Shown piece after piece: positions 1 through 64,000 of a stretch of DNA of 64,000 nt. Origin of the DNA: Crateriforma spongiae (lineage in GTDB: Bacteria; Planctomycetota; Planctomycetia; Pirellulales; Pirellulaceae); NCBI RefSeq assembly GCF_012290005.1, contig NZ_JAAXMS010000005.1, positions 372,001 through 436,000 on the forward strand. Reading direction: 5' to 3'. Position numbers and translations under genes: made by a program. The notes beneath the pieces are model-generated. The model was not told where the DNA came from. It saw nothing but the letters and a program-made list of their open reading frames with translations, and did no database searches. How positions within the stretch are numbered: position 1 is the first letter of the stretch; every line of letters begins with the position of its first letter.

Positions 1-1612
1 CCTGTGCCGTGGCAGCGAAAACCAGCTTTTGTTTTGATCCCCGCGGTGTGAACGCAAATCGATTGATGTAATTATTGCTTTTCCCGATCGAAAGCTGCGA
101 AAGTTTTTTGGTCTTGTCGTTGAATCTCCAAACGTGCTTTTCCGGTACACCTAGAATCCGTCGCGGTACTGAGAAAAGAAAGATCAGCCCATCGTCGGCA
201 AAATCGGGTGAAACGCCCATTTTGCGATACAGCACCGGCTTGCCAATCACTTTGGCCGTATCGGCCTGCACGACGTGCGACCATGACCGGCCAGCATCCG
301 CGGACCGATAGAGCCCGGTGGCGATGTCCAGGACAAAGATCGTCTTGTCGACTTCGTAGTTCGGCGACAGTTCCATGCCGTTGGCGAAAGCGGATGTGAT
401 GCCGATATTGGCGCTGCTCCATGTCATTCCGTTGTCGTGCGAGCGATAGATCCCGCCGTTGTACGTCGCAGCAAAGACGTCACGTGACGGTTCCCCCGGT
501 GCGGGATAGACGAAGTATCCCCACTTCGGGTTCCAAACGTTGATGTGCCGCCAAAACTTTCCGCTGTCCGTCGTCTTGTACACCCCAGTCGTCTTGCCCA
601 GAAAGATCGTCTTGTCATTTCGGTAGTTTGGCGAAAAAGCGATCTGATTGATCAGGATGTTCACATGATGAACCCAACGACTCAGCCCGTTGGAACGCAC
701 CGTCCATTCGTCGCCACCGTTCTGTGAAAGGAAGACGAATCCTTTCGCCGTTCCACACGCGATGGTTTGGTCGTCGGAAAAATCAGGCGACATTTTCAGC
801 TTGCAGACGAAATCGTCTTTGCGCGAAAAGACTTGGGTCCACGTCTGGCATTGGTCGACCGAGCTGTGGACCGTTCCGTCCTTCAACGCAATCAGCGCGG
901 TATGACCGTCTGCGGACACATCAAAATCGGTGATCACTTTCGACGCGAAAAGATCCCCCACTGAATCCCATTCGCCTCGATCCGTGTCCAACACGTGGAC
1001 CGTTCCCGTCCGGTAGTCGACCAGATCCATCCCGTTCTTTCGTTTGGGTGTCTCGTAGAACACCTGGTGGACGAACAATCGATCTCCGACACGCTGCAGT
1101 TTTCCAAAGGTGACGTCTGATGGGGAAACGTCGTTTTGGTGCGGATAACCGTCCACCGACTGCAAGCCGTCCGGCCCGATTCGGTGCAACCCGTTTCGTG
1201 TCAGCACGTAGATGCTGGTTTCGTCGTTTGCAAAGCAGATCGACAAGACTTGTTCGTCAGCGAAGTCTTTCTGTTTTTCCCAGTTTCGACCGCGATCGAC
1301 GGACTTGTAGTAGCCTTGGTGAGTCACCATGTAGACGATGCCATCCGTCGAGAAATTTGGCGAGAACGTGTGGCCAGTGACCAGCGTCTGCTGCATCCCC
1401 GCGTGGGATTCTGAAAACGTTTCGCCAAAATTGGACGACATCAAATGTGCTTCACCGAATTGCGTCGATGAGGCGAAAACCAACCCGTCGTTTTGGAACG
1501 TGGGGCTGACGTCTAGCGAATAGATGATGTCATGCGGCACATGCGCCTGGCAGGTCACTGCAAGAAAGTGGGCAGCAAAGGCCACAAAAGTCGCGAGGCA
1601 ACGTCGATTCAT
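1..1612 (-). CDS. Secreted beta-propeller (BNR/sortilin-like) protein, 3' end beyond window
   Basis: The minus-strand frame is open from an ATG at 1612 to the left edge (537 codons), so the C-terminus is missing. The N-terminus (MNRRCLATFVAFAAHFLAV) reads as a signal peptide, so the protein is probably exported. The rest is a repeat of the type S-P-(N/D)-(F/Y)-x-x-D-x-x-(I/V)-(F/Y), often followed by a G-(V/L/Y)-Y-(K/R)-S/T and D-x-G-x-x-W blade signature, for example SPNYRNDKTIFLGKTTGVYK and DSGKFW, then SPNYEVDKTIFV and DAGRSW. At least six copies are visible. Asp-x-Gly-x-x-Trp blades are known from BNR/sialidase and VPS10/sortilin-type beta-propellers, which bind or process ligands. No catalytic residues were identified, so an enzyme activity is not claimed. 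It is transcribed divergently from the sulfatase cluster, whose substrate handling it might assist. Confidence 0.75.
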   Translation of the reverse strand, partial: MNRRCLATFVAFAAHFLAVTCQAHVPHDIIYSLDVSPTFQNDGLVFASSTQFGEAHLMSSNFGETFSESHAGMQQTLVTGHTFSPNFSTDGIVYMVTHQGYYKSVDRGRNWEKQKDFADEQVLSICFANDETSIYVLTRNGLHRIGPDGLQSVDGYPHQNDVSPSDVTFGKLQRVGDRLFVHQVFYETPKRKNGMDLVDYRTGTVHVLDTDRGEWDSVGDLFASKVITDFDVSADGHTALIALKDGTVHSSVDQCQTWTQVFSRKDDFVCKLKMSPDFSDDQTIACGTAKGFVFLSQNGGDEWTVRSNGLSRWVHHVNILINQIAFSPNYRNDKTIFLGKTTGVYKTTDSGKFWRHINVWNPKWGYFVYPAPGEPSRDVFAATYNGGIYRSHDNGMTWSSANIGITSAFANGMELSPNYEVDKTIFVLDIATGLYRSADAGRSWSHVVQADTAKVIGKPVLYRKMGVSPDFADDGLIFLFSVPRRILGVPEKHVWRFNDKTKKLSQLSIGKSNNYINRFAFTPRGSKQKLVFAATAQ

Positions 1613-1636
1613 GATGGGCGTCGATTCATGATGGGC
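1603..1636. repeat. Exact 17-bp tandem duplication over a start codon
   Basis: The unit GTCGATTCATGATGGGC occurs twice with no gap (1603-1619 and 1620-1636). Read on the minus strand, each copy supplies an ATG-AAT-CGA-C start. The downstream ATG (1612) opens the propeller gene. The upstream ATG (1629) opens a six-codon frame (M-N-R-R-P-S) whose TGA overlaps the real ATG. Confidence 0.9.
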
Positions 1637-2097
1637 AAGGAGCGTCGGGTAAAGTTCTGGTTTCAAGCTGGAAATGTCGTCAACCTGCGATTTGTAAACC
1701 AGGTGATCGGTCCTATCGCGTGTCCAAGCCAATCTTGGAGCCTTTGGAAACGTCCCATGATGTTCGCATCCGCCGCCCATCGGAATCCTGACTGGCCCGT
1801 TCCGGATCTGCTGGGCCGGCAAGTTCAGAAAGAGGTTTCGAATTCCCACCTCCGATCGGCAAACGATCGCTTCGCTACGGCACCACAATTGCGATTGCCT
1901 GGTTCGTTCGCCCGAATCTTGGCACCGGCCATGCGACGATTCGTCAGTCAGTCGCCGGAACCCAATTTCGTGCTGGTCCTGTACTGTTGACGTCCGTTGT
2001 TGGTTTTTTCGATCGCTTTGCAGGTTAACAAAGTTCCGCTTCACGACATTATCCATCGACGACACGACTCGCGACGACCAGGAACGTTCAGACTGCC
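1613..2097. other. Divergent intergenic region
   Basis: This 485-bp gap lies between the leftward propeller gene and the rightward sulfatase, so it should hold both promoters. I see no convincing -35/-10 pair, RNA gene or terminator. A 152-codon rightward open frame (1532-1990) overlaps the propeller's start, has no recognisable domain and is not treated as a gene. Confidence 0.5.
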
Positions 2098-3675
2098 ATG
2101 ATCCAATTCTTCTGCATTCTTGCTGCGATGACCGCGCTGGACGCGGCGGACCAGCGCCCTAACGTCATCGTGGTGATGGCGGACGACATCAGTGCTCGCG
2201 ACTTTCCGATCTACGGTTCGACCACATGCTATGGCCAGCCTGCTGTCACTCCGGTCATCGATCGCTTGGCAACCGAAGGCTGCTACATCAACACTGCTTG
2301 GTCATCGACCGTTTGCATGCCCACCCGTGCAATGGTGATGAGCGGTCGATACGCACATTTGACGAAATGGTGGGACAATGGCGAATTTGGGAAATCCAAA
2401 CGCGGTGGGATCTATCCGATCGCTGATAGCTCGCCGTTGACGATCGGGCAATTGGCCAAGAAAGCCGGTTACCGATCGATTTGGGTCGGCAAAACGCACG
2501 TCACGACCGGTTCAAGTTACACGCGATTCGGTTTTGATGAAGGAGTTTTCACGCCGGGTGAACCTGAGGTTCGCGGCACGAGCCCGTTCGATCACTTTCG
2601 AAACCTGAAGAACAAAGAATTCTGGAATTCAGATTCATTTCTGTGGTGGCCGGAGGTGCAAGTCGCGAATCACCCCGACCATCCCGGCACGTCGTTCACG
2701 TGGCAGGAAACCGCAATCAGCGATTACGGACCTGACATTGAAATGGATCACATCCTGGAATTCATGGAGCGATCCAAACAGCAGGGCAAACCGTTTTTCG
2801 TCTACCACACCTCACACTTGGGCCATCAGGCCGTCGATATGGCCAGCCCACGACACAACATGACTTGGCCCGGGACACCCCGATTGACCTGGAACGCCGA
2901 TACGAGAACGTATACGCGTCACCGACCGAAGATCACGGCCAATGGCCCGACTGACAAGCTAAGTACGACCTATGAAAAAGAGAACATCACACCGGACGAG
3001 CTGAAGTTTCAGATCGAATATCTGGATTTCCAATTGTGGCAGTACCTTGAGAAGCTCAAGCAGATTGGCGAGTTGGAAAACACCGTCGTCATTTTTACTT
3101 CAGACAACGGTACCAAAGGCTGGAAGGCCTCGGTCGAAAAGCAACGTAGTCTGCACGTCCCTCTCATCATTTACGCTCCCGGACAGCCGCAGTTCGTTCA
3201 AGGCAAGCAGGACATTCTTTCCGATCTGTCCGACCTGCTGCCAACACTGGCCGAAATCATGGGGGCGGACTTGCCGTCATTCGATGAATATGAGTTGAAC
3301 GGCACCAGCCTGTGGCCGTATCTGACGAAACAAACACCCGATCATCGCGATTGGATCTACGCCTACAAGGGAAACCGCCAGATGGTCCGCGGCCACCTCT
3401 TGCTACGCGATGGAAAAGGCGACTGGTGGGACTGCAGTGACCTTCCACACGACCTGGATTCCTTTCCGCCCATCGAAAACCTCGACGCTCTCTCACCACC
3501 GCAGCAAGCGGAAAAAGCGATGATCGATGAGGTCTTGAAACGATTTGCCCGCACCGACGTCGGCGGTCCGCATTCGTTTCACGAAGATCCATCACGACGA
3601 TTGACTGGCCGCGAAAAACAGAAGATGCGTCTGAAACAAGAAAAGTTGGAAAAGCATCTCATGAAATTTGAGTAG
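2098..3675 (+). CDS. Sulfatase (S1 family, formylglycine-dependent), exported
   Basis: This 525-residue protein hydrolyses sulfate esters, probably on a polysaccharide. After a short hydrophobic leader (residues 1-17) it has the sulfatase start R-P-N-V-I-V-V-M-A-D-D (metal ligands D29-D30). The active-site motif C73-M-P-T-R77 is the C-x-P-x-R signature in which Cys is converted to formylglycine. The second metal-site motif, FTSDNGTKGW, lies near residue 340. Length is normal for the family. The C-terminus is basic and helical (REKQKMRLKQEKLEKHLMK). The ATG at 2098 lacks a strong Shine-Dalgarno. It is the first gene of the rightward cluster, 116 bp before a glycoside hydrolase, which suggests it removes sulfate so that the hydrolases can act. 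The exact substrate cannot be read from the sequence. Confidence 0.93.
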   Translation: MIQFFCILAAMTALDAADQRPNVIVVMADDISARDFPIYGSTTCYGQPAVTPVIDRLATEGCYINTAWSSTVCMPTRAMVMSGRYAHLTKWWDNGEFGKSKRGGIYPIADSSPLTIGQLAKKAGYRSIWVGKTHVTTGSSYTRFGFDEGVFTPGEPEVRGTSPFDHFRNLKNKEFWNSDSFLWWPEVQVANHPDHPGTSFTWQETAISDYGPDIEMDHILEFMERSKQQGKPFFVYHTSHLGHQAVDMASPRHNMTWPGTPRLTWNADTRTYTRHRPKITANGPTDKLSTTYEKENITPDELKFQIEYLDFQLWQYLEKLKQIGELENTVVIFTSDNGTKGWKASVEKQRSLHVPLIIYAPGQPQFVQGKQDILSDLSDLLPTLAEIMGADLPSFDEYELNGTSLWPYLTKQTPDHRDWIYAYKGNRQMVRGHLLLRDGKGDWWDCSDLPHDLDSFPPIENLDALSPPQQAEKAMIDEVLKRFARTDVGGPHSFHEDPSRRLTGREKQKMRLKQEKLEKHLMKFE

Positions 3676-3791
3676 CGGGACCACTCATTCGTTCATGCAT
3701 CCGTTTGTCGTTGGTCCGAAGCTGGCACCACCGGAAAAATTCTGGGCCCCATGCCGACGCAATCCCGATCGATCTACCCTCGTGTTTATCA

Positions 3792-5288
3792 ATGCAACGA
3801 AATCACTTTGTTAACAGTCTTGTGGTTCTGGCCTCGTTCACCCAGTTCATTTACGGAGTTTACGCAGACCAAGTCGACCCCGCGACGATTCAGCTCTCGA
3901 TCAATCCCAATCGCCAACACGCGTTGTCGCAGGATCTCTACGGCGCGAATAACGAGTGCATCTTTCGTCCCGTTTGGTTCGACCATCCCGCCTATGCCGC
4001 TCGATACAACGAAGCGGGCAAACCGTTTTTTCGGTTCCCAGGCGGGACCGGATCAAATTTCTATAACCCGTCCACGGGCTATTTTGACGACGATTCCCCG
4101 TCCACGCGTGATTACTCCGGCCACAATGCGCGAATTCACAAGTTCACCGATGGTGCGGGCCGCGTTCCCGATCAGTACCTGAAGTGGGTGAAACAGAACG
4201 ACGTGGCATACAGTCTTGTATTGAATGTGTGCACCCAAACGTTTGAACAGAACCGAGCTTGGATCGAAAGTCTTGGACGCGAAGGCCACCAAGTCGCTCG
4301 AATCGAAATCGGAAACGAAGTCTTCTACGACAGTTACAACTGGGCGTTCCCATCTGCGACTCAGTACGTGCAGCGCGCTCAAAGAATCACCGCCGTGATT
4401 CGCAAAGAACTGCCGGATACAGAAATCGGAGTTCTGGTTCCAACTCACTTGTACCAGGATCTTGATTTTCTGACGGAAAAGCGATCTGCCAGAGCCGATC
4501 ACCCCTACGGCTGGATCAAAGAACTAAAGGGAAAAGAGTTTTTTGACGCCGTTGTTATGCATATGTATTCGCTGACCGAAATGAGCGGTCAAACAGAACC
4601 GGAGGATTTTATTCCCTATCTGGAAGGTTACCATCAGTGCGACGAATACCTGACGCTGCGATTTAATAAGACGCTGGCACATCTGAATCGGCTGTTTCCG
4701 AAAAAGAAACTTTGGATGACCGAATATGGCGTCGGAGGTTTCGGCGGCACACTCAAGCAGTACAAGCTGCGTGACTCGCATCTGGGAGCACTTCATGCTG
4801 ACGTCATGCTGATGCGGTTCATCAACCATCCGTCGGTGACGGTCGCACATTGGCACTCGTTCCAGCACTTCTTTGATTTTACAGGTGGCATACAGGGGAT
4901 CGGTGAGCACCCACACCTGCCCTATACGCATTTTAGCTTGTTCAAGGATGCGATTCGCCAATCCGATTCCGTCCACGCCGTAACTGTTGACGGGGCAGAA
5001 GATGACGTCGATGCCACGGTGATGATGAAAGATTCCGCCGGATACTTGATCATCGCCAATCGCCTTGACAACGCCTACAAGATTGAGCAGCCCGTCGTCA
5101 TGGCCGGCAACAATGCCGTGCGATTGAAAGACGTTTTGCAGTTGAGCCATGTCGATGGCCAACCACTGGCAGTATCCGCACAGAACCTTGAGCGTTGTGA
5201 ATCCACTACTTGGATCGCACCGCCAAATCAGTCCATCGTGTTGCCACCCTATTCAATCACTCGAATCAAGTTTGATTCCGGCCAATAG
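3792..5288 (+). CDS. Clan GH-A glycoside hydrolase, exported
   Basis: The frame is open from 3705, but the ATG at 3792 gives MQRNHFVNSLVVLASFTQF, a proper signal peptide, so this start is preferred (498 residues). The fold markers are those of (beta/alpha)8 clan GH-A retaining glycosidases. There is an early FRFPGGTGSNFYNP segment. The Asn-Glu pair in IEIGNEVF supplies the probable acid/base (E205 counted from 3705). The Glu in LWMTEYGVGGFGG is the probable nucleophile (E340 counted from 3705). FRxPGG and NE resemble GH51/GH39/GH79-type arabinofuranosidases and relatives, but I cannot fix the family. C-terminal residues 420-527 look like the beta-sandwich seen in such enzymes. It sits between a sulfatase and two agarase-like proteins in the same direction, fitting polysaccharide breakdown outside the cytoplasm. 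Confidence 0.8.
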   Translation: MQRNHFVNSLVVLASFTQFIYGVYADQVDPATIQLSINPNRQHALSQDLYGANNECIFRPVWFDHPAYAARYNEAGKPFFRFPGGTGSNFYNPSTGYFDDDSPSTRDYSGHNARIHKFTDGAGRVPDQYLKWVKQNDVAYSLVLNVCTQTFEQNRAWIESLGREGHQVARIEIGNEVFYDSYNWAFPSATQYVQRAQRITAVIRKELPDTEIGVLVPTHLYQDLDFLTEKRSARADHPYGWIKELKGKEFFDAVVMHMYSLTEMSGQTEPEDFIPYLEGYHQCDEYLTLRFNKTLAHLNRLFPKKKLWMTEYGVGGFGGTLKQYKLRDSHLGALHADVMLMRFINHPSVTVAHWHSFQHFFDFTGGIQGIGEHPHLPYTHFSLFKDAIRQSDSVHAVTVDGAEDDVDATVMMKDSAGYLIIANRLDNAYKIEQPVVMAGNNAVRLKDVLQLSHVDGQPLAVSAQNLERCESTTWIAPPNQSIVLPPYSITRIKFDSGQ

Positions 5289-5368
5289 TGGCGGTCCGTG
5301 TTTGGCTCGCAACACACCGCTGATTGTCTCTCCCTTTCGACCACGACGACCTCTGCCGAGGAATTCCA

Positions 5369-6811
5369 ATGCCCCGAGTTTTGTTGTTATTGATAGCTGT
5401 GGCGTTTGCGAATCATGCCGCTGCCACGGAACCTGTCACGAGCGGGCTGGACCAGTACGGCGGCACGACTGCCATCAAAGGGAAGGCCACAGGATTCTTT
5501 CATATCGAACAGATTGACGGACGCAATTGGTTCATCACCCCTGATGGCAACGGGTTTTTTGCGGTCGCACTCAGCCACATGCTATCCGGGGAAAGCGATC
5601 TCGCCTGCCGGAATATCTACGATGGCGACGCTGATGCTTGGCTGAAAGGTTCGTTTGCAAAGGCGCGCGAGATGGGATTCAACTGTGCTTTGGGAAGTGC
5701 GACCAGCCCGGAACGGAATTTGAACGGGTTCGTCGACGTCGAGAAAGCAGAGACGCTTTTCCGGGAAGCCAACTTTCCCTTTTCCGTGGGTGTGATCTTG
5801 TTGAAGCACCCCTGGGAGTTTGTTGACGGCGAAACGCTTCCGGACATCTTTGATCCAGACTACGAGCAACTGATTCGCTCTCGCGCAGCACAAGTGTGTA
5901 CACGTTACAAAGACGATCCATTGTGCATGGGGTATTACTACGGTTTCGGGGCGTTTAACAAATCCGACGAATGGGTCAATCATCACTTCTCGCTGCCGCC
6001 GGGAAGCCCTGGCCGCGAGGTGCTTTGCGATCTGTTGATCCAGCGATACCAGGGCGATGCCGAGAAGTTCAACGAGGTCTACGGCACGTCACTGAAAGAC
6101 ATGGCGGAGCTGAAGTCGACTTATTGTCTGACGTACGATAAACAGTACGAACGCCGCAATTTCCCGATTGTCGGCAAGTCCTTGGATGAACGAAAGCTGG
6201 CGGATTTTGAAGCAATCGTCTCTCACATGTGCGTTTCACTATACAAACTGGGGCACTCTGCGATTCGGCGATTCGATACCAATCACTTGATCCTTGGCTC
6301 GTTCATCAAAGAATGGGCTTTGTCGATGGATTCTTGGAAAAGGGCCGCACCGTACGTGGACATGATCGCCCCGCAACACGTCAACGAGTTCATTTCGGTC
6401 AACGAAATTGGCAAAGCGACCGGTTTGCCGATCATCTTTTCCGATGAGTATTTTGGCTTCCACTATCCAGGTGGAAAGGGCAGTTTGCACGCCGGATTGG
6501 TGTCACACGATGCACGTGCCGAAGTGTATGCCGCGAACCTGATGCGGCACTTCAAAGATCCGCAGGTCTTGGGCGTGACCTATTGTGCTTGCATGTACGA
6601 CCAGGGCGGAAACACGTTGGCCAAGAACAATCAGAACGGATTTTACTCACTCCGTGGCGAGCCCAGACAGACGTTGATTGAGACCGTCACGAAGATGAAT
6701 CATTCAGTCTACGAGCACGTCAGGAACCCCGCCTCGCCGGATGAACTGAATCAACTTCATGAATTCTTGTTCGACAAGTGGAAGGAACACAGTGTCAGAA
6801 AGGGGCGGTAG
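5369..6811 (+). CDS. Agarase-like (GH50-like) glycoside hydrolase, exported
   Basis: The ATG at 5369 is chosen because GAGG lies 7 bp upstream and the product begins with a clean signal peptide (MPRVLLLLIAVAFANHAAA), giving 480 residues. The first domain starts GFFHIEQIDGRNWFITPDGN (about residues 42-61), the segment with which agarase/GH50-like clan GH-A proteins open. A later TNHLILGSF strand (about 304-312) and FSDEYFGF (E360, candidate nucleophile) complete the barrel. The usual acid/base Asn-Glu after the GYY strand is not obvious: the equivalent stretch reads MGYYYGFGAFNKSDEW (about 187-202). The next gene is a paralogue. Function is inferred as cleavage of a galactan or other sulfated glycan; substrate and family number are not certain. 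Confidence 0.72.
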   Translation: MPRVLLLLIAVAFANHAAATEPVTSGLDQYGGTTAIKGKATGFFHIEQIDGRNWFITPDGNGFFAVALSHMLSGESDLACRNIYDGDADAWLKGSFAKAREMGFNCALGSATSPERNLNGFVDVEKAETLFREANFPFSVGVILLKHPWEFVDGETLPDIFDPDYEQLIRSRAAQVCTRYKDDPLCMGYYYGFGAFNKSDEWVNHHFSLPPGSPGREVLCDLLIQRYQGDAEKFNEVYGTSLKDMAELKSTYCLTYDKQYERRNFPIVGKSLDERKLADFEAIVSHMCVSLYKLGHSAIRRFDTNHLILGSFIKEWALSMDSWKRAAPYVDMIAPQHVNEFISVNEIGKATGLPIIFSDEYFGFHYPGGKGSLHAGLVSHDARAEVYAANLMRHFKDPQVLGVTYCACMYDQGGNTLAKNNQNGFYSLRGEPRQTLIETVTKMNHSVYEHVRNPASPDELNQLHEFLFDKWKEHSVRKGR

Positions 6812-6909
6812 TGAAGCGTTGGTCCGTGACTGACCGTCCCATCTTTGGGATCGAGAAAGCAACGTATTGCTTTGACCCCCATCCGCCAGGCCATTTGGGA
6901 ATCAAATTC

Positions 6910-8295
6910 ATGAAGAACGTTCTGCCCTTTTTGCTTGCCACTTTTCTGTGCGTTCCGTGTTTCGCTCAGCGAGCAACGGGCTACATCCATGTTGAACAGA
7001 TCGATGGTGTTTGGTGGTTTGTGAACGCCGAGGGGGAGAAGTTTGTCAGTATCGGCGTCAATCACATTGAACCGCACCTGTGGCTGGCTCCCTATAACAA
7101 GTCAGCCACCCTGAGAAAGTATGGGGCCGATATGGTCGATGCCGATGGCCATTTCAACACCCATGGTGACGCGGCCAAAAAGTGGATCAACGCTCAGGTC
7201 GAAGTGTCGCAAAGTCTTGGCTTCAATACCTTTGGTAAACATACGCATCCGGCCATCGATCCTCGGCTGTACCAACAGCAGATTTACTACATCGCGTCGC
7301 TCGATACGGCCCCGCTGGCCGGTTGGCAACAACGTCTCGGACGTGGCCCGCGACCTGATGTGTTCTCGGCCGACTTCCGCGCGTTCGTCGAAAGACGCGT
7401 CGAGCAGGTCACCACGCTCCATCAGGACCAACGCAACTTGATCGGCTATCTGTACACCGACGTGCCCAGTTGGGTCATGGGGCGTGCCGAGCAGGCGGAA
7501 AAGAACGATACGACCATGATCTATCCGTGGATCAATGCGATCCTTCCGCTCGGCGAATCGTCGCCGGGGAAACGAAAGTGGCTGGAACACCTGGCTTCCC
7601 GTTACCCGGACGCAGAAGCGGCTGCGAAAGCATGGGGGATGCCGATCAGTCCCACGTACGGGATCTCATGGGACGAACTGGCTCGTCAGGTGGACTGGAC
7701 CCATCCGAACGATGTGGCATCCGCCAAGAAGGATATGGCGTCATTCATGCCGATCATCGCCAAGCAGTGGTACGCCATGCACGAAGAGATCATTCGCAGG
7801 CACGACCCGAATCATCTGATTCTTGGCGACAAAAACATGGTGATGTGGCACCACGACTTTGTTTTGCCGGCGATCAGAGAGCACGTCGACGTCGTCTGTG
7901 TGCAAGCTTATGGGCCTTGGGAAAGGGACAAACAGCTGACGGACATGATTTACCAGGCTACGGGAAAGCCAATCTTCAACGGCGACGGTTGTTTCGGCTA
8001 CGCGGGTTCGAACCAGCAACTGTGGGGTGTGAAAGGTTTCCGCACGGGGGCGACATCTGTGGAAGAAGTTGCCTCGCTCTACGAAGACATGCTGCGTGGC
8101 ATGATGTCCACCCCGTACTACGTCGGCTGGCATCACTGTGGCTATCTGGAACAGTGGGATGCCGCCGAACGCGGCGACTCTCCACGCAATGAAAATGGTT
8201 TCCTCGACCCCTTTGAACAGCCGCACAAACAATGGACGGAGGTTCTTCAGCAGGTCAACCATCAAGCGGCAAAATTGCACGAGTCGGCGCGATAG
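6910..8295 (+). CDS. Agarase-like (GH50-like) paralogue with altered catalytic positions, exported
   Basis: The frame is open from 6778, inside the previous gene, but the ATG at 6910 starts a signal peptide (MKNVLPFLLATFLCVPCFAQ), giving 461 residues. It is a paralogue of the preceding protein: GYIHVEQIDGVWWFVNAEGE matches that gene's opening domain, and NHLILGDKN and GKPIFNGDGCFGY match its later strands. At the position of the neighbour's candidate nucleophile E360 this protein has G360 (D-G instead of D-E). The strand that normally carries the acid/base Asn-Glu reads GYLYTDVPSW. So it may be a non-catalytic binder or use other residues. It is spaced 98 bp behind its paralogue and is probably in the same transcript. 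Confidence 0.7.
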   Translation: MKNVLPFLLATFLCVPCFAQRATGYIHVEQIDGVWWFVNAEGEKFVSIGVNHIEPHLWLAPYNKSATLRKYGADMVDADGHFNTHGDAAKKWINAQVEVSQSLGFNTFGKHTHPAIDPRLYQQQIYYIASLDTAPLAGWQQRLGRGPRPDVFSADFRAFVERRVEQVTTLHQDQRNLIGYLYTDVPSWVMGRAEQAEKNDTTMIYPWINAILPLGESSPGKRKWLEHLASRYPDAEAAAKAWGMPISPTYGISWDELARQVDWTHPNDVASAKKDMASFMPIIAKQWYAMHEEIIRRHDPNHLILGDKNMVMWHHDFVLPAIREHVDVVCVQAYGPWERDKQLTDMIYQATGKPIFNGDGCFGYAGSNQQLWGVKGFRTGATSVEEVASLYEDMLRGMMSTPYYVGWHHCGYLEQWDAAERGDSPRNENGFLDPFEQPHKQWTEVLQQVNHQAAKLHESAR

Positions 8296-8378
8296 TTCAT
8301 TCGCCGAACCGGCAATCGCAAGTCTTCACAGCGCCGTGATCATCTTGGCTCGAAGTCAAAACCTCGCCGCCCAGGGGC

Positions 8379-8401
8379 CCTGACGGCGAACGCCGGGCAG
8401 G
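8379..8401 (+). terminator. GC-rich hairpin after the glycosidase pair
   Basis: CCTG-a-CGGCG-aa-CGCCG-gg-CAGG can fold into a nearly continuous 9-bp stem about 85 bp after the stop of the second agarase-like gene. There is no T-run, so it may be a weak terminator or an RNA 3'-end stabiliser. Confidence 0.35.
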
Positions 8402-8965
8402 AAAAGGATCGGAAGCCGGTCACTTTGGCACTTCCGCTTCGTCAAGAATGTTGGCAATCACCAATCGAAGTCAAATTGCTGATCCGGTTCGATTGTTTCC
8501 ATAGCGTAGCTCGATCGCGTTGGCTTGCTTGCCCAGCACGACCCTTTGTCGGATCCGCCCTTACCCTTCCGCAGTGGTGAAGACAATGTGTTATTGTCGA
8601 AAGTTAACCGGGCGGGATAGATTCAAACACAGTCCGGTGGGGGTAAAGATCGAGTCCGACACAGTGGACAAATCGATTACATTCTTGTCGTTGTCGAAAT
8701 TGCCAACGCCGCTGATTCGGCGTTTGATGGTTTGAGCTTTGCTGTTGCCCACCTCGGCCACCGCACCGGTGAATGCGTGTGTACAGTGCCTGTTGTTAAT
8801 CGGTGAAGTTTTTTTGCGCTCTTGAATGATAAAGACTTGGTGCAAGTGGGCGGTACTCATGGTCCTTCGTGAGTCCGTGCCGTTCGGGCTGCCCCATGGG
8901 GGCCGCTCGAGTTACTTTGAGATTCGAAAGGGTTATTCCGGAAAAAGTCTAGAACGACTGTTTCG
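8402..8965. other. Intergenic region before the tetrapyrrole methylase
   Basis: This stretch separates the glycosidases from the methylase. I see no credible coding frame. I looked for a cobalamin-type leader because of the downstream enzyme family: a GCC-x-CACT-like stretch near 8414 is not accompanied by the B12-box, so no riboswitch is called. Confidence 0.4.
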
Positions 8966-10042
8966 GTGAGCGTGCTGCTCACACTGCTAGCCATTGCAAT
9001 GGTCCAAACTTTGGATGGGTCTCAGTGCCATGGGAACGAAGCTCAGCCAACCCAGTTTTATCTCGTTGGACTGGGCCCGGGTGACGCAGATTTGATGACG
9101 TTGCGCGCCGTCGACACCATCAAAAAATCCGACCTGATCCTTTGTCGAAAGCATCACGCTGAAATGCTCCGTGAGTCTCTAAAAGGCAAAGAAGTTCATA
9201 GTGAGTTTTCCGACATGATACCGTTTTTCAGTCGAGATCCGTTTCTGTATGAAGGAGAAGATCGTCAACGGGCAGAAGCCTACCAAGCCAAACGGGTGAA
9301 GCTTGTCCGCTTGGTGCGGGATGCCGTTGCGGCGGGAAAAACTGTCGCAGTGCTCGATAGCGGGGAGCCCATGATCTATGGCCCACGCACATGGATGCTC
9401 AAAGAGTTTGAAGACTTGAAGCCGCAAGTGATCCCTGGCCTGAGTTCGTTCAATGCCGCCAACGCTGCGATTGGTGCCGGGATCACGTCCGGTGGGCGTA
9501 CCAAGAGTGTCACTTTGACCGCCGGTGACTGGATCAAGACCGACGACACGATCGAAAAACTATCCGTTCATCGCAACACGATGGTGCTGTTTACGATGCG
9601 TGCGGAGTTTAGGGATTTTGTCGAAAGGCTTGCGATCAACTACGCACCGGACACGCCCTTGGCCGTTGTCGAGCAAGCGGGGGTACAGAACGAACAAAAC
9701 GTCATCTACAGCACCGTCGGTGATGCGCTTCGTGAGATTGACGCTGATGACTTGCCGTTCGAGTATCTAATCTATGTTGGCGATTTCCTAAAAAATCGTT
9801 TGCGCAAATGGTGCCCATGGTGCCTTTCCATAATGGCGATTAACGTCGTGCCGGTCGCCGGCTTGAAGGCCGCAGAAACCAACGACGCCAGTTTGTTGGG
9901 GAGGGCTTCCCGGGGGCAGGCCTCACATTTCTGCTGTTTGTCACGGCATTCTGAATCATTTTGTGTAAGAATTTGCACGAGTCGCCTGGCGATGGAGACA
10001 CCTCAGGCGGCCGGCTTGAATGAAGCGATCACATGGTTTTGA
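8966..10042 (+). CDS. Tetrapyrrole (corrin/porphyrin) methylase-family protein with a hydrophobic leader
   Basis: Residues 31-270 carry the SAM-dependent tetrapyrrole methylase fold: the opening FYLVGLGPGDADLMTLRAVD is the glycine-rich strand/loop of CobA/CbiF-type enzymes, followed by AGKTVAVLDSGEPMIYG (equivalent to the sGDPmiYg segment) and a VIPGLSSFNAANAAIG helix. Known members methylate uroporphyrinogen III or cobalamin precursors in the cytosol. Here the domain follows a hydrophobic leader (SVLLTLLAIAMVQ), implying export or membrane attachment. The GTG at 8966 is the first start after an in-frame TGA at 8918. The codons just upstream read R-K-K-S-R, an ideal signal-peptide n-region, but have no start codon. 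The last 80 residues are Cys-rich, unlike the family, and follow an A6 run at 9790-9795; a slip there would end the protein at 9843. It lies inside a glycan-degradation cluster. Confidence 0.68.
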   Translation: MSVLLTLLAIAMVQTLDGSQCHGNEAQPTQFYLVGLGPGDADLMTLRAVDTIKKSDLILCRKHHAEMLRESLKGKEVHSEFSDMIPFFSRDPFLYEGEDRQRAEAYQAKRVKLVRLVRDAVAAGKTVAVLDSGEPMIYGPRTWMLKEFEDLKPQVIPGLSSFNAANAAIGAGITSGGRTKSVTLTAGDWIKTDDTIEKLSVHRNTMVLFTMRAEFRDFVERLAINYAPDTPLAVVEQAGVQNEQNVIYSTVGDALREIDADDLPFEYLIYVGDFLKNRLRKWCPWCLSIMAINVVPVAGLKAAETNDASLLGRASRGQASHFCCLSRHSESFCVRICTSRLAMETPQAAGLNEAITWF

Positions 10043-10114
10043 GACTCGCCGTTGTCGTCCGACGTTCAGAGCGCATCCACCCGTTTTTCAGGATATCCCG
10101 AATCAGGTTTGCAC

Positions 10115-11653
10115 ATGCCTTTCCACCGACCGTCCAACATCGAATTCATACAGTTGCTGGTCGTCATGCTGTCTGTACCGTTCTCTGCGCCTTTCGCGGC
10201 AGCGAACGACATTGCCACACCGCCGAACATTGTGTTCATTATGGCGGACGATCTGGGGTATGCAGACGTCGGGTTTAACGGTTGCAGATGGTTTGAAACT
10301 CCCGCCCTGGATGCACTGTCGAAGGACAGTCTGGTTTTTGAATACGCGTACATGTATCCGACGTGTTCTCCGTCGCGAACAGCACTGTTCACTGGCAGAC
10401 AGTCATTCCGCACAGGTGTCTACACCGTTCCCGTTCTGGAGAAGGGCACGGCCGACGAAAATATCTTCTCCCGTTGGACGGTCACTCATGACCATCCGGT
10501 TTACGCCGAGCCTCTTGCGAAGGCGGGGTACAAGTCCATCCATCTTGGCAAATGGCACATCGTTGGCCCGTACCCCAGGCGAGAACTGGCCATGAAGTTT
10601 CCGCTGGACCGCAAACTGACGCAGCCCAATCCAGGTGACTTCAGTTGGGTCGAGGATCACAAACAGCCTGCGATCAAGAAGTTCTATCCAGAAGGCCGCG
10701 GCTTTCTGAAGAACGTCGGCGGCACGTTTCGTGGTGATCCGGCATTTGAGGAGGGCGGATACAAGAGCGAGGCCGGCGGCTATTGGGCACCGTTCAGTAA
10801 TCCGTTTATCGAACATCGGAAGGACGATCGCTGGCTGACCGATCGGCTGACTGATGACGCCATCGCGTTCATGAAGCGACACCAGGATGGACCGTTCTTC
10901 GTCAATCTGCACTTCTACGCAGTTCACCGTCCCATCCGAATCCGCAGCGAAGCGCTGTTCGCCAAGTACATGAATAAGGACGGTGATCCAAACACCGGCC
11001 AGGGACTTAGAAAGAAGCGCGAAGCGATGGCGAAGTATGCCACGGTGGTCGAGTCGATGGATCAAAACGTGGGGCGGCTGGTCCAGTTTCTCGATGACGC
11101 CGGGATTCGCGACAACACGATGATCGTTTTTACGTCCGACAATGGCCAGCATCCGATGTACAGCACCAACAACCAATTGCGAGGCGCCAAGGGTGAGATT
11201 TACGAAGGCGGCATTCGAGTTCCCACTCTGGTCAGTCACCCGGGGAAAGTGCGGCCGGGGCGAACGGACACTCCGATCTGTGGGCTTGATTGGTTTCCCA
11301 CGTTCTTGGACGTCGCCCACGTCACGAACCACGAAGGAACACTCGACGGAAATTCGCTCGCACCCTTGCTGCAGGGAACGGACGACTCACTCGCCGATCG
11401 GCCATTGTTTTGGCACATCGCGAGCCAATACAAACATGGCACATGTTCAGTCATTCGCAAAAATGACCACAAGCTGATTCAGTTTCTCAAGGACGGGCGT
11501 CTGGAACTTTACAACCTGAAAGAAGATCCCGCAGAGCAAAACAATCTTGCGGAATCGAATAGGGAACTGGCTGAGTCGATGCGAATGGAACTGTCACAGT
11601 GGCGTAAAGCCAACAAGGTTCCGCTTCCGCCTGAATCCACGCTGCCGTATTGA
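10115..11653 (+). CDS. Sulfatase (S1 family, formylglycine-dependent), exported
   Basis: The frame is open from a TTG at 10052. The ATG at 10115 is preferred because it gives a basic n-region followed by a hydrophobic stretch (FIQLLVVMLSVPFSAPFAAA), and it yields 512 residues. P-P-N-I-V-F-I-M-A-D-D-L-G supplies the N-terminal metal ligands. C84-S-P-S-R88 is the formylglycine signature. The LGKWH motif (around residue 152) and VFTSDNGQH contribute further active-site and metal residues. The C-terminal ELYNLKEDPAEQNNLAE segment is the usual small domain of polysaccharide sulfatases. It is the last gene of the rightward cluster. Its sequence differs clearly from the 2098 sulfatase, so the two probably act on different sulfate positions or linkages. 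Confidence 0.93.
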   Translation: MPFHRPSNIEFIQLLVVMLSVPFSAPFAAANDIATPPNIVFIMADDLGYADVGFNGCRWFETPALDALSKDSLVFEYAYMYPTCSPSRTALFTGRQSFRTGVYTVPVLEKGTADENIFSRWTVTHDHPVYAEPLAKAGYKSIHLGKWHIVGPYPRRELAMKFPLDRKLTQPNPGDFSWVEDHKQPAIKKFYPEGRGFLKNVGGTFRGDPAFEEGGYKSEAGGYWAPFSNPFIEHRKDDRWLTDRLTDDAIAFMKRHQDGPFFVNLHFYAVHRPIRIRSEALFAKYMNKDGDPNTGQGLRKKREAMAKYATVVESMDQNVGRLVQFLDDAGIRDNTMIVFTSDNGQHPMYSTNNQLRGAKGEIYEGGIRVPTLVSHPGKVRPGRTDTPICGLDWFPTFLDVAHVTNHEGTLDGNSLAPLLQGTDDSLADRPLFWHIASQYKHGTCSVIRKNDHKLIQFLKDGRLELYNLKEDPAEQNNLAESNRELAESMRMELSQWRKANKVPLPPESTLPY

Positions 11654-11654
11654 C

Positions 11655-11969
11655 CAGCATTTACGTCATTTTTCGGGCAAAACCGGCCACTCGTTTGCGG
11701 GTCTAACGGGTTTTGGGATTCGCCGGCCAAATGCCTGCGGACGGTCTTGCGGTCGACACTCAGCGTCTCGGCGATCTCACGTTGGGACAGATCATAACGA
11801 TGTAAATTTTTGATGGCATTGGACTTGGTCACGCTCAAATGATTGGCCACGGCCTACGGTGCTCCGCTTCGCACGATGCAAAACGGGCAACCGTAGTTCG
11901 ACTAACCCCCTCACAAGGTGGGGGACTTTCAAACGCCCATCACTGGTCCCTTTTGATCTCCCCGTCACA
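11655..11969 (-). mobile_element. IS21-family remnant (one end plus start of istA)
   Basis: On the minus strand the segment begins TGTGACGGGGAGATCAAAAG at 11969, the TGT...GATCAAAA-x-GGGACCA arrangement typical of IS21-family ends, followed by the GTCCCCCACC stretch and then an IstA-like reading frame. It stops abruptly 2 bp beyond the sulfatase stop codon. The rest of istA, istB and the other end are absent, so the element is not mobile. Confidence 0.65.
11657..11850 (-). pseudogene. Truncated IstA-type transposase (N-terminal HTH only)
   Basis: From the ATG at 11850 about 64 codons remain: an N-terminal helix-turn-helix (LSQREIAETLSVDRKTVRRH) as in IS21-family IstA proteins, which use it to bind the IS ends. 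Coding similarity ends where the frame enters the antisense of the sulfatase gene. The DDE catalytic domain is missing, so this is a dead fragment. Confidence 0.7.
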
Positions 11970-12065
11970 GCTTGGGTCCGAATATGTGCTCGAAGAATTC
12001 GGCATCTTACATCTATGCTCTACCCTGGAACAATATTGACCGACTCACTGAACTCCCGAGTGTAC

Positions 12066-15000
12066 CTAACCATTGAAAAGATCCGAAACGTTTTCTGCCA
12101 GATCTCCGATCGACCCCCAAGAATGCTTGTGGCACAACTCGCCGTCCATCTGAAGGACAAATGTGGAGAGGTTCAGCGTTAGCTTAGTGAGCGTCGCTTT
12201 GCCTTGGTTTCCGAACGAAATCTTGTCTAAAAATGTGACAACTTTTTGACCGATTGGGGTATTAGTGAGGTCCAGTACGAATTCGTCTCCATCTGACTTC
12301 TTCAGTTCATTCTGAATGAATGTGACGTAAGGATCCGCCTCACCGGGAAGCATCTCGCGGATCGCTTCGTCCATCAGTTTGGTCATCACCTGAGCAAACG
12401 CTTGTTCGAAAGTTCCCGAACCAAAAATGACTCCGGCTAGCGCATCCAAGCCGTCGATGACCTCCTCCGATGCGCCTTCTTCTTCGAGCTGTTTCAAAAC
12501 GACATCGACCACGGCGCCTTCGATAGACGCTCCGCTGAAGATATCTTCACTATCTGGGTCGCCGGAGAAGTCAAAATCAAACTCGGCAACATCCGTATCA
12601 ATCGCTTCGCCCAATTCTTCGGGTTCGACGCCGTCGGGGATTTGCCAAATCAAGGCGAAACCAAGGTGAGGCGAATCCAGGTCCAATCCGTCACGACCGA
12701 CCAACTCCGCCAAGCTCCCCTTGCTGCCACCGGTGATGCCTTTGATCAACTCGCCAGTCAGCGGCTTCTCCTTAATTTCGTAGTTGTAATTGATCGGCAT
12801 CCAACGCAGCTCGATGTGCGGTGATTGGACGGGTTGCTGAAGGATCAAGGATTTCAAAAGCATCGGACCGAGAGCCTCGACTTGATCCTCCGCTTTGCGT
12901 TCGATCCAGGCGAGTAGATCGTTCATTTCCAATCGCATGTGTTCGCCGAAGTCGCGAATTGCGTCCTCGACTCCCTCGCCTCCGGTCAAGTAGATCTCGA
13001 CGGCAACCTCAGCCGCGGTTTCACCACCGAAATATTCAACGAATCTTCGTGTCGCAAAGAAGACATTCTGAGCACCGAATTCTTGATAGAGAGCGTTACG
13101 TGTCTGGTCGTACTCGTCGGTAACCACCAGATCGGCCCCAAACACGCCTTTGATGAATTCAACAGGCTGCAGATCGGGAATCGACGCGTCGTCTTCGAGT
13201 GCGTCATTAAGTTTGCGAGAATCGTAACCGAGCCCCGGCCCAAGCTGAGCGTCAAGATACAGCGATCCGTTGCTTAGATTAAGCGATGTTTTAAAACCAG
13301 TTTCGATCTTGTAAGCAATGATTTCCTGGTCCAACGCGTCATCGCGTTTCTCACGTATCTTCTTTCCAGCATCCTTTACCCAATTGGAAACCTTACCACC
13401 GGCGTCTTTTGAAGCGTCGGAGAACTTACCACCAGTCTCTTTGGCTTTGGCGACGAAGGGCTTTGTCTTTTCTTCAACGACATCCAAGACTCCATTGGCG
13501 GTCTGGCCAGCGTCTTTGGCGTCTTGCTGGATCTGTTTGACGGTCCCATAAGGATTACGCTCCTTCACCGAATCGATGCGATCTTCAATGACAGCCCCCG
13601 CCTGGCCGGGATCTTGGATTAAAGTTTCCACGGCCGCAATATCGCTAGCAATGTCGTTGAAGACCGGGATGAGATTCTCCTTGACCTTCGGATCGAAACC
13701 CGCCGGTTTCGGCAGTGCATTCACTTTGTCGATGGCCGTCTGTGTGATTGCTTTTTTCTTTTCGTCGATATAGGTATCAACCCAAGTCTTGACCCTGATC
13801 GCGGCCTGTTCGGCTTGCTCGATTTTTCTGTCAAGGGGCTCTTTTGCTTTGGTCACCAAATCATCGACGTAATCGTCAGCCGTTTGCAATTGCTCCTTTG
13901 CTTCCTGTAGCTTTTCATTCCAATAACCATGCCACTCTGTAAAGCGTTCTTCGATGATGTCGAACTGGCGATCCTTCCAGTCGGTGTAGCTTTGGTACGC
14001 TTCCTCTAAACCAGAAACCTTAGCGAGTGGCCGCAACAACTGCTCGCTGACCCAATTATCAAGCTCTCGAATATCATTGTTAAATTCTTTGAGGATCTTC
14101 GCTTCCTGTTTGCTCCGCCAATCGTCCCACCAAGCGACCTTCTCTTCAAACTGTTCGATTCGGTCGCTTAGGAATTTTTTGCGAAGCTCAAGTCGGCGAG
14201 GACGCCAAACCTCGTCAAGATAGACTTTGTGAGCTTTCAGTGGATCGGTTACATTCTTCTCTTCTCTATCTGCATCCTCCTTCATTTCGGTGCGGTCGAT
14301 TTCCGCCGCAGCAAGTTTCGCTTTCTCCTCCTGCGCAATCCTATCCTTTTCCTCATCGATGCGGTCTTGGGCTTCGGCCTGTTTGACAAGGGTCGAAAGG
14401 TAAAGTTCCATCTGAATGCGCACCTTGTCGCCCGAGTCCAGTATCTGGTCGGCCAAGTCAGCGGTGGGTGCTTCTGCAGCGATCGTTTCCAGGGCGTCGA
14501 GATATTGCCAACCGACCACACCAATAAAGTCAAGTGCCCCGCCGGCGAACAGGTCTCGGCCAACCTGTTGAGTGACAATATGTGGCTGGATGTACCGTGG
14601 GCCGTTGGCGTTGTTGACAACCGTTAGCTTTAGCTCGACGGCATCGCTCATCGGCGTGGCATTTCTTGGCGTATCAAAGATGGCATAAAGCACCTCGTTA
14701 TTTCCTGGCGTTAGTTCAATCGAAGTGGACTCGCGCACTTCTCGCGTATCGGCGAGAACCCTTCCGAGCCGATCAACGATATGGAGGGATGTTTCGGAAT
14801 TTCGCAAACCGTCGATGCGAATGGGCACACCTGCGTTAACGTGAAATTGGCGAATCTCCGATTGTCCCGCATTCGGTAGATTGATCGTGGCTGGCTCGCC
14901 GTAGGGAAGGTGGCTCGCTGCGGATAGCGGGCGAATCGCAAACTCGAAATCAATAGGTCGCCCGAATTCGCTAAGCTCTAACGTATATGTTCCCGGTGCC

Positions 15001-18000
15001 ATCAAGCGAATGGGTAGGTCATTGTCTCCCAACCAGTTAAAGTCAGTAACGATCCCATCAGAAAAACTCACCCCTGACTCGTAAAACAGTCTGTATCCGA
15101 ATGATTCTTCGGTAGCTTTGTCGAAATATATCAGTGATGGTTCGTCAATCGTAAATTGATATCGCTGCACATCCGATTCCAATTCGATCCGCCCTTGAAC
15201 GAACTGATTCAGTGGCAATTCTTGGGCGTCCTGATCGATGATTCCTGGCGTCCAATGCACAGAATCGCCACCGAAGTTGTGGATTCGGACATAGAAGTAT
15301 CCGTCACTGCTTGCCGTGACGGCTTCATCAACATAACTGCCGTCCTCATCGTCGTCGAAGCGGAAGCCATCCGAACGATACAAATCGGAACTGGTGCCAG
15401 CACCGTCGATGACAAAACGATCTCCCTGCTGAAGACGAATTTTATAAAGCTTCTCTGGTGAGTCTGCGTCGTCAAATTCAGTCAAAACAGGCACGCCAAG
15501 AGACACCTCGAAGGCTGTCGCGATGTCGCGTATCTCAAGTGTCGGCAGAAGTGAGGCGTCGGTGTTATCGGTAGAAACCTCGATAACGTTCCTTCCCGCT
15601 GGGAGCCACACGAACTCATCCGACTTCACGCTCCCGCGTTGATTTCCGAAACTATCAATTAGTTGCGACGAGATGCTATTATGAAAGTCGGAACTGATAG
15701 CAAAAATGACCTGCTTCGGCTCTGTAAGTTCCAGCACGTAGCGAAGAGGCGATGACAACGGTGCCAGTTCGATATTCGTCGGCGTATTCAAAGACAGAGT
15801 GCGGTCACCGACGATCGGATCGACCGCACCAAGTTCGTTCAATTCAATGGTTACGCGACTGAATTGAATCGTGTCCTCCCCAGAGGTCCCATCCATCCAT
15901 ACCCAATGGCCTTGATTGCTTCGAGCGATAAATTCTCCGTCTCCTTCATGGATGATGTCACCATGTGGATCACGGATCTGCAGTGATACGGTATCGCCCT
16001 CTTCATCGAAATGCGTCACCGAATAGCGGTAGTCGCTCTTCGGAGTGAACTGAAACGCCTGTAGTTCGTTGCTGCGTTGCAGAGTAATGCGTTCCGGTTG
16101 GCCAACGACCACAGACGGTGCGTTTGCCAAGTCAGTTACGCGAAATGAGAGCCGGCCTTCATTGTTATATTCTCGGTACGCTATTATCTGATAGTCGCCT
16201 GGCTGGCTCAAGTATTTGGCGTGGTTGTCAAGCAGATACCAGGCTTGGCCTTCGAATATGATTCCATCAGGCCCGACCAAGCGTAGATAATTGTCGACGG
16301 GTTCGACGTTGTCGAGCAAATCGACGACGATCCGTTGCCCGTCAGCCACGGTAAAGTCAAAGTGACGACTTGCGGTTTGGCGATCCAGTGGAACATCGAC
16401 TATTTCGCCAATTGAGATGGCGACAGGATCGTGACGAACGGCCGCATGAAGCTGAACATTGAAGTAGACGTTGTCGCGAGTCGGTTCGGGTTTGGGTTCG
16501 CTGCGAATGCGTAACAAGTATTCGGCACCTGGCTCAAGTGTATGTATAGCATTCGGATGACTGAAGTCCGCTGCAAAGTTGCCGTAAGCGTCAAAGAGAT
16601 GGATTTCTTCGACAGCGTCCTCTTCGCTGTCAGGCAAGATTTCGCCACGGACCAAACCGTCATCGGGAGCGACAAAGCGATAGATCCGGGACTGAGTGTC
16701 ATCGGGTAGAAAACCCTGGATCGGACGATCAAGTTCAATCGTGGGAACCTGCGAAGCTTCAATGACCTGAATCCCGTAGTCACCCGATTGATTGCTGTCG
16801 GCGATGACGGTGATCGTGTACTCACCGGCAGGCAAATAGGCCGATTGCATGTAAAGATCGTACTCCGAAATCTCGACTTCCCGAATCGCACGGCCATTGT
16901 GATCGCGAATTTCAACTCGAAGGTCGTCATGAATCGATTCGGCAATACCCATCGGCTCGAAAATAACCAATCCCGGTTCGGCCAGGCGAAGGTCATGGAC
17001 TTGTCCCTGACCATCAGCGTCAGTCGAACCTTTCCATTCGTGTACGCCAAGCAAGTTCGTCAATTTGGGAACCGGTGTTTTGACGAACGGCAGGGTGATT
17101 TGTTCTTGTTGTCCTGCGGCCGTTACCTGTGCGATCAGACGCAGTTGCGTTGTACCTCGATTCCAAAAAGGGTCATTCTCGGTCGGTAGCGACAACTGAA
17201 TGCCGAGTTCGGCTGCTTCACCGGGTTGCAATGCTTCGCCAAAATCGACCGTCCCCAGCAACCGACTGGCAAGCGAGATATCATCTTCGTGGCTGAGGAA
17301 GAACGCGGTCGTGAACGGTTCGCTTTGTAGATCACCTTCATTGCTGACCGACACTTTAATGTCGATGGCTCCGCCAGCCTCCAGCGCCAAACCCGACTCA
17401 ATTTCAAAATCGTCAATCTTCAGACCGGGTTGCAATTGTAGCGTCGCACCATTGCCAACGGCTGTTCGGACCGAATCACGTTGACGCCATCCAACAGTTT
17501 GCACTTCGGTTTCGCCAACGAACTTGACGGAACGAGTGTCGTAGCTCAGATCGTTGCTTTGCGACAACTCAACCGGTGTCCCCATCACCCGCCCCAGCGG
17601 ATCGATGACGACTAAACTTCGTACGGACCCAGCAACGGTCCATCCGGCTTCGTTAATGTCCATATGAGCCACATCATCGATGACGGCATCAAGCGGTCTG
17701 ACAAATACCGAAGCGTCATCATCAACTTTGCCCATCGCCAAGTAGGTTCGCTCTTCATGATACCAAGCAACTCGATAGTCGCCGGCTTCATTGATACCAA
17801 TGCTGTGCCAAGCATTCGGCCCGGGATAACCCGATGGAAAGTCAAGATGAACGGCTGTCCCCAGACTCTCTCCGGTATCGGAGATGCTCTGCACCCGAAC
17901 ACCTTCGCTAGGCACAAACGCATGTCGCCAAGCGATCACACCTTTTCCGGAATTGTTGAGGGCAAGGGTCGCCACCAGAGCATCGGTGTCGCTAATGACA

Positions 18001-20954
18001 AGTCGTGTCGGATGTTCATCCAACGGGGTATTATCCGGACCGATACGCAATAGGTAGAGACTGTTAGCTTCCTCGCCGCCCGGCGGGTTCTCGTGTGATC
18101 CGTCAAACGCCATCAAGATGAGCACGTTACCGTCAGCATCGGCCGCCGCGTGAACTCGCGAGGGTCTGTAATCACCAAGATGAACACGTTCTCCCACCGT
18201 CTTCCCTTGACCACTCGCGTCGACCTGGGAGATTCGACTCAGGTACAGACCACTGTCGAATTCAACCTCAACCACCGCTGCCTGATCACCATAATAAGCA
18301 TAATTCTCGGCATCAAACGGAAGCGACAGATCAGTCGTGGAGCCAAGTGACGTCTCTTGATCGGCCGATTTCAATAGTTGAGTCTGAAGTTTGGCGGTGG
18401 CGATGACTGGAACGGTGACGCCGACGGCATCGCCATACAAGATCGCGTTGTCAGCGAAATAGACAGGTCGTGCAAAGAACGTCGCTTCCGAGTCGCCCGG
18501 AACGGCGTGGGGCACGCCTGAGAACGAACCAAAGGTCAATGAGTTTTTCGTAGAGCGGCCAAGCGAGTAATCGACCGACTCATCAAAAACTCCGTCCCCG
18601 TTTGCGTCTTGAAAGAAATCGATTTGTTCGACGACAACGCTGGGATGGCTCGCACCGACTGACCGCAAGCGAATCGGATCCGCACCGCTATCTGAAATCG
18701 CTGGGACATTGATCTCGATGCGTTCGAGCGTCGGTTTGACTTGGATAACCTCGACTGTGAAATCAATGCGTGATGTGAGGGTATATGTGTCCTCGCCGGG
18801 GAGCGGATACTCATTATCTCCGGGATCAGGTGGATCTGCAGGTGAGGCGGCAACCACCGCGAATTGGTGTTGACCCGAGTCGGATTCGGTCGTTCGCCAT
18901 TCGAACCATCCTGTCTGGGGATTTACCTTCAGAGTAGGGTATTCTGATATGCTTCTCCCCTGAAAAGCCGGCGCTTGATCTCCCGGAAACAGATCGTCTG
19001 GGAAATGATAAAGGGGAATTTTATCTCCGATCGGATGGATCGCACGAAATGGAATGCGTAACGTATCGCCCTGAACCACTTGAATGGGCTGATCAAAGTC
19101 GGTTTGATGCACCCAGATTGGCGGTAACTTTCTAAGGTTGCTGTCCGCTTGATCACTGGCGAAATCGTTCTTGGATGCATCCCAGTACTGCTCGAACTCG
19201 CTTCGCAGTCGCGCTAGTTCTCGCTGGACCCACTCAAACTTAGCTCGGTCATGGAACGCCTCACGAAGCGTCTCTTTTTCCCAGTTGTAAGCCGATTCAA
19301 TTTCGTCGTTGGTTTGTTTGTAAGACTGTCGCAACTGGCCGATGGTATCGATCAGATCAGCCTGGGTTGCTTCATCGAACGACGAAAGATGCGCCGTCAT
19401 TGTGTCGATCAAGCCTGGGATTTGATCATGGCGCAGATCAGACGCCATCTGCTTCCATCGCTGAACAAGAGCCAATCGCCCGTCATCGGGAGCGCGGTCG
19501 TCCACGATGTCAATTGCAATTCTGGCCAGCGAATCGTCAGACTCATCAAATGCGCTCAGGTAAACAAAGATTTCTCCATGAAGTGGCTCGTCCAAAACGA
19601 CCTCGACTTGGTCGCTCTCGACATTGACTGTTACTGGAGCGGGAATTTCCGCCTCGGCATACGCGAGAAGGTATGGGTTCTCATAAATTGTCTCGTCCAA
19701 CCTTGCCACCTGCGAGCGAATTTCACCAGTGGTCTTGTAGTCATCACGCCATTGCACCAAGTCCCCGTTGGGCATGACAAAAAATGCGTTCCCGGAATCG
19801 CTAAAGAGCCATTTCTCGTCCAGTCCGATCATGTTGAAATAATCAGAACCGGCGTAGTTTAGTCGGTACTCATCGTCGATCGCTTTGAGCGGATTGGCCA
19901 TCGTGGCAAAGCCCAAAAGCTCGACAGAGTCGCCCTCAACGTCGAACGCTTCGAACGGAAGAACAATGGTCTCGTCAAGAATTGATGCGGAAATAACCGA
20001 TTCGATTTCAATCTGCGGTGCGTCGTTCACCGGGGCCAAGTTCAGCGTCAACTCTTTGCGACCACTGGACTGTTCGCCATCATGCACCTCGTAGGCAATG
20101 ATCTCCGTTCCGAAGAAATTGGGTGCCGGTGTATAGAAGTACTCACCTTGGATGAAGTCTAATGAACCATGGACCGGATCTTCCAATACCGTGACAATCA
20201 AATCATCCGGATCGTTATCTCCGTCGTACACAAGGTCCAAAAAGTTGATTGCCACCTGCTCATCTTCGGCCGACTGTCGAACATGAACGGTCGTCACCGG
20301 GGGGGCAGGAAGCACTTCGAGGTCCATGTCCCGAACGCCCGGAGCCATTGCCTGATCGACCCCGAAGAAAATTTGGAAAGCACCTCGGTTTAGAGCATCG
20401 CCGAGAATTTCTCTTATTTGTCGATCTGTCAGGTGAAAGTACCCTGTTTCGTCTATGTGAATCGATACGTCAAACCACTGCATCTCGGCGGGACCTTGCA
20501 CGCCGAGATACAGCGATCTTTCGGTCGCGAAGTTGAGCCGTCCCTCGAAACCGAGGTCGAACGTGCGTTGGTCTCGATCCGTATCACCGTCCGTTTGAGT
20601 GTCATTGAGCAAGCGAAACGTGGCTTGCGGAACAGGAGCGTTTAAAGCATTGATGACCAACAAAGCATCCAATGCAGAAGCCTTTTGATCACCGGAGACA
20701 TCGAGGTATCGGTCGCTGGTACCCGCTCCACTGCCGTTAGAACTCGACTCTGAATTGAGATGATTGATGATTTGCAATGCATCGAGAGCGGAGATCTTAA
20801 GGTCATTGCTTACATCCAACGGATTGCCAGGGTTTTGAATCTCAGCGGCTAACAGTTGCCTTTGCTCAAGAGATTCAACGCGAAGTGTCCTGTCGCGTCT
20901 CCTTCGATCGTCGCAATTGACAAGCGTTTGAGATGATCTTCGTTTTGTTCTCAT
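12066..20954 (-). CDS. Giant (2962 aa) LEPR-XLL/dockerin surface protein with PPC-like repeats and coiled coil
   Basis: The N-terminus is basic and carries the planctomycete motif VESLEQRQLLAAE (residues 26-38), which marks exported giant proteins. Two dockerin-type calcium repeats follow (about 46-67 and 83-105; LDVSNDLKISALDAL and LDVSGDQKASALDAL). Next come a cadherin-like/tandem-95-type domain (about 215-320, ending LAPVNDAPQ), a CARDB-like domain (about 1178-1300, GLKIDDFEIESG) and a run of PPC-like beta domains (about 1310-2150) with recurring (L)-x-(A/P)-G-x-Y-x-(I/L) turns such as LPAGEYTITV and LSQPGDYQII. Residues 2170-2540 are rich in Glu/Lys/Ala heptads and should form long coiled coils, unusual in this class. 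The C-terminal 400 residues are unrecognised. It probably works at the cell surface in adhesion or matrix assembly. Its ATG overlaps the TGA of the upstream frame in ATGA. Confidence 0.82.
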   Translation of the reverse strand: MRTKRRSSQTLVNCDDRRRRDRTLRVESLEQRQLLAAEIQNPGNPLDVSNDLKISALDALQIINHLNSESSSNGSGAGTSDRYLDVSGDQKASALDALLVINALNAPVPQATFRLLNDTQTDGDTDRDQRTFDLGFEGRLNFATERSLYLGVQGPAEMQWFDVSIHIDETGYFHLTDRQIREILGDALNRGAFQIFFGVDQAMAPGVRDMDLEVLPAPPVTTVHVRQSAEDEQVAINFLDLVYDGDNDPDDLIVTVLEDPVHGSLDFIQGEYFYTPAPNFFGTEIIAYEVHDGEQSSGRKELTLNLAPVNDAPQIEIESVISASILDETIVLPFEAFDVEGDSVELLGFATMANPLKAIDDEYRLNYAGSDYFNMIGLDEKWLFSDSGNAFFVMPNGDLVQWRDDYKTTGEIRSQVARLDETIYENPYLLAYAEAEIPAPVTVNVESDQVEVVLDEPLHGEIFVYLSAFDESDDSLARIAIDIVDDRAPDDGRLALVQRWKQMASDLRHDQIPGLIDTMTAHLSSFDEATQADLIDTIGQLRQSYKQTNDEIESAYNWEKETLREAFHDRAKFEWVQRELARLRSEFEQYWDASKNDFASDQADSNLRKLPPIWVHQTDFDQPIQVVQGDTLRIPFRAIHPIGDKIPLYHFPDDLFPGDQAPAFQGRSISEYPTLKVNPQTGWFEWRTTESDSGQHQFAVVAASPADPPDPGDNEYPLPGEDTYTLTSRIDFTVEVIQVKPTLERIEINVPAISDSGADPIRLRSVGASHPSVVVEQIDFFQDANGDGVFDESVDYSLGRSTKNSLTFGSFSGVPHAVPGDSEATFFARPVYFADNAILYGDAVGVTVPVIATAKLQTQLLKSADQETSLGSTTDLSLPFDAENYAYYGDQAAVVEVEFDSGLYLSRISQVDASGQGKTVGERVHLGDYRPSRVHAAADADGNVLILMAFDGSHENPPGGEEANSLYLLRIGPDNTPLDEHPTRLVISDTDALVATLALNNSGKGVIAWRHAFVPSEGVRVQSISDTGESLGTAVHLDFPSGYPGPNAWHSIGINEAGDYRVAWYHEERTYLAMGKVDDDASVFVRPLDAVIDDVAHMDINEAGWTVAGSVRSLVVIDPLGRVMGTPVELSQSNDLSYDTRSVKFVGETEVQTVGWRQRDSVRTAVGNGATLQLQPGLKIDDFEIESGLALEAGGAIDIKVSVSNEGDLQSEPFTTAFFLSHEDDISLASRLLGTVDFGEALQPGEAAELGIQLSLPTENDPFWNRGTTQLRLIAQVTAAGQQEQITLPFVKTPVPKLTNLLGVHEWKGSTDADGQGQVHDLRLAEPGLVIFEPMGIAESIHDDLRVEIRDHNGRAIREVEISEYDLYMQSAYLPAGEYTITVIADSNQSGDYGIQVIEASQVPTIELDRPIQGFLPDDTQSRIYRFVAPDDGLVRGEILPDSEEDAVEEIHLFDAYGNFAADFSHPNAIHTLEPGAEYLLRIRSEPKPEPTRDNVYFNVQLHAAVRHDPVAISIGEIVDVPLDRQTASRHFDFTVADGQRIVVDLLDNVEPVDNYLRLVGPDGIIFEGQAWYLLDNHAKYLSQPGDYQIIAYREYNNEGRLSFRVTDLANAPSVVVGQPERITLQRSNELQAFQFTPKSDYRYSVTHFDEEGDTVSLQIRDPHGDIIHEGDGEFIARSNQGHWVWMDGTSGEDTIQFSRVTIELNELGAVDPIVGDRTLSLNTPTNIELAPLSSPLRYVLELTEPKQVIFAISSDFHNSISSQLIDSFGNQRGSVKSDEFVWLPAGRNVIEVSTDNTDASLLPTLEIRDIATAFEVSLGVPVLTEFDDADSPEKLYKIRLQQGDRFVIDGAGTSSDLYRSDGFRFDDDEDGSYVDEAVTASSDGYFYVRIHNFGGDSVHWTPGIIDQDAQELPLNQFVQGRIELESDVQRYQFTIDEPSLIYFDKATEESFGYRLFYESGVSFSDGIVTDFNWLGDNDLPIRLMAPGTYTLELSEFGRPIDFEFAIRPLSAASHLPYGEPATINLPNAGQSEIRQFHVNAGVPIRIDGLRNSETSLHIVDRLGRVLADTREVRESTSIELTPGNNEVLYAIFDTPRNATPMSDAVELKLTVVNNANGPRYIQPHIVTQQVGRDLFAGGALDFIGVVGWQYLDALETIAAEAPTADLADQILDSGDKVRIQMELYLSTLVKQAEAQDRIDEEKDRIAQEEKAKLAAAEIDRTEMKEDADREEKNVTDPLKAHKVYLDEVWRPRRLELRKKFLSDRIEQFEEKVAWWDDWRSKQEAKILKEFNNDIRELDNWVSEQLLRPLAKVSGLEEAYQSYTDWKDRQFDIIEERFTEWHGYWNEKLQEAKEQLQTADDYVDDLVTKAKEPLDRKIEQAEQAAIRVKTWVDTYIDEKKKAITQTAIDKVNALPKPAGFDPKVKENLIPVFNDIASDIAAVETLIQDPGQAGAVIEDRIDSVKERNPYGTVKQIQQDAKDAGQTANGVLDVVEEKTKPFVAKAKETGGKFSDASKDAGGKVSNWVKDAGKKIREKRDDALDQEIIAYKIETGFKTSLNLSNGSLYLDAQLGPGLGYDSRKLNDALEDDASIPDLQPVEFIKGVFGADLVVTDEYDQTRNALYQEFGAQNVFFATRRFVEYFGGETAAEVAVEIYLTGGEGVEDAIRDFGEHMRLEMNDLLAWIERKAEDQVEALGPMLLKSLILQQPVQSPHIELRWMPINYNYEIKEKPLTGELIKGITGGSKGSLAELVGRDGLDLDSPHLGFALIWQIPDGVEPEELGEAIDTDVAEFDFDFSGDPDSEDIFSGASIEGAVVDVVLKQLEEEGASEEVIDGLDALAGVIFGSGTFEQAFAQVMTKLMDEAIREMLPGEADPYVTFIQNELKKSDGDEFVLDLTNTPIGQKVVTFLDKISFGNQGKATLTKLTLNLSTFVLQMDGELCHKHSWGSIGDLAENVSDLFNG

Positions 20955-21026
20955 CGGGCCGTTGTATTTGTAATTAATGAAAGTGGATGAATGGTTTGGA
21001 TATATGTAGATTGCGGCAGTTGGCTA

Positions 21027-22276
21027 CTAATGGGGAGTGGCTTCAGCAATATCGCCGAGGTCCTGTCTGAATTTTGAAAGGTAACATTTCGTGTCACGCG
21101 AACTGCTAACGTTGGACATCGTGCCGTTAAGGATTGATTCGGCGGCCCGTACATCACCCATGAGGTACTGCACCCAGCCCAACGTTGACTGGGCGTCTTC
21201 GATGTTTGGAAAACGCCGGGCGTTCGACGTCGCGATCTGCAAAGCTCGACCGAGCCGTCCTTCATCGGACCTTTCCACCGGCACTGGTGCGAACTGACGT
21301 CTGATCGCAAAGTAGATGGTGTGTTCTGATGCGGCTTTAGGAGTGGTTCGGCCTTTTCAAAGCGTTTGGCTATTCGATAGGCCGGCCCCGTGACGAAGTC
21401 GAGATCGGGGTTTATGTCGACGGGAGCTTCGACCAACTCGATGACGGATAATGCTTCCTCCGCGTGGTTATGGCGAATCGGCCAGTGTTCAAGCCCCAAA
21501 CAAACTTTGACGCTGTTGTCCCTTTTCTTCTCTATTCCGATGCGGAGCCTTTCTTCGCGCATAGCGAGGTCTTCCGGTTGCTCACAAAGCGATGCAAGGA
21601 ACAATTCACCGATCGCTACGATTTCGTCTGACTGGTAAGCTTTACGCACACATTCCTCCACCGCTTCCATGTCGCCCGCATGAAACAGAGATCTGGCTAG
21701 CGCTAGCTCATCAACGAGTTCTTGCTTTTTGGCCCATAACTCGGCGTAAAACGGCTTCGCGGCCTCCCGATCTGAACGACGTGTCCCGATCGCCGCATTG
21801 AAACTCATGACTCTCGCACGTGTTTGCTGGCCAAACTCTTCATGCAACTTATTAGGCGGCGACAACAACTCGGATGCAGAAACATGCAGCCAAGCCTCAT
21901 GCCCTCGGTTGTGACACGCTGCAAATCGTGCGAAAGCAAGCCTCCGATCTAAGTAGCATTCGTTCTCAACCGCAAGCAATTCCAGAAGAGTTAACGATTC
22001 TGGGACAGGCTGTGGATCCACCAAACACGGGTAGATCAGGACTACTGAAGAATAAAGGTTCCGCTGCTGAATTTGAACGGACTGAATGAAGTCTCGGCTG
22101 AAACGACAATTTCCCAAGAAGGCTTCGTGTTCTGCTTGACTGAGCAGTGTTTTGGCCGCGCAATTCAGGTCGCTCGAGTTCTCGATCACCGTGATGAGGT
22201 CGGCAAAAGCCGAGCCGATAGAAAGCAGCATTATTGCATGCGTGAGGCAAAAAAATTGTTGGAGTCGAAATTTCAT
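21027..22276 (-). pseudogene. Secreted TPR-like protein with a frameshift
   Basis: The frame from the ATG at 22276 encodes a signal peptide (FFCLTHAIMLLSIGSAFA) and about 310 helical, TPR-like residues, up to RFEKAEPLLK. At the T-run 21336-21338 (A-run on the coding strand) the sense of the sequence moves to another frame, which continues AASEHTIYFAIRRQFAPVPV and a TPR unit (LGWVQYLMGDVRAAESILNG), ending at a stop at 21027-21029. Restoring one base would give a single protein of about 417 residues. In the observed frame translation instead continues with unrelated sequence to 20951 and meets the giant's start as ATGA. Either the gene is recently broken or the base is a sequencing error. TPR proteins mediate protein contacts; a role in handling the adjacent giant is inferred only from position. 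Confidence 0.7.
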
Positions 22277-22542
22277 TGCTCCAGTGAGACCATTGCTTGG
22301 TTTTCAGATCTTGGTGGTGTGAACGTTGTGGGGGAATGCTTTTTCAAGGAATTAAGCTGCGACAACCAGCACAAGCACGGGAATTTTGAATGTCCTGTTC
22401 GCACTGAGACAGCCAATGGCTACAATGGGGGATTCGGTAAGCGTAGTATCTAGCCGTTTGCTCCAACAGGAACACCACCGGCACGATTGCCTTTGGCCAC
22501 CGGAATACTCTGCAACTGCTGCTTGACCCATGCAAATTGGTG
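22277..22542. promoter_or_regulatory. Divergent promoter region between TPR/giant pair and XRE-type gene
   Basis: This 266-bp gap separates two outward-facing transcripts. The rightward gene encodes a helix-turn-helix protein, so an operator for it could lie here. I found no clear repeat or -35/-10 pair. Confidence 0.35.
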
Positions 22543-23208
22543 ATGAAAGTGAAACTGATCTCCGGAAAGTCTTACTCGATCAATCGCCATCTTTTACGAG
22601 AAACGCGACTGATTTGTGGTTTGACTCAGTACGAGTTGGCGATCAAAGCAGGATATAGCGAACGAGTCATCCGAAAGGCCGAACGGGAAGGAAGAGCCTC
22701 GGGGGCTACGATCGAGACGCTTGCCGAGACCCTCAGTGAACACGGGGCAAGCGTCGGTGTAGAGGCATTCATTCAAAATCCCTTGATGGTGACTCAGCGT
22801 TTCATGCTTCTTTTTGAGCAACATCACCATCGGGTACTCGAGCACTGTGGCGACCTTTTTACTAATGATTTTGTTTTCATTTGCCACGGGCCGAAGGGCA
22901 GCCCTGTCGCGGGAGAGTTCTACGGCGTCGATGGATTTCAAGTGTGGCTTAACGGCTTTTTCCAAATTTTTACTCGAGCCACTGACCATCAACTAAACCC
23001 CGAGCTATTTCCGGGAGAAGATTCCGTCGTCGTCAGGTACGAAGAAGTGGTCACCGCTGCAGGACTGAAAAGCCCACCGATCTGGGTGAATCTGCACTTT
23101 AAGTTTTCCGGATGCCAAATCGAGAAGCTCTGCGACGAATACGACACTTACACCGGTGATGATTTCCTCAGGAAAGTGTTGGCCGCAGAGGCCGAGCGTA
23201 GCGTCTAA
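22543..23208 (+). CDS. XRE-type HTH protein fused to an NTF2/SnoaL-like domain
   Basis: The ATG at 22543 is preferred over the in-frame TTG (22537) and GTG (22540); it gives 221 residues. Residues 15-70 form a Cro/C1-type helix-turn-helix (LRETRLICGLTQYELAIKAG, then YSERVIRKAERE), which binds DNA. Residues 85-215 resemble a SnoaL/NTF2-like cone (FYGVDGFQVWLNGFFQIF; WVNLHFKFSGCQIEKLCDEY), a fold that binds small ligands or is enzymatic. This suggests a one-component regulator sensing a small molecule. It diverges from the TPR/giant pair, a common position for a local regulator, but no target site was seen. Confidence 0.7.
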   Translation: MKVKLISGKSYSINRHLLRETRLICGLTQYELAIKAGYSERVIRKAEREGRASGATIETLAETLSEHGASVGVEAFIQNPLMVTQRFMLLFEQHHHRVLEHCGDLFTNDFVFICHGPKGSPVAGEFYGVDGFQVWLNGFFQIFTRATDHQLNPELFPGEDSVVVRYEEVVTAAGLKSPPIWVNLHFKFSGCQIEKLCDEYDTYTGDDFLRKVLAAEAERSV

Positions 23209-23419
23209 TCTCGACTTTTTCCGTTTTCGAGTCGGTAGATTCGTTTAGGGAAAAGCAGCTTCATTGCGCAAGAATAGTTACTCCTCACAGTTGCAAACCG
23301 AGCAAGTAAGCTGCCATGATTTGCGTGCGCCGTGATTTTAGGCCGTTGCGCGATGATCTGTTATCGGCGCTGACCTGCTACCAAAACCTGTACCAACCTT
23401 GGTGAGAAAACCAGAGTCT

Positions 23420-24256
23420 TCATCTTGCCAGGCTAGCCTGGCAAGATAAAGCGAATTCTCTGGGGGCCAGGTTGCCCAGAGCGCTGTGTGGTCGGTGTTC
23501 GTTGTAGTCAACTCGCCAAGCTTCGATTTTCTACCGTGCGTCCTCAAAGGACAAGAACTAGTTTTCGTTGAGGCATTCAGTTCGGAAGCTTCCATTGAAG
23601 GACTCGATGAAAGCGTTGTCCGTCGGTTTTCCTGGACGACTGAAGTCGAGTGGCACCTTGTTGTCGTACGCCCAATGGTCCAGAGCCTTTGAAGTAAACT
23701 CGGGACCGTTGTCGACCCGAATCGTTTTTGGAAGCGGGCGATCAGCCGCAAGGCGATTCAAAACCGCCACGACATTGCTTCCACGAAATCGCTGGCCCAT
23801 CTCTATCGCGATACTCTCACGAGTAAAAAGATCGACTGTCGTCAACCGACGGATCTTGCGGCCGTCAGACAACTCGTCGGACATGAAATCCATCGCCCAG
23901 CAAGCGTTGACGCAAGTCGTCTCGGGGCGATCGACGCGTGTGCGGCAACTGACCCGACGCTTCGGTGTCTTCCGTCGCAAACCCAGCTGCTCTTCGCGAT
24001 AGAGGCGATAAACGCGTTTTGCATTGAAGTTCCAACCTTCACGACGAAGCAAGATATGCAACCGACGGTAACCGTAATGAACTCGAGTCGCTGCCAGCTC
24101 CCTTAAGCGCATTCGTAGTGCGGCCTGATCGTCCTTCGTGGATTCGTAGCGGCAAGTCGAACGAGCCAGGCCAACCAAACTGCAAGGGCGACGCTCGCTG
24201 ATTCGGTAGCACTCTTTGGCTCCTTCCACGCATTCACGAAGGCAAGCAGGACTCAA
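23420..24256 (-). pseudogene. IS3-family OrfB transposase with two in-frame TAG codons
   Basis: The frame encodes the rve/DDE integrase core: the HYGYRRLHILLRREGW helper helix, then D in CWAMDFMSDEL, D in TIRVDNGPEF and E in NAFIESFNGSFR, so the catalytic triad is complete. After ECLNEN come TAG (23558-23560, normally Trp) and, eight codons later, TAG (23531-23533). The same frame then continues [20 protein letters not shown], a hallmark of the family's C-terminus, to TGA at 23420. The element is therefore probably dead unless amber is suppressed. Confidence 0.85.
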
Positions 24257-24519
24257 AGCTTTTTTGACAAGACATCCTGCAAAATCTGCTTGTCTAAACT
24301 CAAGTCAGCAACCAACGACTTCAATCGCTTGTTTTCCTCTTCCAAGGACTTCAAGAGACGGAGTTCTTCCACTACCTAACCATCGAACTTCTTCTTCCAT
24401 CGATAGAACGTCGGTTGGCTCACGCCCAGCTTGCGGCACACTTCTTCGACCGGCGTCCCAGTCTCGGCCTGTTTGAGCGCAAATGCGATCTGCTCGTTCG
24501 TAGAACGGGATTTCTTCAT
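24253..24519 (-). pseudogene. IS3-family OrfA with an in-frame TAG
   Basis: OrfA begins at the ATG at 24519 (or 24528), just after an AGAG Shine-Dalgarno-like run. It encodes the IS3 helix-turn-helix (EQIAFALKQAETGTPVEEVC, KLGVSQPTFYRWKKKFDG). A TAG at 24376-24378 then interrupts the frame. Beyond it the frame continues with the leucine-zipper part (KSLEEENKRLKSLVADLSLD) to TGA at 24253-24255. A slippery A-AAA-AAG lies at the end and would give the usual -1 shift into OrfB. Confidence 0.8.
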
Positions 24520-24602
24520 GGTCATCATCTCTTTCAAAATGACGGCCAAATTTAGACCCGATTTTCTCGCTTCCAGTGGCTCAGTTTTTCGGTTGCAGGT
24601 CA

Positions 24603-24808
24603 ACGTTCTAGTGGACCAGCAGATTGATCCGGAGGTTATCTCATTCCTGGCTCAGTTCGACCAGAAAGTGCACTGGACGAAATCGTTCGTGAGGGGGGCC
24701 AGACGCATGCTCCAGTCAGCCAGCAATGCCGAAGTCGGCGACTTCATCGCCCATCATGCCCATCGCACCGACCAACAAGGATGGCGGTTGGTCGTCAAGA
24801 ACGGATCA
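24603..24808 (+). pseudogene. Mutator/IS256-like transposase fragment
   Basis: Immediately beyond the IS3 end the plus strand reads QQIDPEVISFLAQFDQKVHW, then SNAEVGDFIAHHAHRTDQQG and WRLVVKNG. The pattern AEV-x-x-FI-x-x-HAH-x-TD-x-x-G-x-R-x-VVKNG is what I associate with the N-terminal region of Mutator/IS256-type transposases. Both ends are lost: the left to the IS3 copy, the right to the integrase fragment. Family assignment rests on a short motif. Confidence 0.5.
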
Positions 24809-24900
24809 CCCAGATAGAAGTTCTTGCCGCAGAACGTAACGACGGCTTGCCCGCTGATGTGATACCGATAGCCGGGCTGGTCGGCCTTTGGACGTGGCAT
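24809..24900 (-). pseudogene. N-terminal fragment of a tyrosine recombinase/integrase
   Basis: From the ATG at 24900 the minus strand encodes MPRPKADQPGYRYHISGQAV and then VTFCGKNFYLG, the arm-binding N-terminus I associate with phage-type integrases of planctomycetes. Similarity stops after about 30 residues; the frame runs on to a TGA at 24754 through foreign sequence. No catalytic domain remains. It sits 138 bp from a tRNA gene, a usual integrase target. Confidence 0.55.
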
Positions 24901-25035
24901 GAGTCACCCTTCCAATACGTTCTTGATATCGAAATATCAAGAATGACACGGGAATGGGTCGCTCAGCCGTCAGGCTGGTAACGCTTACAGGAGCGTTCCG
25001 ACCGGGAAATTACGATGTTTTCCGCGAAGTGGCGA

Positions 25036-25112
<77 letters not shown>

Positions 25113-25747
25113 ATGTGGCGTGTGAGCGGGAATAATACACGCTGCGGCAATCGGCCACCATCCCATTGTCAGGCCGGCGGAGACCGCTTTTTTGGGGCCG
25201 ATGCGGATCGATCCGTCTTTGCGGTTCGTCCGAGTGCGGGACGAGACGCCGTGAGCAGGCGTGCACCGTTTTCGGGGTATCCCCCGACGCGCGGACGACG
25301 TCGAATCGTGCGACAATCGCCGGGGAGAATCCGATGAAGAATCGTTCGATGTCGGCGGAATCCGCTGACGACCGTTTGTCGCCCTGCTAAAGTCGATCCT
25401 GATGCGACGTGGCACTTCCGCCCGTGGGTGTGTTTTCGGCCAAGTCGTATTCTGGGTAGGACCCAAACGAACCGGATCAATGCCGTCAGCTTGCCGCAAG
25501 GATGCCACGGGTGTTTCGCATGGCTGCCAGGGGCAACCAGGGCGATGCCTCGGCCGTCTGGGGGCCGTGGGAATCGAACGATTCACGGTGCCGTCCAATC
25601 CTAACCTGCTTTTCCACTGAACCCTGTTCTATTGCCAGTCGTTCCGCTTGCGGGCGCCGTAAAACGATCCAGCGACACGATTCGACGCTGGTTGTTTTCA
25701 CACGTCCGACGGAGGAACACGTCTTCGCCGCTTGGGAGTGCTTCGTC
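25113..25747. other. Intergenic region after the tRNA, with one strong hairpin
   Basis: No convincing gene is seen in these 635 bp. An inverted repeat at 25565-25588 (CCGTG-gg-AATCG-aa-CGATT-CACGG) can form a 10-bp stem with a small bulge. It contains a T-arm-like GTTCGATTCC on the minus strand, but no tRNA cloverleaf can be drawn around it. Confidence 0.45.
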
Positions 25748-26683
25748 GTGCGAAACTTATTGAAAGTTGCCAGCTTTGTCGTGCTGAATTTGGGGTGCGT
25801 TTCGTTCTCGGTCGCCGACGAGCAGGCCGTACGGCAAGTCATTGCCGACTATGCGGCCGCCTTTAACGATCATCACATTGATCGAATTTCCGAACTGTGG
25901 TCCGCCGACGGCATTTTGGTGGATCGAACAACGGGAGAACGAATCACCGGGCGTGATGCGATCGTTCAAGATCTGCGGCAAGTGTTTCGCACGCATCCGA
26001 ACACGCGGATCTTTGGATCGATTGATCGTGTCCGCTTCATCAAACCCGACATCGCTCGGGTCAGTGGATCGGTGCGTGTCAGCGCCCCGGGCAACCCGAC
26101 CGAAGAGGTCACGGATTTCTCCGCCTTGGTGATCCAGCAACAAACGCATTGGGTCATCGACACGATCGAAGAATCGCAACCGGCGGTTCCCGCGTCGCCC
26201 GGTGAAGCGTTGGCCGATTTGAACGAGTTGATCGGACGTTGGGTTGATGAATCCGATAGTGGTCAAATCATCAACGAGTTTCGATTCACCGACGGCGGCA
26301 ATTTTGTGACCCGCACGTTCCACTTTGTTCGCGAAGGCAACGTGGTTCGTCGTGGCACGCAAGTCATCGGCTGGGATCCTCGCAGCGGCGAGATTCGCGG
26401 ATGGACGTTCAACACCGACGGCAGTTTCGGTGACAGCGTCTGGCAGAAAGCTGATGGCAAGTGGTTGATCAAGTCCACACAGACCTTGGCCGATGGCCGT
26501 GCGGCGTCGGGCACGTTCGTCTTGAAAGCTGTTTCGGACGACGAGATGACCATGGAGTTGGTCGGACACGAGATTGAGGGCGAACCTCAGCCCGCCGGAG
26601 TCTCGGTGACGTTGCGCCGATCTGCACCGGAGGAAGCCGAGTCGGGTGAAGCCTCCGCGGCTGATGACGGATCGGATCAGTGA
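25748..26683 (+). CDS. Exported SgcJ/EcaC-type NTF2-like protein
   Basis: The GTG at 25748 is chosen because GGGAG lies 9 bp upstream and the product then begins with a signal peptide (RNLLKVASFVVLNLGCVSFS); it has 311 residues. Residues 25-145 form a SnoaL/NTF2-like domain of the SgcJ/EcaC kind (VRQVIADYAAAFNDHHIDRI; ITGRDAIVQDLRQVF), whose members are named oxidoreductases but mostly have no proven reaction. Residues 155-295 form a second beta-rich domain (NELIGRWVDE; VIGWDPRSGEIRGWTFNTDG) like small lipocalin-type barrels. The tail is acidic (EEAESGEASAADDGSDQ). The next gene starts 33 bp downstream, so the two are probably co-transcribed and both exported. Confidence 0.75.
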   Translation: MRNLLKVASFVVLNLGCVSFSVADEQAVRQVIADYAAAFNDHHIDRISELWSADGILVDRTTGERITGRDAIVQDLRQVFRTHPNTRIFGSIDRVRFIKPDIARVSGSVRVSAPGNPTEEVTDFSALVIQQQTHWVIDTIEESQPAVPASPGEALADLNELIGRWVDESDSGQIINEFRFTDGGNFVTRTFHFVREGNVVRRGTQVIGWDPRSGEIRGWTFNTDGSFGDSVWQKADGKWLIKSTQTLADGRAASGTFVLKAVSDDEMTMELVGHEIEGEPQPAGVSVTLRRSAPEEAESGEASAADDGSDQ

Positions 26684-26715
26684 CGCCCGCCCCACGTAAT
26701 GTCCGGAGAATGAAC

Positions 26716-28680
26716 ATGAATCGAAAACAGACTTGGACCCGTGTGGCACTGGCGATTGCTGCGACCTTGTTGTTGCAGGCCGATGACGTGATGGCACGTG
26801 GCGGATTCCGCGGTGGCGGCGGAGGAGGAGGAATGCGGGGCGGCGGAGGAATGCGAGCCGGTGGCGGTATGTCACGGCCCAGCATGCCGGCGTCACGACC
26901 AATGTCGCGTCCCAGCATGCCCAGCTCACGCCCCAGCATGCCCAGTTCGCGGCCCAGCATGCCCAGCTTGGGCGGTGGGGGATCGCGTCCGTCGTTCAAT
27001 CGTCCGTCCACCGGGATGCCGTCGGTCAGTCGTCCATCGGTCAGCCGGCCGTCGACACGCCCTGGCGTGAATTTGCCTTCCAGTCGACCGTCCATCGATC
27101 GCCCGACGACTTTGCCGTCGCGTCCGTCGACCGGATCGCGCCCGTCGACTCGGCCCAGCATGCCTAGCCTGGGCGGTGGAAGCGGCAACCGACCTGGATC
27201 GGGCAATCGGCCCAACATCGATCTGCCCAATCGTCCCGGATCGGGATCGGGCAATCGACCCGACCGGCCCACGTTGCCGAATCGCCCCGGCGGATCGACT
27301 CGGCCCGGTGGCGGAGATCGGCCGAACATTGATTTGCCCGGCCGACCTGGCGGCGGCAGTCGACCTGGCGTCGGTGACCGTCCATCGTCGGGGGACCTTG
27401 GCGATTTTCTGGGGATCAACAAGCCGATTCGGCCGGCACCGTTGCCCAGTCTGCCGAACCGACCCGGTGGTGGTGATCGTCCGGAGCGTCCCAATTTGCC
27501 GAATCGTCCGGGTGGCGGTGACCGCCCGGAACGTCCGAATTTGCCCGATCGACCGGGTGGCGGCGACCGCCCGAACATCGGCGACCGGCCTGGCTTTGCT
27601 GATCGACCCAATGTCGGTGACAGACCCAACATTGGCGACCGACCCGGGATTGGTAATCGGCCGGGTGTTGGTGCAGGAATCGGCGCCGGTATAGGCGCTG
27701 GAATCGGTGCGGGTATCGGCAACCGACCGAACTTTGGTGACGTCAACTTTGGCGACATCAATATCGGTAACAGCGTGATCAACAACCGCCCGACATGGGC
27801 CAACATTGATCGCAACCAGATCAACCGGATCAACAACCGCTGGGGCAATCAGATCGGTGGGCTGCACGGTTACTATGGTCGGCATCCCAATCGTGTTGCC
27901 TACTGGAATCGATGGGGCGTGGGCGTGCGTGGTCACTGGCACTATCACCGGTTCCGGAACTGTTTTGGCCCGACGTGGTGGCGTCGTCACCCGCATGGTT
28001 TCTGCGGATGGCACTATCACTATCGGTTCCGATATTTCCCGACCTATTACTGGTGGACGGTTCCGACCTTTACCGCGTGCACAAGTTGGTTCACTTGGTC
28101 CGCGCCGACGCAGGTCTGGAGCCAGCCGGTTTACTATGACTATGGTCAAGGCGGAAACGTCACGTACCAGAACAACAACGTCTACATCGACGGCGAACAA
28201 GTGGCGACCGCGGACGAGTACGCTCAAAGCGCCGCCGTGCTGGCCACCGTCGAACCGCCCAAGGATGAAGAACAGGCGGAAGAGGCCGAATGGATGCCGC
28301 TGGGGACGTTCGCCGTCAGCAGTGATGACGATGACGTGGATCCCAGTCGCGTGGTCCAATTGGCGGTCAATAAGGACGGTGTGATCAGCGGCACGTTGTA
28401 CAACAGCCAAACCGACCAGGCCGATACGATTCAGGGCCAAGTCGACAAGGAAACCCAGCGTGTGGCTTTCCGTGTCGGCGAGAGCGAAGACATCGTGGTC
28501 GAAACGGGGCTGTACAACTTGACCAAAGATGATGTGCCGATCTTGGTCCACTATGGAACGGAGAAGTCCGAACCTTGGATGCTGGTACGAATGGATGCAC
28601 CGGAGGACGGCGAAGGCGATGCCGACCAGGATTCAGGCAACGATTCCGCGGAGGACAGCGGCGAATCCGACCAAGAATAG
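26716..28680 (+). CDS. Gly/Arg/Pro/Ser-rich exported protein with Trp/Tyr/His core
   Basis: The ATG at 26716 has GGAG 7 bp upstream; the GTG at 26680 overlapping the previous stop is less likely. It encodes 654 residues. After a signal peptide (RVALAIAATLLLQADDVMA) come about 330 low-complexity residues: RPSMPSS repeats, NRPGGGDRPERPNLP repeats, NIGDRPN units and GAGI repeats. Then comes an aromatic/His core (HGYYGRHPNRVAYWNRWGVG; RGHWHYHRFRNCFGPTWWRR), followed by a folded beta domain (WMPLGTFAVSSDDDD; VVQLAVNKDGVISGTLYNSQ) and an acidic tail. Comparable planctomycete proteins are often labelled mu-protocadherin/cell-surface proteins. The charge pattern (basic repeats, acidic tail) suggests a wall or matrix component. 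No enzyme motif was seen. Confidence 0.75.
   Translation: MNRKQTWTRVALAIAATLLLQADDVMARGGFRGGGGGGGMRGGGGMRAGGGMSRPSMPASRPMSRPSMPSSRPSMPSSRPSMPSLGGGGSRPSFNRPSTGMPSVSRPSVSRPSTRPGVNLPSSRPSIDRPTTLPSRPSTGSRPSTRPSMPSLGGGSGNRPGSGNRPNIDLPNRPGSGSGNRPDRPTLPNRPGGSTRPGGGDRPNIDLPGRPGGGSRPGVGDRPSSGDLGDFLGINKPIRPAPLPSLPNRPGGGDRPERPNLPNRPGGGDRPERPNLPDRPGGGDRPNIGDRPGFADRPNVGDRPNIGDRPGIGNRPGVGAGIGAGIGAGIGAGIGNRPNFGDVNFGDINIGNSVINNRPTWANIDRNQINRINNRWGNQIGGLHGYYGRHPNRVAYWNRWGVGVRGHWHYHRFRNCFGPTWWRRHPHGFCGWHYHYRFRYFPTYYWWTVPTFTACTSWFTWSAPTQVWSQPVYYDYGQGGNVTYQNNNVYIDGEQVATADEYAQSAAVLATVEPPKDEEQAEEAEWMPLGTFAVSSDDDDVDPSRVVQLAVNKDGVISGTLYNSQTDQADTIQGQVDKETQRVAFRVGESEDIVVETGLYNLTKDDVPILVHYGTEKSEPWMLVRMDAPEDGEGDADQDSGNDSAEDSGESDQE
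26908..26970 (+). repeat. 21-bp tandem repeat x3 (encodes RPSMPSS/L)
   Basis: Three adjacent units of CG-x-CCCAGCATGCCCAG-x-T-x-x lie inside the low-complexity gene (26908-26928, 26929-26949, 26950-26970). Differences fall almost only at third positions, showing selection on the peptide. Confidence 0.85.
27670..27717 (+). repeat. 12-bp tandem repeat x4 (encodes GAGI)
   Basis: Four adjacent 12-bp units encode Gly-Ala-Gly-Ile in the same gene. Every unit uses different synonymous codons, so the repeat is old or is kept for its amino-acid sequence. Confidence 0.85.
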
Positions 28681-29203
28681 ATCGATGGTTGACACCAGGC
28701 CCGTCGCTGCGGTGGCGGGCCGTGGATGGGACGTGTCCGCAGCAATGACGGGCACACCTTTGCCATAGGCCGCGGTGCACGTGCAGCGGCATTTTCATCG
28801 CGGTCGCTCGCCTGGCCGTTTGACTGTTCAGCCGCCAAGCCCACCCCGCTTGGCGGTTTTTTTACGCGCATTCTGGTCGAAGTTCGATCAGTGCACCGCT
28901 CTGCCGGATCTTCGGACGGTTATGGCACGTTGCTTGCATTCGACTCCGCAGCAGACACCGTACCAAACGACGACGCGGCAGCATTGTGATACGATCGATG
29001 CCTGTGCGTTTGTCAACTCCCCGCCTTGAATGCGTGGTCACTTGGCCTAGAACAAGTCCACAGGCCGTTGACGACGAACCGTGAGCAGAATCGCGGTGGC
29101 GGGAGCGGAACGTCGACGATGGATGCATCGAGCCGGCCGATCCGTGGTGAATGCCCCGGTCGCGGTTCCGATGCCAGGAATAACTCATGCAGGAATGCAG
29201 GCG
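28681..29203. other. Intergenic region with terminator, upstream of sucrose genes
   Basis: This 523-bp gap holds a GGCCCG/CGGGCC hairpin (28698-28721) and the intrinsic terminator at 28832, both ending the preceding transcript. The promoter for the sucrose genes must lie in the second half; no clear -35/-10 pair was found. A rightward frame opening with a GTG at 29081 is in phase with the next gene but has no Shine-Dalgarno. Confidence 0.5.
28832..28863 (+). terminator. Intrinsic (rho-independent) terminator
   Basis: CCGCCAAGC and GCTTGGCGG form a perfect 9-bp stem with a 7-nt loop, followed by seven T residues. It lies 150 bp after the Gly/Arg-rich gene and ends the 25748-28680 transcript. 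Confidence 0.9.
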
Positions 29204-31381
29204 ATGAGCCTTTTGGATCCCGAACGTTCACTGAAAATTACCCTGATCAGCCTTCACGGGCTGATTCGTGCGAAGAATCCGGAGTTGGGGCGAGACGCCG
29301 ATACGGGCGGGCAAATCAAGTACGTCCTGGAACTGGCTCGAGAGTTGTCTCGCCACGAGCGTGTTCGCGAAGTCGAGTTGCTGACGCGTCAAATCATCGA
29401 TCCAAACATCGACGACGAATACGCCCAATTGGAGGAACCGATCAGCGAGAACGCCAAAATCGTGCGTATACCGTTTGGTCCTAAGCGGTATCTGCGAAAG
29501 GAGGCGTTATGGCCTTACATCGAAATGTTCGTCGATCAGACGCTGTCGCACTTTCGACGTTCGGGTTTGCCCGACATCATTCACGGGCACTATGCCGATG
29601 CCGGCCTGGCCGGTGCTCAACTGGCTCGACTGGTTCACGTCCCCTACATCTTCACCGGGCACTCGCTGGGACGGGTTAAGAAGCAACGACTATCGCTTGG
29701 CAAATCATCGCCAGAAACTTTGGAACGCAAGTACAAGTTCGTGTTGCGTACCGAGGCGGAAGAGATTGCGCTGGAAACCGCTGCGATGGTGGTGACCAGT
29801 ACGAACCAAGAGGTTCAAGATCAGTACGAGCTGTATGACCATTATCAGCCGTCGCGGATGGAGGTGATTCCGCCGGGGGTGGATCTGGATTCGTTTTCGC
29901 CGCCGGGTTCTGACTACGCGGTTCCCGAAGGCTTGAAGTCGATTGATCGATTCCTGACCGATCCGTCGAAGCCCATGATTTTGGCGATGGCGCGTCCGGA
30001 CGAACGTAAGAATTTGACCAAGCTGGTGGAGGTTTACGGCAACAGCGAACAGCTGCGCGAAGCGGCCAACTTGGTGATGGTGATGGGCACCCGCGATGAC
30101 ATGCGGACGTTGCCCAAGGGCCAGCGTCACGTGTTGGAAGACGTCATGTACTTGATCGACAAGTACGACTTGTACGGCAGTGTGGCGTACCCGAAGCAGC
30201 ATCAACCGGACGATGTTCCCGATCTGTACCGGATGGCGACACGATCCAAAGGCGTCTTCATCAACCCCGCGCTGACCGAACCGTTCGGTTTGACTTTGTT
30301 GGAAGCCGGTGCGACGGGGCTTCCAATCGTTGCGACCAACGACGGTGGGCCTCGCGACATCATCGCCAACTGTGACAACGGTTTGTTGATCGATCCGATG
30401 GACGATGAGGCGATCGAGCATGCGTTGCTGCGTGCATTGACCGAACCGGACCAGTGGGAAACGTGGTCCAAAGCGGGCATTCACGGGACGCGCAAACATT
30501 ATTCCTGGTCCAATCATGCGGACCGTTATCTTCGTGACCTGGATGACATTCTGCAGGATTCCCCTGCCCCGACGTTGGTGACCGCACCACGGTTGAAACG
30601 ACTGCCGGAATTCGATCGGCTGATCGTGACGGACCTGGATAACACTTTGACCGGCGACGACGAGGCATTGGCGGAGTTTGCGCAACTGATCCGAGACAAC
30701 GACCATATCGGTTTCGGGATCGCGACCGGCCGCCGGTTGGACACGGCGTTGGAACTGATTGACCAACTGGGATTGCCGCGACCGGACGTTTTGGACACCG
30801 ATTCCGGAACACAGTTGCACTACGGTACGTCGTTGACGCCGGACCGCAGTTGGCAAAAACAGATCGGCTATGCGTGGAAGCCGGACGAGGTTCATCGGGT
30901 TCTGGATGACCAGCCGGGATTCTTTCTGCAGGAAGATTGCCACCAGTCGCAGTTCAAAATCAGTTACGAAATCGACGCCAAAGTCGCTCCGAGCACCACG
31001 GAAATCAAAAAGCTGCTTCGCGAATCCGGGGTGCGTGCTAAGGTTGTTTTGTCGCTGGGGATGTACCTGGACATCATCCCCGTGCGGGGCGGCAGCGATC
31101 TGTCCATGCGGCACTTGCTTTGGAAGTGGGGTTTTTCACCCGATAACGTGCTGGTTGCGGGAGATTCCGGCAACGACGCGGGAATGCTGTTGGGCCGTAC
31201 TTTAGGCGTCGTCGTAGGTAACTACAGTAGCGAGCTGGAACGGCTGCGCAAGCGACCGCGGGTCTACTTTGCCGAGGCATGCCACGCGGCGGGCATCTTG
31301 GAAGGCATTCGGTACTATCAGTTTCTAGACAACATCGTGATTCCTAATGATCGGATCGATCCAGCACCGAGCAACGACTAA
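29204..31381 (+). CDS. Sucrose-phosphate synthase fused to a HAD sucrose-phosphatase-like domain
   Basis: The ATG at 29204 has AGGA 9 bp upstream and gives 725 residues; longer in-frame starts exist (GTG 29081, ATG 29171). Residues 10-455 are a GT4 glycosyltransferase: [20 protein letters not shown] and [16 protein letters not shown] are the sucrose-synthase/SPS N-terminus. ARPDERKN (263-270) carries the phosphate-binding Arg/Lys, and E359-PFGLTLL-E367 is the EX7E motif. It would join UDP- (or ADP-) glucose to fructose 6-phosphate. Residues 470-710 are a HAD phosphatase with nucleophile D477-x-D479 ([10 protein letters not shown]) and GDSGND (653-658), both complete, so the protein should also remove the phosphate to give free sucrose. 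The amylosucrase gene overlaps its 3' end by 35 bp. Cytosolic. Confidence 0.9.
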
Positions 31382-33353
31382 TGGACGAGCCGGCGCGTCG
31401 GACGGGGTCAGATTTGAGGCGGAATTATCCCTGAAACGCTTGATGCCGCGTTTGCAGCAACATTGGGAAGATGCCCAAGTTGATGAAACGCTGCGTCACG
31501 AGTTCGAAGTCCGTTTGAACGAACACTGGGCGGACTTGTTCGAGTTGTTGTTCGATTTGTACGGCACGCGCTACGACTTCTTCTATCACCTTGAGCAAAT
31601 CCTGTTGACCACGGCGGATGCCTGGATCCACCGTCCGGAATCGCTGCGCCGCTTGGACCGTCATCGTGTGTTGGAACCGGACTGGTTCGCATCGCAAAAG
31701 GTGGTCGGTGGAGCGTTGTATGTCGACCTGTTTAGCGAAAACCTTGGCAAGCTGCGGGAGTCGATCGACTATTTCAAGCAACTGGGGCTGACGTACCTGC
31801 ACCTGATGCCTTTGTTCGCGGTCCGTCCCGGTGACAATGACGGCGGTTATGCGATCAGCAATTATCGCAGCGTGGATCCGCGGCTGGGCACGATTGATGA
31901 TTTAAGGTTGCTGGCCGATGCCCTGCGTGAAGCCGGGATCACCTTGGTTTTGGATTTCGTCTTCAACCACACCTCCGACGATCACCAATGGGCACAGCAG
32001 GCACAGGCGGGCGACCGAGAGTATCAACAGTTCTATTACATTTTCCCTGATCGCACGCTGCCCGATCAGTACGAACAGACATTGCGCGAGATCTTTCCGA
32101 CGGTCCGCCGCGGCAACTTCACGTGGCACGACGGAATGCGGCAATGGGTATGGACGACCTTCAATAGCTTTCAGTGGGACCTGAACTACGGCAATCCCGC
32201 CGTGTTCCGCGCGATGGCCGAGGAGATGTTCTTCATTGCCGATACCGGCGTCGACATTTTGCGTTTGGACGCGGTGGCGTTCATCTGGAAGGAAATGGGC
32301 ACCAGTTGTGAAAATCTGCCCAAGGCCCACAAGCTGATCCAGGCGTTCAATCGCCTGGCGAGGATCGCGACGCCGGGAATGGTGTTCAAGTCGGAAGCGA
32401 TCGTGCATCCGGATGATGTGGTGCGTTACATCAGTCCCGAAGAGTGCCAGATTTCTTACAACCCGACGCTGATGGCGTTGTTGTGGGAATCGTTGGCGAC
32501 CCGCGAATGTCGCTTGTTGGTCAAATCGCTAAGCCACCGACATCGTTTGCCCTCCGACACGGCTTGGGTGAATTATCTGCGGTGTCACGACGATATCGGT
32601 TGGACGTTCGATGATGCCGACGCGGCGCAGATCGGTATCAATGCGTACGATCACCGCCAATTCCTGAATCGGTTCTATACCGGACAGTTCGAAGGTTCCT
32701 TTGCGCGTGGCGTTCCGTTCCAGGAAAACCTGGACACCGGCGACATGCGAATTGCGGGAACTTTGGCTTCGTTGGCGGGTTTGGAAAAAGCCATCGAAGA
32801 GGATGACGAAGAGGGCAAGGACCTGGCGATCAAGCGGATGTTGTTGTTGCAAGGCATCACGCTAAGCATCGGCGGTATTCCGCTGATCTATCTGGGCGAA
32901 GAATGGGCGATGCTGAACGATTACGAATTCGTCAAAGACCCGGCCAAGGCTGGCGACACGCGATGGGTTCACCGACCCAAGATGCAGTGGGAATTCTTGG
33001 CGGAGTTGGACGATAGCTTGGAGGCATCGGGCGGTTCCATTCGCCGTCGTGTGTTCCTGTCATTGCAACGCATGATTGCGGCCCGAAAATCGTTGCGGGC
33101 ATTGGCCGGACAAGCGATGGAACTGGTCAACGTGAACAACACGCATGTGCTGAGCTTTGTAAGGCACTGTGACAGTCACCGGTTGATCGTACTGGCGAAC
33201 TTTTCCGAGCAACCGCAGACCGTCAGCGGCAATCTGTTGCGGACCGCGGGGATCGGACGTTTCTTTGAAGACGCGATTAGCGGTCAAACCATCGGCACCA
33301 GCCACGACATCCACTTGGACGGTTATCAGCTGATGTGGTTGAAACGCGTTTGA
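31347..33353 (+). CDS. Amylosucrase (GH13)
   Basis: This 668-residue protein matches amylosucrases in length and order: an all-helical N-domain (to about 110), the (beta/alpha)8 barrel and a C-terminal beta-domain. Catalytic motifs are [10 protein letters not shown] (203-210 region), nucleophile D308 in [10 protein letters not shown], acid/base E350 in [11 protein letters not shown], and the transition-state Asp in CHDDIGW (413-419). The enzyme splits sucrose and adds the glucose to an alpha-1,4-glucan, releasing fructose, without nucleotide sugars. The ATG at 31347 lies inside the sucrose synthase gene (35-bp overlap), so translation is probably coupled. There is no signal peptide. With its partner it would cycle sucrose made by the cell into glycogen-like polymer, or draw down sucrose kept as an osmolyte. 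Confidence 0.92.
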
Positions 33354-33418
33354 CGCGGAAACCCTTATTCAGCCTGCCTTTGCCGCACGCGACCGTCGCA
33401 ACCGGGAAAATCGAGTCC

Positions 33419-34909
33419 TCAGCCGACCATGGGACCGACCGGATCATGCTTGGCAACCATCGGCGGTTTCGTTTGTGTGCGGCTGTCGGGTTGATGTCCG
33501 CGGCGATGGATCCAAGTCACCGAAGCGGTCGCGATGATCGCCGCCGCACCCAGATCCAGTGAACTGGGCGCGACCGCACCCTCGTTCGGTCCCGGCAGAT
33601 CCGCGTCTTGTGGGATCAGCCACTGGAAGCGACGCATCACGGCGTCCAGTTTTTCGTTTTGACCGTCACCAGGTGTGCCGCTCAGATCGTCCGCCAGCCC
33701 CAGGGTTGTCAGCAGGCTGACCAGTCCGCTGTGGTTTGATGGCTGGATGTCGGTGTCCACCGGGCGACCGGGTGGTGGATCACGGAAACGCCATGGGTTG
33801 TCGGTGGCAACCGCCCAAATGTCGGACGTTTCATGGCCGGACTGCGAAACACTGATGTCGGCGTCGCCTCGCAAGAAGGTTTGTGTGGCGGATTCTCGCG
33901 TCGGCTGAGGAGATGAATTCGAAAGGGTATCCCAAGCCAATGCGTGGCCGCGCATCACGGCGTCGATGGCACCGATCTGCTGATCCGTGTGGTCGGCGTC
34001 CGAAGATAGCCGGTGCGATACCAATGTGATCGTGTCGGATTCGGTTGACGGAGGCAAACCGTCGTCAAACGACGATTCGTTTGATGCGTTGTCAACTGAA
34101 TCGTCAACGCTATCCTGCAGTTGCCGGCTTTCATCGATGTCGATCAAGGTATCGACTGTCGCATCCACGTCCGCGGCAGCGTCATCGGTCACCTCCGCGA
34201 CGGTGCGATCGCCATCTTTGGCAACTGAGTTGATCGAGGATTCGAACTCCGGTGCAACATTGCGTTGCGACGAAGCGGCGGTTGATTCCCCTTCCGCTTG
34301 GCGGCTGAGATTACTGGTGCCATTTCGGCTGTTTGCGGCGGCTTGTGACAACAGTGAAAGCGGCTCCGATGGTGCCTGGCTGTCGCGCAAAATGCCCGAG
34401 TTCACACCACCGGATGCTAGGTCGATCGTGGACGACCCGGTCGATGAGGAATTCGAAAGGCCGTCACCGAAGGTTTGGAAGATCACGACGTCGATGATCA
34501 AATGGACATTGGACGACGGTGTGAGGGTGGAGGCTGCACGATCGCGGGCCGACGAGGTGTCCGACTGTGTGGCGAAAGACAACGCGACGGGGACCGAATA
34601 GCTGAACGATCGAACGGATGTTCGCGTGGAATCACGGTCTTGGTCGTGCGGACGCTGGCGTGAACTAGCGTTGTGCTGGTGGATGATTTGACTGGGGTTC
34701 AGACGCGTTGCCTGATGCTGTCCGCCCTGTGCCGGGGCAATCTGGCGAGGCTGCGAATCGGAATCCGGTGTGGATAACGCGCCGATAAAACCTAATCCGC
34801 TTTCAACGGGGCTCAGGGAGGCTGCGAGCAGTTCGCGACGTTCCAGTCGTTCCACACGCAAGGGGCGTTGTCGGCGGGACGCCGATTTTGACAAACGGGT
34901 CATCTTCAT
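33419..34909 (-). CDS. LEPR-XLL low-complexity surface protein of the sigma/kinase operon
   Basis: The 496-residue product starts with a basic stretch and the motif RVERLERRELLAAS (residues 19-32), the planctomycete export mark. The body is disordered and rich in Ser, Asp, Thr and Gln, with no recognised domain and few aromatic residues. Near the C-terminus a hydrophobic run (LDLGAAAIIATASVTWI, about 451-467) followed by HRRGH looks like a membrane anchor with a basic cytoplasmic tail. Its ATG overlaps the kinase stop in ATGA (34906-34909), so the two are translated together. It could be the surface partner or substrate of the kinase, by position only. Confidence 0.7.
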   Translation of the reverse strand: MKMTRLSKSASRRQRPLRVERLERRELLAASLSPVESGLGFIGALSTPDSDSQPRQIAPAQGGQHQATRLNPSQIIHQHNASSRQRPHDQDRDSTRTSVRSFSYSVPVALSFATQSDTSSARDRAASTLTPSSNVHLIIDVVIFQTFGDGLSNSSSTGSSTIDLASGGVNSGILRDSQAPSEPLSLLSQAAANSRNGTSNLSRQAEGESTAASSQRNVAPEFESSINSVAKDGDRTVAEVTDDAAADVDATVDTLIDIDESRQLQDSVDDSVDNASNESSFDDGLPPSTESDTITLVSHRLSSDADHTDQQIGAIDAVMRGHALAWDTLSNSSPQPTRESATQTFLRGDADISVSQSGHETSDIWAVATDNPWRFRDPPPGRPVDTDIQPSNHSGLVSLLTTLGLADDLSGTPGDGQNEKLDAVMRRFQWLIPQDADLPGPNEGAVAPSSLDLGAAAIIATASVTWIHRRGHQPDSRTQTKPPMVAKHDPVGPMVG

Positions 34910-37557
34910 CGTGACGCAACCTCCTGCAGCGAACGTCGGAAACGCACCAAGTCAGCCTGTGAATCTTCACTGCTGCCTGTCAATCGAACGACGTCGTTCT
35001 GGGTGTCCACCGCGCGAGTCAGCGTGGTGCGGGCCGCGCGGGTCTGGCCAATTTTGGCTTGGATTAGTCCCAAATTTACCAGTAATCGTGCCAGTTCATG
35101 TTGCGTCGCGGGGTCATCAGGAGACCGTTTGGCAAGTTCGGTTTGGATCTGAACCGCTTGGCGAACCGCGTCGGCGGCTTCGGTATCGCGGCCGATTTCC
35201 TGCAACACCACACCGCTTTGGTTCCAACATGCGACCAATTCACGGTCGTCGCTGTCGGTGTCGGCAAAGTGCGGTGCCAGCGTCTGAAGCATCGTGCGGG
35301 CCCGGACGAAGTGGCGGTACGCATCGACCGGTCGTTCCGCCCGCGAACACGCCGATCCCAGCATGCCCAGTGCGACCGCGTGTTGGTAAGCCAGATTGCG
35401 ATCACCCGGGTTGGCTTTGGATTGATCGGCGTAATGGGATGTCGCCGCCGCCAAGTGAGTGTGTGCTTGGGCGGGATCGGTTTCCAGCAACACACGTCCC
35501 AAATTACAGCGTATCGATGCACGCAGATCGGCTGCGGTGGATGGCGAACCGGACTTTGGCGTGCTTGCCGTCAATGATTCGGGATCATCCACGACACCGT
35601 CGATGGCCATTTGAAAAGCACGTCGGGCTTCGGTGATTCGGTTTTGTCGTGCCAGCAGACAACCTAGGTTGTTCCACGTTCGAGCTTGGTGCCGCCGAGC
35701 TGCCCTTTGCAAACCGTCGGTGTCGGCGACGGCCGATTCGATCACGGATTGTTGGTTTTCGATCGCGTCGGTGAAGCAGCGGGCCGCTTGGGCGGTGTGC
35801 CCCAGTTGGGCCAGGGATTCGGCCAAGTTGTTTTGGCAGACCGACCATTGCAAACGTGTGCGAATGTCAGCCGGATCTTGCCGGACCAAAGCCGTGTAGG
35901 TGTCGCAGGCGTGACGAAAGTCTTCGGCGGCAAGTTCGGGACGCCCGAGTTCCATTTGAAAGCGGCCGATCTTGGCTTGGGTTTCCGCCAAGTCGCTTTG
36001 GCGTAAAGAATCACGTTGGGCTTCGGCCACAAACCGTCGATAGTAATTGATGGTTTGATCCAGCAAACGGCGCCTTGCACCGGAGGCTTCGGGGACATCC
36101 GCCAGCATGTCGGCCATCTGTGTTCCCAGGCTGTCGACGGCGATGCGGGACAGATTTTCGAAACGATTGGACCGGCGTCGATGGTCTTCGGCGATCTGTT
36201 TTTGGGTCGTGATGATGGCAATGCCGGCGGCCATGGCGATGAAGATCAAGCAGGCGGCGGCGATGGATCCGACGAAGGCACGCCGGTGCCGGGACGCCAC
36301 GCGAATCATCTTGTCGCCCACTGACGGCGGGCGAGCGTTGGTCGGTTGGCCCGCCACGACGCGTCGCAGGTCATCGGCAAAGTCGCCCGCCGTGTCATAA
36401 CGCTGGTCACGCTGGACCGACATGGCTTTCTGTAAAACGGTGTCCAAGTCGCGTGGCAATTCCGGACGTCGGCGACGGACCGAATCGATCGGCTTGGCGT
36501 CGGTGGCGGTCCATCGTGACGTCGGCGAGATCCCTTGGTGGATGTCTTCGCCGGTCAGCATTTCATACAGCGTCGCGGCCAGCGAAAAAATATCGCTGCG
36601 TCCGTCGACCAGTGCGGTCATGCCACACGCCTGTTCCGGGCTCATGTACTTGGCCGTACCGACGATGTCGCCGGTTTGGGTCAAAGACGGGTTGGTCGCG
36701 TACCGGGCCAGGCCAAAGTCGGTGATCCAAAGTTTTTGACGCGAATCGATGATCAGGTTCGACGGTTTGACGTCCCGATGCACCACGCCACATTGATGAG
36801 CGGACTGCAGTGCGTCGGCGATATCGGCGACCGCGCTGACGTTCCAGCGCCAGTCGGGATTGATTGATCGATCGCCGATTCGTTCTTCCACCGACGGTCC
36901 GTCGATCAGCGGCATGGCGTAGTAATGGATGCCTCGCTGGCATCCGACGGCGTAGACCGGAACGATATTGGGGTGTTGCAATTGTCCCGCGGCTTCGGCC
37001 TCATTCTGGAAGCGGCGTAATCGCTTTTCATCCAGCGTCGATGTCCACGGCAACAGTTTGACGGCCACCACCCGGTTCAATGATTCCTGCAACGCTTCAT
37101 AAACGATGCCCATACCGCCACGGCCGATCGGTCGGATCAGACGAAAGTCGTCCAAGTGGCTGGGGGCGGCCAGATCAGACAAATGGCTGTCGGATCCGAC
37201 CAAGCACTGTTGAAGATGTTTCAATCCGTCGACACATCGTTGCAGCGGAGCCAGTAGGGCGGGGTCATCGGCTGCCATCGTCCGCGTGTCCACGGATTTC
37301 CCCGACTCGATTGCCGACAAATACTGTTCCAGCAACAACGACAAGCGGTGCTGTTGGTCTTCGTTCAATCCGTCCAACGCGTCGCCGGGGTGCACCGATG
37401 CCGAGTCCGGCGGGATCCGCGATTCCGGCCGGGACGAATCGATGGACTGCGCGGCGACCGATTCACCGTTGGGCGAACGTGACCCGGTCGGCTCGTCGCC
37501 CAGCGATTGCGATGAAGACGAGCGCGGCGACGATTTGGGGGGAATGGATTCGATCAT
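34906..37557 (-). CDS. Transmembrane Ser/Thr protein kinase with TPR sensor domain
   Basis: The ATG at 37557 is used (a TTG precedes it), giving 883 residues. After a Ser/Pro-rich N-tail, residues 140-410 are a Hanks-type kinase: glycine loop GRGGMG (145-150), Lys167 (VAVKLL), catalytic HRDVKPSN (260-267) and DFG (280-282), with an APE-like SPEQACG segment. All key residues are present, so it should be active. A single membrane segment (SIAAACLIFIAMAAGIAIIT, about 430-450) leads to an outer region made largely of TPR helices (for example AARRHQARTWNNLGCLLARQ; AYQHAVALGMLGSACSRAER). This is the usual planctomycete PknB/TPR layout. It sits between an ECF sigma factor gene (92-95 bp upstream) and a LEPR-XLL protein (4-bp overlap). 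Confidence 0.9.
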   Translation of the reverse strand: MIESIPPKSSPRSSSSQSLGDEPTGSRSPNGESVAAQSIDSSRPESRIPPDSASVHPGDALDGLNEDQQHRLSLLLEQYLSAIESGKSVDTRTMAADDPALLAPLQRCVDGLKHLQQCLVGSDSHLSDLAAPSHLDDFRLIRPIGRGGMGIVYEALQESLNRVVAVKLLPWTSTLDEKRLRRFQNEAEAAGQLQHPNIVPVYAVGCQRGIHYYAMPLIDGPSVEERIGDRSINPDWRWNVSAVADIADALQSAHQCGVVHRDVKPSNLIIDSRQKLWITDFGLARYATNPSLTQTGDIVGTAKYMSPEQACGMTALVDGRSDIFSLAATLYEMLTGEDIHQGISPTSRWTATDAKPIDSVRRRRPELPRDLDTVLQKAMSVQRDQRYDTAGDFADDLRRVVAGQPTNARPPSVGDKMIRVASRHRRAFVGSIAAACLIFIAMAAGIAIITTQKQIAEDHRRRSNRFENLSRIAVDSLGTQMADMLADVPEASGARRRLLDQTINYYRRFVAEAQRDSLRQSDLAETQAKIGRFQMELGRPELAAEDFRHACDTYTALVRQDPADIRTRLQWSVCQNNLAESLAQLGHTAQAARCFTDAIENQQSVIESAVADTDGLQRAARRHQARTWNNLGCLLARQNRITEARRAFQMAIDGVVDDPESLTASTPKSGSPSTAADLRASIRCNLGRVLLETDPAQAHTHLAAATSHYADQSKANPGDRNLAYQHAVALGMLGSACSRAERPVDAYRHFVRARTMLQTLAPHFADTDSDDRELVACWNQSGVVLQEIGRDTEAADAVRQAVQIQTELAKRSPDDPATQHELARLLVNLGLIQAKIGQTRAARTTLTRAVDTQNDVVRLTGSSEDSQADLVRFRRSLQEVASR

Positions 37558-37652
37558 CAAGCCTTCGTCGTGGGGGTGACAAGTCGTTGATTTGATTTAG
37601 CGGCGACGCCGAATTCGTCCAGAGACCGCGAGGGCGGAAACGGCATCGGCGG

Positions 37653-38363
37653 TCAAAACGCTGGTGAATCACAAACGGTTTTGAATCGTTCGATCGCACG
37701 GACCCACAGCATCCGGACGGTGCCCGGTTTGCGGCCCATCCGCTGTGCGATGTCGTCGAACGACAGCCCTTCCAAGTTTCGGTACACGATGACTTGGCGA
37801 TAATCGGGTTTCAGCCGGTCCAGTTGCTGGGTCAGCCGCAGCGCGATCTCTTTGCGGCCAGCGTCGCGGCTGGGGGTATCGCCGGCGGCGGCCAGAACGT
37901 TGATCAGCCCGATCGGACCGTCACCGCTGACGTCGATCTGGGGATCCAAGCGAACTTCTCGGCGGACGTCTCGTTTTTGTGCCAGCACGTGGGCTTCGAC
38001 GGCGTGGCTGACACAGTTGCAAAGGATTTGACGTAGCCAAGTCAGCCATTCGCCTTCGCTGTTTCCGCGAAAGCTGGGGAAATCGCGATGGGCGGCCAGC
38101 ATGGTTTCTTGCACCAGGTCCGACGGATTGAGTCGGGGACGCAATCGCTGATCCAATCGGGTGGCCGCCAGGACGCTTAGATAGCCGCGATACAATTGCA
38201 GCAGGGCACCCAGCGAATCCGCGTCGCCGCGACGAACGCGGCCGATCAGCTGGGGAACCGAAACGGCGGTGTCGGACGATTCGTCGGGCGAAAGCGTCGG
38301 CATGGTGTCGGTGACCGTTGGCAGAGAAGGAGGAGAAGACGATCGGGCCGGCCCGGAACGCAT
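37653..38363 (-). CDS. ECF-type RNA polymerase sigma factor
   Basis: The product has 236 residues from the ATG at 38363; an internal ATG at 38303 is an alternative. Region 2 is visible as LNPSDLVQETMLAAHRDFPS and FRGNSEGEWLTWLRQIL. Region 4 is visible as LDRLKPDYRQVIVYRNLEGL and SFDDIAQRMGRKPGTVRMLW, which reads the -35 element. No anti-sigma gene is adjacent; the next gene is a membrane kinase, which in this phylum often controls such sigma factors. About 350 bp upstream contain an inverted repeat that could be an operator. Its targets are unknown. Confidence 0.9.
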   Translation of the reverse strand: MRSGPARSSSPPSLPTVTDTMPTLSPDESSDTAVSVPQLIGRVRRGDADSLGALLQLYRGYLSVLAATRLDQRLRPRLNPSDLVQETMLAAHRDFPSFRGNSEGEWLTWLRQILCNCVSHAVEAHVLAQKRDVRREVRLDPQIDVSGDGPIGLINVLAAAGDTPSRDAGRKEIALRLTQQLDRLKPDYRQVIVYRNLEGLSFDDIAQRMGRKPGTVRMLWVRAIERFKTVCDSPAF

Positions 38364-38713
38364 CCTACGCCCACCGGAACCTGAAAGTCATCCGAATGAT
38401 CGCACGGCAGCGTCTGGCCGCCCCGGAAAACCCAGTGCTTCTCTTGTAGGGCCGATTCGGGCGAAAATTTGTGACACTCGAGGGACACTTTCGCCCAAAA
38501 AGTTGCGAAATGAGCGGTGCAGTGGGGGGCGAGTGGCCGATTCGCCATTCGCTTTCCCCCCGAAGCTGTTGTCATGCGGAAGAGTGACACGGCAAACCGA
38601 AGTCGCCTATCGCCCCGCGAAAGTAACGCACCGCCCCTGCCCTTCCCGAGATTCATTCCGCAAACGCCGGCTCTCCCGATTGGGAGAGGGTCGAACGCAT
38701 CACCGACGATCCA
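38364..38713. promoter_or_regulatory. Upstream region of the sigma/kinase operon with an inverted repeat
   Basis: In this 350-bp gap the 8-bp arms GGGCGAAA (38459-38466) and TTTCGCCC (38489-38496) are perfect inverted repeats 22 bp apart, about 100 bp upstream of the sigma gene. This could be an operator for a dimeric regulator or a hairpin. No other feature is seen. Confidence 0.4.
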
Positions 38714-40261
38714 TCAACGAATCGATTCTTCGGGCAATCCTGATTGGATTCCCTGGTCGATCGGCATCGAATCGGGTTTGCCGTCGCTGTGCAGCTTGAT
38801 CAGCCGGTCCAATTCCGCACGCAATTTGGCCACGGTGTCGGCATGTGCGGGGTCATTGATCAGGTTCACCGATTCCTCCGGATCCTCCCGCAAGTCATAC
38901 AGTTCGGCCATGTGTCGATCGGGGGTGCCGTCGCCATGCGGGTAACGAATGTATTTCCAGCGATCGGTGCGCAGTGCACGCACATTGGGCGTGTAGGGAA
39001 ACTGGTGTTCGTAGTTGTATTCGTAATAATAGCTGTCACGCCAATCCGAATCATTGCCTTGTGCGAGCTGTTTCCAGCTTTGACCGTGCACGTGATCCAG
39101 AGGTTTGGCGTTGCACACATCCAAGATCGTCGGCGCGAAATCGATGGTGGACACCAGTTGTTCGACAACCTGCGGCTGGTCGGTCGGCGTCAAACCGGGA
39201 TATCGAACCACCAATGGGATGCGAATCGACGGTTCATGTCCGGTCCGCTTGTCGACCATGCCGTGTTCGCCTTCCAACAGACCGTTGTCGGAGGTGTAGA
39301 TGATCAGTGTGTTGTCCAGCTCGCCGCGATCTTTCAAGAAGTCATAGATCACGCCGACGCTGTCATCGACCGACAACAGGGTGCCCCAATAGGCGCGGAC
39401 CATGTTGGCAAAGTCTTCCACCGCTTCGGGGCTACGATCAGGAAAGTCTTTTCGCCAGTCGAACAGCGGACCGTAGATGCCGTGCCATGTGTCCAAACGT
39501 TTTTTGAACCACGCCGGTTTGTCGTCCAGCATGAATGCCGTCCGCGGGTACTGGACATCGACGCTGTCAAAAGCGTCTTCGTACTTAGGTTCGGGATAGT
39601 AAAAACTGTGCGGCGCTTTGTGGCCCAGCATCAGCATCCACGGTTGGTCGCCGTCACGTTTTCCGATCCAATCGGTCGCCATTTCAGTGACCACGTGGGT
39701 GTAATACCCGGGGACAACGCGTCGGTCGTTGCCGTTGAAGTTGAACGTCGTGTCGAAGTATTGGCCTTGGCCTTTGTGAGTGACAAAGTGATCAAAGCCG
39801 GGGCGAGGGTTATCGTTCTTTTCGCCCATGTGCCACTTGCCGACATAGGCGGTTTCGTAACCTTCCTGTTGCAATCGCATCGGAAAGCTGACCATGTCGG
39901 TCGGATATTCGGTGAAGTTGTTCGAAACGCCATGCGTGTGGGCGTACAACCCGCTAAGGATCGAAGCGCGGCTGGGTGAACAGAGACTGGTCGTGCAGAA
40001 ATGGTTTTTGAACAACAAGCCTTCGCCGGCCAAGCGATCGATGTGGGGCGTTTTCAGATGGGGATGTCCCATGCAGGAAAGCGCGTTGTAACGCTGGTCA
40101 TCGGTCAAGATGAACAGGACGTTGGGGCGCTGGGGGGCCGAGTGATCTTCGGCTTGTAGTGCAGGGCCGCGCAGAATTGCGGCGGCGATCAAGCCGCAGA
40201 CCAATAGAATTTCGCAGCGTCCCCAAGGGGAACGTGGCGCATGGTGTATCGTCGTTGTCAT
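38714..40261 (-). CDS. Sulfatase (S1 family, formylglycine-dependent), exported
   Basis: The ATG at 40261 is preferred over the GTG at 40303; it gives 515 residues with a hydrophobic leader ([20 protein letters not shown]). [13 protein letters not shown] holds the first metal ligands (D54-D55). C94-S-P-S-R98 is the formylglycine signature. VGKWHMG and [15 protein letters not shown] provide further active-site residues. DDQRYNAL and the C-terminal [15 protein letters not shown] resemble choline/N-acetylglucosamine/iduronate-type sulfatases. It is not next to glycosidases, lying between a sigma-factor operon and a rhodanese, and appears to be transcribed alone. Confidence 0.92.
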
Positions 40262-40490
40262 CGATGTGGACCGTGAAAGGTGGGACGTTGGGAGAGAGCC
40301 CACAATTTAGCCGAAAATCGGCGCAACAATGACGGTCCGGACGACAGGGTGGCCAGAGTTTTTGACCGGTCGATGCGGCAAAGAATGACTGCGATGGACG
40401 GAGTATCGCCGCGGCGAAGCGGGTGGCCCGATGCGGGATGTTACAACGCGGGTTGATCCGAAGCGAAGTCGATCCCGGAGGAGCGTTTTT

Positions 40491-41036
40491 TCAGTGGACC
40501 GCTTCGTAGATCTTCGGGACCGTGTTTTGCGAACTGTACGTGTGAACGCGATTGGTCGGTTTCCGTTCCAGCGTTTCCAGCGGCAACTTGGCGGCACACC
40601 AGCCCAGGATACTGGCCTTCATGTTCTTCGCTTTGATGCCTTTGTCGATCAGCTTTGCGGCGTATCGATCGCTGCGGTAACCGGACGTGCAGTAAGCGAT
40701 CACGGTCGTGCCGGCAAACTTTTGCTGCTGGGCTTCGAACTGTTTGACGGTGATCGCACCGGGGATCACCGACACCTCGGTTTCTTCGGGGCTGCGGGCA
40801 TCCACCAAAACAAACGCGGGATCCGGTGTTGGCATTTCCTGTTTCTTGGCACTGTCGACCTGTTTCTGGTGCTCCAGCTGCATCTTGCGGACTTGGGCCA
40901 CGCTGATTTCGGGCACATCGACGCGTCGGGCCAGCAGACCGCCCAACTGTGCGTGGGCGGGGGAAACCGAACCGAAGGTGAAGACCGACGCTACGCAGGC
41001 CGACGCCACGCAGGCAACGATGAACGCGTATTTCAT
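40491..41036 (-). CDS. Exported rhodanese-domain protein
   Basis: The ATG at 41036 is chosen because it opens a signal peptide (MKYAFIVACVASACVASVFT) ending before AQ; the frame extends further upstream without merit. The mature part (about 150 residues) is one rhodanese domain: FVLVDARSPEETEVSVIPGA, then the active-site loop YCTSGYRS (C-x-x-G-x-R) with its Cys, and a helix RYAAKLIDKGIKAKNMKASI. A second Cys follows in LGWCAAKLP. Rhodaneses transfer sulfane sulfur or bind thiols; outside the cytoplasm it could act in sulfur or redox handling. A link to sulfate-releasing enzymes nearby is only a guess. Confidence 0.82.
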   Translation of the reverse strand: MKYAFIVACVASACVASVFTFGSVSPAHAQLGGLLARRVDVPEISVAQVRKMQLEHQKQVDSAKKQEMPTPDPAFVLVDARSPEETEVSVIPGAITVKQFEAQQQKFAGTTVIAYCTSGYRSDRYAAKLIDKGIKAKNMKASILGWCAAKLPLETLERKPTNRVHTYSSQNTVPKIYEAVH

Positions 41037-41672
41037 GAACAGTTGAGACGAGGGAAACAAGGAAGCGGATCGACCGGGAAAAGGACGCCGGAGTGTCGTC
41101 CGCGATCGAGACGGATGACCACAGGTGTCCAAGGGTTGATGTCCATTGGGACCTGAAACGCGACACCACAGCATAACCGATGTGATCGAACCGATCTTTC
41201 GGTCGTTTTGGGGCCGATCGCAGCGATCGTAGGGAACTTTCATGAACAAATTGCTATCCAAACACCGCTGGATGGCAGGTCCCGCCCGGACGGGGAGGAT
41301 GGGCTTGGTCATCTGGTGATGGAAATCTGCTGCGTATCGGCCTTTGCGGATGCCGGCGGCGGTGGATTGACCGGTACGACTGACACGATCCCCACGACGT
41401 GAAGACTTGGATTCAGGCTACTTGTGACGCCTTGGTCGCATTTGTTTGCGGGTTTTTCGGCCCTAACTATACTCGGCTTCGGGTTTACCCCGGCCCGCCC
41501 GTTCGGACTCCGACTGCTTTTCGTCACCACCGCAACGACCGCTTTTCCCTGACTGTTTTGCCGATCCGTCGGCGGCGGTCGCACTCCCACGACGTTAACT
41601 CAACCACCCGCCAAAGGGCGCGATCCCATTTCGCATCTTCGGCGGGGCCATTCGCCTTGGAAGGTTTGGTCT
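41037..41672. other. Divergent intergenic region upstream of the giant genes
   Basis: This 636-bp gap precedes the 6325-residue giant. A possible promoter (TTTGCG, 17 bp, TATACT) is listed separately. Short open frames here show no domain or Shine-Dalgarno support. Confidence 0.4.
41445..41473 (+). promoter_or_regulatory. Possible sigma-70-like promoter for the giant gene
   Basis: TTTGCG (41445-41450), a 17-bp spacer and TATACT (41468-41473) lie 200 bp upstream of the start. The -10 is good, the -35 poor. Confidence 0.3.
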
Positions 41673-44600
41673 ATGACCACGCGTAAGCGAAATCACTCCT
41701 CGAACTCTCCCTCCACCCCCTCCCGACGACGCAAAGCCGCTGGCAAGAGCCGCGGTGCATCGCGTTCGTCGATGTCATCGGCCGACCGCCTGGCGCGTCG
41801 CGGCGCTCTGGTGGAAAAACTGGAAGATCGCCGGTTGCTTGCCGGCCCCCAGTTGATCGGCATCCAGCCCAACGAAGGTGAATTGATCGTTGACGGGACG
41901 GTCCGTGATACGGCACCGCGTTCGTTGACGTTCCGGTTTGACCAAGACCAAAGCATCGACCCCACGACGTTGGACGGCATTCAGATTCGCCGTGCCGGCA
42001 GTGACGGCGTGTTCGACACGGCGGACGATGTGGCGATCCAGCCGGGCAGTGTCACCCTGGGGGAAAACAGCAGCAACGAAGTCGTCGTTCGCTTTGCCGA
42101 AACGCTGGTCGATGACCAGTACCGCATCGACGTGTTCGGCTTTGACGACGCACCCCGAGGAATCGTCGGGATCCGCAACGACGCTGGTGAATTCCTGCAG
42201 GCACGCAACGGCGTGGATGCGTCCGAACGTGTCGAGTTTGAACTGCAGCTGGGCGTTCAAATCGAAGCGATCGTTCCGCAACCGGTTGTCCGTCTTGATA
42301 GTGGGGAATTGGAACAGCGGCGCAACGAAATTCTGGTCTATTTCAACGAAGACGAACTGTTCGTCGAAAATGACCCGGCGACCGGCTTGCCGACTGATCG
42401 ATCCGCCGAAAACCCACGCTTCTATCAACTGTTGTTGACTCAAGAATCGGTTCGCACGACCGATGACGTTTTGTACTTGCCCGAACGCGTCATCTACGAC
42501 GCGCCGACCAACACGGCGCGGTTGATTTTCCAAGGCGACGACATCAACACCATGCCCGGCGTCCCGCTGGGTGGCGGAACGTTCCGATTGCGAATCGGTA
42601 CCGCGGTGGATTCGCCGACGGATTTGATCGTCGAACCCAGCCCGATCGCAGTCGCCCCGACGGCCACCACCAATTTGGGCCTGGCGTCCGATCTGGCGGT
42701 TCAGTTCGACGCGAAGATCTTCAGCGAAGCCGGCGGCGGCCGTGCGGTGCGTTTCGTCGACACCGGTGCCGGCGGTTTGACCGTGGCCTTGGATCCCGAC
42801 AGCAGCGACGTGATCTTCGACCTCGGCGGAACGACGCCCCAGGTCCAAGATCTGCAGACCGTCGTCCAGGGAACCCCGGCGGTCAACGCCGTGATCGCGG
42901 TCAGCTTTTCTCAGGGCGGTGTGGCCGGTGCCGGTGGCACCTTGGTCTTGCCCGCATCGATCGTCGACTTTGCTCCGGTGCAATTGGTTGCAGCGGGGGA
43001 CACTCTGTCGACCGCAACCGACGTCGGCGTTTTCGGCATGGCCGGCCAGCAATTGTCCAGCCTGTTGATCCGCGAATCGATCACGCCGCAGTCTTATGGA
43101 ATCCAGTTGCCGGGATCACCGAACGATCCTGGACGCGAAGCATTGGCCGATGCGATCAACGACCTGTTCGGTGCCGATGTCCAAGACGGCATTACCGAGA
43201 TCAGCTACAACTTTGACGGCGTGATCAGCGGCGGTGACGGCACGACCGCACCGGCGAAGTTGAACAATATCACCGACGTGCAAAAGCGTCGTGTCCGCGA
43301 AGCGTTGGAACTGTGGTCGAAGTACCTGGGCGTTCAGTTCCGCGAAACGGTCGATGAAGGTATCACGTTTGCCGTCGGCGAACGATCGGCGTTGTTGTCT
43401 GCCGCTGGCACGCAGCTTCGTTCGGTGGATGAATTGAACGCCGCGCTGCGTATCGACCCGACGTTCGACAATGCGGCGTTGGTGATGAGCAGCCAAGTCA
43501 ATTACGGTTTGGACTATGGCGAAGATTTCTTCCGCAAGACGATGGCCGGCATCGGGTTCTTGTTGGGCTTGGATCAGAACCACGAGGTCACCGCCCAGAC
43601 TTTGATGGCGTTGGATCCGACGTTCTTGAACGCGACGATCGATCCGGACCTGCTGATGCACCCGGAAGACCCGTTCTTTGGGACGCAGACGACTCAGCAA
43701 CAAACCATCAACCCGAACATCGATGCGCAAACCATCGATGACCCGATTCCCAATGCGTTGGACGGTCCGGAACCGGTATTCCCCGGCAACCAAGACATCC
43801 TGCATGGCCAGTACCTCCACCGGCCCGAAAGCATCGATGTCGATCTGTATCGATTCGAAGTTGATTTGCCTCAGGGCCGCGAATTCGGCACGCTGACGGC
43901 AGAAACGTTCGCCGAACGGTTGGCGGATTCCAGCATGCTGGACACGACGCTGGCGTTGTACCAAGAAGTTTCCGCGTCGGCGTCCAGCGATTTCGGTCTG
44001 GGTACCTCGGTATCGGTCGACATTCAATCGCAACTGTCCGGCAGTGCGGGCAACCGATCACGCATCGAATTCTTGCGAACCGATCGCGCGACCGGTGACA
44101 CCGCAGTTCGCGTGACCCAAATCATCGGCGACGACGGCAACCCGTTGCCCAACGCCGTTCGCGTGGACATCCCGCGTTTGAATGCGGAGATCACCGAAGT
44201 CACCGTCGGCCAAGTCGTCGATGCGATCAACAATGACGAATTTGCCAGCACCCTGTTCGTCGTCGATGCGGACGTTCTGTCGCGACAAGCCGACATGGGC
44301 AACGTGGAACTGGCCCAATTTGCCCCGATCACCTTGGGTGGTGGCGGTACGGTCGAACTGGCCCAAAACGACGACTACTTCAGCGAAGATTCGTTCCTGA
44401 CCGCGGAACTGGGAAGCGGCGTCTACTATCTGGGCGTGACCGCCAGCGGCAACGGCGATTACAACCCGAATTTGTCCGGCAGTGGTTCGGGCGGAACGAC
44501 CCAGGGCGATTACGAAGTCCTGTTGAAGTTTGAACCTCAGGTCAGTCAAAGCGATGTCATTCGGGATACCGACGGTACCCGCTCGGGCGTTCCCGGAACG

Positions 44601-47600
44601 GCAATCGACGGCGACTTGGACGGTACGCCCGGCGGCGTGAATAACTTCTGGTTCCAAACGCGTCCGCTGGAACGGATTCTGCAAGTCCAATCGACCGGTG
44701 CGGGAATCGTTCCCGGCCAAACGATGACGATCAGCGGTTCGACCGGTGTGTCGCGACGCTTCGAATTTGTTCCGGTCGGCGGCACCGCGCAGCCGGGCAA
44801 CGTTCCAATTCTGTACAACGCGACGGTCGGCGGAACCGGGACCAGCACCAGTGGATTGGCGTTGGCGATTCGTACGGCGATCAACTCGGTCAGCGGTCAA
44901 ACCGGCGTGTCTTCGTCGTTGTCCACCAGCGGCAACGAACTGGTCTTGTCGGGCGAACGCGTGCTGTCGTTCGGCAACAGCTTCACCGGTGTCGAGGCAC
45001 TCGGACGAAACATCTTTGTCGATAAGGTGTCCAGTGTTGTGGCCGACGGAACCTTGGCCCAACCGTTCAACAACGTCGACAACCCGTTCGAAGACGGTGC
45101 GTTTGACGCGGCGTTGCCGGGCGACATCGTGCGGATCGTCGGTAACGGCGGACAGGACGGTGATCTGTCGACGACCGCTGACAACTTCAGCTACCAATTC
45201 GGGCTTAGCGAAATCGGCGGCAACGTGCTGCCCGATGGTCGCCATATGGATGTGCCCAAGGGCGTGACGACGATGGTCGATGCCGGTGCGGTGTTCAAAC
45301 TGCGTGCGGCCGCGGTCAGTGTCGGCAGCAACAGTTTGCTTTCGGACCGCAGCGGTGGTGCCTTGCAGGTCTTGGGAGCACCGCGTTTGGTGAATCTGGC
45401 CGATCCGGCGATCAGTGGCGTGGAAGTGACTGACACCGGAATCACCCAGATCGGTGATTCGGGCAGCGTCGTCTTTACCAGCACACGCGACCGCAGTGTC
45501 GATGCGGCGTCGTCGGGCAACAGCCCTGCTCCGGCGGCCGGCAACTGGGGCGGTCTGATCTTCCAGAACGATTTCGATGCGGCCGAGGGCCGTGCGAACC
45601 TGGAATCCGAAGGGATCTTCCTGCAAACCGTCAATCACGCGGAACTGCGCTACGGCGGCGGCAGCAACATCGTGATCAACTCGGTTCAGAAAACCGTCAA
45701 TCCGATTCAGATCGTCGACCTGCGTCCCACGATCACCTTCAACGAATTGTTGCACAACGCTTCGGCGGCGATGAGTGCGACGCCGAACAGCTTCTTGGAA
45801 ACCAGTTTCCAATCGCCGCGTTTCCAACAAGCCGGTGCATTCACCGCGGATTACGACCGCGTGGGGCCGGACATCAAGATGAACTTGGTGACCGACAACA
45901 GCATCAATGGTTTGTTCATTCGCACCGAATCGGAAGCCAACCAGCCGCCGCGCGAAATCACCGTGTCGGCACGCTTTGACGATGTCGGCATCGTCCACTA
46001 CATCGCCGAAAACATCTTGATCGCCGGCCAACCGGGCGGATCGATTCAAGACGGCTTTGCGCCTGATTTTGGTTCGGTCACCACGCAAACCGCCGGCGGT
46101 GGTTCGCTGGTTAATGGCACCTATCAATACCGCATGACGTTTGTCGATGCGGCCGGCTTTGAATCGTTGGCCAGCGACGCGTCTGACGCGGTGACGATCA
46201 GCGGCGGCAATCGCACGGCCCAGTTGTTGAACCTGCCCGTGATTCCGGAACGCAGCGATTATCTGTCGCGTCGTTTGTACCGGCTGAACCCGCTTTCGGG
46301 CGAATACGAGTTGGTCGCACAGCTGAACCGCAGCGATGCGACCTTCACCGACAACGGATCGGTGGCGACGGGCGGAGCGACGTTGGATCTTAGCCGTGCC
46401 GGAATCCGCGGACGTTTGGACGGATCGTTGGTGGTGGATCCGAACATGGTGGTCAAGTTCCGCGGTGCACGCATCGAACTGGACCATGACACGCAATTGA
46501 TCGCCGAAGGCACCGAGGGCAAACCGGTGATCTTCACCAGTGCACTGGACGATCGTTTTGGTGCGGGTGGATCATTCGATACCAACAATGACGCGGGCAT
46601 TGCCGGCGGTCCCACGGCACCGCAACGCGGTGACTGGTCGGGCTTGTACGCGGGCCCCAGTGCAAACGTCAGTTTGGACTATGCGACGATCGCTTACGGT
46701 GGCGGCGTCAGCCTGATCGAAGGCGGCCAGTCACGCGGCTTTGCGGCGTTGGAATTGCAACAAGCCGACGCACGTGTCACCAACAGCCGATTCGAATACA
46801 ACGACAATGCGATGGACGGGTCTGGCCCGATCGGTCGCAACGGACGCCTGGCGATCACGCCGGCAACGATCTTTGTCCGCGGCAGCCAGCCGATCATCGT
46901 GGGCAACGAATTCGTCGACAACTATGGATCGATTATCGACATCGATCTGGCGTCGATGACCGATGAATTGCTGACCGACATCGGCCGGCAAACCGGATCA
47001 CCGGATCGCGTGGTGGGCTTGGACGATAACCATGGTCCGTTGGTCCGCCAGAACACGACCGAAAGTACCGCCGGCGACGTCCTGGGACTGCGCCAATTGA
47101 ACGGTCTGCGGATCCGCGGCGGTGATTTGACCAGCGGCAGCGTCTGGGACGACACTGATATCGTTCACGTGTTGTACGATTCCGTGGTGGTCGGCAACCA
47201 AGTTTCCGGTGGGGCTTTGGAATTGCGAAGCCGTCCGGATGAAAGCCTGGTCGTCAAGATGTTGGGCCAAGGCACGCCCAACAGTGCGACGGCGGGAACC
47301 GGGATCACGGCAACCGGTTCGACCGGCGACATCAACGATCGCATCGGCGGTACGGTCCACGTCATCGGTTTGCCGGGTGCACCGGTCGTGTTGACCAGTT
47401 TGAACGACGACACGGTGGGTGCCGGTCGTAAGATCGACGGTTCGGCCCAAAACGACACCGGCGGCGACGGTTACGGCAGCCGTCCGTCCAGCAATGACTG
47501 GCGAAGTCTGCTATTTGACAACTTGAGCAACGACCGCAACGTTGCGGTGACCACGGAACTGGAATTGCCCACCGCGGCACCTCCCGGGGTCAACGACACG

Positions 47601-50600
47601 ACGATCAATGCCCAGAACTTGGGTGACTTGGCCGCCAACATTTACGCGGGTGACGATCAATCACGCTTGGGCTTTGATGTCCAAGGGTTTATCAGCACGC
47701 CCAGCGACGTTGATACCTATGCCTTCACCGGTGTGGGCGGCGCGGAAGTCTGGATCGACATCGACAAGACTTCGATCGGCTTGGACACGGTCATCGAAAT
47801 CGTCGACAACTCGGGTCAAGTGCTGGCGCGATCGGACAACGGCTATACCGAATTCTTTGACCCCAGCCTGATCGAAAACAACGGCACCGGTGTGGGCGGC
47901 GATTTGTTGGCCGGCCCATTGGGTGACGTCGATAATCCGCAAGCCAACTTGCAGGCCGACGGAAACTATTACGACTTTGGTTCCACCAACGTCCGTGACG
48001 CCGGATTGCGTTTGACCTTGCCGGGCAACACCGGAACCCGCAGCAATTACTTCGTCCGCGTACGAAGTGCTTCGGTGGACGCCGAGGACATCGGTGGTGG
48101 TCAAACGTCAGGTTCGTACCGGATGCAAATTCGTTTGTCCGAGGCCCAGGAATTTGCCGGCAGCGTCGTTCGCCACGCCGACATCCGTTATGCCAACCAC
48201 GGGATCCACGTCCAAGCGTTGCCGGGATCGTCACCGCTGTTGGGCGACGCCCAGGAAAACGAATCCGCCGATCCGTTTTCGCCGGAGTTCTCGTCGGTGT
48301 TCAACACCGCACAGCCCGGTGGTTACTTCATCGACGGTGAACCGCAGTATCCGACCGATATCTACGCCAGCAATGACGATTTGAATGGCGGGTTTTTCAG
48401 CAATGATTTCTTCCCGGTCCTGAACGCCCGCCCGCAGAACTTGGGCGACTTGATCGATTCGAAGGACGGTGCGATCAGCGTTGGCGGTTCGTTGTCCACC
48501 AGCAACGATGTCGACTTCTATCAGATCGATGTCGGTCGCGACGCATCGCTTAGCGACGTCAGCCGTTCGACGGTCTTCGACATTGATTATGCCGACGGCT
48601 ACGATCGACCGAACACCAATCTGAGCGTGTTCTTCTCGCCCACGGGCAACCCGAATGACGCCGAATTGGTGCTGTTCGGTGAATCCAGCAGCATCCTGGA
48701 CGACCTTTCCAGCCCGCTGGACAGCGAATTGGTGGGCGAACTTCTGGATCGGGGTTCACGCACCGAAGAAGACGCCTTCATCGGGCCGATCAATCTGGCC
48801 CAGGGCAGCTACTTCATCGCCGTGACCGAAGCCGGTGCGGTCCCGACGGAGTTGAACAGCAACTCGCGACTGCGCCGTGTTCCGATCGAATCGACCGTCC
48901 GTATCTTCGACGACGCTGTCGAAGTGATCGGTGGCGTCGACGGCCAGACGCCGGTCAACGGCGGTTTCGTTGATACCGTCAGCGGCGGTTGGTCCGTCAC
49001 GACGGATCGTTCGACCGATGTCGGTCACCAACGAGTGGATTCGAACATCGAAGCAAGCGGCACTTTTGGTCAGACCTTTGCCGCGATCGATACGACATCC
49101 AACCAGTACGACGAAAGCGACATCGGTCAGATCGACTTTGGATCTGATTCGGAACAAGACGTCGCCTATTCGTTCGAACACGAATTGATCATCGGTTTCG
49201 GCGAGAACGTCACGCAGACGCGTCGGGACCAGATCTTGTCCCAGAACAATCTGACCGTGCTGAAGTCGTTCGACTTCATCAACGCGGTTCACGTGCAGTC
49301 GGCGGAGACCGGCGACGGGTTGGGGCAAGTCATCGCATCGCTGGAAGAGGTACCGGAAGTCGAATACGCCGAACGCAATGTCGCGCGTACGATCGCTCTG
49401 ACCCCGGACGATCCGCAGTACGGCCAAATGTGGCATTTGAACAATGTCGGCCAGACGGGCGGAACACCCGATGCCGATATCGATTTGCCCGAGGCTTGGG
49501 ACACCTTCACCGGCAGCGACCAAACGGTCATTGCGATCATCGACAGTGGTGTCGACCTGACGCATCCCGATTTGGTGGACAACCTGTGGGTCAACCCGGG
49601 TGAAATTGCCGGTGACGGAATCGACAACGACGGGAACGGATACATCGACGATATCAACGGCATCGATGCGTTTGCCGGTGATACCGATCCGCAAGACGCG
49701 CAAGGTCACGGAACGCACGTCGCCGGTACCACGGCGGCCGTTGGTAACAATGCCACGGGTGTGACCGGGATCAATTGGAACAGCAAGATCATGGCGCTGC
49801 GTGTCGGCGACGTCGGGCTGTCCACCGCCGCGATCATCGAATCGCTGGACTATCTGGTCACGATGAAGACGCAGTTCGGGATCAACATCGTCGTCAGCAA
49901 TAACAGTTACGGCGGATCGTTTGCATCGGCGGCGGAAATGGCTGCGATTCAAGCGAACATCGACGCCGGCATTGGCTTTGTGGCCGCAGCGGGCAACGAC
50001 AGCACCAACAACGATTTCACGCCGCAGTTCCCGGCGTCGTATCCGATCGAAGAAATCATCACGGTGGCGTCGACCGATCACAACGACCAATTGTCGACGT
50101 TCAGTAACTTTGGTGCCTTCAGCGTCGATGTGGCTGCACCGGGGACCAACGTGCTCAGCACTACGCTGGGCGGTGGTTACGGGTTGAACAGTGGTACGTC
50201 GATGGCGTCGCCACACGTCGCCGGTGTCTACGCGTTGTTGGCCGGCCAAGACCCGACCGCAAGCGTGGACCAGTATCGTACGGCGATCCTGTTGGGTGCC
50301 GATCCGCTGGCCAACCTGACCGGAACCAGCGTCACCGGCGCCCGATTGAACGCCAATGGTGCCCAGGACGCATTGGCGATTCTGACGGCTCGTTCGATCG
50401 ACAACGAATCGATGTTCTTCGATCGTAGTGTGGTCAACGGCAGCCTGCGATCGACCGCTTTCGATCTGACCGGTTACAGTGCCGGCGATCTGCCCCGGTT
50501 CTACTTCGACTACTTCGTCGATGCGGCCGATGGTGACACGATCACCGTTCAAGCGACCAGCAATGAACAAACCACGCCGATCGAATTGGACGTGGACCTG

Positions 50601-53600
50601 AACAACGTCGTGAACTTTGGTGCATGGCGACAAGGCATTGCATCGTTGGACGCTTTCGCAGGTCACACCGATGTTGTGATCGAATTCTTGTACAACGCGG
50701 ACACCGCCGACACGTCGGCCGAAGGTCTGTATCTGGACAACTTCATCGTCGGTTTTGCCGAACGCGGTGAAATGGTCTCCGGTGCAACGCCTGGTCAAGG
50801 TAACTTCACGGCATCGTTCGGTGCGGTTTCCGGCCAATACCAGTTGGAAGTGCGGCCGGGCAACGAGTACAGCCAGCAGCTTGACGGCGGCCTGTTGATC
50901 GAACGCGGGTTAAAAGACAATCCGAAGTTGAGCGTTCCGTATTACCTGAGCGTTCCCAGCGGCCCAGAAGTGGTGCCCTACGATACGTTCAGCTTCGAAG
51001 TCTATGACAGTGTCGCCGATGCCGACGTGACGCTGACGTTCCAGTACCAGCCGACCGAAGCGACGCGGCAGAACCCGTCGTTGGTCGATCCCAATGCGAT
51101 CGCCGTGCCTTATTCGGTCAACGCACCGCAAGACGCCGGTTTGATCGTCGCCTCGGTCACCAATTCGGTGATCACCGCGATCCAGGGCGTTGCCGACGTC
51201 GCGATTCTGGGTGTTCGCCGTGTGGATTCACAGCCCACGCAGTCCTTTGACACCAACGATCGTCAAACCGAAGCGATCACCTTGGTGGCACCCGCGGGCA
51301 GCCAGCTTAGCGACGGTGACCAGTTCACCCTTAGCGACGGCAGCAACACCGTCGTGTTTGAATTCACCACCGATTCGGCCGTCGCTTTTGGCTCGATCGG
51401 CATCCGGTTCACTCCCGCCGATACGCCAACCGACATCGCCGAAGCGATCATTCGTGCGATCAATTCCGGTGTGGTTCAAGGCGAATTGCAATTGCGTGCG
51501 TCGACCTCAACCGGCGACTGGGACTTCAGCAACCCGACCGCACCGGACGCGTTGCCGACCGACGGTCGCGTCGCGTTGCACGGACACGCGGTCGGCCAAT
51601 TCGTCGCCGTTGAAAACGTTGGCGATGCGACCAGCAGCGATCCGTTGCCGGTGGCCGGTGATGGAACCGTGCAGCTTTCGGCGATCTACCATCACGGCCT
51701 TGGCGATCAGAACGCCCAGCGACTGCAGGGTGCATTTATCATCGAAAACAACACGGTCACCGAGGCCCATGCGATCGGAATCTGGTCCGATACCGGGCAT
51801 CGTGGCACCGATCCGGAAGACAACCGTGACCCGGCGTTGATCGGCATCCCGGCCGGCAACGATTTCTTGCAGCTGCCACCGGTCGGCAATTCGCCGCTGG
51901 GTGCGGTGAAGAACCTGCCGATTTTGAACGATTCGGTCGAAGGCGGCCTGACCGCCGGCGTGGTTGTTCGCAACAACATCGTCGACCAGGCCGGATACAC
52001 CGGCATCAAGGTCGACGGCGAAACACGTCCCTTCGTGATCGAATGGGACGGCCTGAACGATTGGTACGCCAACGGCAACACGCTGCTTCAGGACCGCGGT
52101 GACATTCTGGTTCCCGACGGTGCGATCATGGCGATCGATGCCGGCGGAACACGAGTCGTCTTTGAATTCGAAGACATCAGCGGTGCACCGACCAACCAAG
52201 GCGGCAGCGGCCAGGTCGGCGGTGATGGCTTTGTCGACGGACACGTGCCGATCTATTACCGATTGGGCAGCGGGTCGACGACTTACAACCCCAGCGGTCC
52301 GGACCCGATCCGTAACTTCGGTTATTCAGCGCACGAATTGCTGATGGCCATGTACGAATCGATCCAAGGCAGCATCTTGGTCACCAACGGTCTGGTCGAA
52401 TTGGTTCGTCCGACGTTGGGACCGTCGTTGACCAGTCCGATTTCGCCGATCTTGCGAACGATCGGTGAAGACCCCGTCGGCGCGACCTATGGTGGCGACG
52501 TCCTGGATTTCGATAATCCGGCGTTGTACCTGGAAGGCGTCACGGGAGTTTACATGTCCATGAACTTCCAAAAGGACATCGAGGATTCCAATCTGAACTT
52601 GGGCCTGGATTCGTTCTTCAGCTACACCAGTTTCGATCCGGTCACTGGCGAAACATTCAACGGTCCGTCGCCGTTGATGCCGATCTACGAGGCCCCGCAA
52701 CCGTTGGCCAAGTTGATCAACAACACCGTCCGCGGATCGGACGGAACCGAGGGTGCGTTCCTGGCCGATGGTTCACTGTCGGGCGCCGTGGGCAGTGCGA
52801 CCGAGGAATCCAACGACGTGATCGCTGAAGCGGTCGATACGAAGTTGGAAGTCAGCCATCGTGGTGCCTACTTTGCCGACGGATCGATCGGCGACCATGT
52901 GGGACCGTTGCCGTCGGGTCAAGACGTCGATTTCTTCAAGGTCGAACTGGGCGTCGGCGATCGATTGATTGTCGACTTGGACACCGTCGCTGGTGGACCG
53001 ACCGGTTACCTGCGACTGTTCGGCCCGGGCGGCGAAGAATTGGCGACCGGTGAAATGGGCGCGTTGCCGGAATACCTGAACCCTGGCAGCAGCGTTGAAT
53101 TCCCCGTCACTGATGACGCCAACGCACGCGACAGCTACATCGATTACACGGCCCTGGCAAAGGGCACGTACTACGTCGGTGTCAGCAGCGAAGGCAACGA
53201 AACTTATGACGCCAAGAGCCTGGCCGATCGGACCGATCCGACTGGTGGCGAAGGCGACTATTCGATCGCCATCGAAACCTACGCCCCGCGATCGTTCGTT
53301 CTGTCGCTGGACAGCCATCCGCTGACTCCGTTCGACGCCGAACGTACCACGGGCAATATCAACGGAACGCTGGCCGAAGGCGGACCGGGTAACGGTGCAC
53401 CAACGTTGGTCGGAACCACGTTCACGATCACGCAAATCCCGGATTATCTGATCCCAACCCGCACCGGCGATGCTTATGCCAACGTCAACGCGGACGGAAA
53501 CCGTGTGACGTTCGAATTCACCAGCGGTACCAACACGATCGTGCTGCCCAACGGCAACATCAACGTGCCGATCTTGACGACCGACTTCATGAACGGTGGC

Positions 53601-56600
53601 GGTTATCGCGTGCCGGATATCATGCGGGCGATCAGCAATGCGATCAACGGTTACCTGAACAACCCGGCGTTGCCGAACCACGAGGTCAACAATGGCCCTG
53701 ACGGCACCAACGGCCCGATCAGCCGCGTGGAAGCCCGAGCATTGGGCGGAACCCAAACGGACAACGTTGGCATTTACAACTTCATCCGTGAGAAGGGCTC
53801 CCCGCTGGGTGGTATCGTCACGACCGATGGCGGTGACCCGCCGACGTTGACGGGCTACTTGACCGGGTTCGATTTCACGACCGGCTTTGGACACGATCGT
53901 CGCGAAAGTGGTGGAACCGTCTCGATCGTTCCCGACGGTACGTTCACCGATGGCCGCGGAACGACCGAACTGTACGTGGCAATCATGAATGCCGCGAACA
54001 TCGAATTGAGCCCCGAGGCACGTGCAGCCGGCCTGAAGCTTGGGCCGGACAACAGCACCTTGGCCAACGGCGATCAACGGTCGACCGAATACGCCAGCGA
54101 AGCCGACCAAGTGCTGGTCGAAAACGGCATCTTCGTCGGCAGCGGTGCCAGCGCAGCGATTTTGAACAATGTGATAACGAATGCTCACCAAAGCATCGTT
54201 CAAGAAGAATCGGGTGCGTTCGGGTTCGGTGCCCGCATCGATGAACTGAACCCCGATCTGAGTGTCAAGAAGGGCGAGATCACGCAAACCGGTAATGCGA
54301 TTCAATACGACGAATCGCGAAACACGCAGTTGCGTTCGGATCTGTCCTGGTCGATCAACAATGGTGTCGGCTTGATCAACCGCAACCCGGCGCTGGATAC
54401 AAGCATCAGCACCGACCTGCGGACCGGTCCCAGTAACATCAGCGGTGGTAACAGCGATTTCAACTTCGTCGCACGTCCCGCCAGCGAAACCGGCCAGACG
54501 CCGGGTAATTTCATCACGCTGACCAGCGGTGATTTGTTTGTCGATGCGGCCGCCGGGAACTTCACGCCTGCGGATCACGCGCCGATCGTCGACAGTGCGG
54601 TCGATTCGATCGATCCAAATGTGGCGCTGACGGAAATCTATGACTTGTTGGGAATCCCCAGCTCGTTGATCGTCAGCCCTGCCCGTGATCACAGCGGTCA
54701 ACTGCGTGCGGACGAACCGACGATGTCACCGCCCGGTGGTATCGGTGCGAACGTGTTCAAGGATCGTGGTGCATTGGACACGGCGGACTTTGTGGGACCG
54801 ATCGCAAGTTTGGAAAACCCGCTGGACAATGACTTTGCCCAACTGGACAGCGATCCGTCCAACAGCTTCGTTCGTCGCACCGACGGCGTGTTCAACGAAT
54901 TCCGCGTCCTGGTCCAAGACTTGGGCGACAATTCGAACCCGTTCGTCGGCAGCGGAATCGACGATTCGACCGTGATGGTTGCCGAAATTCCGGGCCTGCG
55001 TCCGATCGGAGCCAACGTCACGCTGTTCGAAAATGATCGGCTGTTGACCGAAGGCATCGATTACACGTTCAGCTATGACGAAACCCGCGGCGTGATCACG
55101 TTGCGTCCACTGGCCGGAATCTGGTCCAACGACCATTCGTACCGCATCGCATTGAACAACCGTGACCGCACGGTCGTCATTGCCCCGGGGATCAACGAAG
55201 CGGTCGACGGCGACCAGGTTGCCATCACCGAAGTCGGTGGCGGTCGAGTGATCTTCGAATACGACACGGGCTATCAGATCCTTGCACCGGAGGTGTTGAC
55301 GCTGACCGTTCCGGTCGAAGGCACCAATGCCGGTGGATTGTCCGACGGCGATGTGTTCCAAGTCAGCGATGGGGTCCGTGGTCCGATCTTGTTCGAATTG
55401 GACAACGACGGAATCACGCTGACCGGCACCACGCCGATTTCCATCCCCACGACGCCGACCCCGATCGATCCAGATGATCTGCAGGTCTTCTTGGAAGGCA
55501 TTGCGACCAGCATCGGAGACGCGTTGCAAGCCGAGGTCGATGGCGGACGTATCGACGCCGACATCATGGTGGACGGAACCAAGATCCTGATCGGTACCGA
55601 AGCGGGTGCGACGGTCGATGCCAGCAACAGTGGCTTGTCCCAGGCGGCTCGGACTCTGTCGATGCAAATTCCCGGCAGCGGTGTCGGTGCATCGGGAATC
55701 CAAGACGGCGACACGTTTGTTTTGTCCAACGGACTGCGGACCGAAACCTTTGAATTTGATACCGACGGCAACCTGACCGCTCGGACCAACATCCCGGTGA
55801 TCGTCAGCAACGGCATGACCGCCGATGCGGCCGCCAACGCCGTGGTCACCGCGGTGAATGATTCGCTGTTGGCTCTGTCCAGCACGTCCAGTGGCGACAA
55901 GGTGTTCTTCAATCTGCCGTCGGAAGGTTCGGCGTCGGTCGTTTCCGGTCGTGCAACGATCATCGGTATCAGTCGCACTCCGGTCGACGCGGATTCGATC
56001 ACCGTGACATCCGTCGATGGTTCGACCAGTGCCACGCTGGAAATCAATCGCAGCGACGAAGTCGACTTGGATGGAAATCCGGCCGACGACGGCGTGACCG
56101 ATCCGAACATCCCGCTGAACATCACGCGTCTGACCACCGCGAACGAGCTGGCACAGCAGATTGCCACGGCGTTGCGAGGCTTGGACATCGGTGGTTTGGA
56201 TCCGAACGTGATCGAAGCCAGCGACGGCGGAATCGTCCATGTCGGCGGTTCGGACGGGCTGGGATTGACCGAAACGGGATCGGCCATCGATGTGGTCGGT
56301 TCGCCATCGGTCGCCGGTTCGTCGACGATCGCGATCATGGGGCCGCTGTTGCTGCGTCTGCCCGGCGTGGGCGGTGCCGGCATTGCCGACGGCAGCACGT
56401 TCATCGTGCGTGACGACAATGGCAACGACGTCGTGTTCGAAATGAATGTCGCGGGAACACCGGCAACGGTCGCCGGTGCGACGGTGATCGATTTCAACAC
56501 GTTCGACGATTTCAACACGCTGGGCGATAAGATGGTTGCGGCCATCAACGCGGCGGGCACCGGCGTGACGGTCGTTAACAACGGCGCCGGCGAATTGAGC

Positions 56601-59600
56601 TTTGGGTATGTGACCGACAACCGGTTGGACGTCAGCAGTATCCCGCAGATGCAGAAGGTGCGCGGGTCGGTCAGCGACGGAGAACAAGTCACGATCACCC
56701 AAGGCGGTGTCAGCGTGACGTACGAATTCGATTCGATCCTTGGTGGTGGCGGAGTCGGCGCGGGTCATGTCGCGGTTCGATTCTTGCCCGACAGTCCCGC
56801 CGGCGACATCGCAACGGCTTTGGCCGCGGCGATCAACGAAAACCCGCTGGGATTGACCATCAGCGCGGTTGCCGAAACCGATTCGGCCGGCAACCCGACC
56901 GGCAGCGTGAAGCTGAACGACATCCCGGGAACGGTCGTCGACGTGTCGCTATCGCCGACCTTGTCGGTCTCGGGCGTCCCCGGTGGTGCAATCGCGGTTC
57001 CGATCCTGCCGTCGTTCACCGCCGTGCAAATCAAGCAAGCCTTGATCGCGGCGATCAATTCGGACCAGAACCCGACCAGCTTGGTGGCCGAGGATCGTGG
57101 CGGAAACACATTCTTTGTGGAAAACAGCCAGCTGATCGACGGCAACCTGGATTCGTTCTACTTGCCGGCCATCAAGGACTTGGCGGGCAATCCGCTGGAA
57201 CCGAATCGTGACGACAACACGACTCAATTCACCATCCTGTTGCCGACGATCGGACTGGACTTTGGTGACGCACCGGACCCACGCGATAACGTGCCCGGCC
57301 GCTTGCCGACCCGCTTGGCCAACGACGGTGCACGCCACGTCGTGACACCCGATTTGACCTTGGGTACCCGCGTCGACGCCGAACCCGATGCGTTGCCGAC
57401 GCCGCAAGCTGATGGTGATGATCTGGTCATCAACATCGCATCGTCCGGTGCCTTGTTCACGACGTCGATCGCCGACGGTTTTGCCCAGATTGATCAAGTC
57501 GTTGGCGTTGACGCGACGACCCGCGATGGTGACACAATCACGATCGCACTGGGCGGCGAAACGGTGACGTTGGAATTCGACATCGACGGCATCTTTGCCG
57601 AGGAACATTTTGCGATCCAACCGGTTGATCCCACTGATCCGGTTTCGATCAGTTCCGCCATCGCCGATGCGATCGCCGAAAGCCCGTTGGGACCGAGCGA
57701 AGTCAGCATTGATGGCGGCACCGTGAAGGTGTTCAGCAACGATGAAGACGGCGTTTCCTTCGTCAGTGACATCAACCCCGTCGGTTCGCTGAACAAGGGT
57801 GTCATCACTCCGGTGACCGTGACGGTCGTCGGCGAAGGCGTCCTGGAAGCATGGATCGACTTCAACGCCGACGGCGACTGGAACGACCCGGGCGAACGCA
57901 TCATCGATGGCAGCAACCCGCTGGCTCGATTCAGCGACACCGGTGCCCCGGTCACGCGGACCTTCAACATCACCGTTCCCGGCATCGCGGCTACGCGACC
58001 GACGCCGGTTGAAACGTACGCTCGATTCCGTGTCTCCCGCGAAGGCGGATTGGATGCCTCGGGCTTGGCGTTGTCCGGTGAAGTGGAAGACTACGTTGTC
58101 ACCATCGTTCCAGGTGCACCGCCGACCGTGGACGAGGCCAACTCCATGTTGGAGTACACGGTGGCCGAAGATTTCAATCTCCAGGCACTGGATCAAGACG
58201 GCAATCTGACCACGTCACCCAACGATAACGGCATCTTGGCTGGTATCACCGATCCCGATGGGGACCCGGTCAAGGTCTTCGATGGTGACGTCGGAACGCG
58301 GACGCTGACCACCCCGGGTGGCACCGTCGTCGGTACCTTGAATCTGCAAAGCGACGGAACGTTCAGTTTCGTTCCCACCGCGGACTTCAACGGTGTGGCG
58401 ACGTTCACCGCACGGGTCAGCGACAGCAAGCCGGGGGCGCCGGAAACGGAGATCGTTTCCAGCACGCCGATCACGGTCACGATCGATGTCACGCCGGTCA
58501 ATGACCCGCCGGTCGCATCGCCGGCACCGACGCCGGTCGAATTGACGATCGACGAAGACGAAGTGATCACGCTGACCACGGCCGAACTGATCGATCCGTT
58601 CTACGTGCCCGGTCCGGCCAATGAAATGGATCAGTCGCTGATCCTGCAAGAAGTCTTCAGCAACGCTGGTCAATTCGTTACCGAATTAGGCGGAATGTTG
58701 ACGCTGTCCGAAGACGGTACCGAGGTCGTTTACACGCCTCCGGCCGACTTCAACAGCACCACCCAAGTTGATCGGTTCTCGTATCGTGTTGCCGACATCC
58801 CGGGCGACGGCCAAACCAGCCTGATCGCGGGCGAAATCGGCACGGTGGAATTCACCATCAACGCCGTCAACGACGCCCCGCGTGCCGGTGACGACTTTGT
58901 GCAGACTGGTGAAAACGAGCCGGTGGAAATTTCGGTGGCGACCCTGTTGTCCAATGACACACCGGGACCGCAGGACGAAATTGATGCCGGTCAGACGATC
59001 AGTCTGATGGCCGCCCAGTTCCCGCTGACCACTCGCGAAGGCGGCACGGTCACGCAATCGGGCGACACACTGACTTACACCCCGCCGACCGGATTTAGCG
59101 GTGCCGATCAATTCACCTATGGCTTGATCGATTCGCTGAACGCCACCGGCCAAGGGTTGGTTCGCATCAACGTCGACGACGTCAACGGTGCACCGGTTTT
59201 CGTCGGCGTCGACGGCAATCCGGATCAAACGTCGCTGACGTACACCGAAAGCAAAGACGATCCGAAGACGGTCACCTTGGAATTGTCGACCTGGTTCGAC
59301 GATCCGGAAAATGATCCGCTGCAATACACGGTTGACACGTCCAACGGATCGATCGTGGGTGTCGAACTGGACGGCAGCACGATGACGTTGACCCTGCCGC
59401 CGTACTCGTTCGGTGAAGCCGATCTGACGATCACCGCGACCGATGACGACGGCTTGTTCGACACCGCAGTGGTTCCGGTCATTGTGACCAACACGCCCGA
59501 TGCCCCCGAGGTGCTGAATCCGCTGGGGACGGTCAACGGTAATGAAAACACGACCGTCGAAGTCGATCTGTCCGATGTGTTCCGGGATCGCGACAACGAC

Positions 59601-60650
59601 GATCTGGATTACTTGATCACGCAAATCGGTGGTTCCGCCGTGGTTGCCGGCCAACCGTTCCCCGAGAACGCATTGGTCGAAAACATCACCTTCAGCGGTG
59701 AGACGATGTTCATCCAGCTGAAGCCGAATGCGACTGGATCGATCGACATCGATCTGCGTGCCTTCGACGGCGTGTTCCCGGTCACGGACTCGTTCACACT
59801 GGAAATCGCAGCGGTCGAAGAAGACCCGATCGCGGTGGCCGATGGCTACGTCGTTCCGGTTCGCGGAACTTTGGCAGTCACCAGCGTATCCAGCGGCTTG
59901 CTGCGTAATGACAGCGACAACGATGGTGACACGTTCACCGTTGATGTTGCCACGGTCACGTCCCCGGCACACGGCGACCTGACGGTCAATGCCGACGGAA
60001 CGTTCCAGTACGTCAACAACAGCGGCGAAGCCGGTGACACGGATTCGTTCACCTATCGCATCGAAGATTCGACCGGACGCTTCAGCGATCCGGTGACGGT
60101 GACGATCACGCTGTCACGATCGCGGTATCAAAACCCGATCGCTGAAATGAGCACCGACGTGACCGCTGATGGCTTTGTCACCGCGTTGGACGCCCTGCGG
60201 GTGATCAACATGCTGAACCGCGCCGGTGGTGTGAACGAGATCCCGACCGGCGAACTTGGTTACGACCCGCCGGACTATGTCGACGTCGACGGCGATGGTG
60301 TGATTTCCGCGTTCGATGCTCTGTTGGTGATCAACGAACTGAACCGACGCGGCGCTGAACCGGAGGGCGAAAGCCCGGCGGCCGGCGTCACGACGTCCTA
60401 CGCCTCGGTCACGCCAAACCTGGCGACTCGCAACGTCGCAGCATCGATCGTTTCGGACGAAGCTCCGGCAACGACGATCAGTGGCGACGCGGCCAGCGAC
60501 GCCGTGTTGGCCGGATTCGAAGGCGTCGATTCGGCCCCGTTGGCCGACGCCGCTGATGGATTGGCCACATCGAACGCTGACGCCGGTTCGGTCGACAGCG
60601 ACAACATTGATCAGGCCCTTTCGACCATCATGGACGAGCCGTTGCTATGA
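41673..60650 (+). CDS. Giant (6325 aa) LEPR-XLL surface protein with embedded subtilase, cadherin-like and dockerin modules
   Basis: GGAAGG 8 bp before the ATG supports the start. Order: basic tail and LEPR-XLL motif VEKLEDRRLLAGP (47-59); beta domains; a metzincin-like helical segment (about 530-640) whose HExGHxLGLxH is replaced by AGIGFLLGLDQ; PPC-like domain; beta-helix region (about 1120-1750, VPKGVTTMVDAGAVFKLRAA); further PPC-like domains. An I9-like prosegment (about 2505-2580) is followed by a subtilase with full triad D2624 (IIDSGVD), H2682 (GHGTHVAG) and S2843 (GTSMASPH). Then come numerous copies of an unnamed repeat (DGD-x-F...FEFD), a GEVED domain (about 5386-5480), cadherin-like/tandem-95 domains (about 5490-6146) and two dockerin repeats (about 6160-6226; DGFVTALDALRVINMLN, DVDGDGVISAFDALLVINEL). 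It should be exported and act at the surface; the protease could process this or neighbouring proteins. A paralogue follows. Confidence 0.92.
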   Translation: MTTRKRNHSSNSPSTPSRRRKAAGKSRGASRSSMSSADRLARRGALVEKLEDRRLLAGPQLIGIQPNEGELIVDGTVRDTAPRSLTFRFDQDQSIDPTTLDGIQIRRAGSDGVFDTADDVAIQPGSVTLGENSSNEVVVRFAETLVDDQYRIDVFGFDDAPRGIVGIRNDAGEFLQARNGVDASERVEFELQLGVQIEAIVPQPVVRLDSGELEQRRNEILVYFNEDELFVENDPATGLPTDRSAENPRFYQLLLTQESVRTTDDVLYLPERVIYDAPTNTARLIFQGDDINTMPGVPLGGGTFRLRIGTAVDSPTDLIVEPSPIAVAPTATTNLGLASDLAVQFDAKIFSEAGGGRAVRFVDTGAGGLTVALDPDSSDVIFDLGGTTPQVQDLQTVVQGTPAVNAVIAVSFSQGGVAGAGGTLVLPASIVDFAPVQLVAAGDTLSTATDVGVFGMAGQQLSSLLIRESITPQSYGIQLPGSPNDPGREALADAINDLFGADVQDGITEISYNFDGVISGGDGTTAPAKLNNITDVQKRRVREALELWSKYLGVQFRETVDEGITFAVGERSALLSAAGTQLRSVDELNAALRIDPTFDNAALVMSSQVNYGLDYGEDFFRKTMAGIGFLLGLDQNHEVTAQTLMALDPTFLNATIDPDLLMHPEDPFFGTQTTQQQTINPNIDAQTIDDPIPNALDGPEPVFPGNQDILHGQYLHRPESIDVDLYRFEVDLPQGREFGTLTAETFAERLADSSMLDTTLALYQEVSASASSDFGLGTSVSVDIQSQLSGSAGNRSRIEFLRTDRATGDTAVRVTQIIGDDGNPLPNAVRVDIPRLNAEITEVTVGQVVDAINNDEFASTLFVVDADVLSRQADMGNVELAQFAPITLGGGGTVELAQNDDYFSEDSFLTAELGSGVYYLGVTASGNGDYNPNLSGSGSGGTTQGDYEVLLKFEPQVSQSDVIRDTDGTRSGVPGTAIDGDLDGTPGGVNNFWFQTRPLERILQVQSTGAGIVPGQTMTISGSTGVSRRFEFVPVGGTAQPGNVPILYNATVGGTGTSTSGLALAIRTAINSVSGQTGVSSSLSTSGNELVLSGERVLSFGNSFTGVEALGRNIFVDKVSSVVADGTLAQPFNNVDNPFEDGAFDAALPGDIVRIVGNGGQDGDLSTTADNFSYQFGLSEIGGNVLPDGRHMDVPKGVTTMVDAGAVFKLRAAAVSVGSNSLLSDRSGGALQVLGAPRLVNLADPAISGVEVTDTGITQIGDSGSVVFTSTRDRSVDAASSGNSPAPAAGNWGGLIFQNDFDAAEGRANLESEGIFLQTVNHAELRYGGGSNIVINSVQKTVNPIQIVDLRPTITFNELLHNASAAMSATPNSFLETSFQSPRFQQAGAFTADYDRVGPDIKMNLVTDNSINGLFIRTESEANQPPREITVSARFDDVGIVHYIAENILIAGQPGGSIQDGFAPDFGSVTTQTAGGGSLVNGTYQYRMTFVDAAGFESLASDASDAVTISGGNRTAQLLNLPVIPERSDYLSRRLYRLNPLSGEYELVAQLNRSDATFTDNGSVATGGATLDLSRAGIRGRLDGSLVVDPNMVVKFRGARIELDHDTQLIAEGTEGKPVIFTSALDDRFGAGGSFDTNNDAGIAGGPTAPQRGDWSGLYAGPSANVSLDYATIAYGGGVSLIEGGQSRGFAALELQQADARVTNSRFEYNDNAMDGSGPIGRNGRLAITPATIFVRGSQPIIVGNEFVDNYGSIIDIDLASMTDELLTDIGRQTGSPDRVVGLDDNHGPLVRQNTTESTAGDVLGLRQLNGLRIRGGDLTSGSVWDDTDIVHVLYDSVVVGNQVSGGALELRSRPDESLVVKMLGQGTPNSATAGTGITATGSTGDINDRIGGTVHVIGLPGAPVVLTSLNDDTVGAGRKIDGSAQNDTGGDGYGSRPSSNDWRSLLFDNLSNDRNVAVTTELELPTAAPPGVNDTTINAQNLGDLAANIYAGDDQSRLGFDVQGFISTPSDVDTYAFTGVGGAEVWIDIDKTSIGLDTVIEIVDNSGQVLARSDNGYTEFFDPSLIENNGTGVGGDLLAGPLGDVDNPQANLQADGNYYDFGSTNVRDAGLRLTLPGNTGTRSNYFVRVRSASVDAEDIGGGQTSGSYRMQIRLSEAQEFAGSVVRHADIRYANHGIHVQALPGSSPLLGDAQENESADPFSPEFSSVFNTAQPGGYFIDGEPQYPTDIYASNDDLNGGFFSNDFFPVLNARPQNLGDLIDSKDGAISVGGSLSTSNDVDFYQIDVGRDASLSDVSRSTVFDIDYADGYDRPNTNLSVFFSPTGNPNDAELVLFGESSSILDDLSSPLDSELVGELLDRGSRTEEDAFIGPINLAQGSYFIAVTEAGAVPTELNSNSRLRRVPIESTVRIFDDAVEVIGGVDGQTPVNGGFVDTVSGGWSVTTDRSTDVGHQRVDSNIEASGTFGQTFAAIDTTSNQYDESDIGQIDFGSDSEQDVAYSFEHELIIGFGENVTQTRRDQILSQNNLTVLKSFDFINAVHVQSAETGDGLGQVIASLEEVPEVEYAERNVARTIALTPDDPQYGQMWHLNNVGQTGGTPDADIDLPEAWDTFTGSDQTVIAIIDSGVDLTHPDLVDNLWVNPGEIAGDGIDNDGNGYIDDINGIDAFAGDTDPQDAQGHGTHVAGTTAAVGNNATGVTGINWNSKIMALRVGDVGLSTAAIIESLDYLVTMKTQFGINIVVSNNSYGGSFASAAEMAAIQANIDAGIGFVAAAGNDSTNNDFTPQFPASYPIEEIITVASTDHNDQLSTFSNFGAFSVDVAAPGTNVLSTTLGGGYGLNSGTSMASPHVAGVYALLAGQDPTASVDQYRTAILLGADPLANLTGTSVTGARLNANGAQDALAILTARSIDNESMFFDRSVVNGSLRSTAFDLTGYSAGDLPRFYFDYFVDAADGDTITVQATSNEQTTPIELDVDLNNVVNFGAWRQGIASLDAFAGHTDVVIEFLYNADTADTSAEGLYLDNFIVGFAERGEMVSGATPGQGNFTASFGAVSGQYQLEVRPGNEYSQQLDGGLLIERGLKDNPKLSVPYYLSVPSGPEVVPYDTFSFEVYDSVADADVTLTFQYQPTEATRQNPSLVDPNAIAVPYSVNAPQDAGLIVASVTNSVITAIQGVADVAILGVRRVDSQPTQSFDTNDRQTEAITLVAPAGSQLSDGDQFTLSDGSNTVVFEFTTDSAVAFGSIGIRFTPADTPTDIAEAIIRAINSGVVQGELQLRASTSTGDWDFSNPTAPDALPTDGRVALHGHAVGQFVAVENVGDATSSDPLPVAGDGTVQLSAIYHHGLGDQNAQRLQGAFIIENNTVTEAHAIGIWSDTGHRGTDPEDNRDPALIGIPAGNDFLQLPPVGNSPLGAVKNLPILNDSVEGGLTAGVVVRNNIVDQAGYTGIKVDGETRPFVIEWDGLNDWYANGNTLLQDRGDILVPDGAIMAIDAGGTRVVFEFEDISGAPTNQGGSGQVGGDGFVDGHVPIYYRLGSGSTTYNPSGPDPIRNFGYSAHELLMAMYESIQGSILVTNGLVELVRPTLGPSLTSPISPILRTIGEDPVGATYGGDVLDFDNPALYLEGVTGVYMSMNFQKDIEDSNLNLGLDSFFSYTSFDPVTGETFNGPSPLMPIYEAPQPLAKLINNTVRGSDGTEGAFLADGSLSGAVGSATEESNDVIAEAVDTKLEVSHRGAYFADGSIGDHVGPLPSGQDVDFFKVELGVGDRLIVDLDTVAGGPTGYLRLFGPGGEELATGEMGALPEYLNPGSSVEFPVTDDANARDSYIDYTALAKGTYYVGVSSEGNETYDAKSLADRTDPTGGEGDYSIAIETYAPRSFVLSLDSHPLTPFDAERTTGNINGTLAEGGPGNGAPTLVGTTFTITQIPDYLIPTRTGDAYANVNADGNRVTFEFTSGTNTIVLPNGNINVPILTTDFMNGGGYRVPDIMRAISNAINGYLNNPALPNHEVNNGPDGTNGPISRVEARALGGTQTDNVGIYNFIREKGSPLGGIVTTDGGDPPTLTGYLTGFDFTTGFGHDRRESGGTVSIVPDGTFTDGRGTTELYVAIMNAANIELSPEARAAGLKLGPDNSTLANGDQRSTEYASEADQVLVENGIFVGSGASAAILNNVITNAHQSIVQEESGAFGFGARIDELNPDLSVKKGEITQTGNAIQYDESRNTQLRSDLSWSINNGVGLINRNPALDTSISTDLRTGPSNISGGNSDFNFVARPASETGQTPGNFITLTSGDLFVDAAAGNFTPADHAPIVDSAVDSIDPNVALTEIYDLLGIPSSLIVSPARDHSGQLRADEPTMSPPGGIGANVFKDRGALDTADFVGPIASLENPLDNDFAQLDSDPSNSFVRRTDGVFNEFRVLVQDLGDNSNPFVGSGIDDSTVMVAEIPGLRPIGANVTLFENDRLLTEGIDYTFSYDETRGVITLRPLAGIWSNDHSYRIALNNRDRTVVIAPGINEAVDGDQVAITEVGGGRVIFEYDTGYQILAPEVLTLTVPVEGTNAGGLSDGDVFQVSDGVRGPILFELDNDGITLTGTTPISIPTTPTPIDPDDLQVFLEGIATSIGDALQAEVDGGRIDADIMVDGTKILIGTEAGATVDASNSGLSQAARTLSMQIPGSGVGASGIQDGDTFVLSNGLRTETFEFDTDGNLTARTNIPVIVSNGMTADAAANAVVTAVNDSLLALSSTSSGDKVFFNLPSEGSASVVSGRATIIGISRTPVDADSITVTSVDGSTSATLEINRSDEVDLDGNPADDGVTDPNIPLNITRLTTANELAQQIATALRGLDIGGLDPNVIEASDGGIVHVGGSDGLGLTETGSAIDVVGSPSVAGSSTIAIMGPLLLRLPGVGGAGIADGSTFIVRDDNGNDVVFEMNVAGTPATVAGATVIDFNTFDDFNTLGDKMVAAINAAGTGVTVVNNGAGELSFGYVTDNRLDVSSIPQMQKVRGSVSDGEQVTITQGGVSVTYEFDSILGGGGVGAGHVAVRFLPDSPAGDIATALAAAINENPLGLTISAVAETDSAGNPTGSVKLNDIPGTVVDVSLSPTLSVSGVPGGAIAVPILPSFTAVQIKQALIAAINSDQNPTSLVAEDRGGNTFFVENSQLIDGNLDSFYLPAIKDLAGNPLEPNRDDNTTQFTILLPTIGLDFGDAPDPRDNVPGRLPTRLANDGARHVVTPDLTLGTRVDAEPDALPTPQADGDDLVINIASSGALFTTSIADGFAQIDQVVGVDATTRDGDTITIALGGETVTLEFDIDGIFAEEHFAIQPVDPTDPVSISSAIADAIAESPLGPSEVSIDGGTVKVFSNDEDGVSFVSDINPVGSLNKGVITPVTVTVVGEGVLEAWIDFNADGDWNDPGERIIDGSNPLARFSDTGAPVTRTFNITVPGIAATRPTPVETYARFRVSREGGLDASGLALSGEVEDYVVTIVPGAPPTVDEANSMLEYTVAEDFNLQALDQDGNLTTSPNDNGILAGITDPDGDPVKVFDGDVGTRTLTTPGGTVVGTLNLQSDGTFSFVPTADFNGVATFTARVSDSKPGAPETEIVSSTPITVTIDVTPVNDPPVASPAPTPVELTIDEDEVITLTTAELIDPFYVPGPANEMDQSLILQEVFSNAGQFVTELGGMLTLSEDGTEVVYTPPADFNSTTQVDRFSYRVADIPGDGQTSLIAGEIGTVEFTINAVNDAPRAGDDFVQTGENEPVEISVATLLSNDTPGPQDEIDAGQTISLMAAQFPLTTREGGTVTQSGDTLTYTPPTGFSGADQFTYGLIDSLNATGQGLVRINVDDVNGAPVFVGVDGNPDQTSLTYTESKDDPKTVTLELSTWFDDPENDPLQYTVDTSNGSIVGVELDGSTMTLTLPPYSFGEADLTITATDDDGLFDTAVVPVIVTNTPDAPEVLNPLGTVNGNENTTVEVDLSDVFRDRDNDDLDYLITQIGGSAVVAGQPFPENALVENITFSGETMFIQLKPNATGSIDIDLRAFDGVFPVTDSFTLEIAAVEEDPIAVADGYVVPVRGTLAVTSVSSGLLRNDSDNDGDTFTVDVATVTSPAHGDLTVNADGTFQYVNNSGEAGDTDSFTYRIEDSTGRFSDPVTVTITLSRSRYQNPIAEMSTDVTADGFVTALDALRVINMLNRAGGVNEIPTGELGYDPPDYVDVDGDGVISAFDALLVINELNRRGAEPEGESPAAGVTTSYASVTPNLATRNVAASIVSDEAPATTISGDAASDAVLAGFEGVDSAPLADAADGLATSNADAGSVDSDNIDQALSTIMDEPLL

Positions 60651-60688
60651 CGTGATCAGAAAATCGTTTCCCCCCCCTTTGATTGATG

Positions 60689-60718
60689 CCGAGCGTCGGG
60701 ACGAATCCCGACGCTCGG
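60689..60718 (+). terminator. Perfect 13-bp hairpin between the giant genes
   Basis: CCGAGCGTCGGGA, loop CGAA, and TCCCGACGCTCGG form an uninterrupted stem 39 bp after the giant's stop and 52 bp before the next start. There is no T-run, so it may end, weaken or stabilise the transcript rather than be a classic terminator. Confidence 0.6.
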
Positions 60719-60769
60719 GTCCCTGCATTATTCCCCATCCTTTTCTTCAGCTCCGCGGACCGGGTCACC

Positions 60770-63700
60770 ATGACCGTACGAAGAAACGTCAAGAAATCTG
60801 CCTTCCGTCGCCCTTCCCGCCGACTTGCCCACCAGACGTTGGAAAAGCGTCAATTGTTGGCGGCCGACCTTGGCGAAGCGGCACCCCGTTTGGTCGCGGT
60901 CGCGGCCAACAGCGGCGAAAACTTCGAACTGGACGACAACAACGTCCTGTCGGTTGCCCCCAGCGAGCTGACGTTCCGCTTTGACGGCGGACAAGAATTG
61001 GATTCGTCCACGCTCAGCGCGATTCGCTTCATCCCGTCCGGCGGTGACGGATCGTTTGACGCCGAGGACACGCCGATCACGCCCGGCTATGTCGGATTCG
61101 CCGATGACGGTGGCAGCCGTATCGTCGTGGCCCGGTTCGCCGAAACGTTGCCCGATGACATCTATAAGATTGAAATCGCCGGCTTCGACGACACCAACGC
61201 CGGCATCGTGGGCTTGCGTAATACCGACGGCGTGTTGTTCCAGCCCAACGATCCGCTGGACACCCTGCGGCCGATGGAAGAAATCCGCTTTGAAGTGGAA
61301 GTCGGTCCCCGCGTCACCGCCGTGGTCCCGCAACCGATCGAAGGCGTCGGTGCATCGCGCGTCCAACACCGCGACCAAATCCACGTCTATTTCAACGAAG
61401 ACCCACTGTCGAATCCTGCCGGCGGACCGGTCAACAGCGCCACCAGTGGGCTGCCGGTGGTCAATCCGCAGTTCTACAAGCTGATTTTCACGTCCGACAC
61501 GGTGGAGAACACCGATGATTCGGTCACCTTGCCGACGTCGGTGGAATACGACCCGTTGCTGAATCGCGCCGTGCTGACGTTCAGCGATGACCTGAGCGAA
61601 TTGACCGATGCGGCCGCCAACAACGGATCGGCAACGTATCGTCTGCGAATCGGCAGCGGCGAACCGTTGCCTGCCGCGCCGACCCCGGTCGACGGCAGTG
61701 CTGATGCCGGTGATTTGTTCAGCGGCGCGACGTCGCTGGGCGTGAACTTTGGTACCGGCACCGGCAGCGTCGTGGTATCCGATGCCGCGATCATCCAAGC
61801 CAACGACATCATGCCGTCATGGCCCGCCGCCGGCGACACGGTCGGCAGCCGCGACACGCGTCGTGACCCTGAAATCGTCGGTCGAATCGACACCAATACC
61901 GGGATCGATGTCTTTGAATACAACTTCGCTGACCTGTATGGTTTGAACCCGCAAGGTCAACAGCGAAACAACGCGATCACCGAAGCGCAGAAGCAACGGA
62001 TCCGCGAAGTCTTGGATCTGTACAGCGAACGCATGGGCGTGCAGTTCATCGAAACCGAAGACAGCGGTCTGCAGATCGTCACCGGTGACTTGCGGGCCAT
62101 CATCATCAACGCCGAAACGGGCAGCGGCCCGGACACGTCGTACAGTCTGTTCCGTGTCAACGAAGCCGATCCGTCGCGTGGCGTGTTGGTCTTCGACGGT
62201 GCCGAATCATGGTTCGATGATTACGGTTTGTCTCCCGATGCACGTCCCAGTTTCTTTGTCGAAGCGGTTCGCGGCGTCGGCAACCTGTTGGGCATCGGTC
62301 ACCTGTTCCATCTGCCCGAAGGGGTCGGCGCGGGCGGTTCGTCGCCGGACGAAGTTCGGTCGACGACTTTCAGCGATTTCTATCCGAATCTTCCTGTCGA
62401 ACCGGAATTCCTTAGCCAAAGCGATGTCAGCTTGGGCCAGGCGTTGCACCGACCGGAAAGCAACGACGTCGATTTCTATTCGTTCAGCGCCAACGTCGAC
62501 GGCGAAGTCCGCATTGAAACATTTGCCCAACGGTTGGACGGCAGCAGCCTGCTGGACACTCACCTGCAACTGTACCGTGTCGATCCGGCCACCGGTGCGT
62601 ATGAACTGGTCGCGCAGAACGGCGACTTCTTCAGCAACGACAGCTACATCGCTTTGGACGTCGAAGCGGGCGATTACATCGTTGGTGTCAGCGCCGCGGG
62701 TAACGAAAACTACAACGGCGAAGTCGCCAACAGCGGTCTGGGCGGACTGAGCGAAGGTCGTTACGAATTGCGGGTCACGTTCCAAGGCCAGGGCGGGACC
62801 ACGATCACGGACACGACCGGGACGGAATTGGACGGGGACGCGGACGGCGTCGCCGGTGGTGATTTCAATTTCTGGTTCCAAACCGCACGCGATACCGCCA
62901 GCCCGGCGGCCGATGAAGCTCGCGTGATTTACGTCGACAAGCTGGGACGTGACACGAACAACGGAACGTTGGGCGCGCCGTTGCAAACGATCAGCGCAGC
63001 ATTCGATGCGGCACGGCCTGGCGACATCGTGCGTCTATTGCCCAACGGTGGTGCGGACAACCTGATCCAAACCGTCGACGACAATGTGACCTACGAAATC
63101 GGTCGCGGCGGCACGAACAACTCGGTGCTGCGTGACGGATCGGAATTTGAGGTCCCTCAAGGCGTCACGGTGATGATCGACGCCGGTGCGATTTTGAAAT
63201 TGCAATCGGCCAAGATCAGCGTGGGCAGTGAATCGGTGGACGAAGACCGTTCGCTGGCGTCGCTGCAGATTTTGGGAACTCCGTTGCCGACCGACGATGA
63301 CGGGCAACCGTTGTTGGACGCTGCGGGCAACGTGTTCTTCACCGCGTACAACGATGAATCGATCGGCGTGGACACCAATCCGTTGCCGACCAGCCCACAA
63401 CCTGGCAACTGGGCCGGCATCGAATTCCGCAACGACTTTGATTACAGCGAAGGCCGACCGGTTTGGGAAAACGAAGGTATCTTCCTGGATTACGCTTCGC
63501 ACGCCGATATGAAGTACGGCGGGGGCAGCGTTTCGGCCAGCCGTCCGGTCGTCAACACGTTCACGATGTTGGAAAGCCGGCCGACGTTGATCTACAACAC
63601 GATCCAGTTTGCCGCCGACGCCGCGATGAGCGCGGATCCGGACAGCTTCCTGGAAACCAATTTCCACGGTCCGATTTTCCAACGCGTCGATCGCTTCACC

Positions 63701-64000
63701 AGCGACTATGACCGTGTCGGTCCGGAATTGTCGGGCAACCTGTTGCTGGACAACACGTTCAACGGATTGAACATTCGCATTGATACACCTGCCGGCGGTC
63801 AAACCGAACCGATGACCGTCAGCGGACGCTTGGACGACACCGACATCGTTCACCTGCTGTCGCAATCGCTGTTGATTCAAGGGCAACCCGGTGGACCGCA
63901 ACTGCTGGAAAACCGCCCCGACGTCTTGAACGTGACGTTGACGCAAACCACCGGCGGAACCCTGGTTGATGGGACCGCATATGACTATCGCGTCACCTAT
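60770..64000 (+). CDS. Second giant LEPR-XLL surface protein (paralogue), 3' end beyond window
   Basis: From the ATG at 60770 the frame is open to the right edge (1077 codons). It starts MTVRRNVKKSAFRRPSRR, with the LEPR-XLL-like TLEKRQLLAADL (23-34), and follows the 6325-residue protein domain by domain: VVPQPIEGVG and IHVYFNED beta domains, a metzincin-like segment (AITEAQKQRIREVLDLYSER; RGVGNLLGIGH at about 500), a PPC-like domain (ALHRPESNDVDFYSF) and the beta-helix opening (VPQGVTVMIDAGAILKLQSA). Blocks such as SDYDRVGPELSGNLLLDNTF and LIQGQPGGP match the neighbour closely. Whether it also carries a subtilase or dockerins lies outside the window. Confidence 0.9.
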   Translation, partial: MTVRRNVKKSAFRRPSRRLAHQTLEKRQLLAADLGEAAPRLVAVAANSGENFELDDNNVLSVAPSELTFRFDGGQELDSSTLSAIRFIPSGGDGSFDAEDTPITPGYVGFADDGGSRIVVARFAETLPDDIYKIEIAGFDDTNAGIVGLRNTDGVLFQPNDPLDTLRPMEEIRFEVEVGPRVTAVVPQPIEGVGASRVQHRDQIHVYFNEDPLSNPAGGPVNSATSGLPVVNPQFYKLIFTSDTVENTDDSVTLPTSVEYDPLLNRAVLTFSDDLSELTDAAANNGSATYRLRIGSGEPLPAAPTPVDGSADAGDLFSGATSLGVNFGTGTGSVVVSDAAIIQANDIMPSWPAAGDTVGSRDTRRDPEIVGRIDTNTGIDVFEYNFADLYGLNPQGQQRNNAITEAQKQRIREVLDLYSERMGVQFIETEDSGLQIVTGDLRAIIINAETGSGPDTSYSLFRVNEADPSRGVLVFDGAESWFDDYGLSPDARPSFFVEAVRGVGNLLGIGHLFHLPEGVGAGGSSPDEVRSTTFSDFYPNLPVEPEFLSQSDVSLGQALHRPESNDVDFYSFSANVDGEVRIETFAQRLDGSSLLDTHLQLYRVDPATGAYELVAQNGDFFSNDSYIALDVEAGDYIVGVSAAGNENYNGEVANSGLGGLSEGRYELRVTFQGQGGTTITDTTGTELDGDADGVAGGDFNFWFQTARDTASPAADEARVIYVDKLGRDTNNGTLGAPLQTISAAFDAARPGDIVRLLPNGGADNLIQTVDDNVTYEIGRGGTNNSVLRDGSEFEVPQGVTVMIDAGAILKLQSAKISVGSESVDEDRSLASLQILGTPLPTDDDGQPLLDAAGNVFFTAYNDESIGVDTNPLPTSPQPGNWAGIEFRNDFDYSEGRPVWENEGIFLDYASHADMKYGGGSVSASRPVVNTFTMLESRPTLIYNTIQFAADAAMSADPDSFLETNFHGPIFQRVDRFTSDYDRVGPELSGNLLLDNTFNGLNIRIDTPAGGQTEPMTVSGRLDDTDIVHLLSQSLLIQGQPGGPQLLENRPDVLNVTLTQTTGGTLVDGTAYDYRVTY

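Follow-up and report, generated by a model that had tools for sequence, protein, structure and literature searches.

Proteins with the TP_methylase fold are usually treated as cytosolic enzymes that use S-adenosylmethionine (SAM) in corrin, siroheme, rRNA, diphthamide or borosin chemistry. The 64,000-nucleotide stretch of DNA analysed here, hereafter the window, encodes such a domain behind a hydrophobic leader, which raises the question of where this protein resides and what the fold does there. A search of the open-licence literature, with subscription papers outside its scope, returned nothing relevant on exported or periplasmic tetrapyrrole methylases. Homologues were collected from the window's order (396 genomes, and also G010) and from the phylum of an Acidobacteriota metagenome assembly (396 genomes). 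In the second phylum the family occurs in 7 of the 396 genomes, several of which have more than one member. The standalone set used throughout comprises 28 proteins; 21 of them belong to the window's order and 7 to the second phylum.

The gene encodes a complete TP_methylase domain

8966-10042, + strand: TP_methylase-fold open reading frame, 358 codons, GTG start
9056..9805, + strand: TP_methylase-fold domain, residues 31-280, delimited by the Pfam match, the AlphaFold model and the structural match to 3ndc
9824..10042, + strand: C-terminal read-through tail, unconserved, with the family stop displaced (homologue alignment and model)

The preliminary description had noted a CobA/CbiF-type fold behind a hydrophobic leader, and this was borne out: the domain is complete. 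Pfam PF00590 matches residues 31-253 with an E value of 8.5e-42 and 143.9 bits, against a gathering cut-off of 27.8. An AlphaFold model made from the family alignment is confident across the domain and predicts the two-domain CobM/CysG fold, with a Z score of 21.7 and an rmsd of 2.6 over 227 residues to 3ndc (VIA) and a Z score of 21.6 to 1cbf. The last ~75 codons (about 9824-10039) lie outside the domain; homologues stop about 4-30 residues past the 'YVGDFL' strand, and the tail is predicted to be disordered (pLDDT 25-47 in the model).

In NCBIfam, the CobM model TIGR01465 scores 101.5 with this protein, below its cut-off of 259.65, and no other listed equivalog reached its cut-off. The homologues at L032, L034 and L004 score 108-120 against the same cut-off. 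Apart from this protein, the window's genome (G000, 97.8% complete) contains just one PF00590 protein, and it sits in an open frame of 674 residues. With a single further TP_methylase in the genome, the protein is therefore not in a B12 pathway here, and we rejected a role in B12 synthesis in this genome because the other corrin methylases are missing.

A conserved leader most likely places the domain outside the cytoplasm

8966..9055, + strand: hydrophobic leader, codons 1-30 (MSVLLTLLAIAMVQTLDGSQCHGNEAQPTQ), a putative Sec-type signal peptide, judged from its homologues; it starts at GTG and its n-region lacks basic residues; aligned with the leaders of L084, L085 and L086

About 13 residues at the N-terminus of the window protein are strongly hydrophobic, with a best 10-residue Kyte-Doolittle mean of 2.87. 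Counted from the GTG, the leader contains no Lys or Arg, and upstream of it the open frame runs on as DSKGLFRKKSRTTVS with no ATG, GTG or TTG before a TGA; the exact start is therefore uncertain. The preliminary description had considered that homologues might begin directly at FYLVGLGPG with no leader. Instead, 28-48 residues of leader directly precede the first strand in 28/28 standalone members, the window protein included. The best 10-residue hydropathy of these leaders is 2.2-3.55; in 14 cytosolic paralogues the region preceding this motif does not rise above 1.85.

Export was assessed by proxies, namely hydropathy, charge polarity, pN/pS and simple motif patterns. In 27/28 members the net charge is higher on the N-terminal side of the hydrophobic stretch than on its C-terminal side, with Lys and Arg totals of 70 before and 28 after. 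By the positive-inside rule, basic residues before the stretch place the domain outside, whether or not the leader is cleaved. In close pairs of homologues the leader has a pN/pS of 0.33-0.49 (L112/L113, L079/L080, L054/L076) or 0.96 (L032/L109), with no frame loss, so that constraint on it is mostly mild, versus the strong constraint on the domain (0.07-0.24). We rejected the idea that the leader is untranslated DNA on the grounds of its conservation in 28/28, its pN/pS below 1 without frame loss and its charge polarity. An AxA motif occurs in 16/28 leaders by simple pattern. The same approach found no lipobox in any of the 28 members and a twin-Arg-like pattern in L089 and L090 only, and we rejected Tat or lipoprotein export as the general route. 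Together this suggests that the leader is a Sec-type export signal and that the protein would be periplasmic; the earlier proposal that the domain lies outside the cytoplasm is most likely correct.

The exported clade differs from cytosolic paralogues in its cleft

9068..9085, + strand: GLGPGD (residues 35-40), corresponding to the glycine-rich loop of TP_methylases that bind SAM (alignment; role from PMC6478909, PMC1282579)
9362..9370, + strand: G-E-P, residues 133-135, the GDP motif with Asp changed to Glu in the window copy only (alignment)
9527..9547, + strand: D188-W-x4-D194, a signature of the exported clade, at the position of the substrate-binding loop of SUMT enzymes (alignment)

In CobM and CbiF, SAH is contacted by the Pro of GPGD, the Asp of GDP, the Ser/Thr of PGxS, a Leu and an Ala; the Asp is Asp103 in CbiF and Asp83 in Rhodobacter capsulatus CobM (PMC6478909, PMC1282579). 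Most of these positions persist in the main exported clade: in an alignment of 27 members GxGPG, Pro38, Ser160 and Ala238 are each present in 27/27, and 26/27 have Asp134, the exception being the window protein with Glu.

The clade-specific changes are T210 and D188/D194, and the window protein has both the D188-x5-D194 pair and T210. Within the loop to which NirE binds its substrate, D188 is found in 27/28 and D194 in 28/28 standalone exported members and neither, as a rule, in 13 cytosolic paralogues. The column of the ribose-contact Leu of CobM/CbiF is Thr in 28/28 exported members and Met in 9/13 cytosolic paralogues. In NirE, Met186 is needed for SAM binding and activity, and its change to Leu cut activity by 84% (PMC4731766). 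Our own mapping of the Thr column to NirE Met186 is only suggestive, since CbiF has Leu there. The residue after GDPxxxG also differs: exported members have Pro in 27/28, cytosolic paralogues Arg in 9/13. In a sister exported subgroup (L115-L120) the GPGD loop and Ser160 are lost: the glycine loop reads GMGT[AS]-[KP]DL, PGVG replaces PGxS, and GDP and D-[WF]-x4-D are kept. The features common to all standalone exported proteins thus lie more in the cleft and its loop than in the SAM loop, which favours binding over methylation. Reuse of the domain outside the cytoplasm, as the preliminary description had offered, would account for the changed residues of the cleft and for the SAM-loop residues missing from the sister subgroup. 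A tree of exported and cytosolic proteins is compatible, weakly (39/69 support), with a single origin of the exported group.

A dedicated DUF1559 gene accompanies the family in the window's order

At 13 loci of the window's order a DUF1559 gene adjoins the family gene, upstream and on the same strand in 11. The encoded protein is of PulG/prepilin type with an H-X9-DG C-terminus. These partners form two orthologous sets, class I (69-83% identical; L087 50-53%) and class II (70-79%), versus 30-39% for other DUF1559 copies. The class I partner is present in 13/13 family-bearing genomes of one taxonomic family (f17), including 6 in which the two genes are far apart or on different contigs, and in 1 further draft genome of 381. 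At 70% identity or above, the class II partner is confined within the sample to the window's clade, where 4/5 genomes have it. Overall, 17/18 family-bearing genomes of the two main families have a dedicated partner, versus 1 in about 360 others. Fisher tests of co-occurrence gave p values of 3e-23 (class I) and 6e-9 (class II), both inflated by shared descent within families, and part of the co-occurrence may come from such descent within one family of genomes. Adjacency and co-occurrence are observed, and from them we infer a physical partnership of the exported protein with DUF1559.

A conserved cysteine-rich protein with no assigned family is also encoded upstream of the DUF1559/TP_methylase pair at three loci (L085:8896-9558, L086:8891-9541, L088:8934-9743).

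Other neighbours suggest metal or oxyanion handling

A DUF4198 gene follows the family gene in three loci, and at L091, in the window's order, a small Oxidored_molyb protein is encoded just upstream. Neighbours in the second phylum include a TupA-like binding protein with an FmdE-like protein (L032, L109, L110), a ModA-like protein (L120) and, judged by eye, a TonB-receptor-like protein (L032, L109). At L032:9683-11443 (- strand), L116:5586-7388 (- strand), L114 and L115, an Oxidored_molyb-like region and a TP_methylase domain are joined in one exported protein; one of these lies beside a TonB-receptor-like gene, and those at L032 and L116 are among the neighbours in the second phylum. In a plasmid collection the best matches were ordinary cobM/cobA, and the fused protein had none. 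The metal-type neighbours differ between the phyla and are absent at many loci (for example L054, L076, L079 and L080). Collectively, they are circumstantial evidence that metals or oxyanions are handled in the envelope.

As a separate observation, the FmdE-like proteins (L032:6767-7516, L109:6293-7021, L110:6421-7116) carry a leader as well as an N-terminal CxxCH motif, which would suit exported proteins that bear haem.

The sulfatase neighbourhood is incidental

2098-3675, + strand: sulfatase PF00884, judged incidental (Pfam, genome count)
10052-11653, + strand: sulfatase PF00884, judged incidental (Pfam, genome count)

The gene had been described as lying among secreted sulfatases and glycosidases. 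Two Pfam sulfatases do flank it; however, the three open reading frames between them (3705-5288, 5324-6811, 6778-8295) have no Pfam or NCBIfam match, leaving the glycosidases putative. The window's genome has at least 150 sulfatases, a density at which ~28% of 15-kb stretches would contain one by chance, and with such abundance a sulfatase near the gene is not a clue. Sulfatase-like sequence (E 1e-6) was found at 3/20 homologous loci of the order (L084, L090, L092), no more than chance, so the suggestion that this setting is informative is not supported. As the neighbour is not conserved, we rejected an association with sulfatases or glycosidases. Two of the unmatched frames, 5324-6811 and 6778-8295, are tandem, mutually similar and secreted-looking, at about 500 residues each. 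The window also contains two very large open reading frames, at 12066-20954 (- strand, 2962 codons) and 41673-60650 (+ strand, 6325 codons).

The window's own copy departs from its relatives

The window protein groups with those of L084, L085 and L086, to which it is 67-71% identical, with 100/99 tree support. Compared with these it starts at GTG, carries Glu in its GDP motif (D134E), extends ~75 unconserved codons further at its C-terminus and has no adjoining DUF1559 gene. No DUF1559 remnants were found in the window by tblastn, and among the best 5 of 71-76 candidates scored in its genome no partner matched at E 1e-95. The family had no match in G001, the one same-genus genome searched. The missing partner, D134E, the weak start and the displaced stop make the window copy a possible orphan, which may be decaying or newly repurposed.

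We considered whether this copy, independently of the rest of the family, is a pseudogene in decay or a cytosolic protein whose true start is an in-frame ATG near 8999 or later. The GTG start without a basic n-region, the unique D134E, the lost family stop with its disordered tail, the partner not found, the absence from G001 and a branch of 0.23, versus 0.14-0.15 in its sisters, would all fit. Against this, the domain is open over 250 codons with a confident predicted fold, and its pN/pS versus the three nearest relatives is 0.19-0.22, no higher than among those relatives; in addition, L086 likewise lacks Lys and Arg in its n-region, yet has a normal ATG and a partner. We consider pseudogenization or a shifted start fairly unlikely.

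Proposed function and alternatives

A leader in every examined member, across two phyla, means either that SAM chemistry takes place outside the cytoplasm or that the fold has been recycled as an envelope binding protein. We favour the latter at somewhat less than even odds (a probability of roughly 0.45): the exported TP_methylase-fold clade would consist of envelope ligand-binding proteins, acting in the window's order with DUF1559, with a metal chelate or metallated tetrapyrrole as the probable ligand and the window copy as a possible orphan. We hypothesize that the Sec-type leader carries the domain out of the cytoplasm, as its conservation in 28 homologues and its charge polarity suggest. 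Once outside, the two-domain cleft would most likely serve as a ligand pocket and not as a methylase active site, and in the window's order the protein would act with its dedicated pilin-like DUF1559 envelope protein. The nature of the ligand, suggested by the metal and oxyanion neighbours at other loci, is the weakest step. Counting against a binding protein, nearly every main-clade member retains Pro38, Asp134, Ser160 and Ala238, which fits binding of SAM or a SAM-like molecule. More speculatively, and we think with rather more doubt than promise, the protein could act without methylation, as a receptor in the periplasm or on the cell surface that captures a metal chelate or tetrapyrrole. 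It would work with DUF1559 in bacteria that look planctomycete-like from their gene content (DUF1559, many sulfatases), and with TupA, FmdE and Oxidored_molyb proteins in the Acidobacteriota phylum, in an undescribed nutrient-capture module.

The same retained residues would be expected of an exported but still SAM-dependent methyltransferase, using periplasmic SAM or exported with SAM bound, and methylating a tetrapyrrole, a pilin or a metallophore. The fold match to SAH-binding CobM (Z 21.7), the methylation of peptides by the same fold in OphMA and SonM, and a pilin-like partner that could serve as substrate all speak for such an enzyme. The sister exported subgroup, however, has dispensed with GPGD and Ser160, and the uniform Thr in the column mapped to NirE Met186 argues suggestively in the same direction. 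We know of no SAM supply outside the cytoplasm, and because the leaders look Sec-type, with twin-Arg-like patterns in L089 and L090 only, folded export with SAM is unlikely; we judge periplasmic methylation unlikely overall. SAM would be available if the leader were an uncleaved N-terminal anchor on a cytoplasmic domain, and the AxA motif in only 16/28 leaders would be consistent with an anchor. The charge polarity described above places the domain on the other side of the membrane, and the hydrophobic stretches, at 10-21 residues, are mostly short for anchors, making this arrangement quite improbable.

The clade would also offer an initial clue to what one member of DUF1559 does, in a pseudopilin-like family that is very abundant and functionally obscure. 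It cautions against automatic annotation of exported-clade genes as 'precorrin-4 methyltransferase'.

Comparison with known systems

CobM/CbiF (TIGR01465; 3ndc, 1cbf, 4e16) share the fold with the window protein over 220-230 residues (Z 21-22, 24-28% identity), together with the glycine-rich loop and the GDP and PGxS motifs. The window protein differs in falling below the TIGR01465 cut-off, in its export leader, in having Thr for the ribose-contact Leu, in its D188/D194 loop and in a genome with no corrin pathway. SUMT, CobA, CysG and NirE share the fold (Z about 18-19.5) and fall in the same Pfam family; unlike the exported clade they are cytosolic and leaderless, and cytosolic paralogues mostly carry Arg after GDPxxxG where the exported members have Pro. 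In the borosin peptide N-methyltransferases OphMA and SonM (Z about 15.5-16) the TP_methylase fold serves a role outside tetrapyrrole chemistry; they are cytosolic SAM enzymes acting on peptides, with no known export leader. Relocation of a tetrapyrrole-handling protein to the periplasm is seen in the cobaltochelatase CbiK(P) of Desulfovibrio, which differs in having a chelatase fold unrelated to PF00590.
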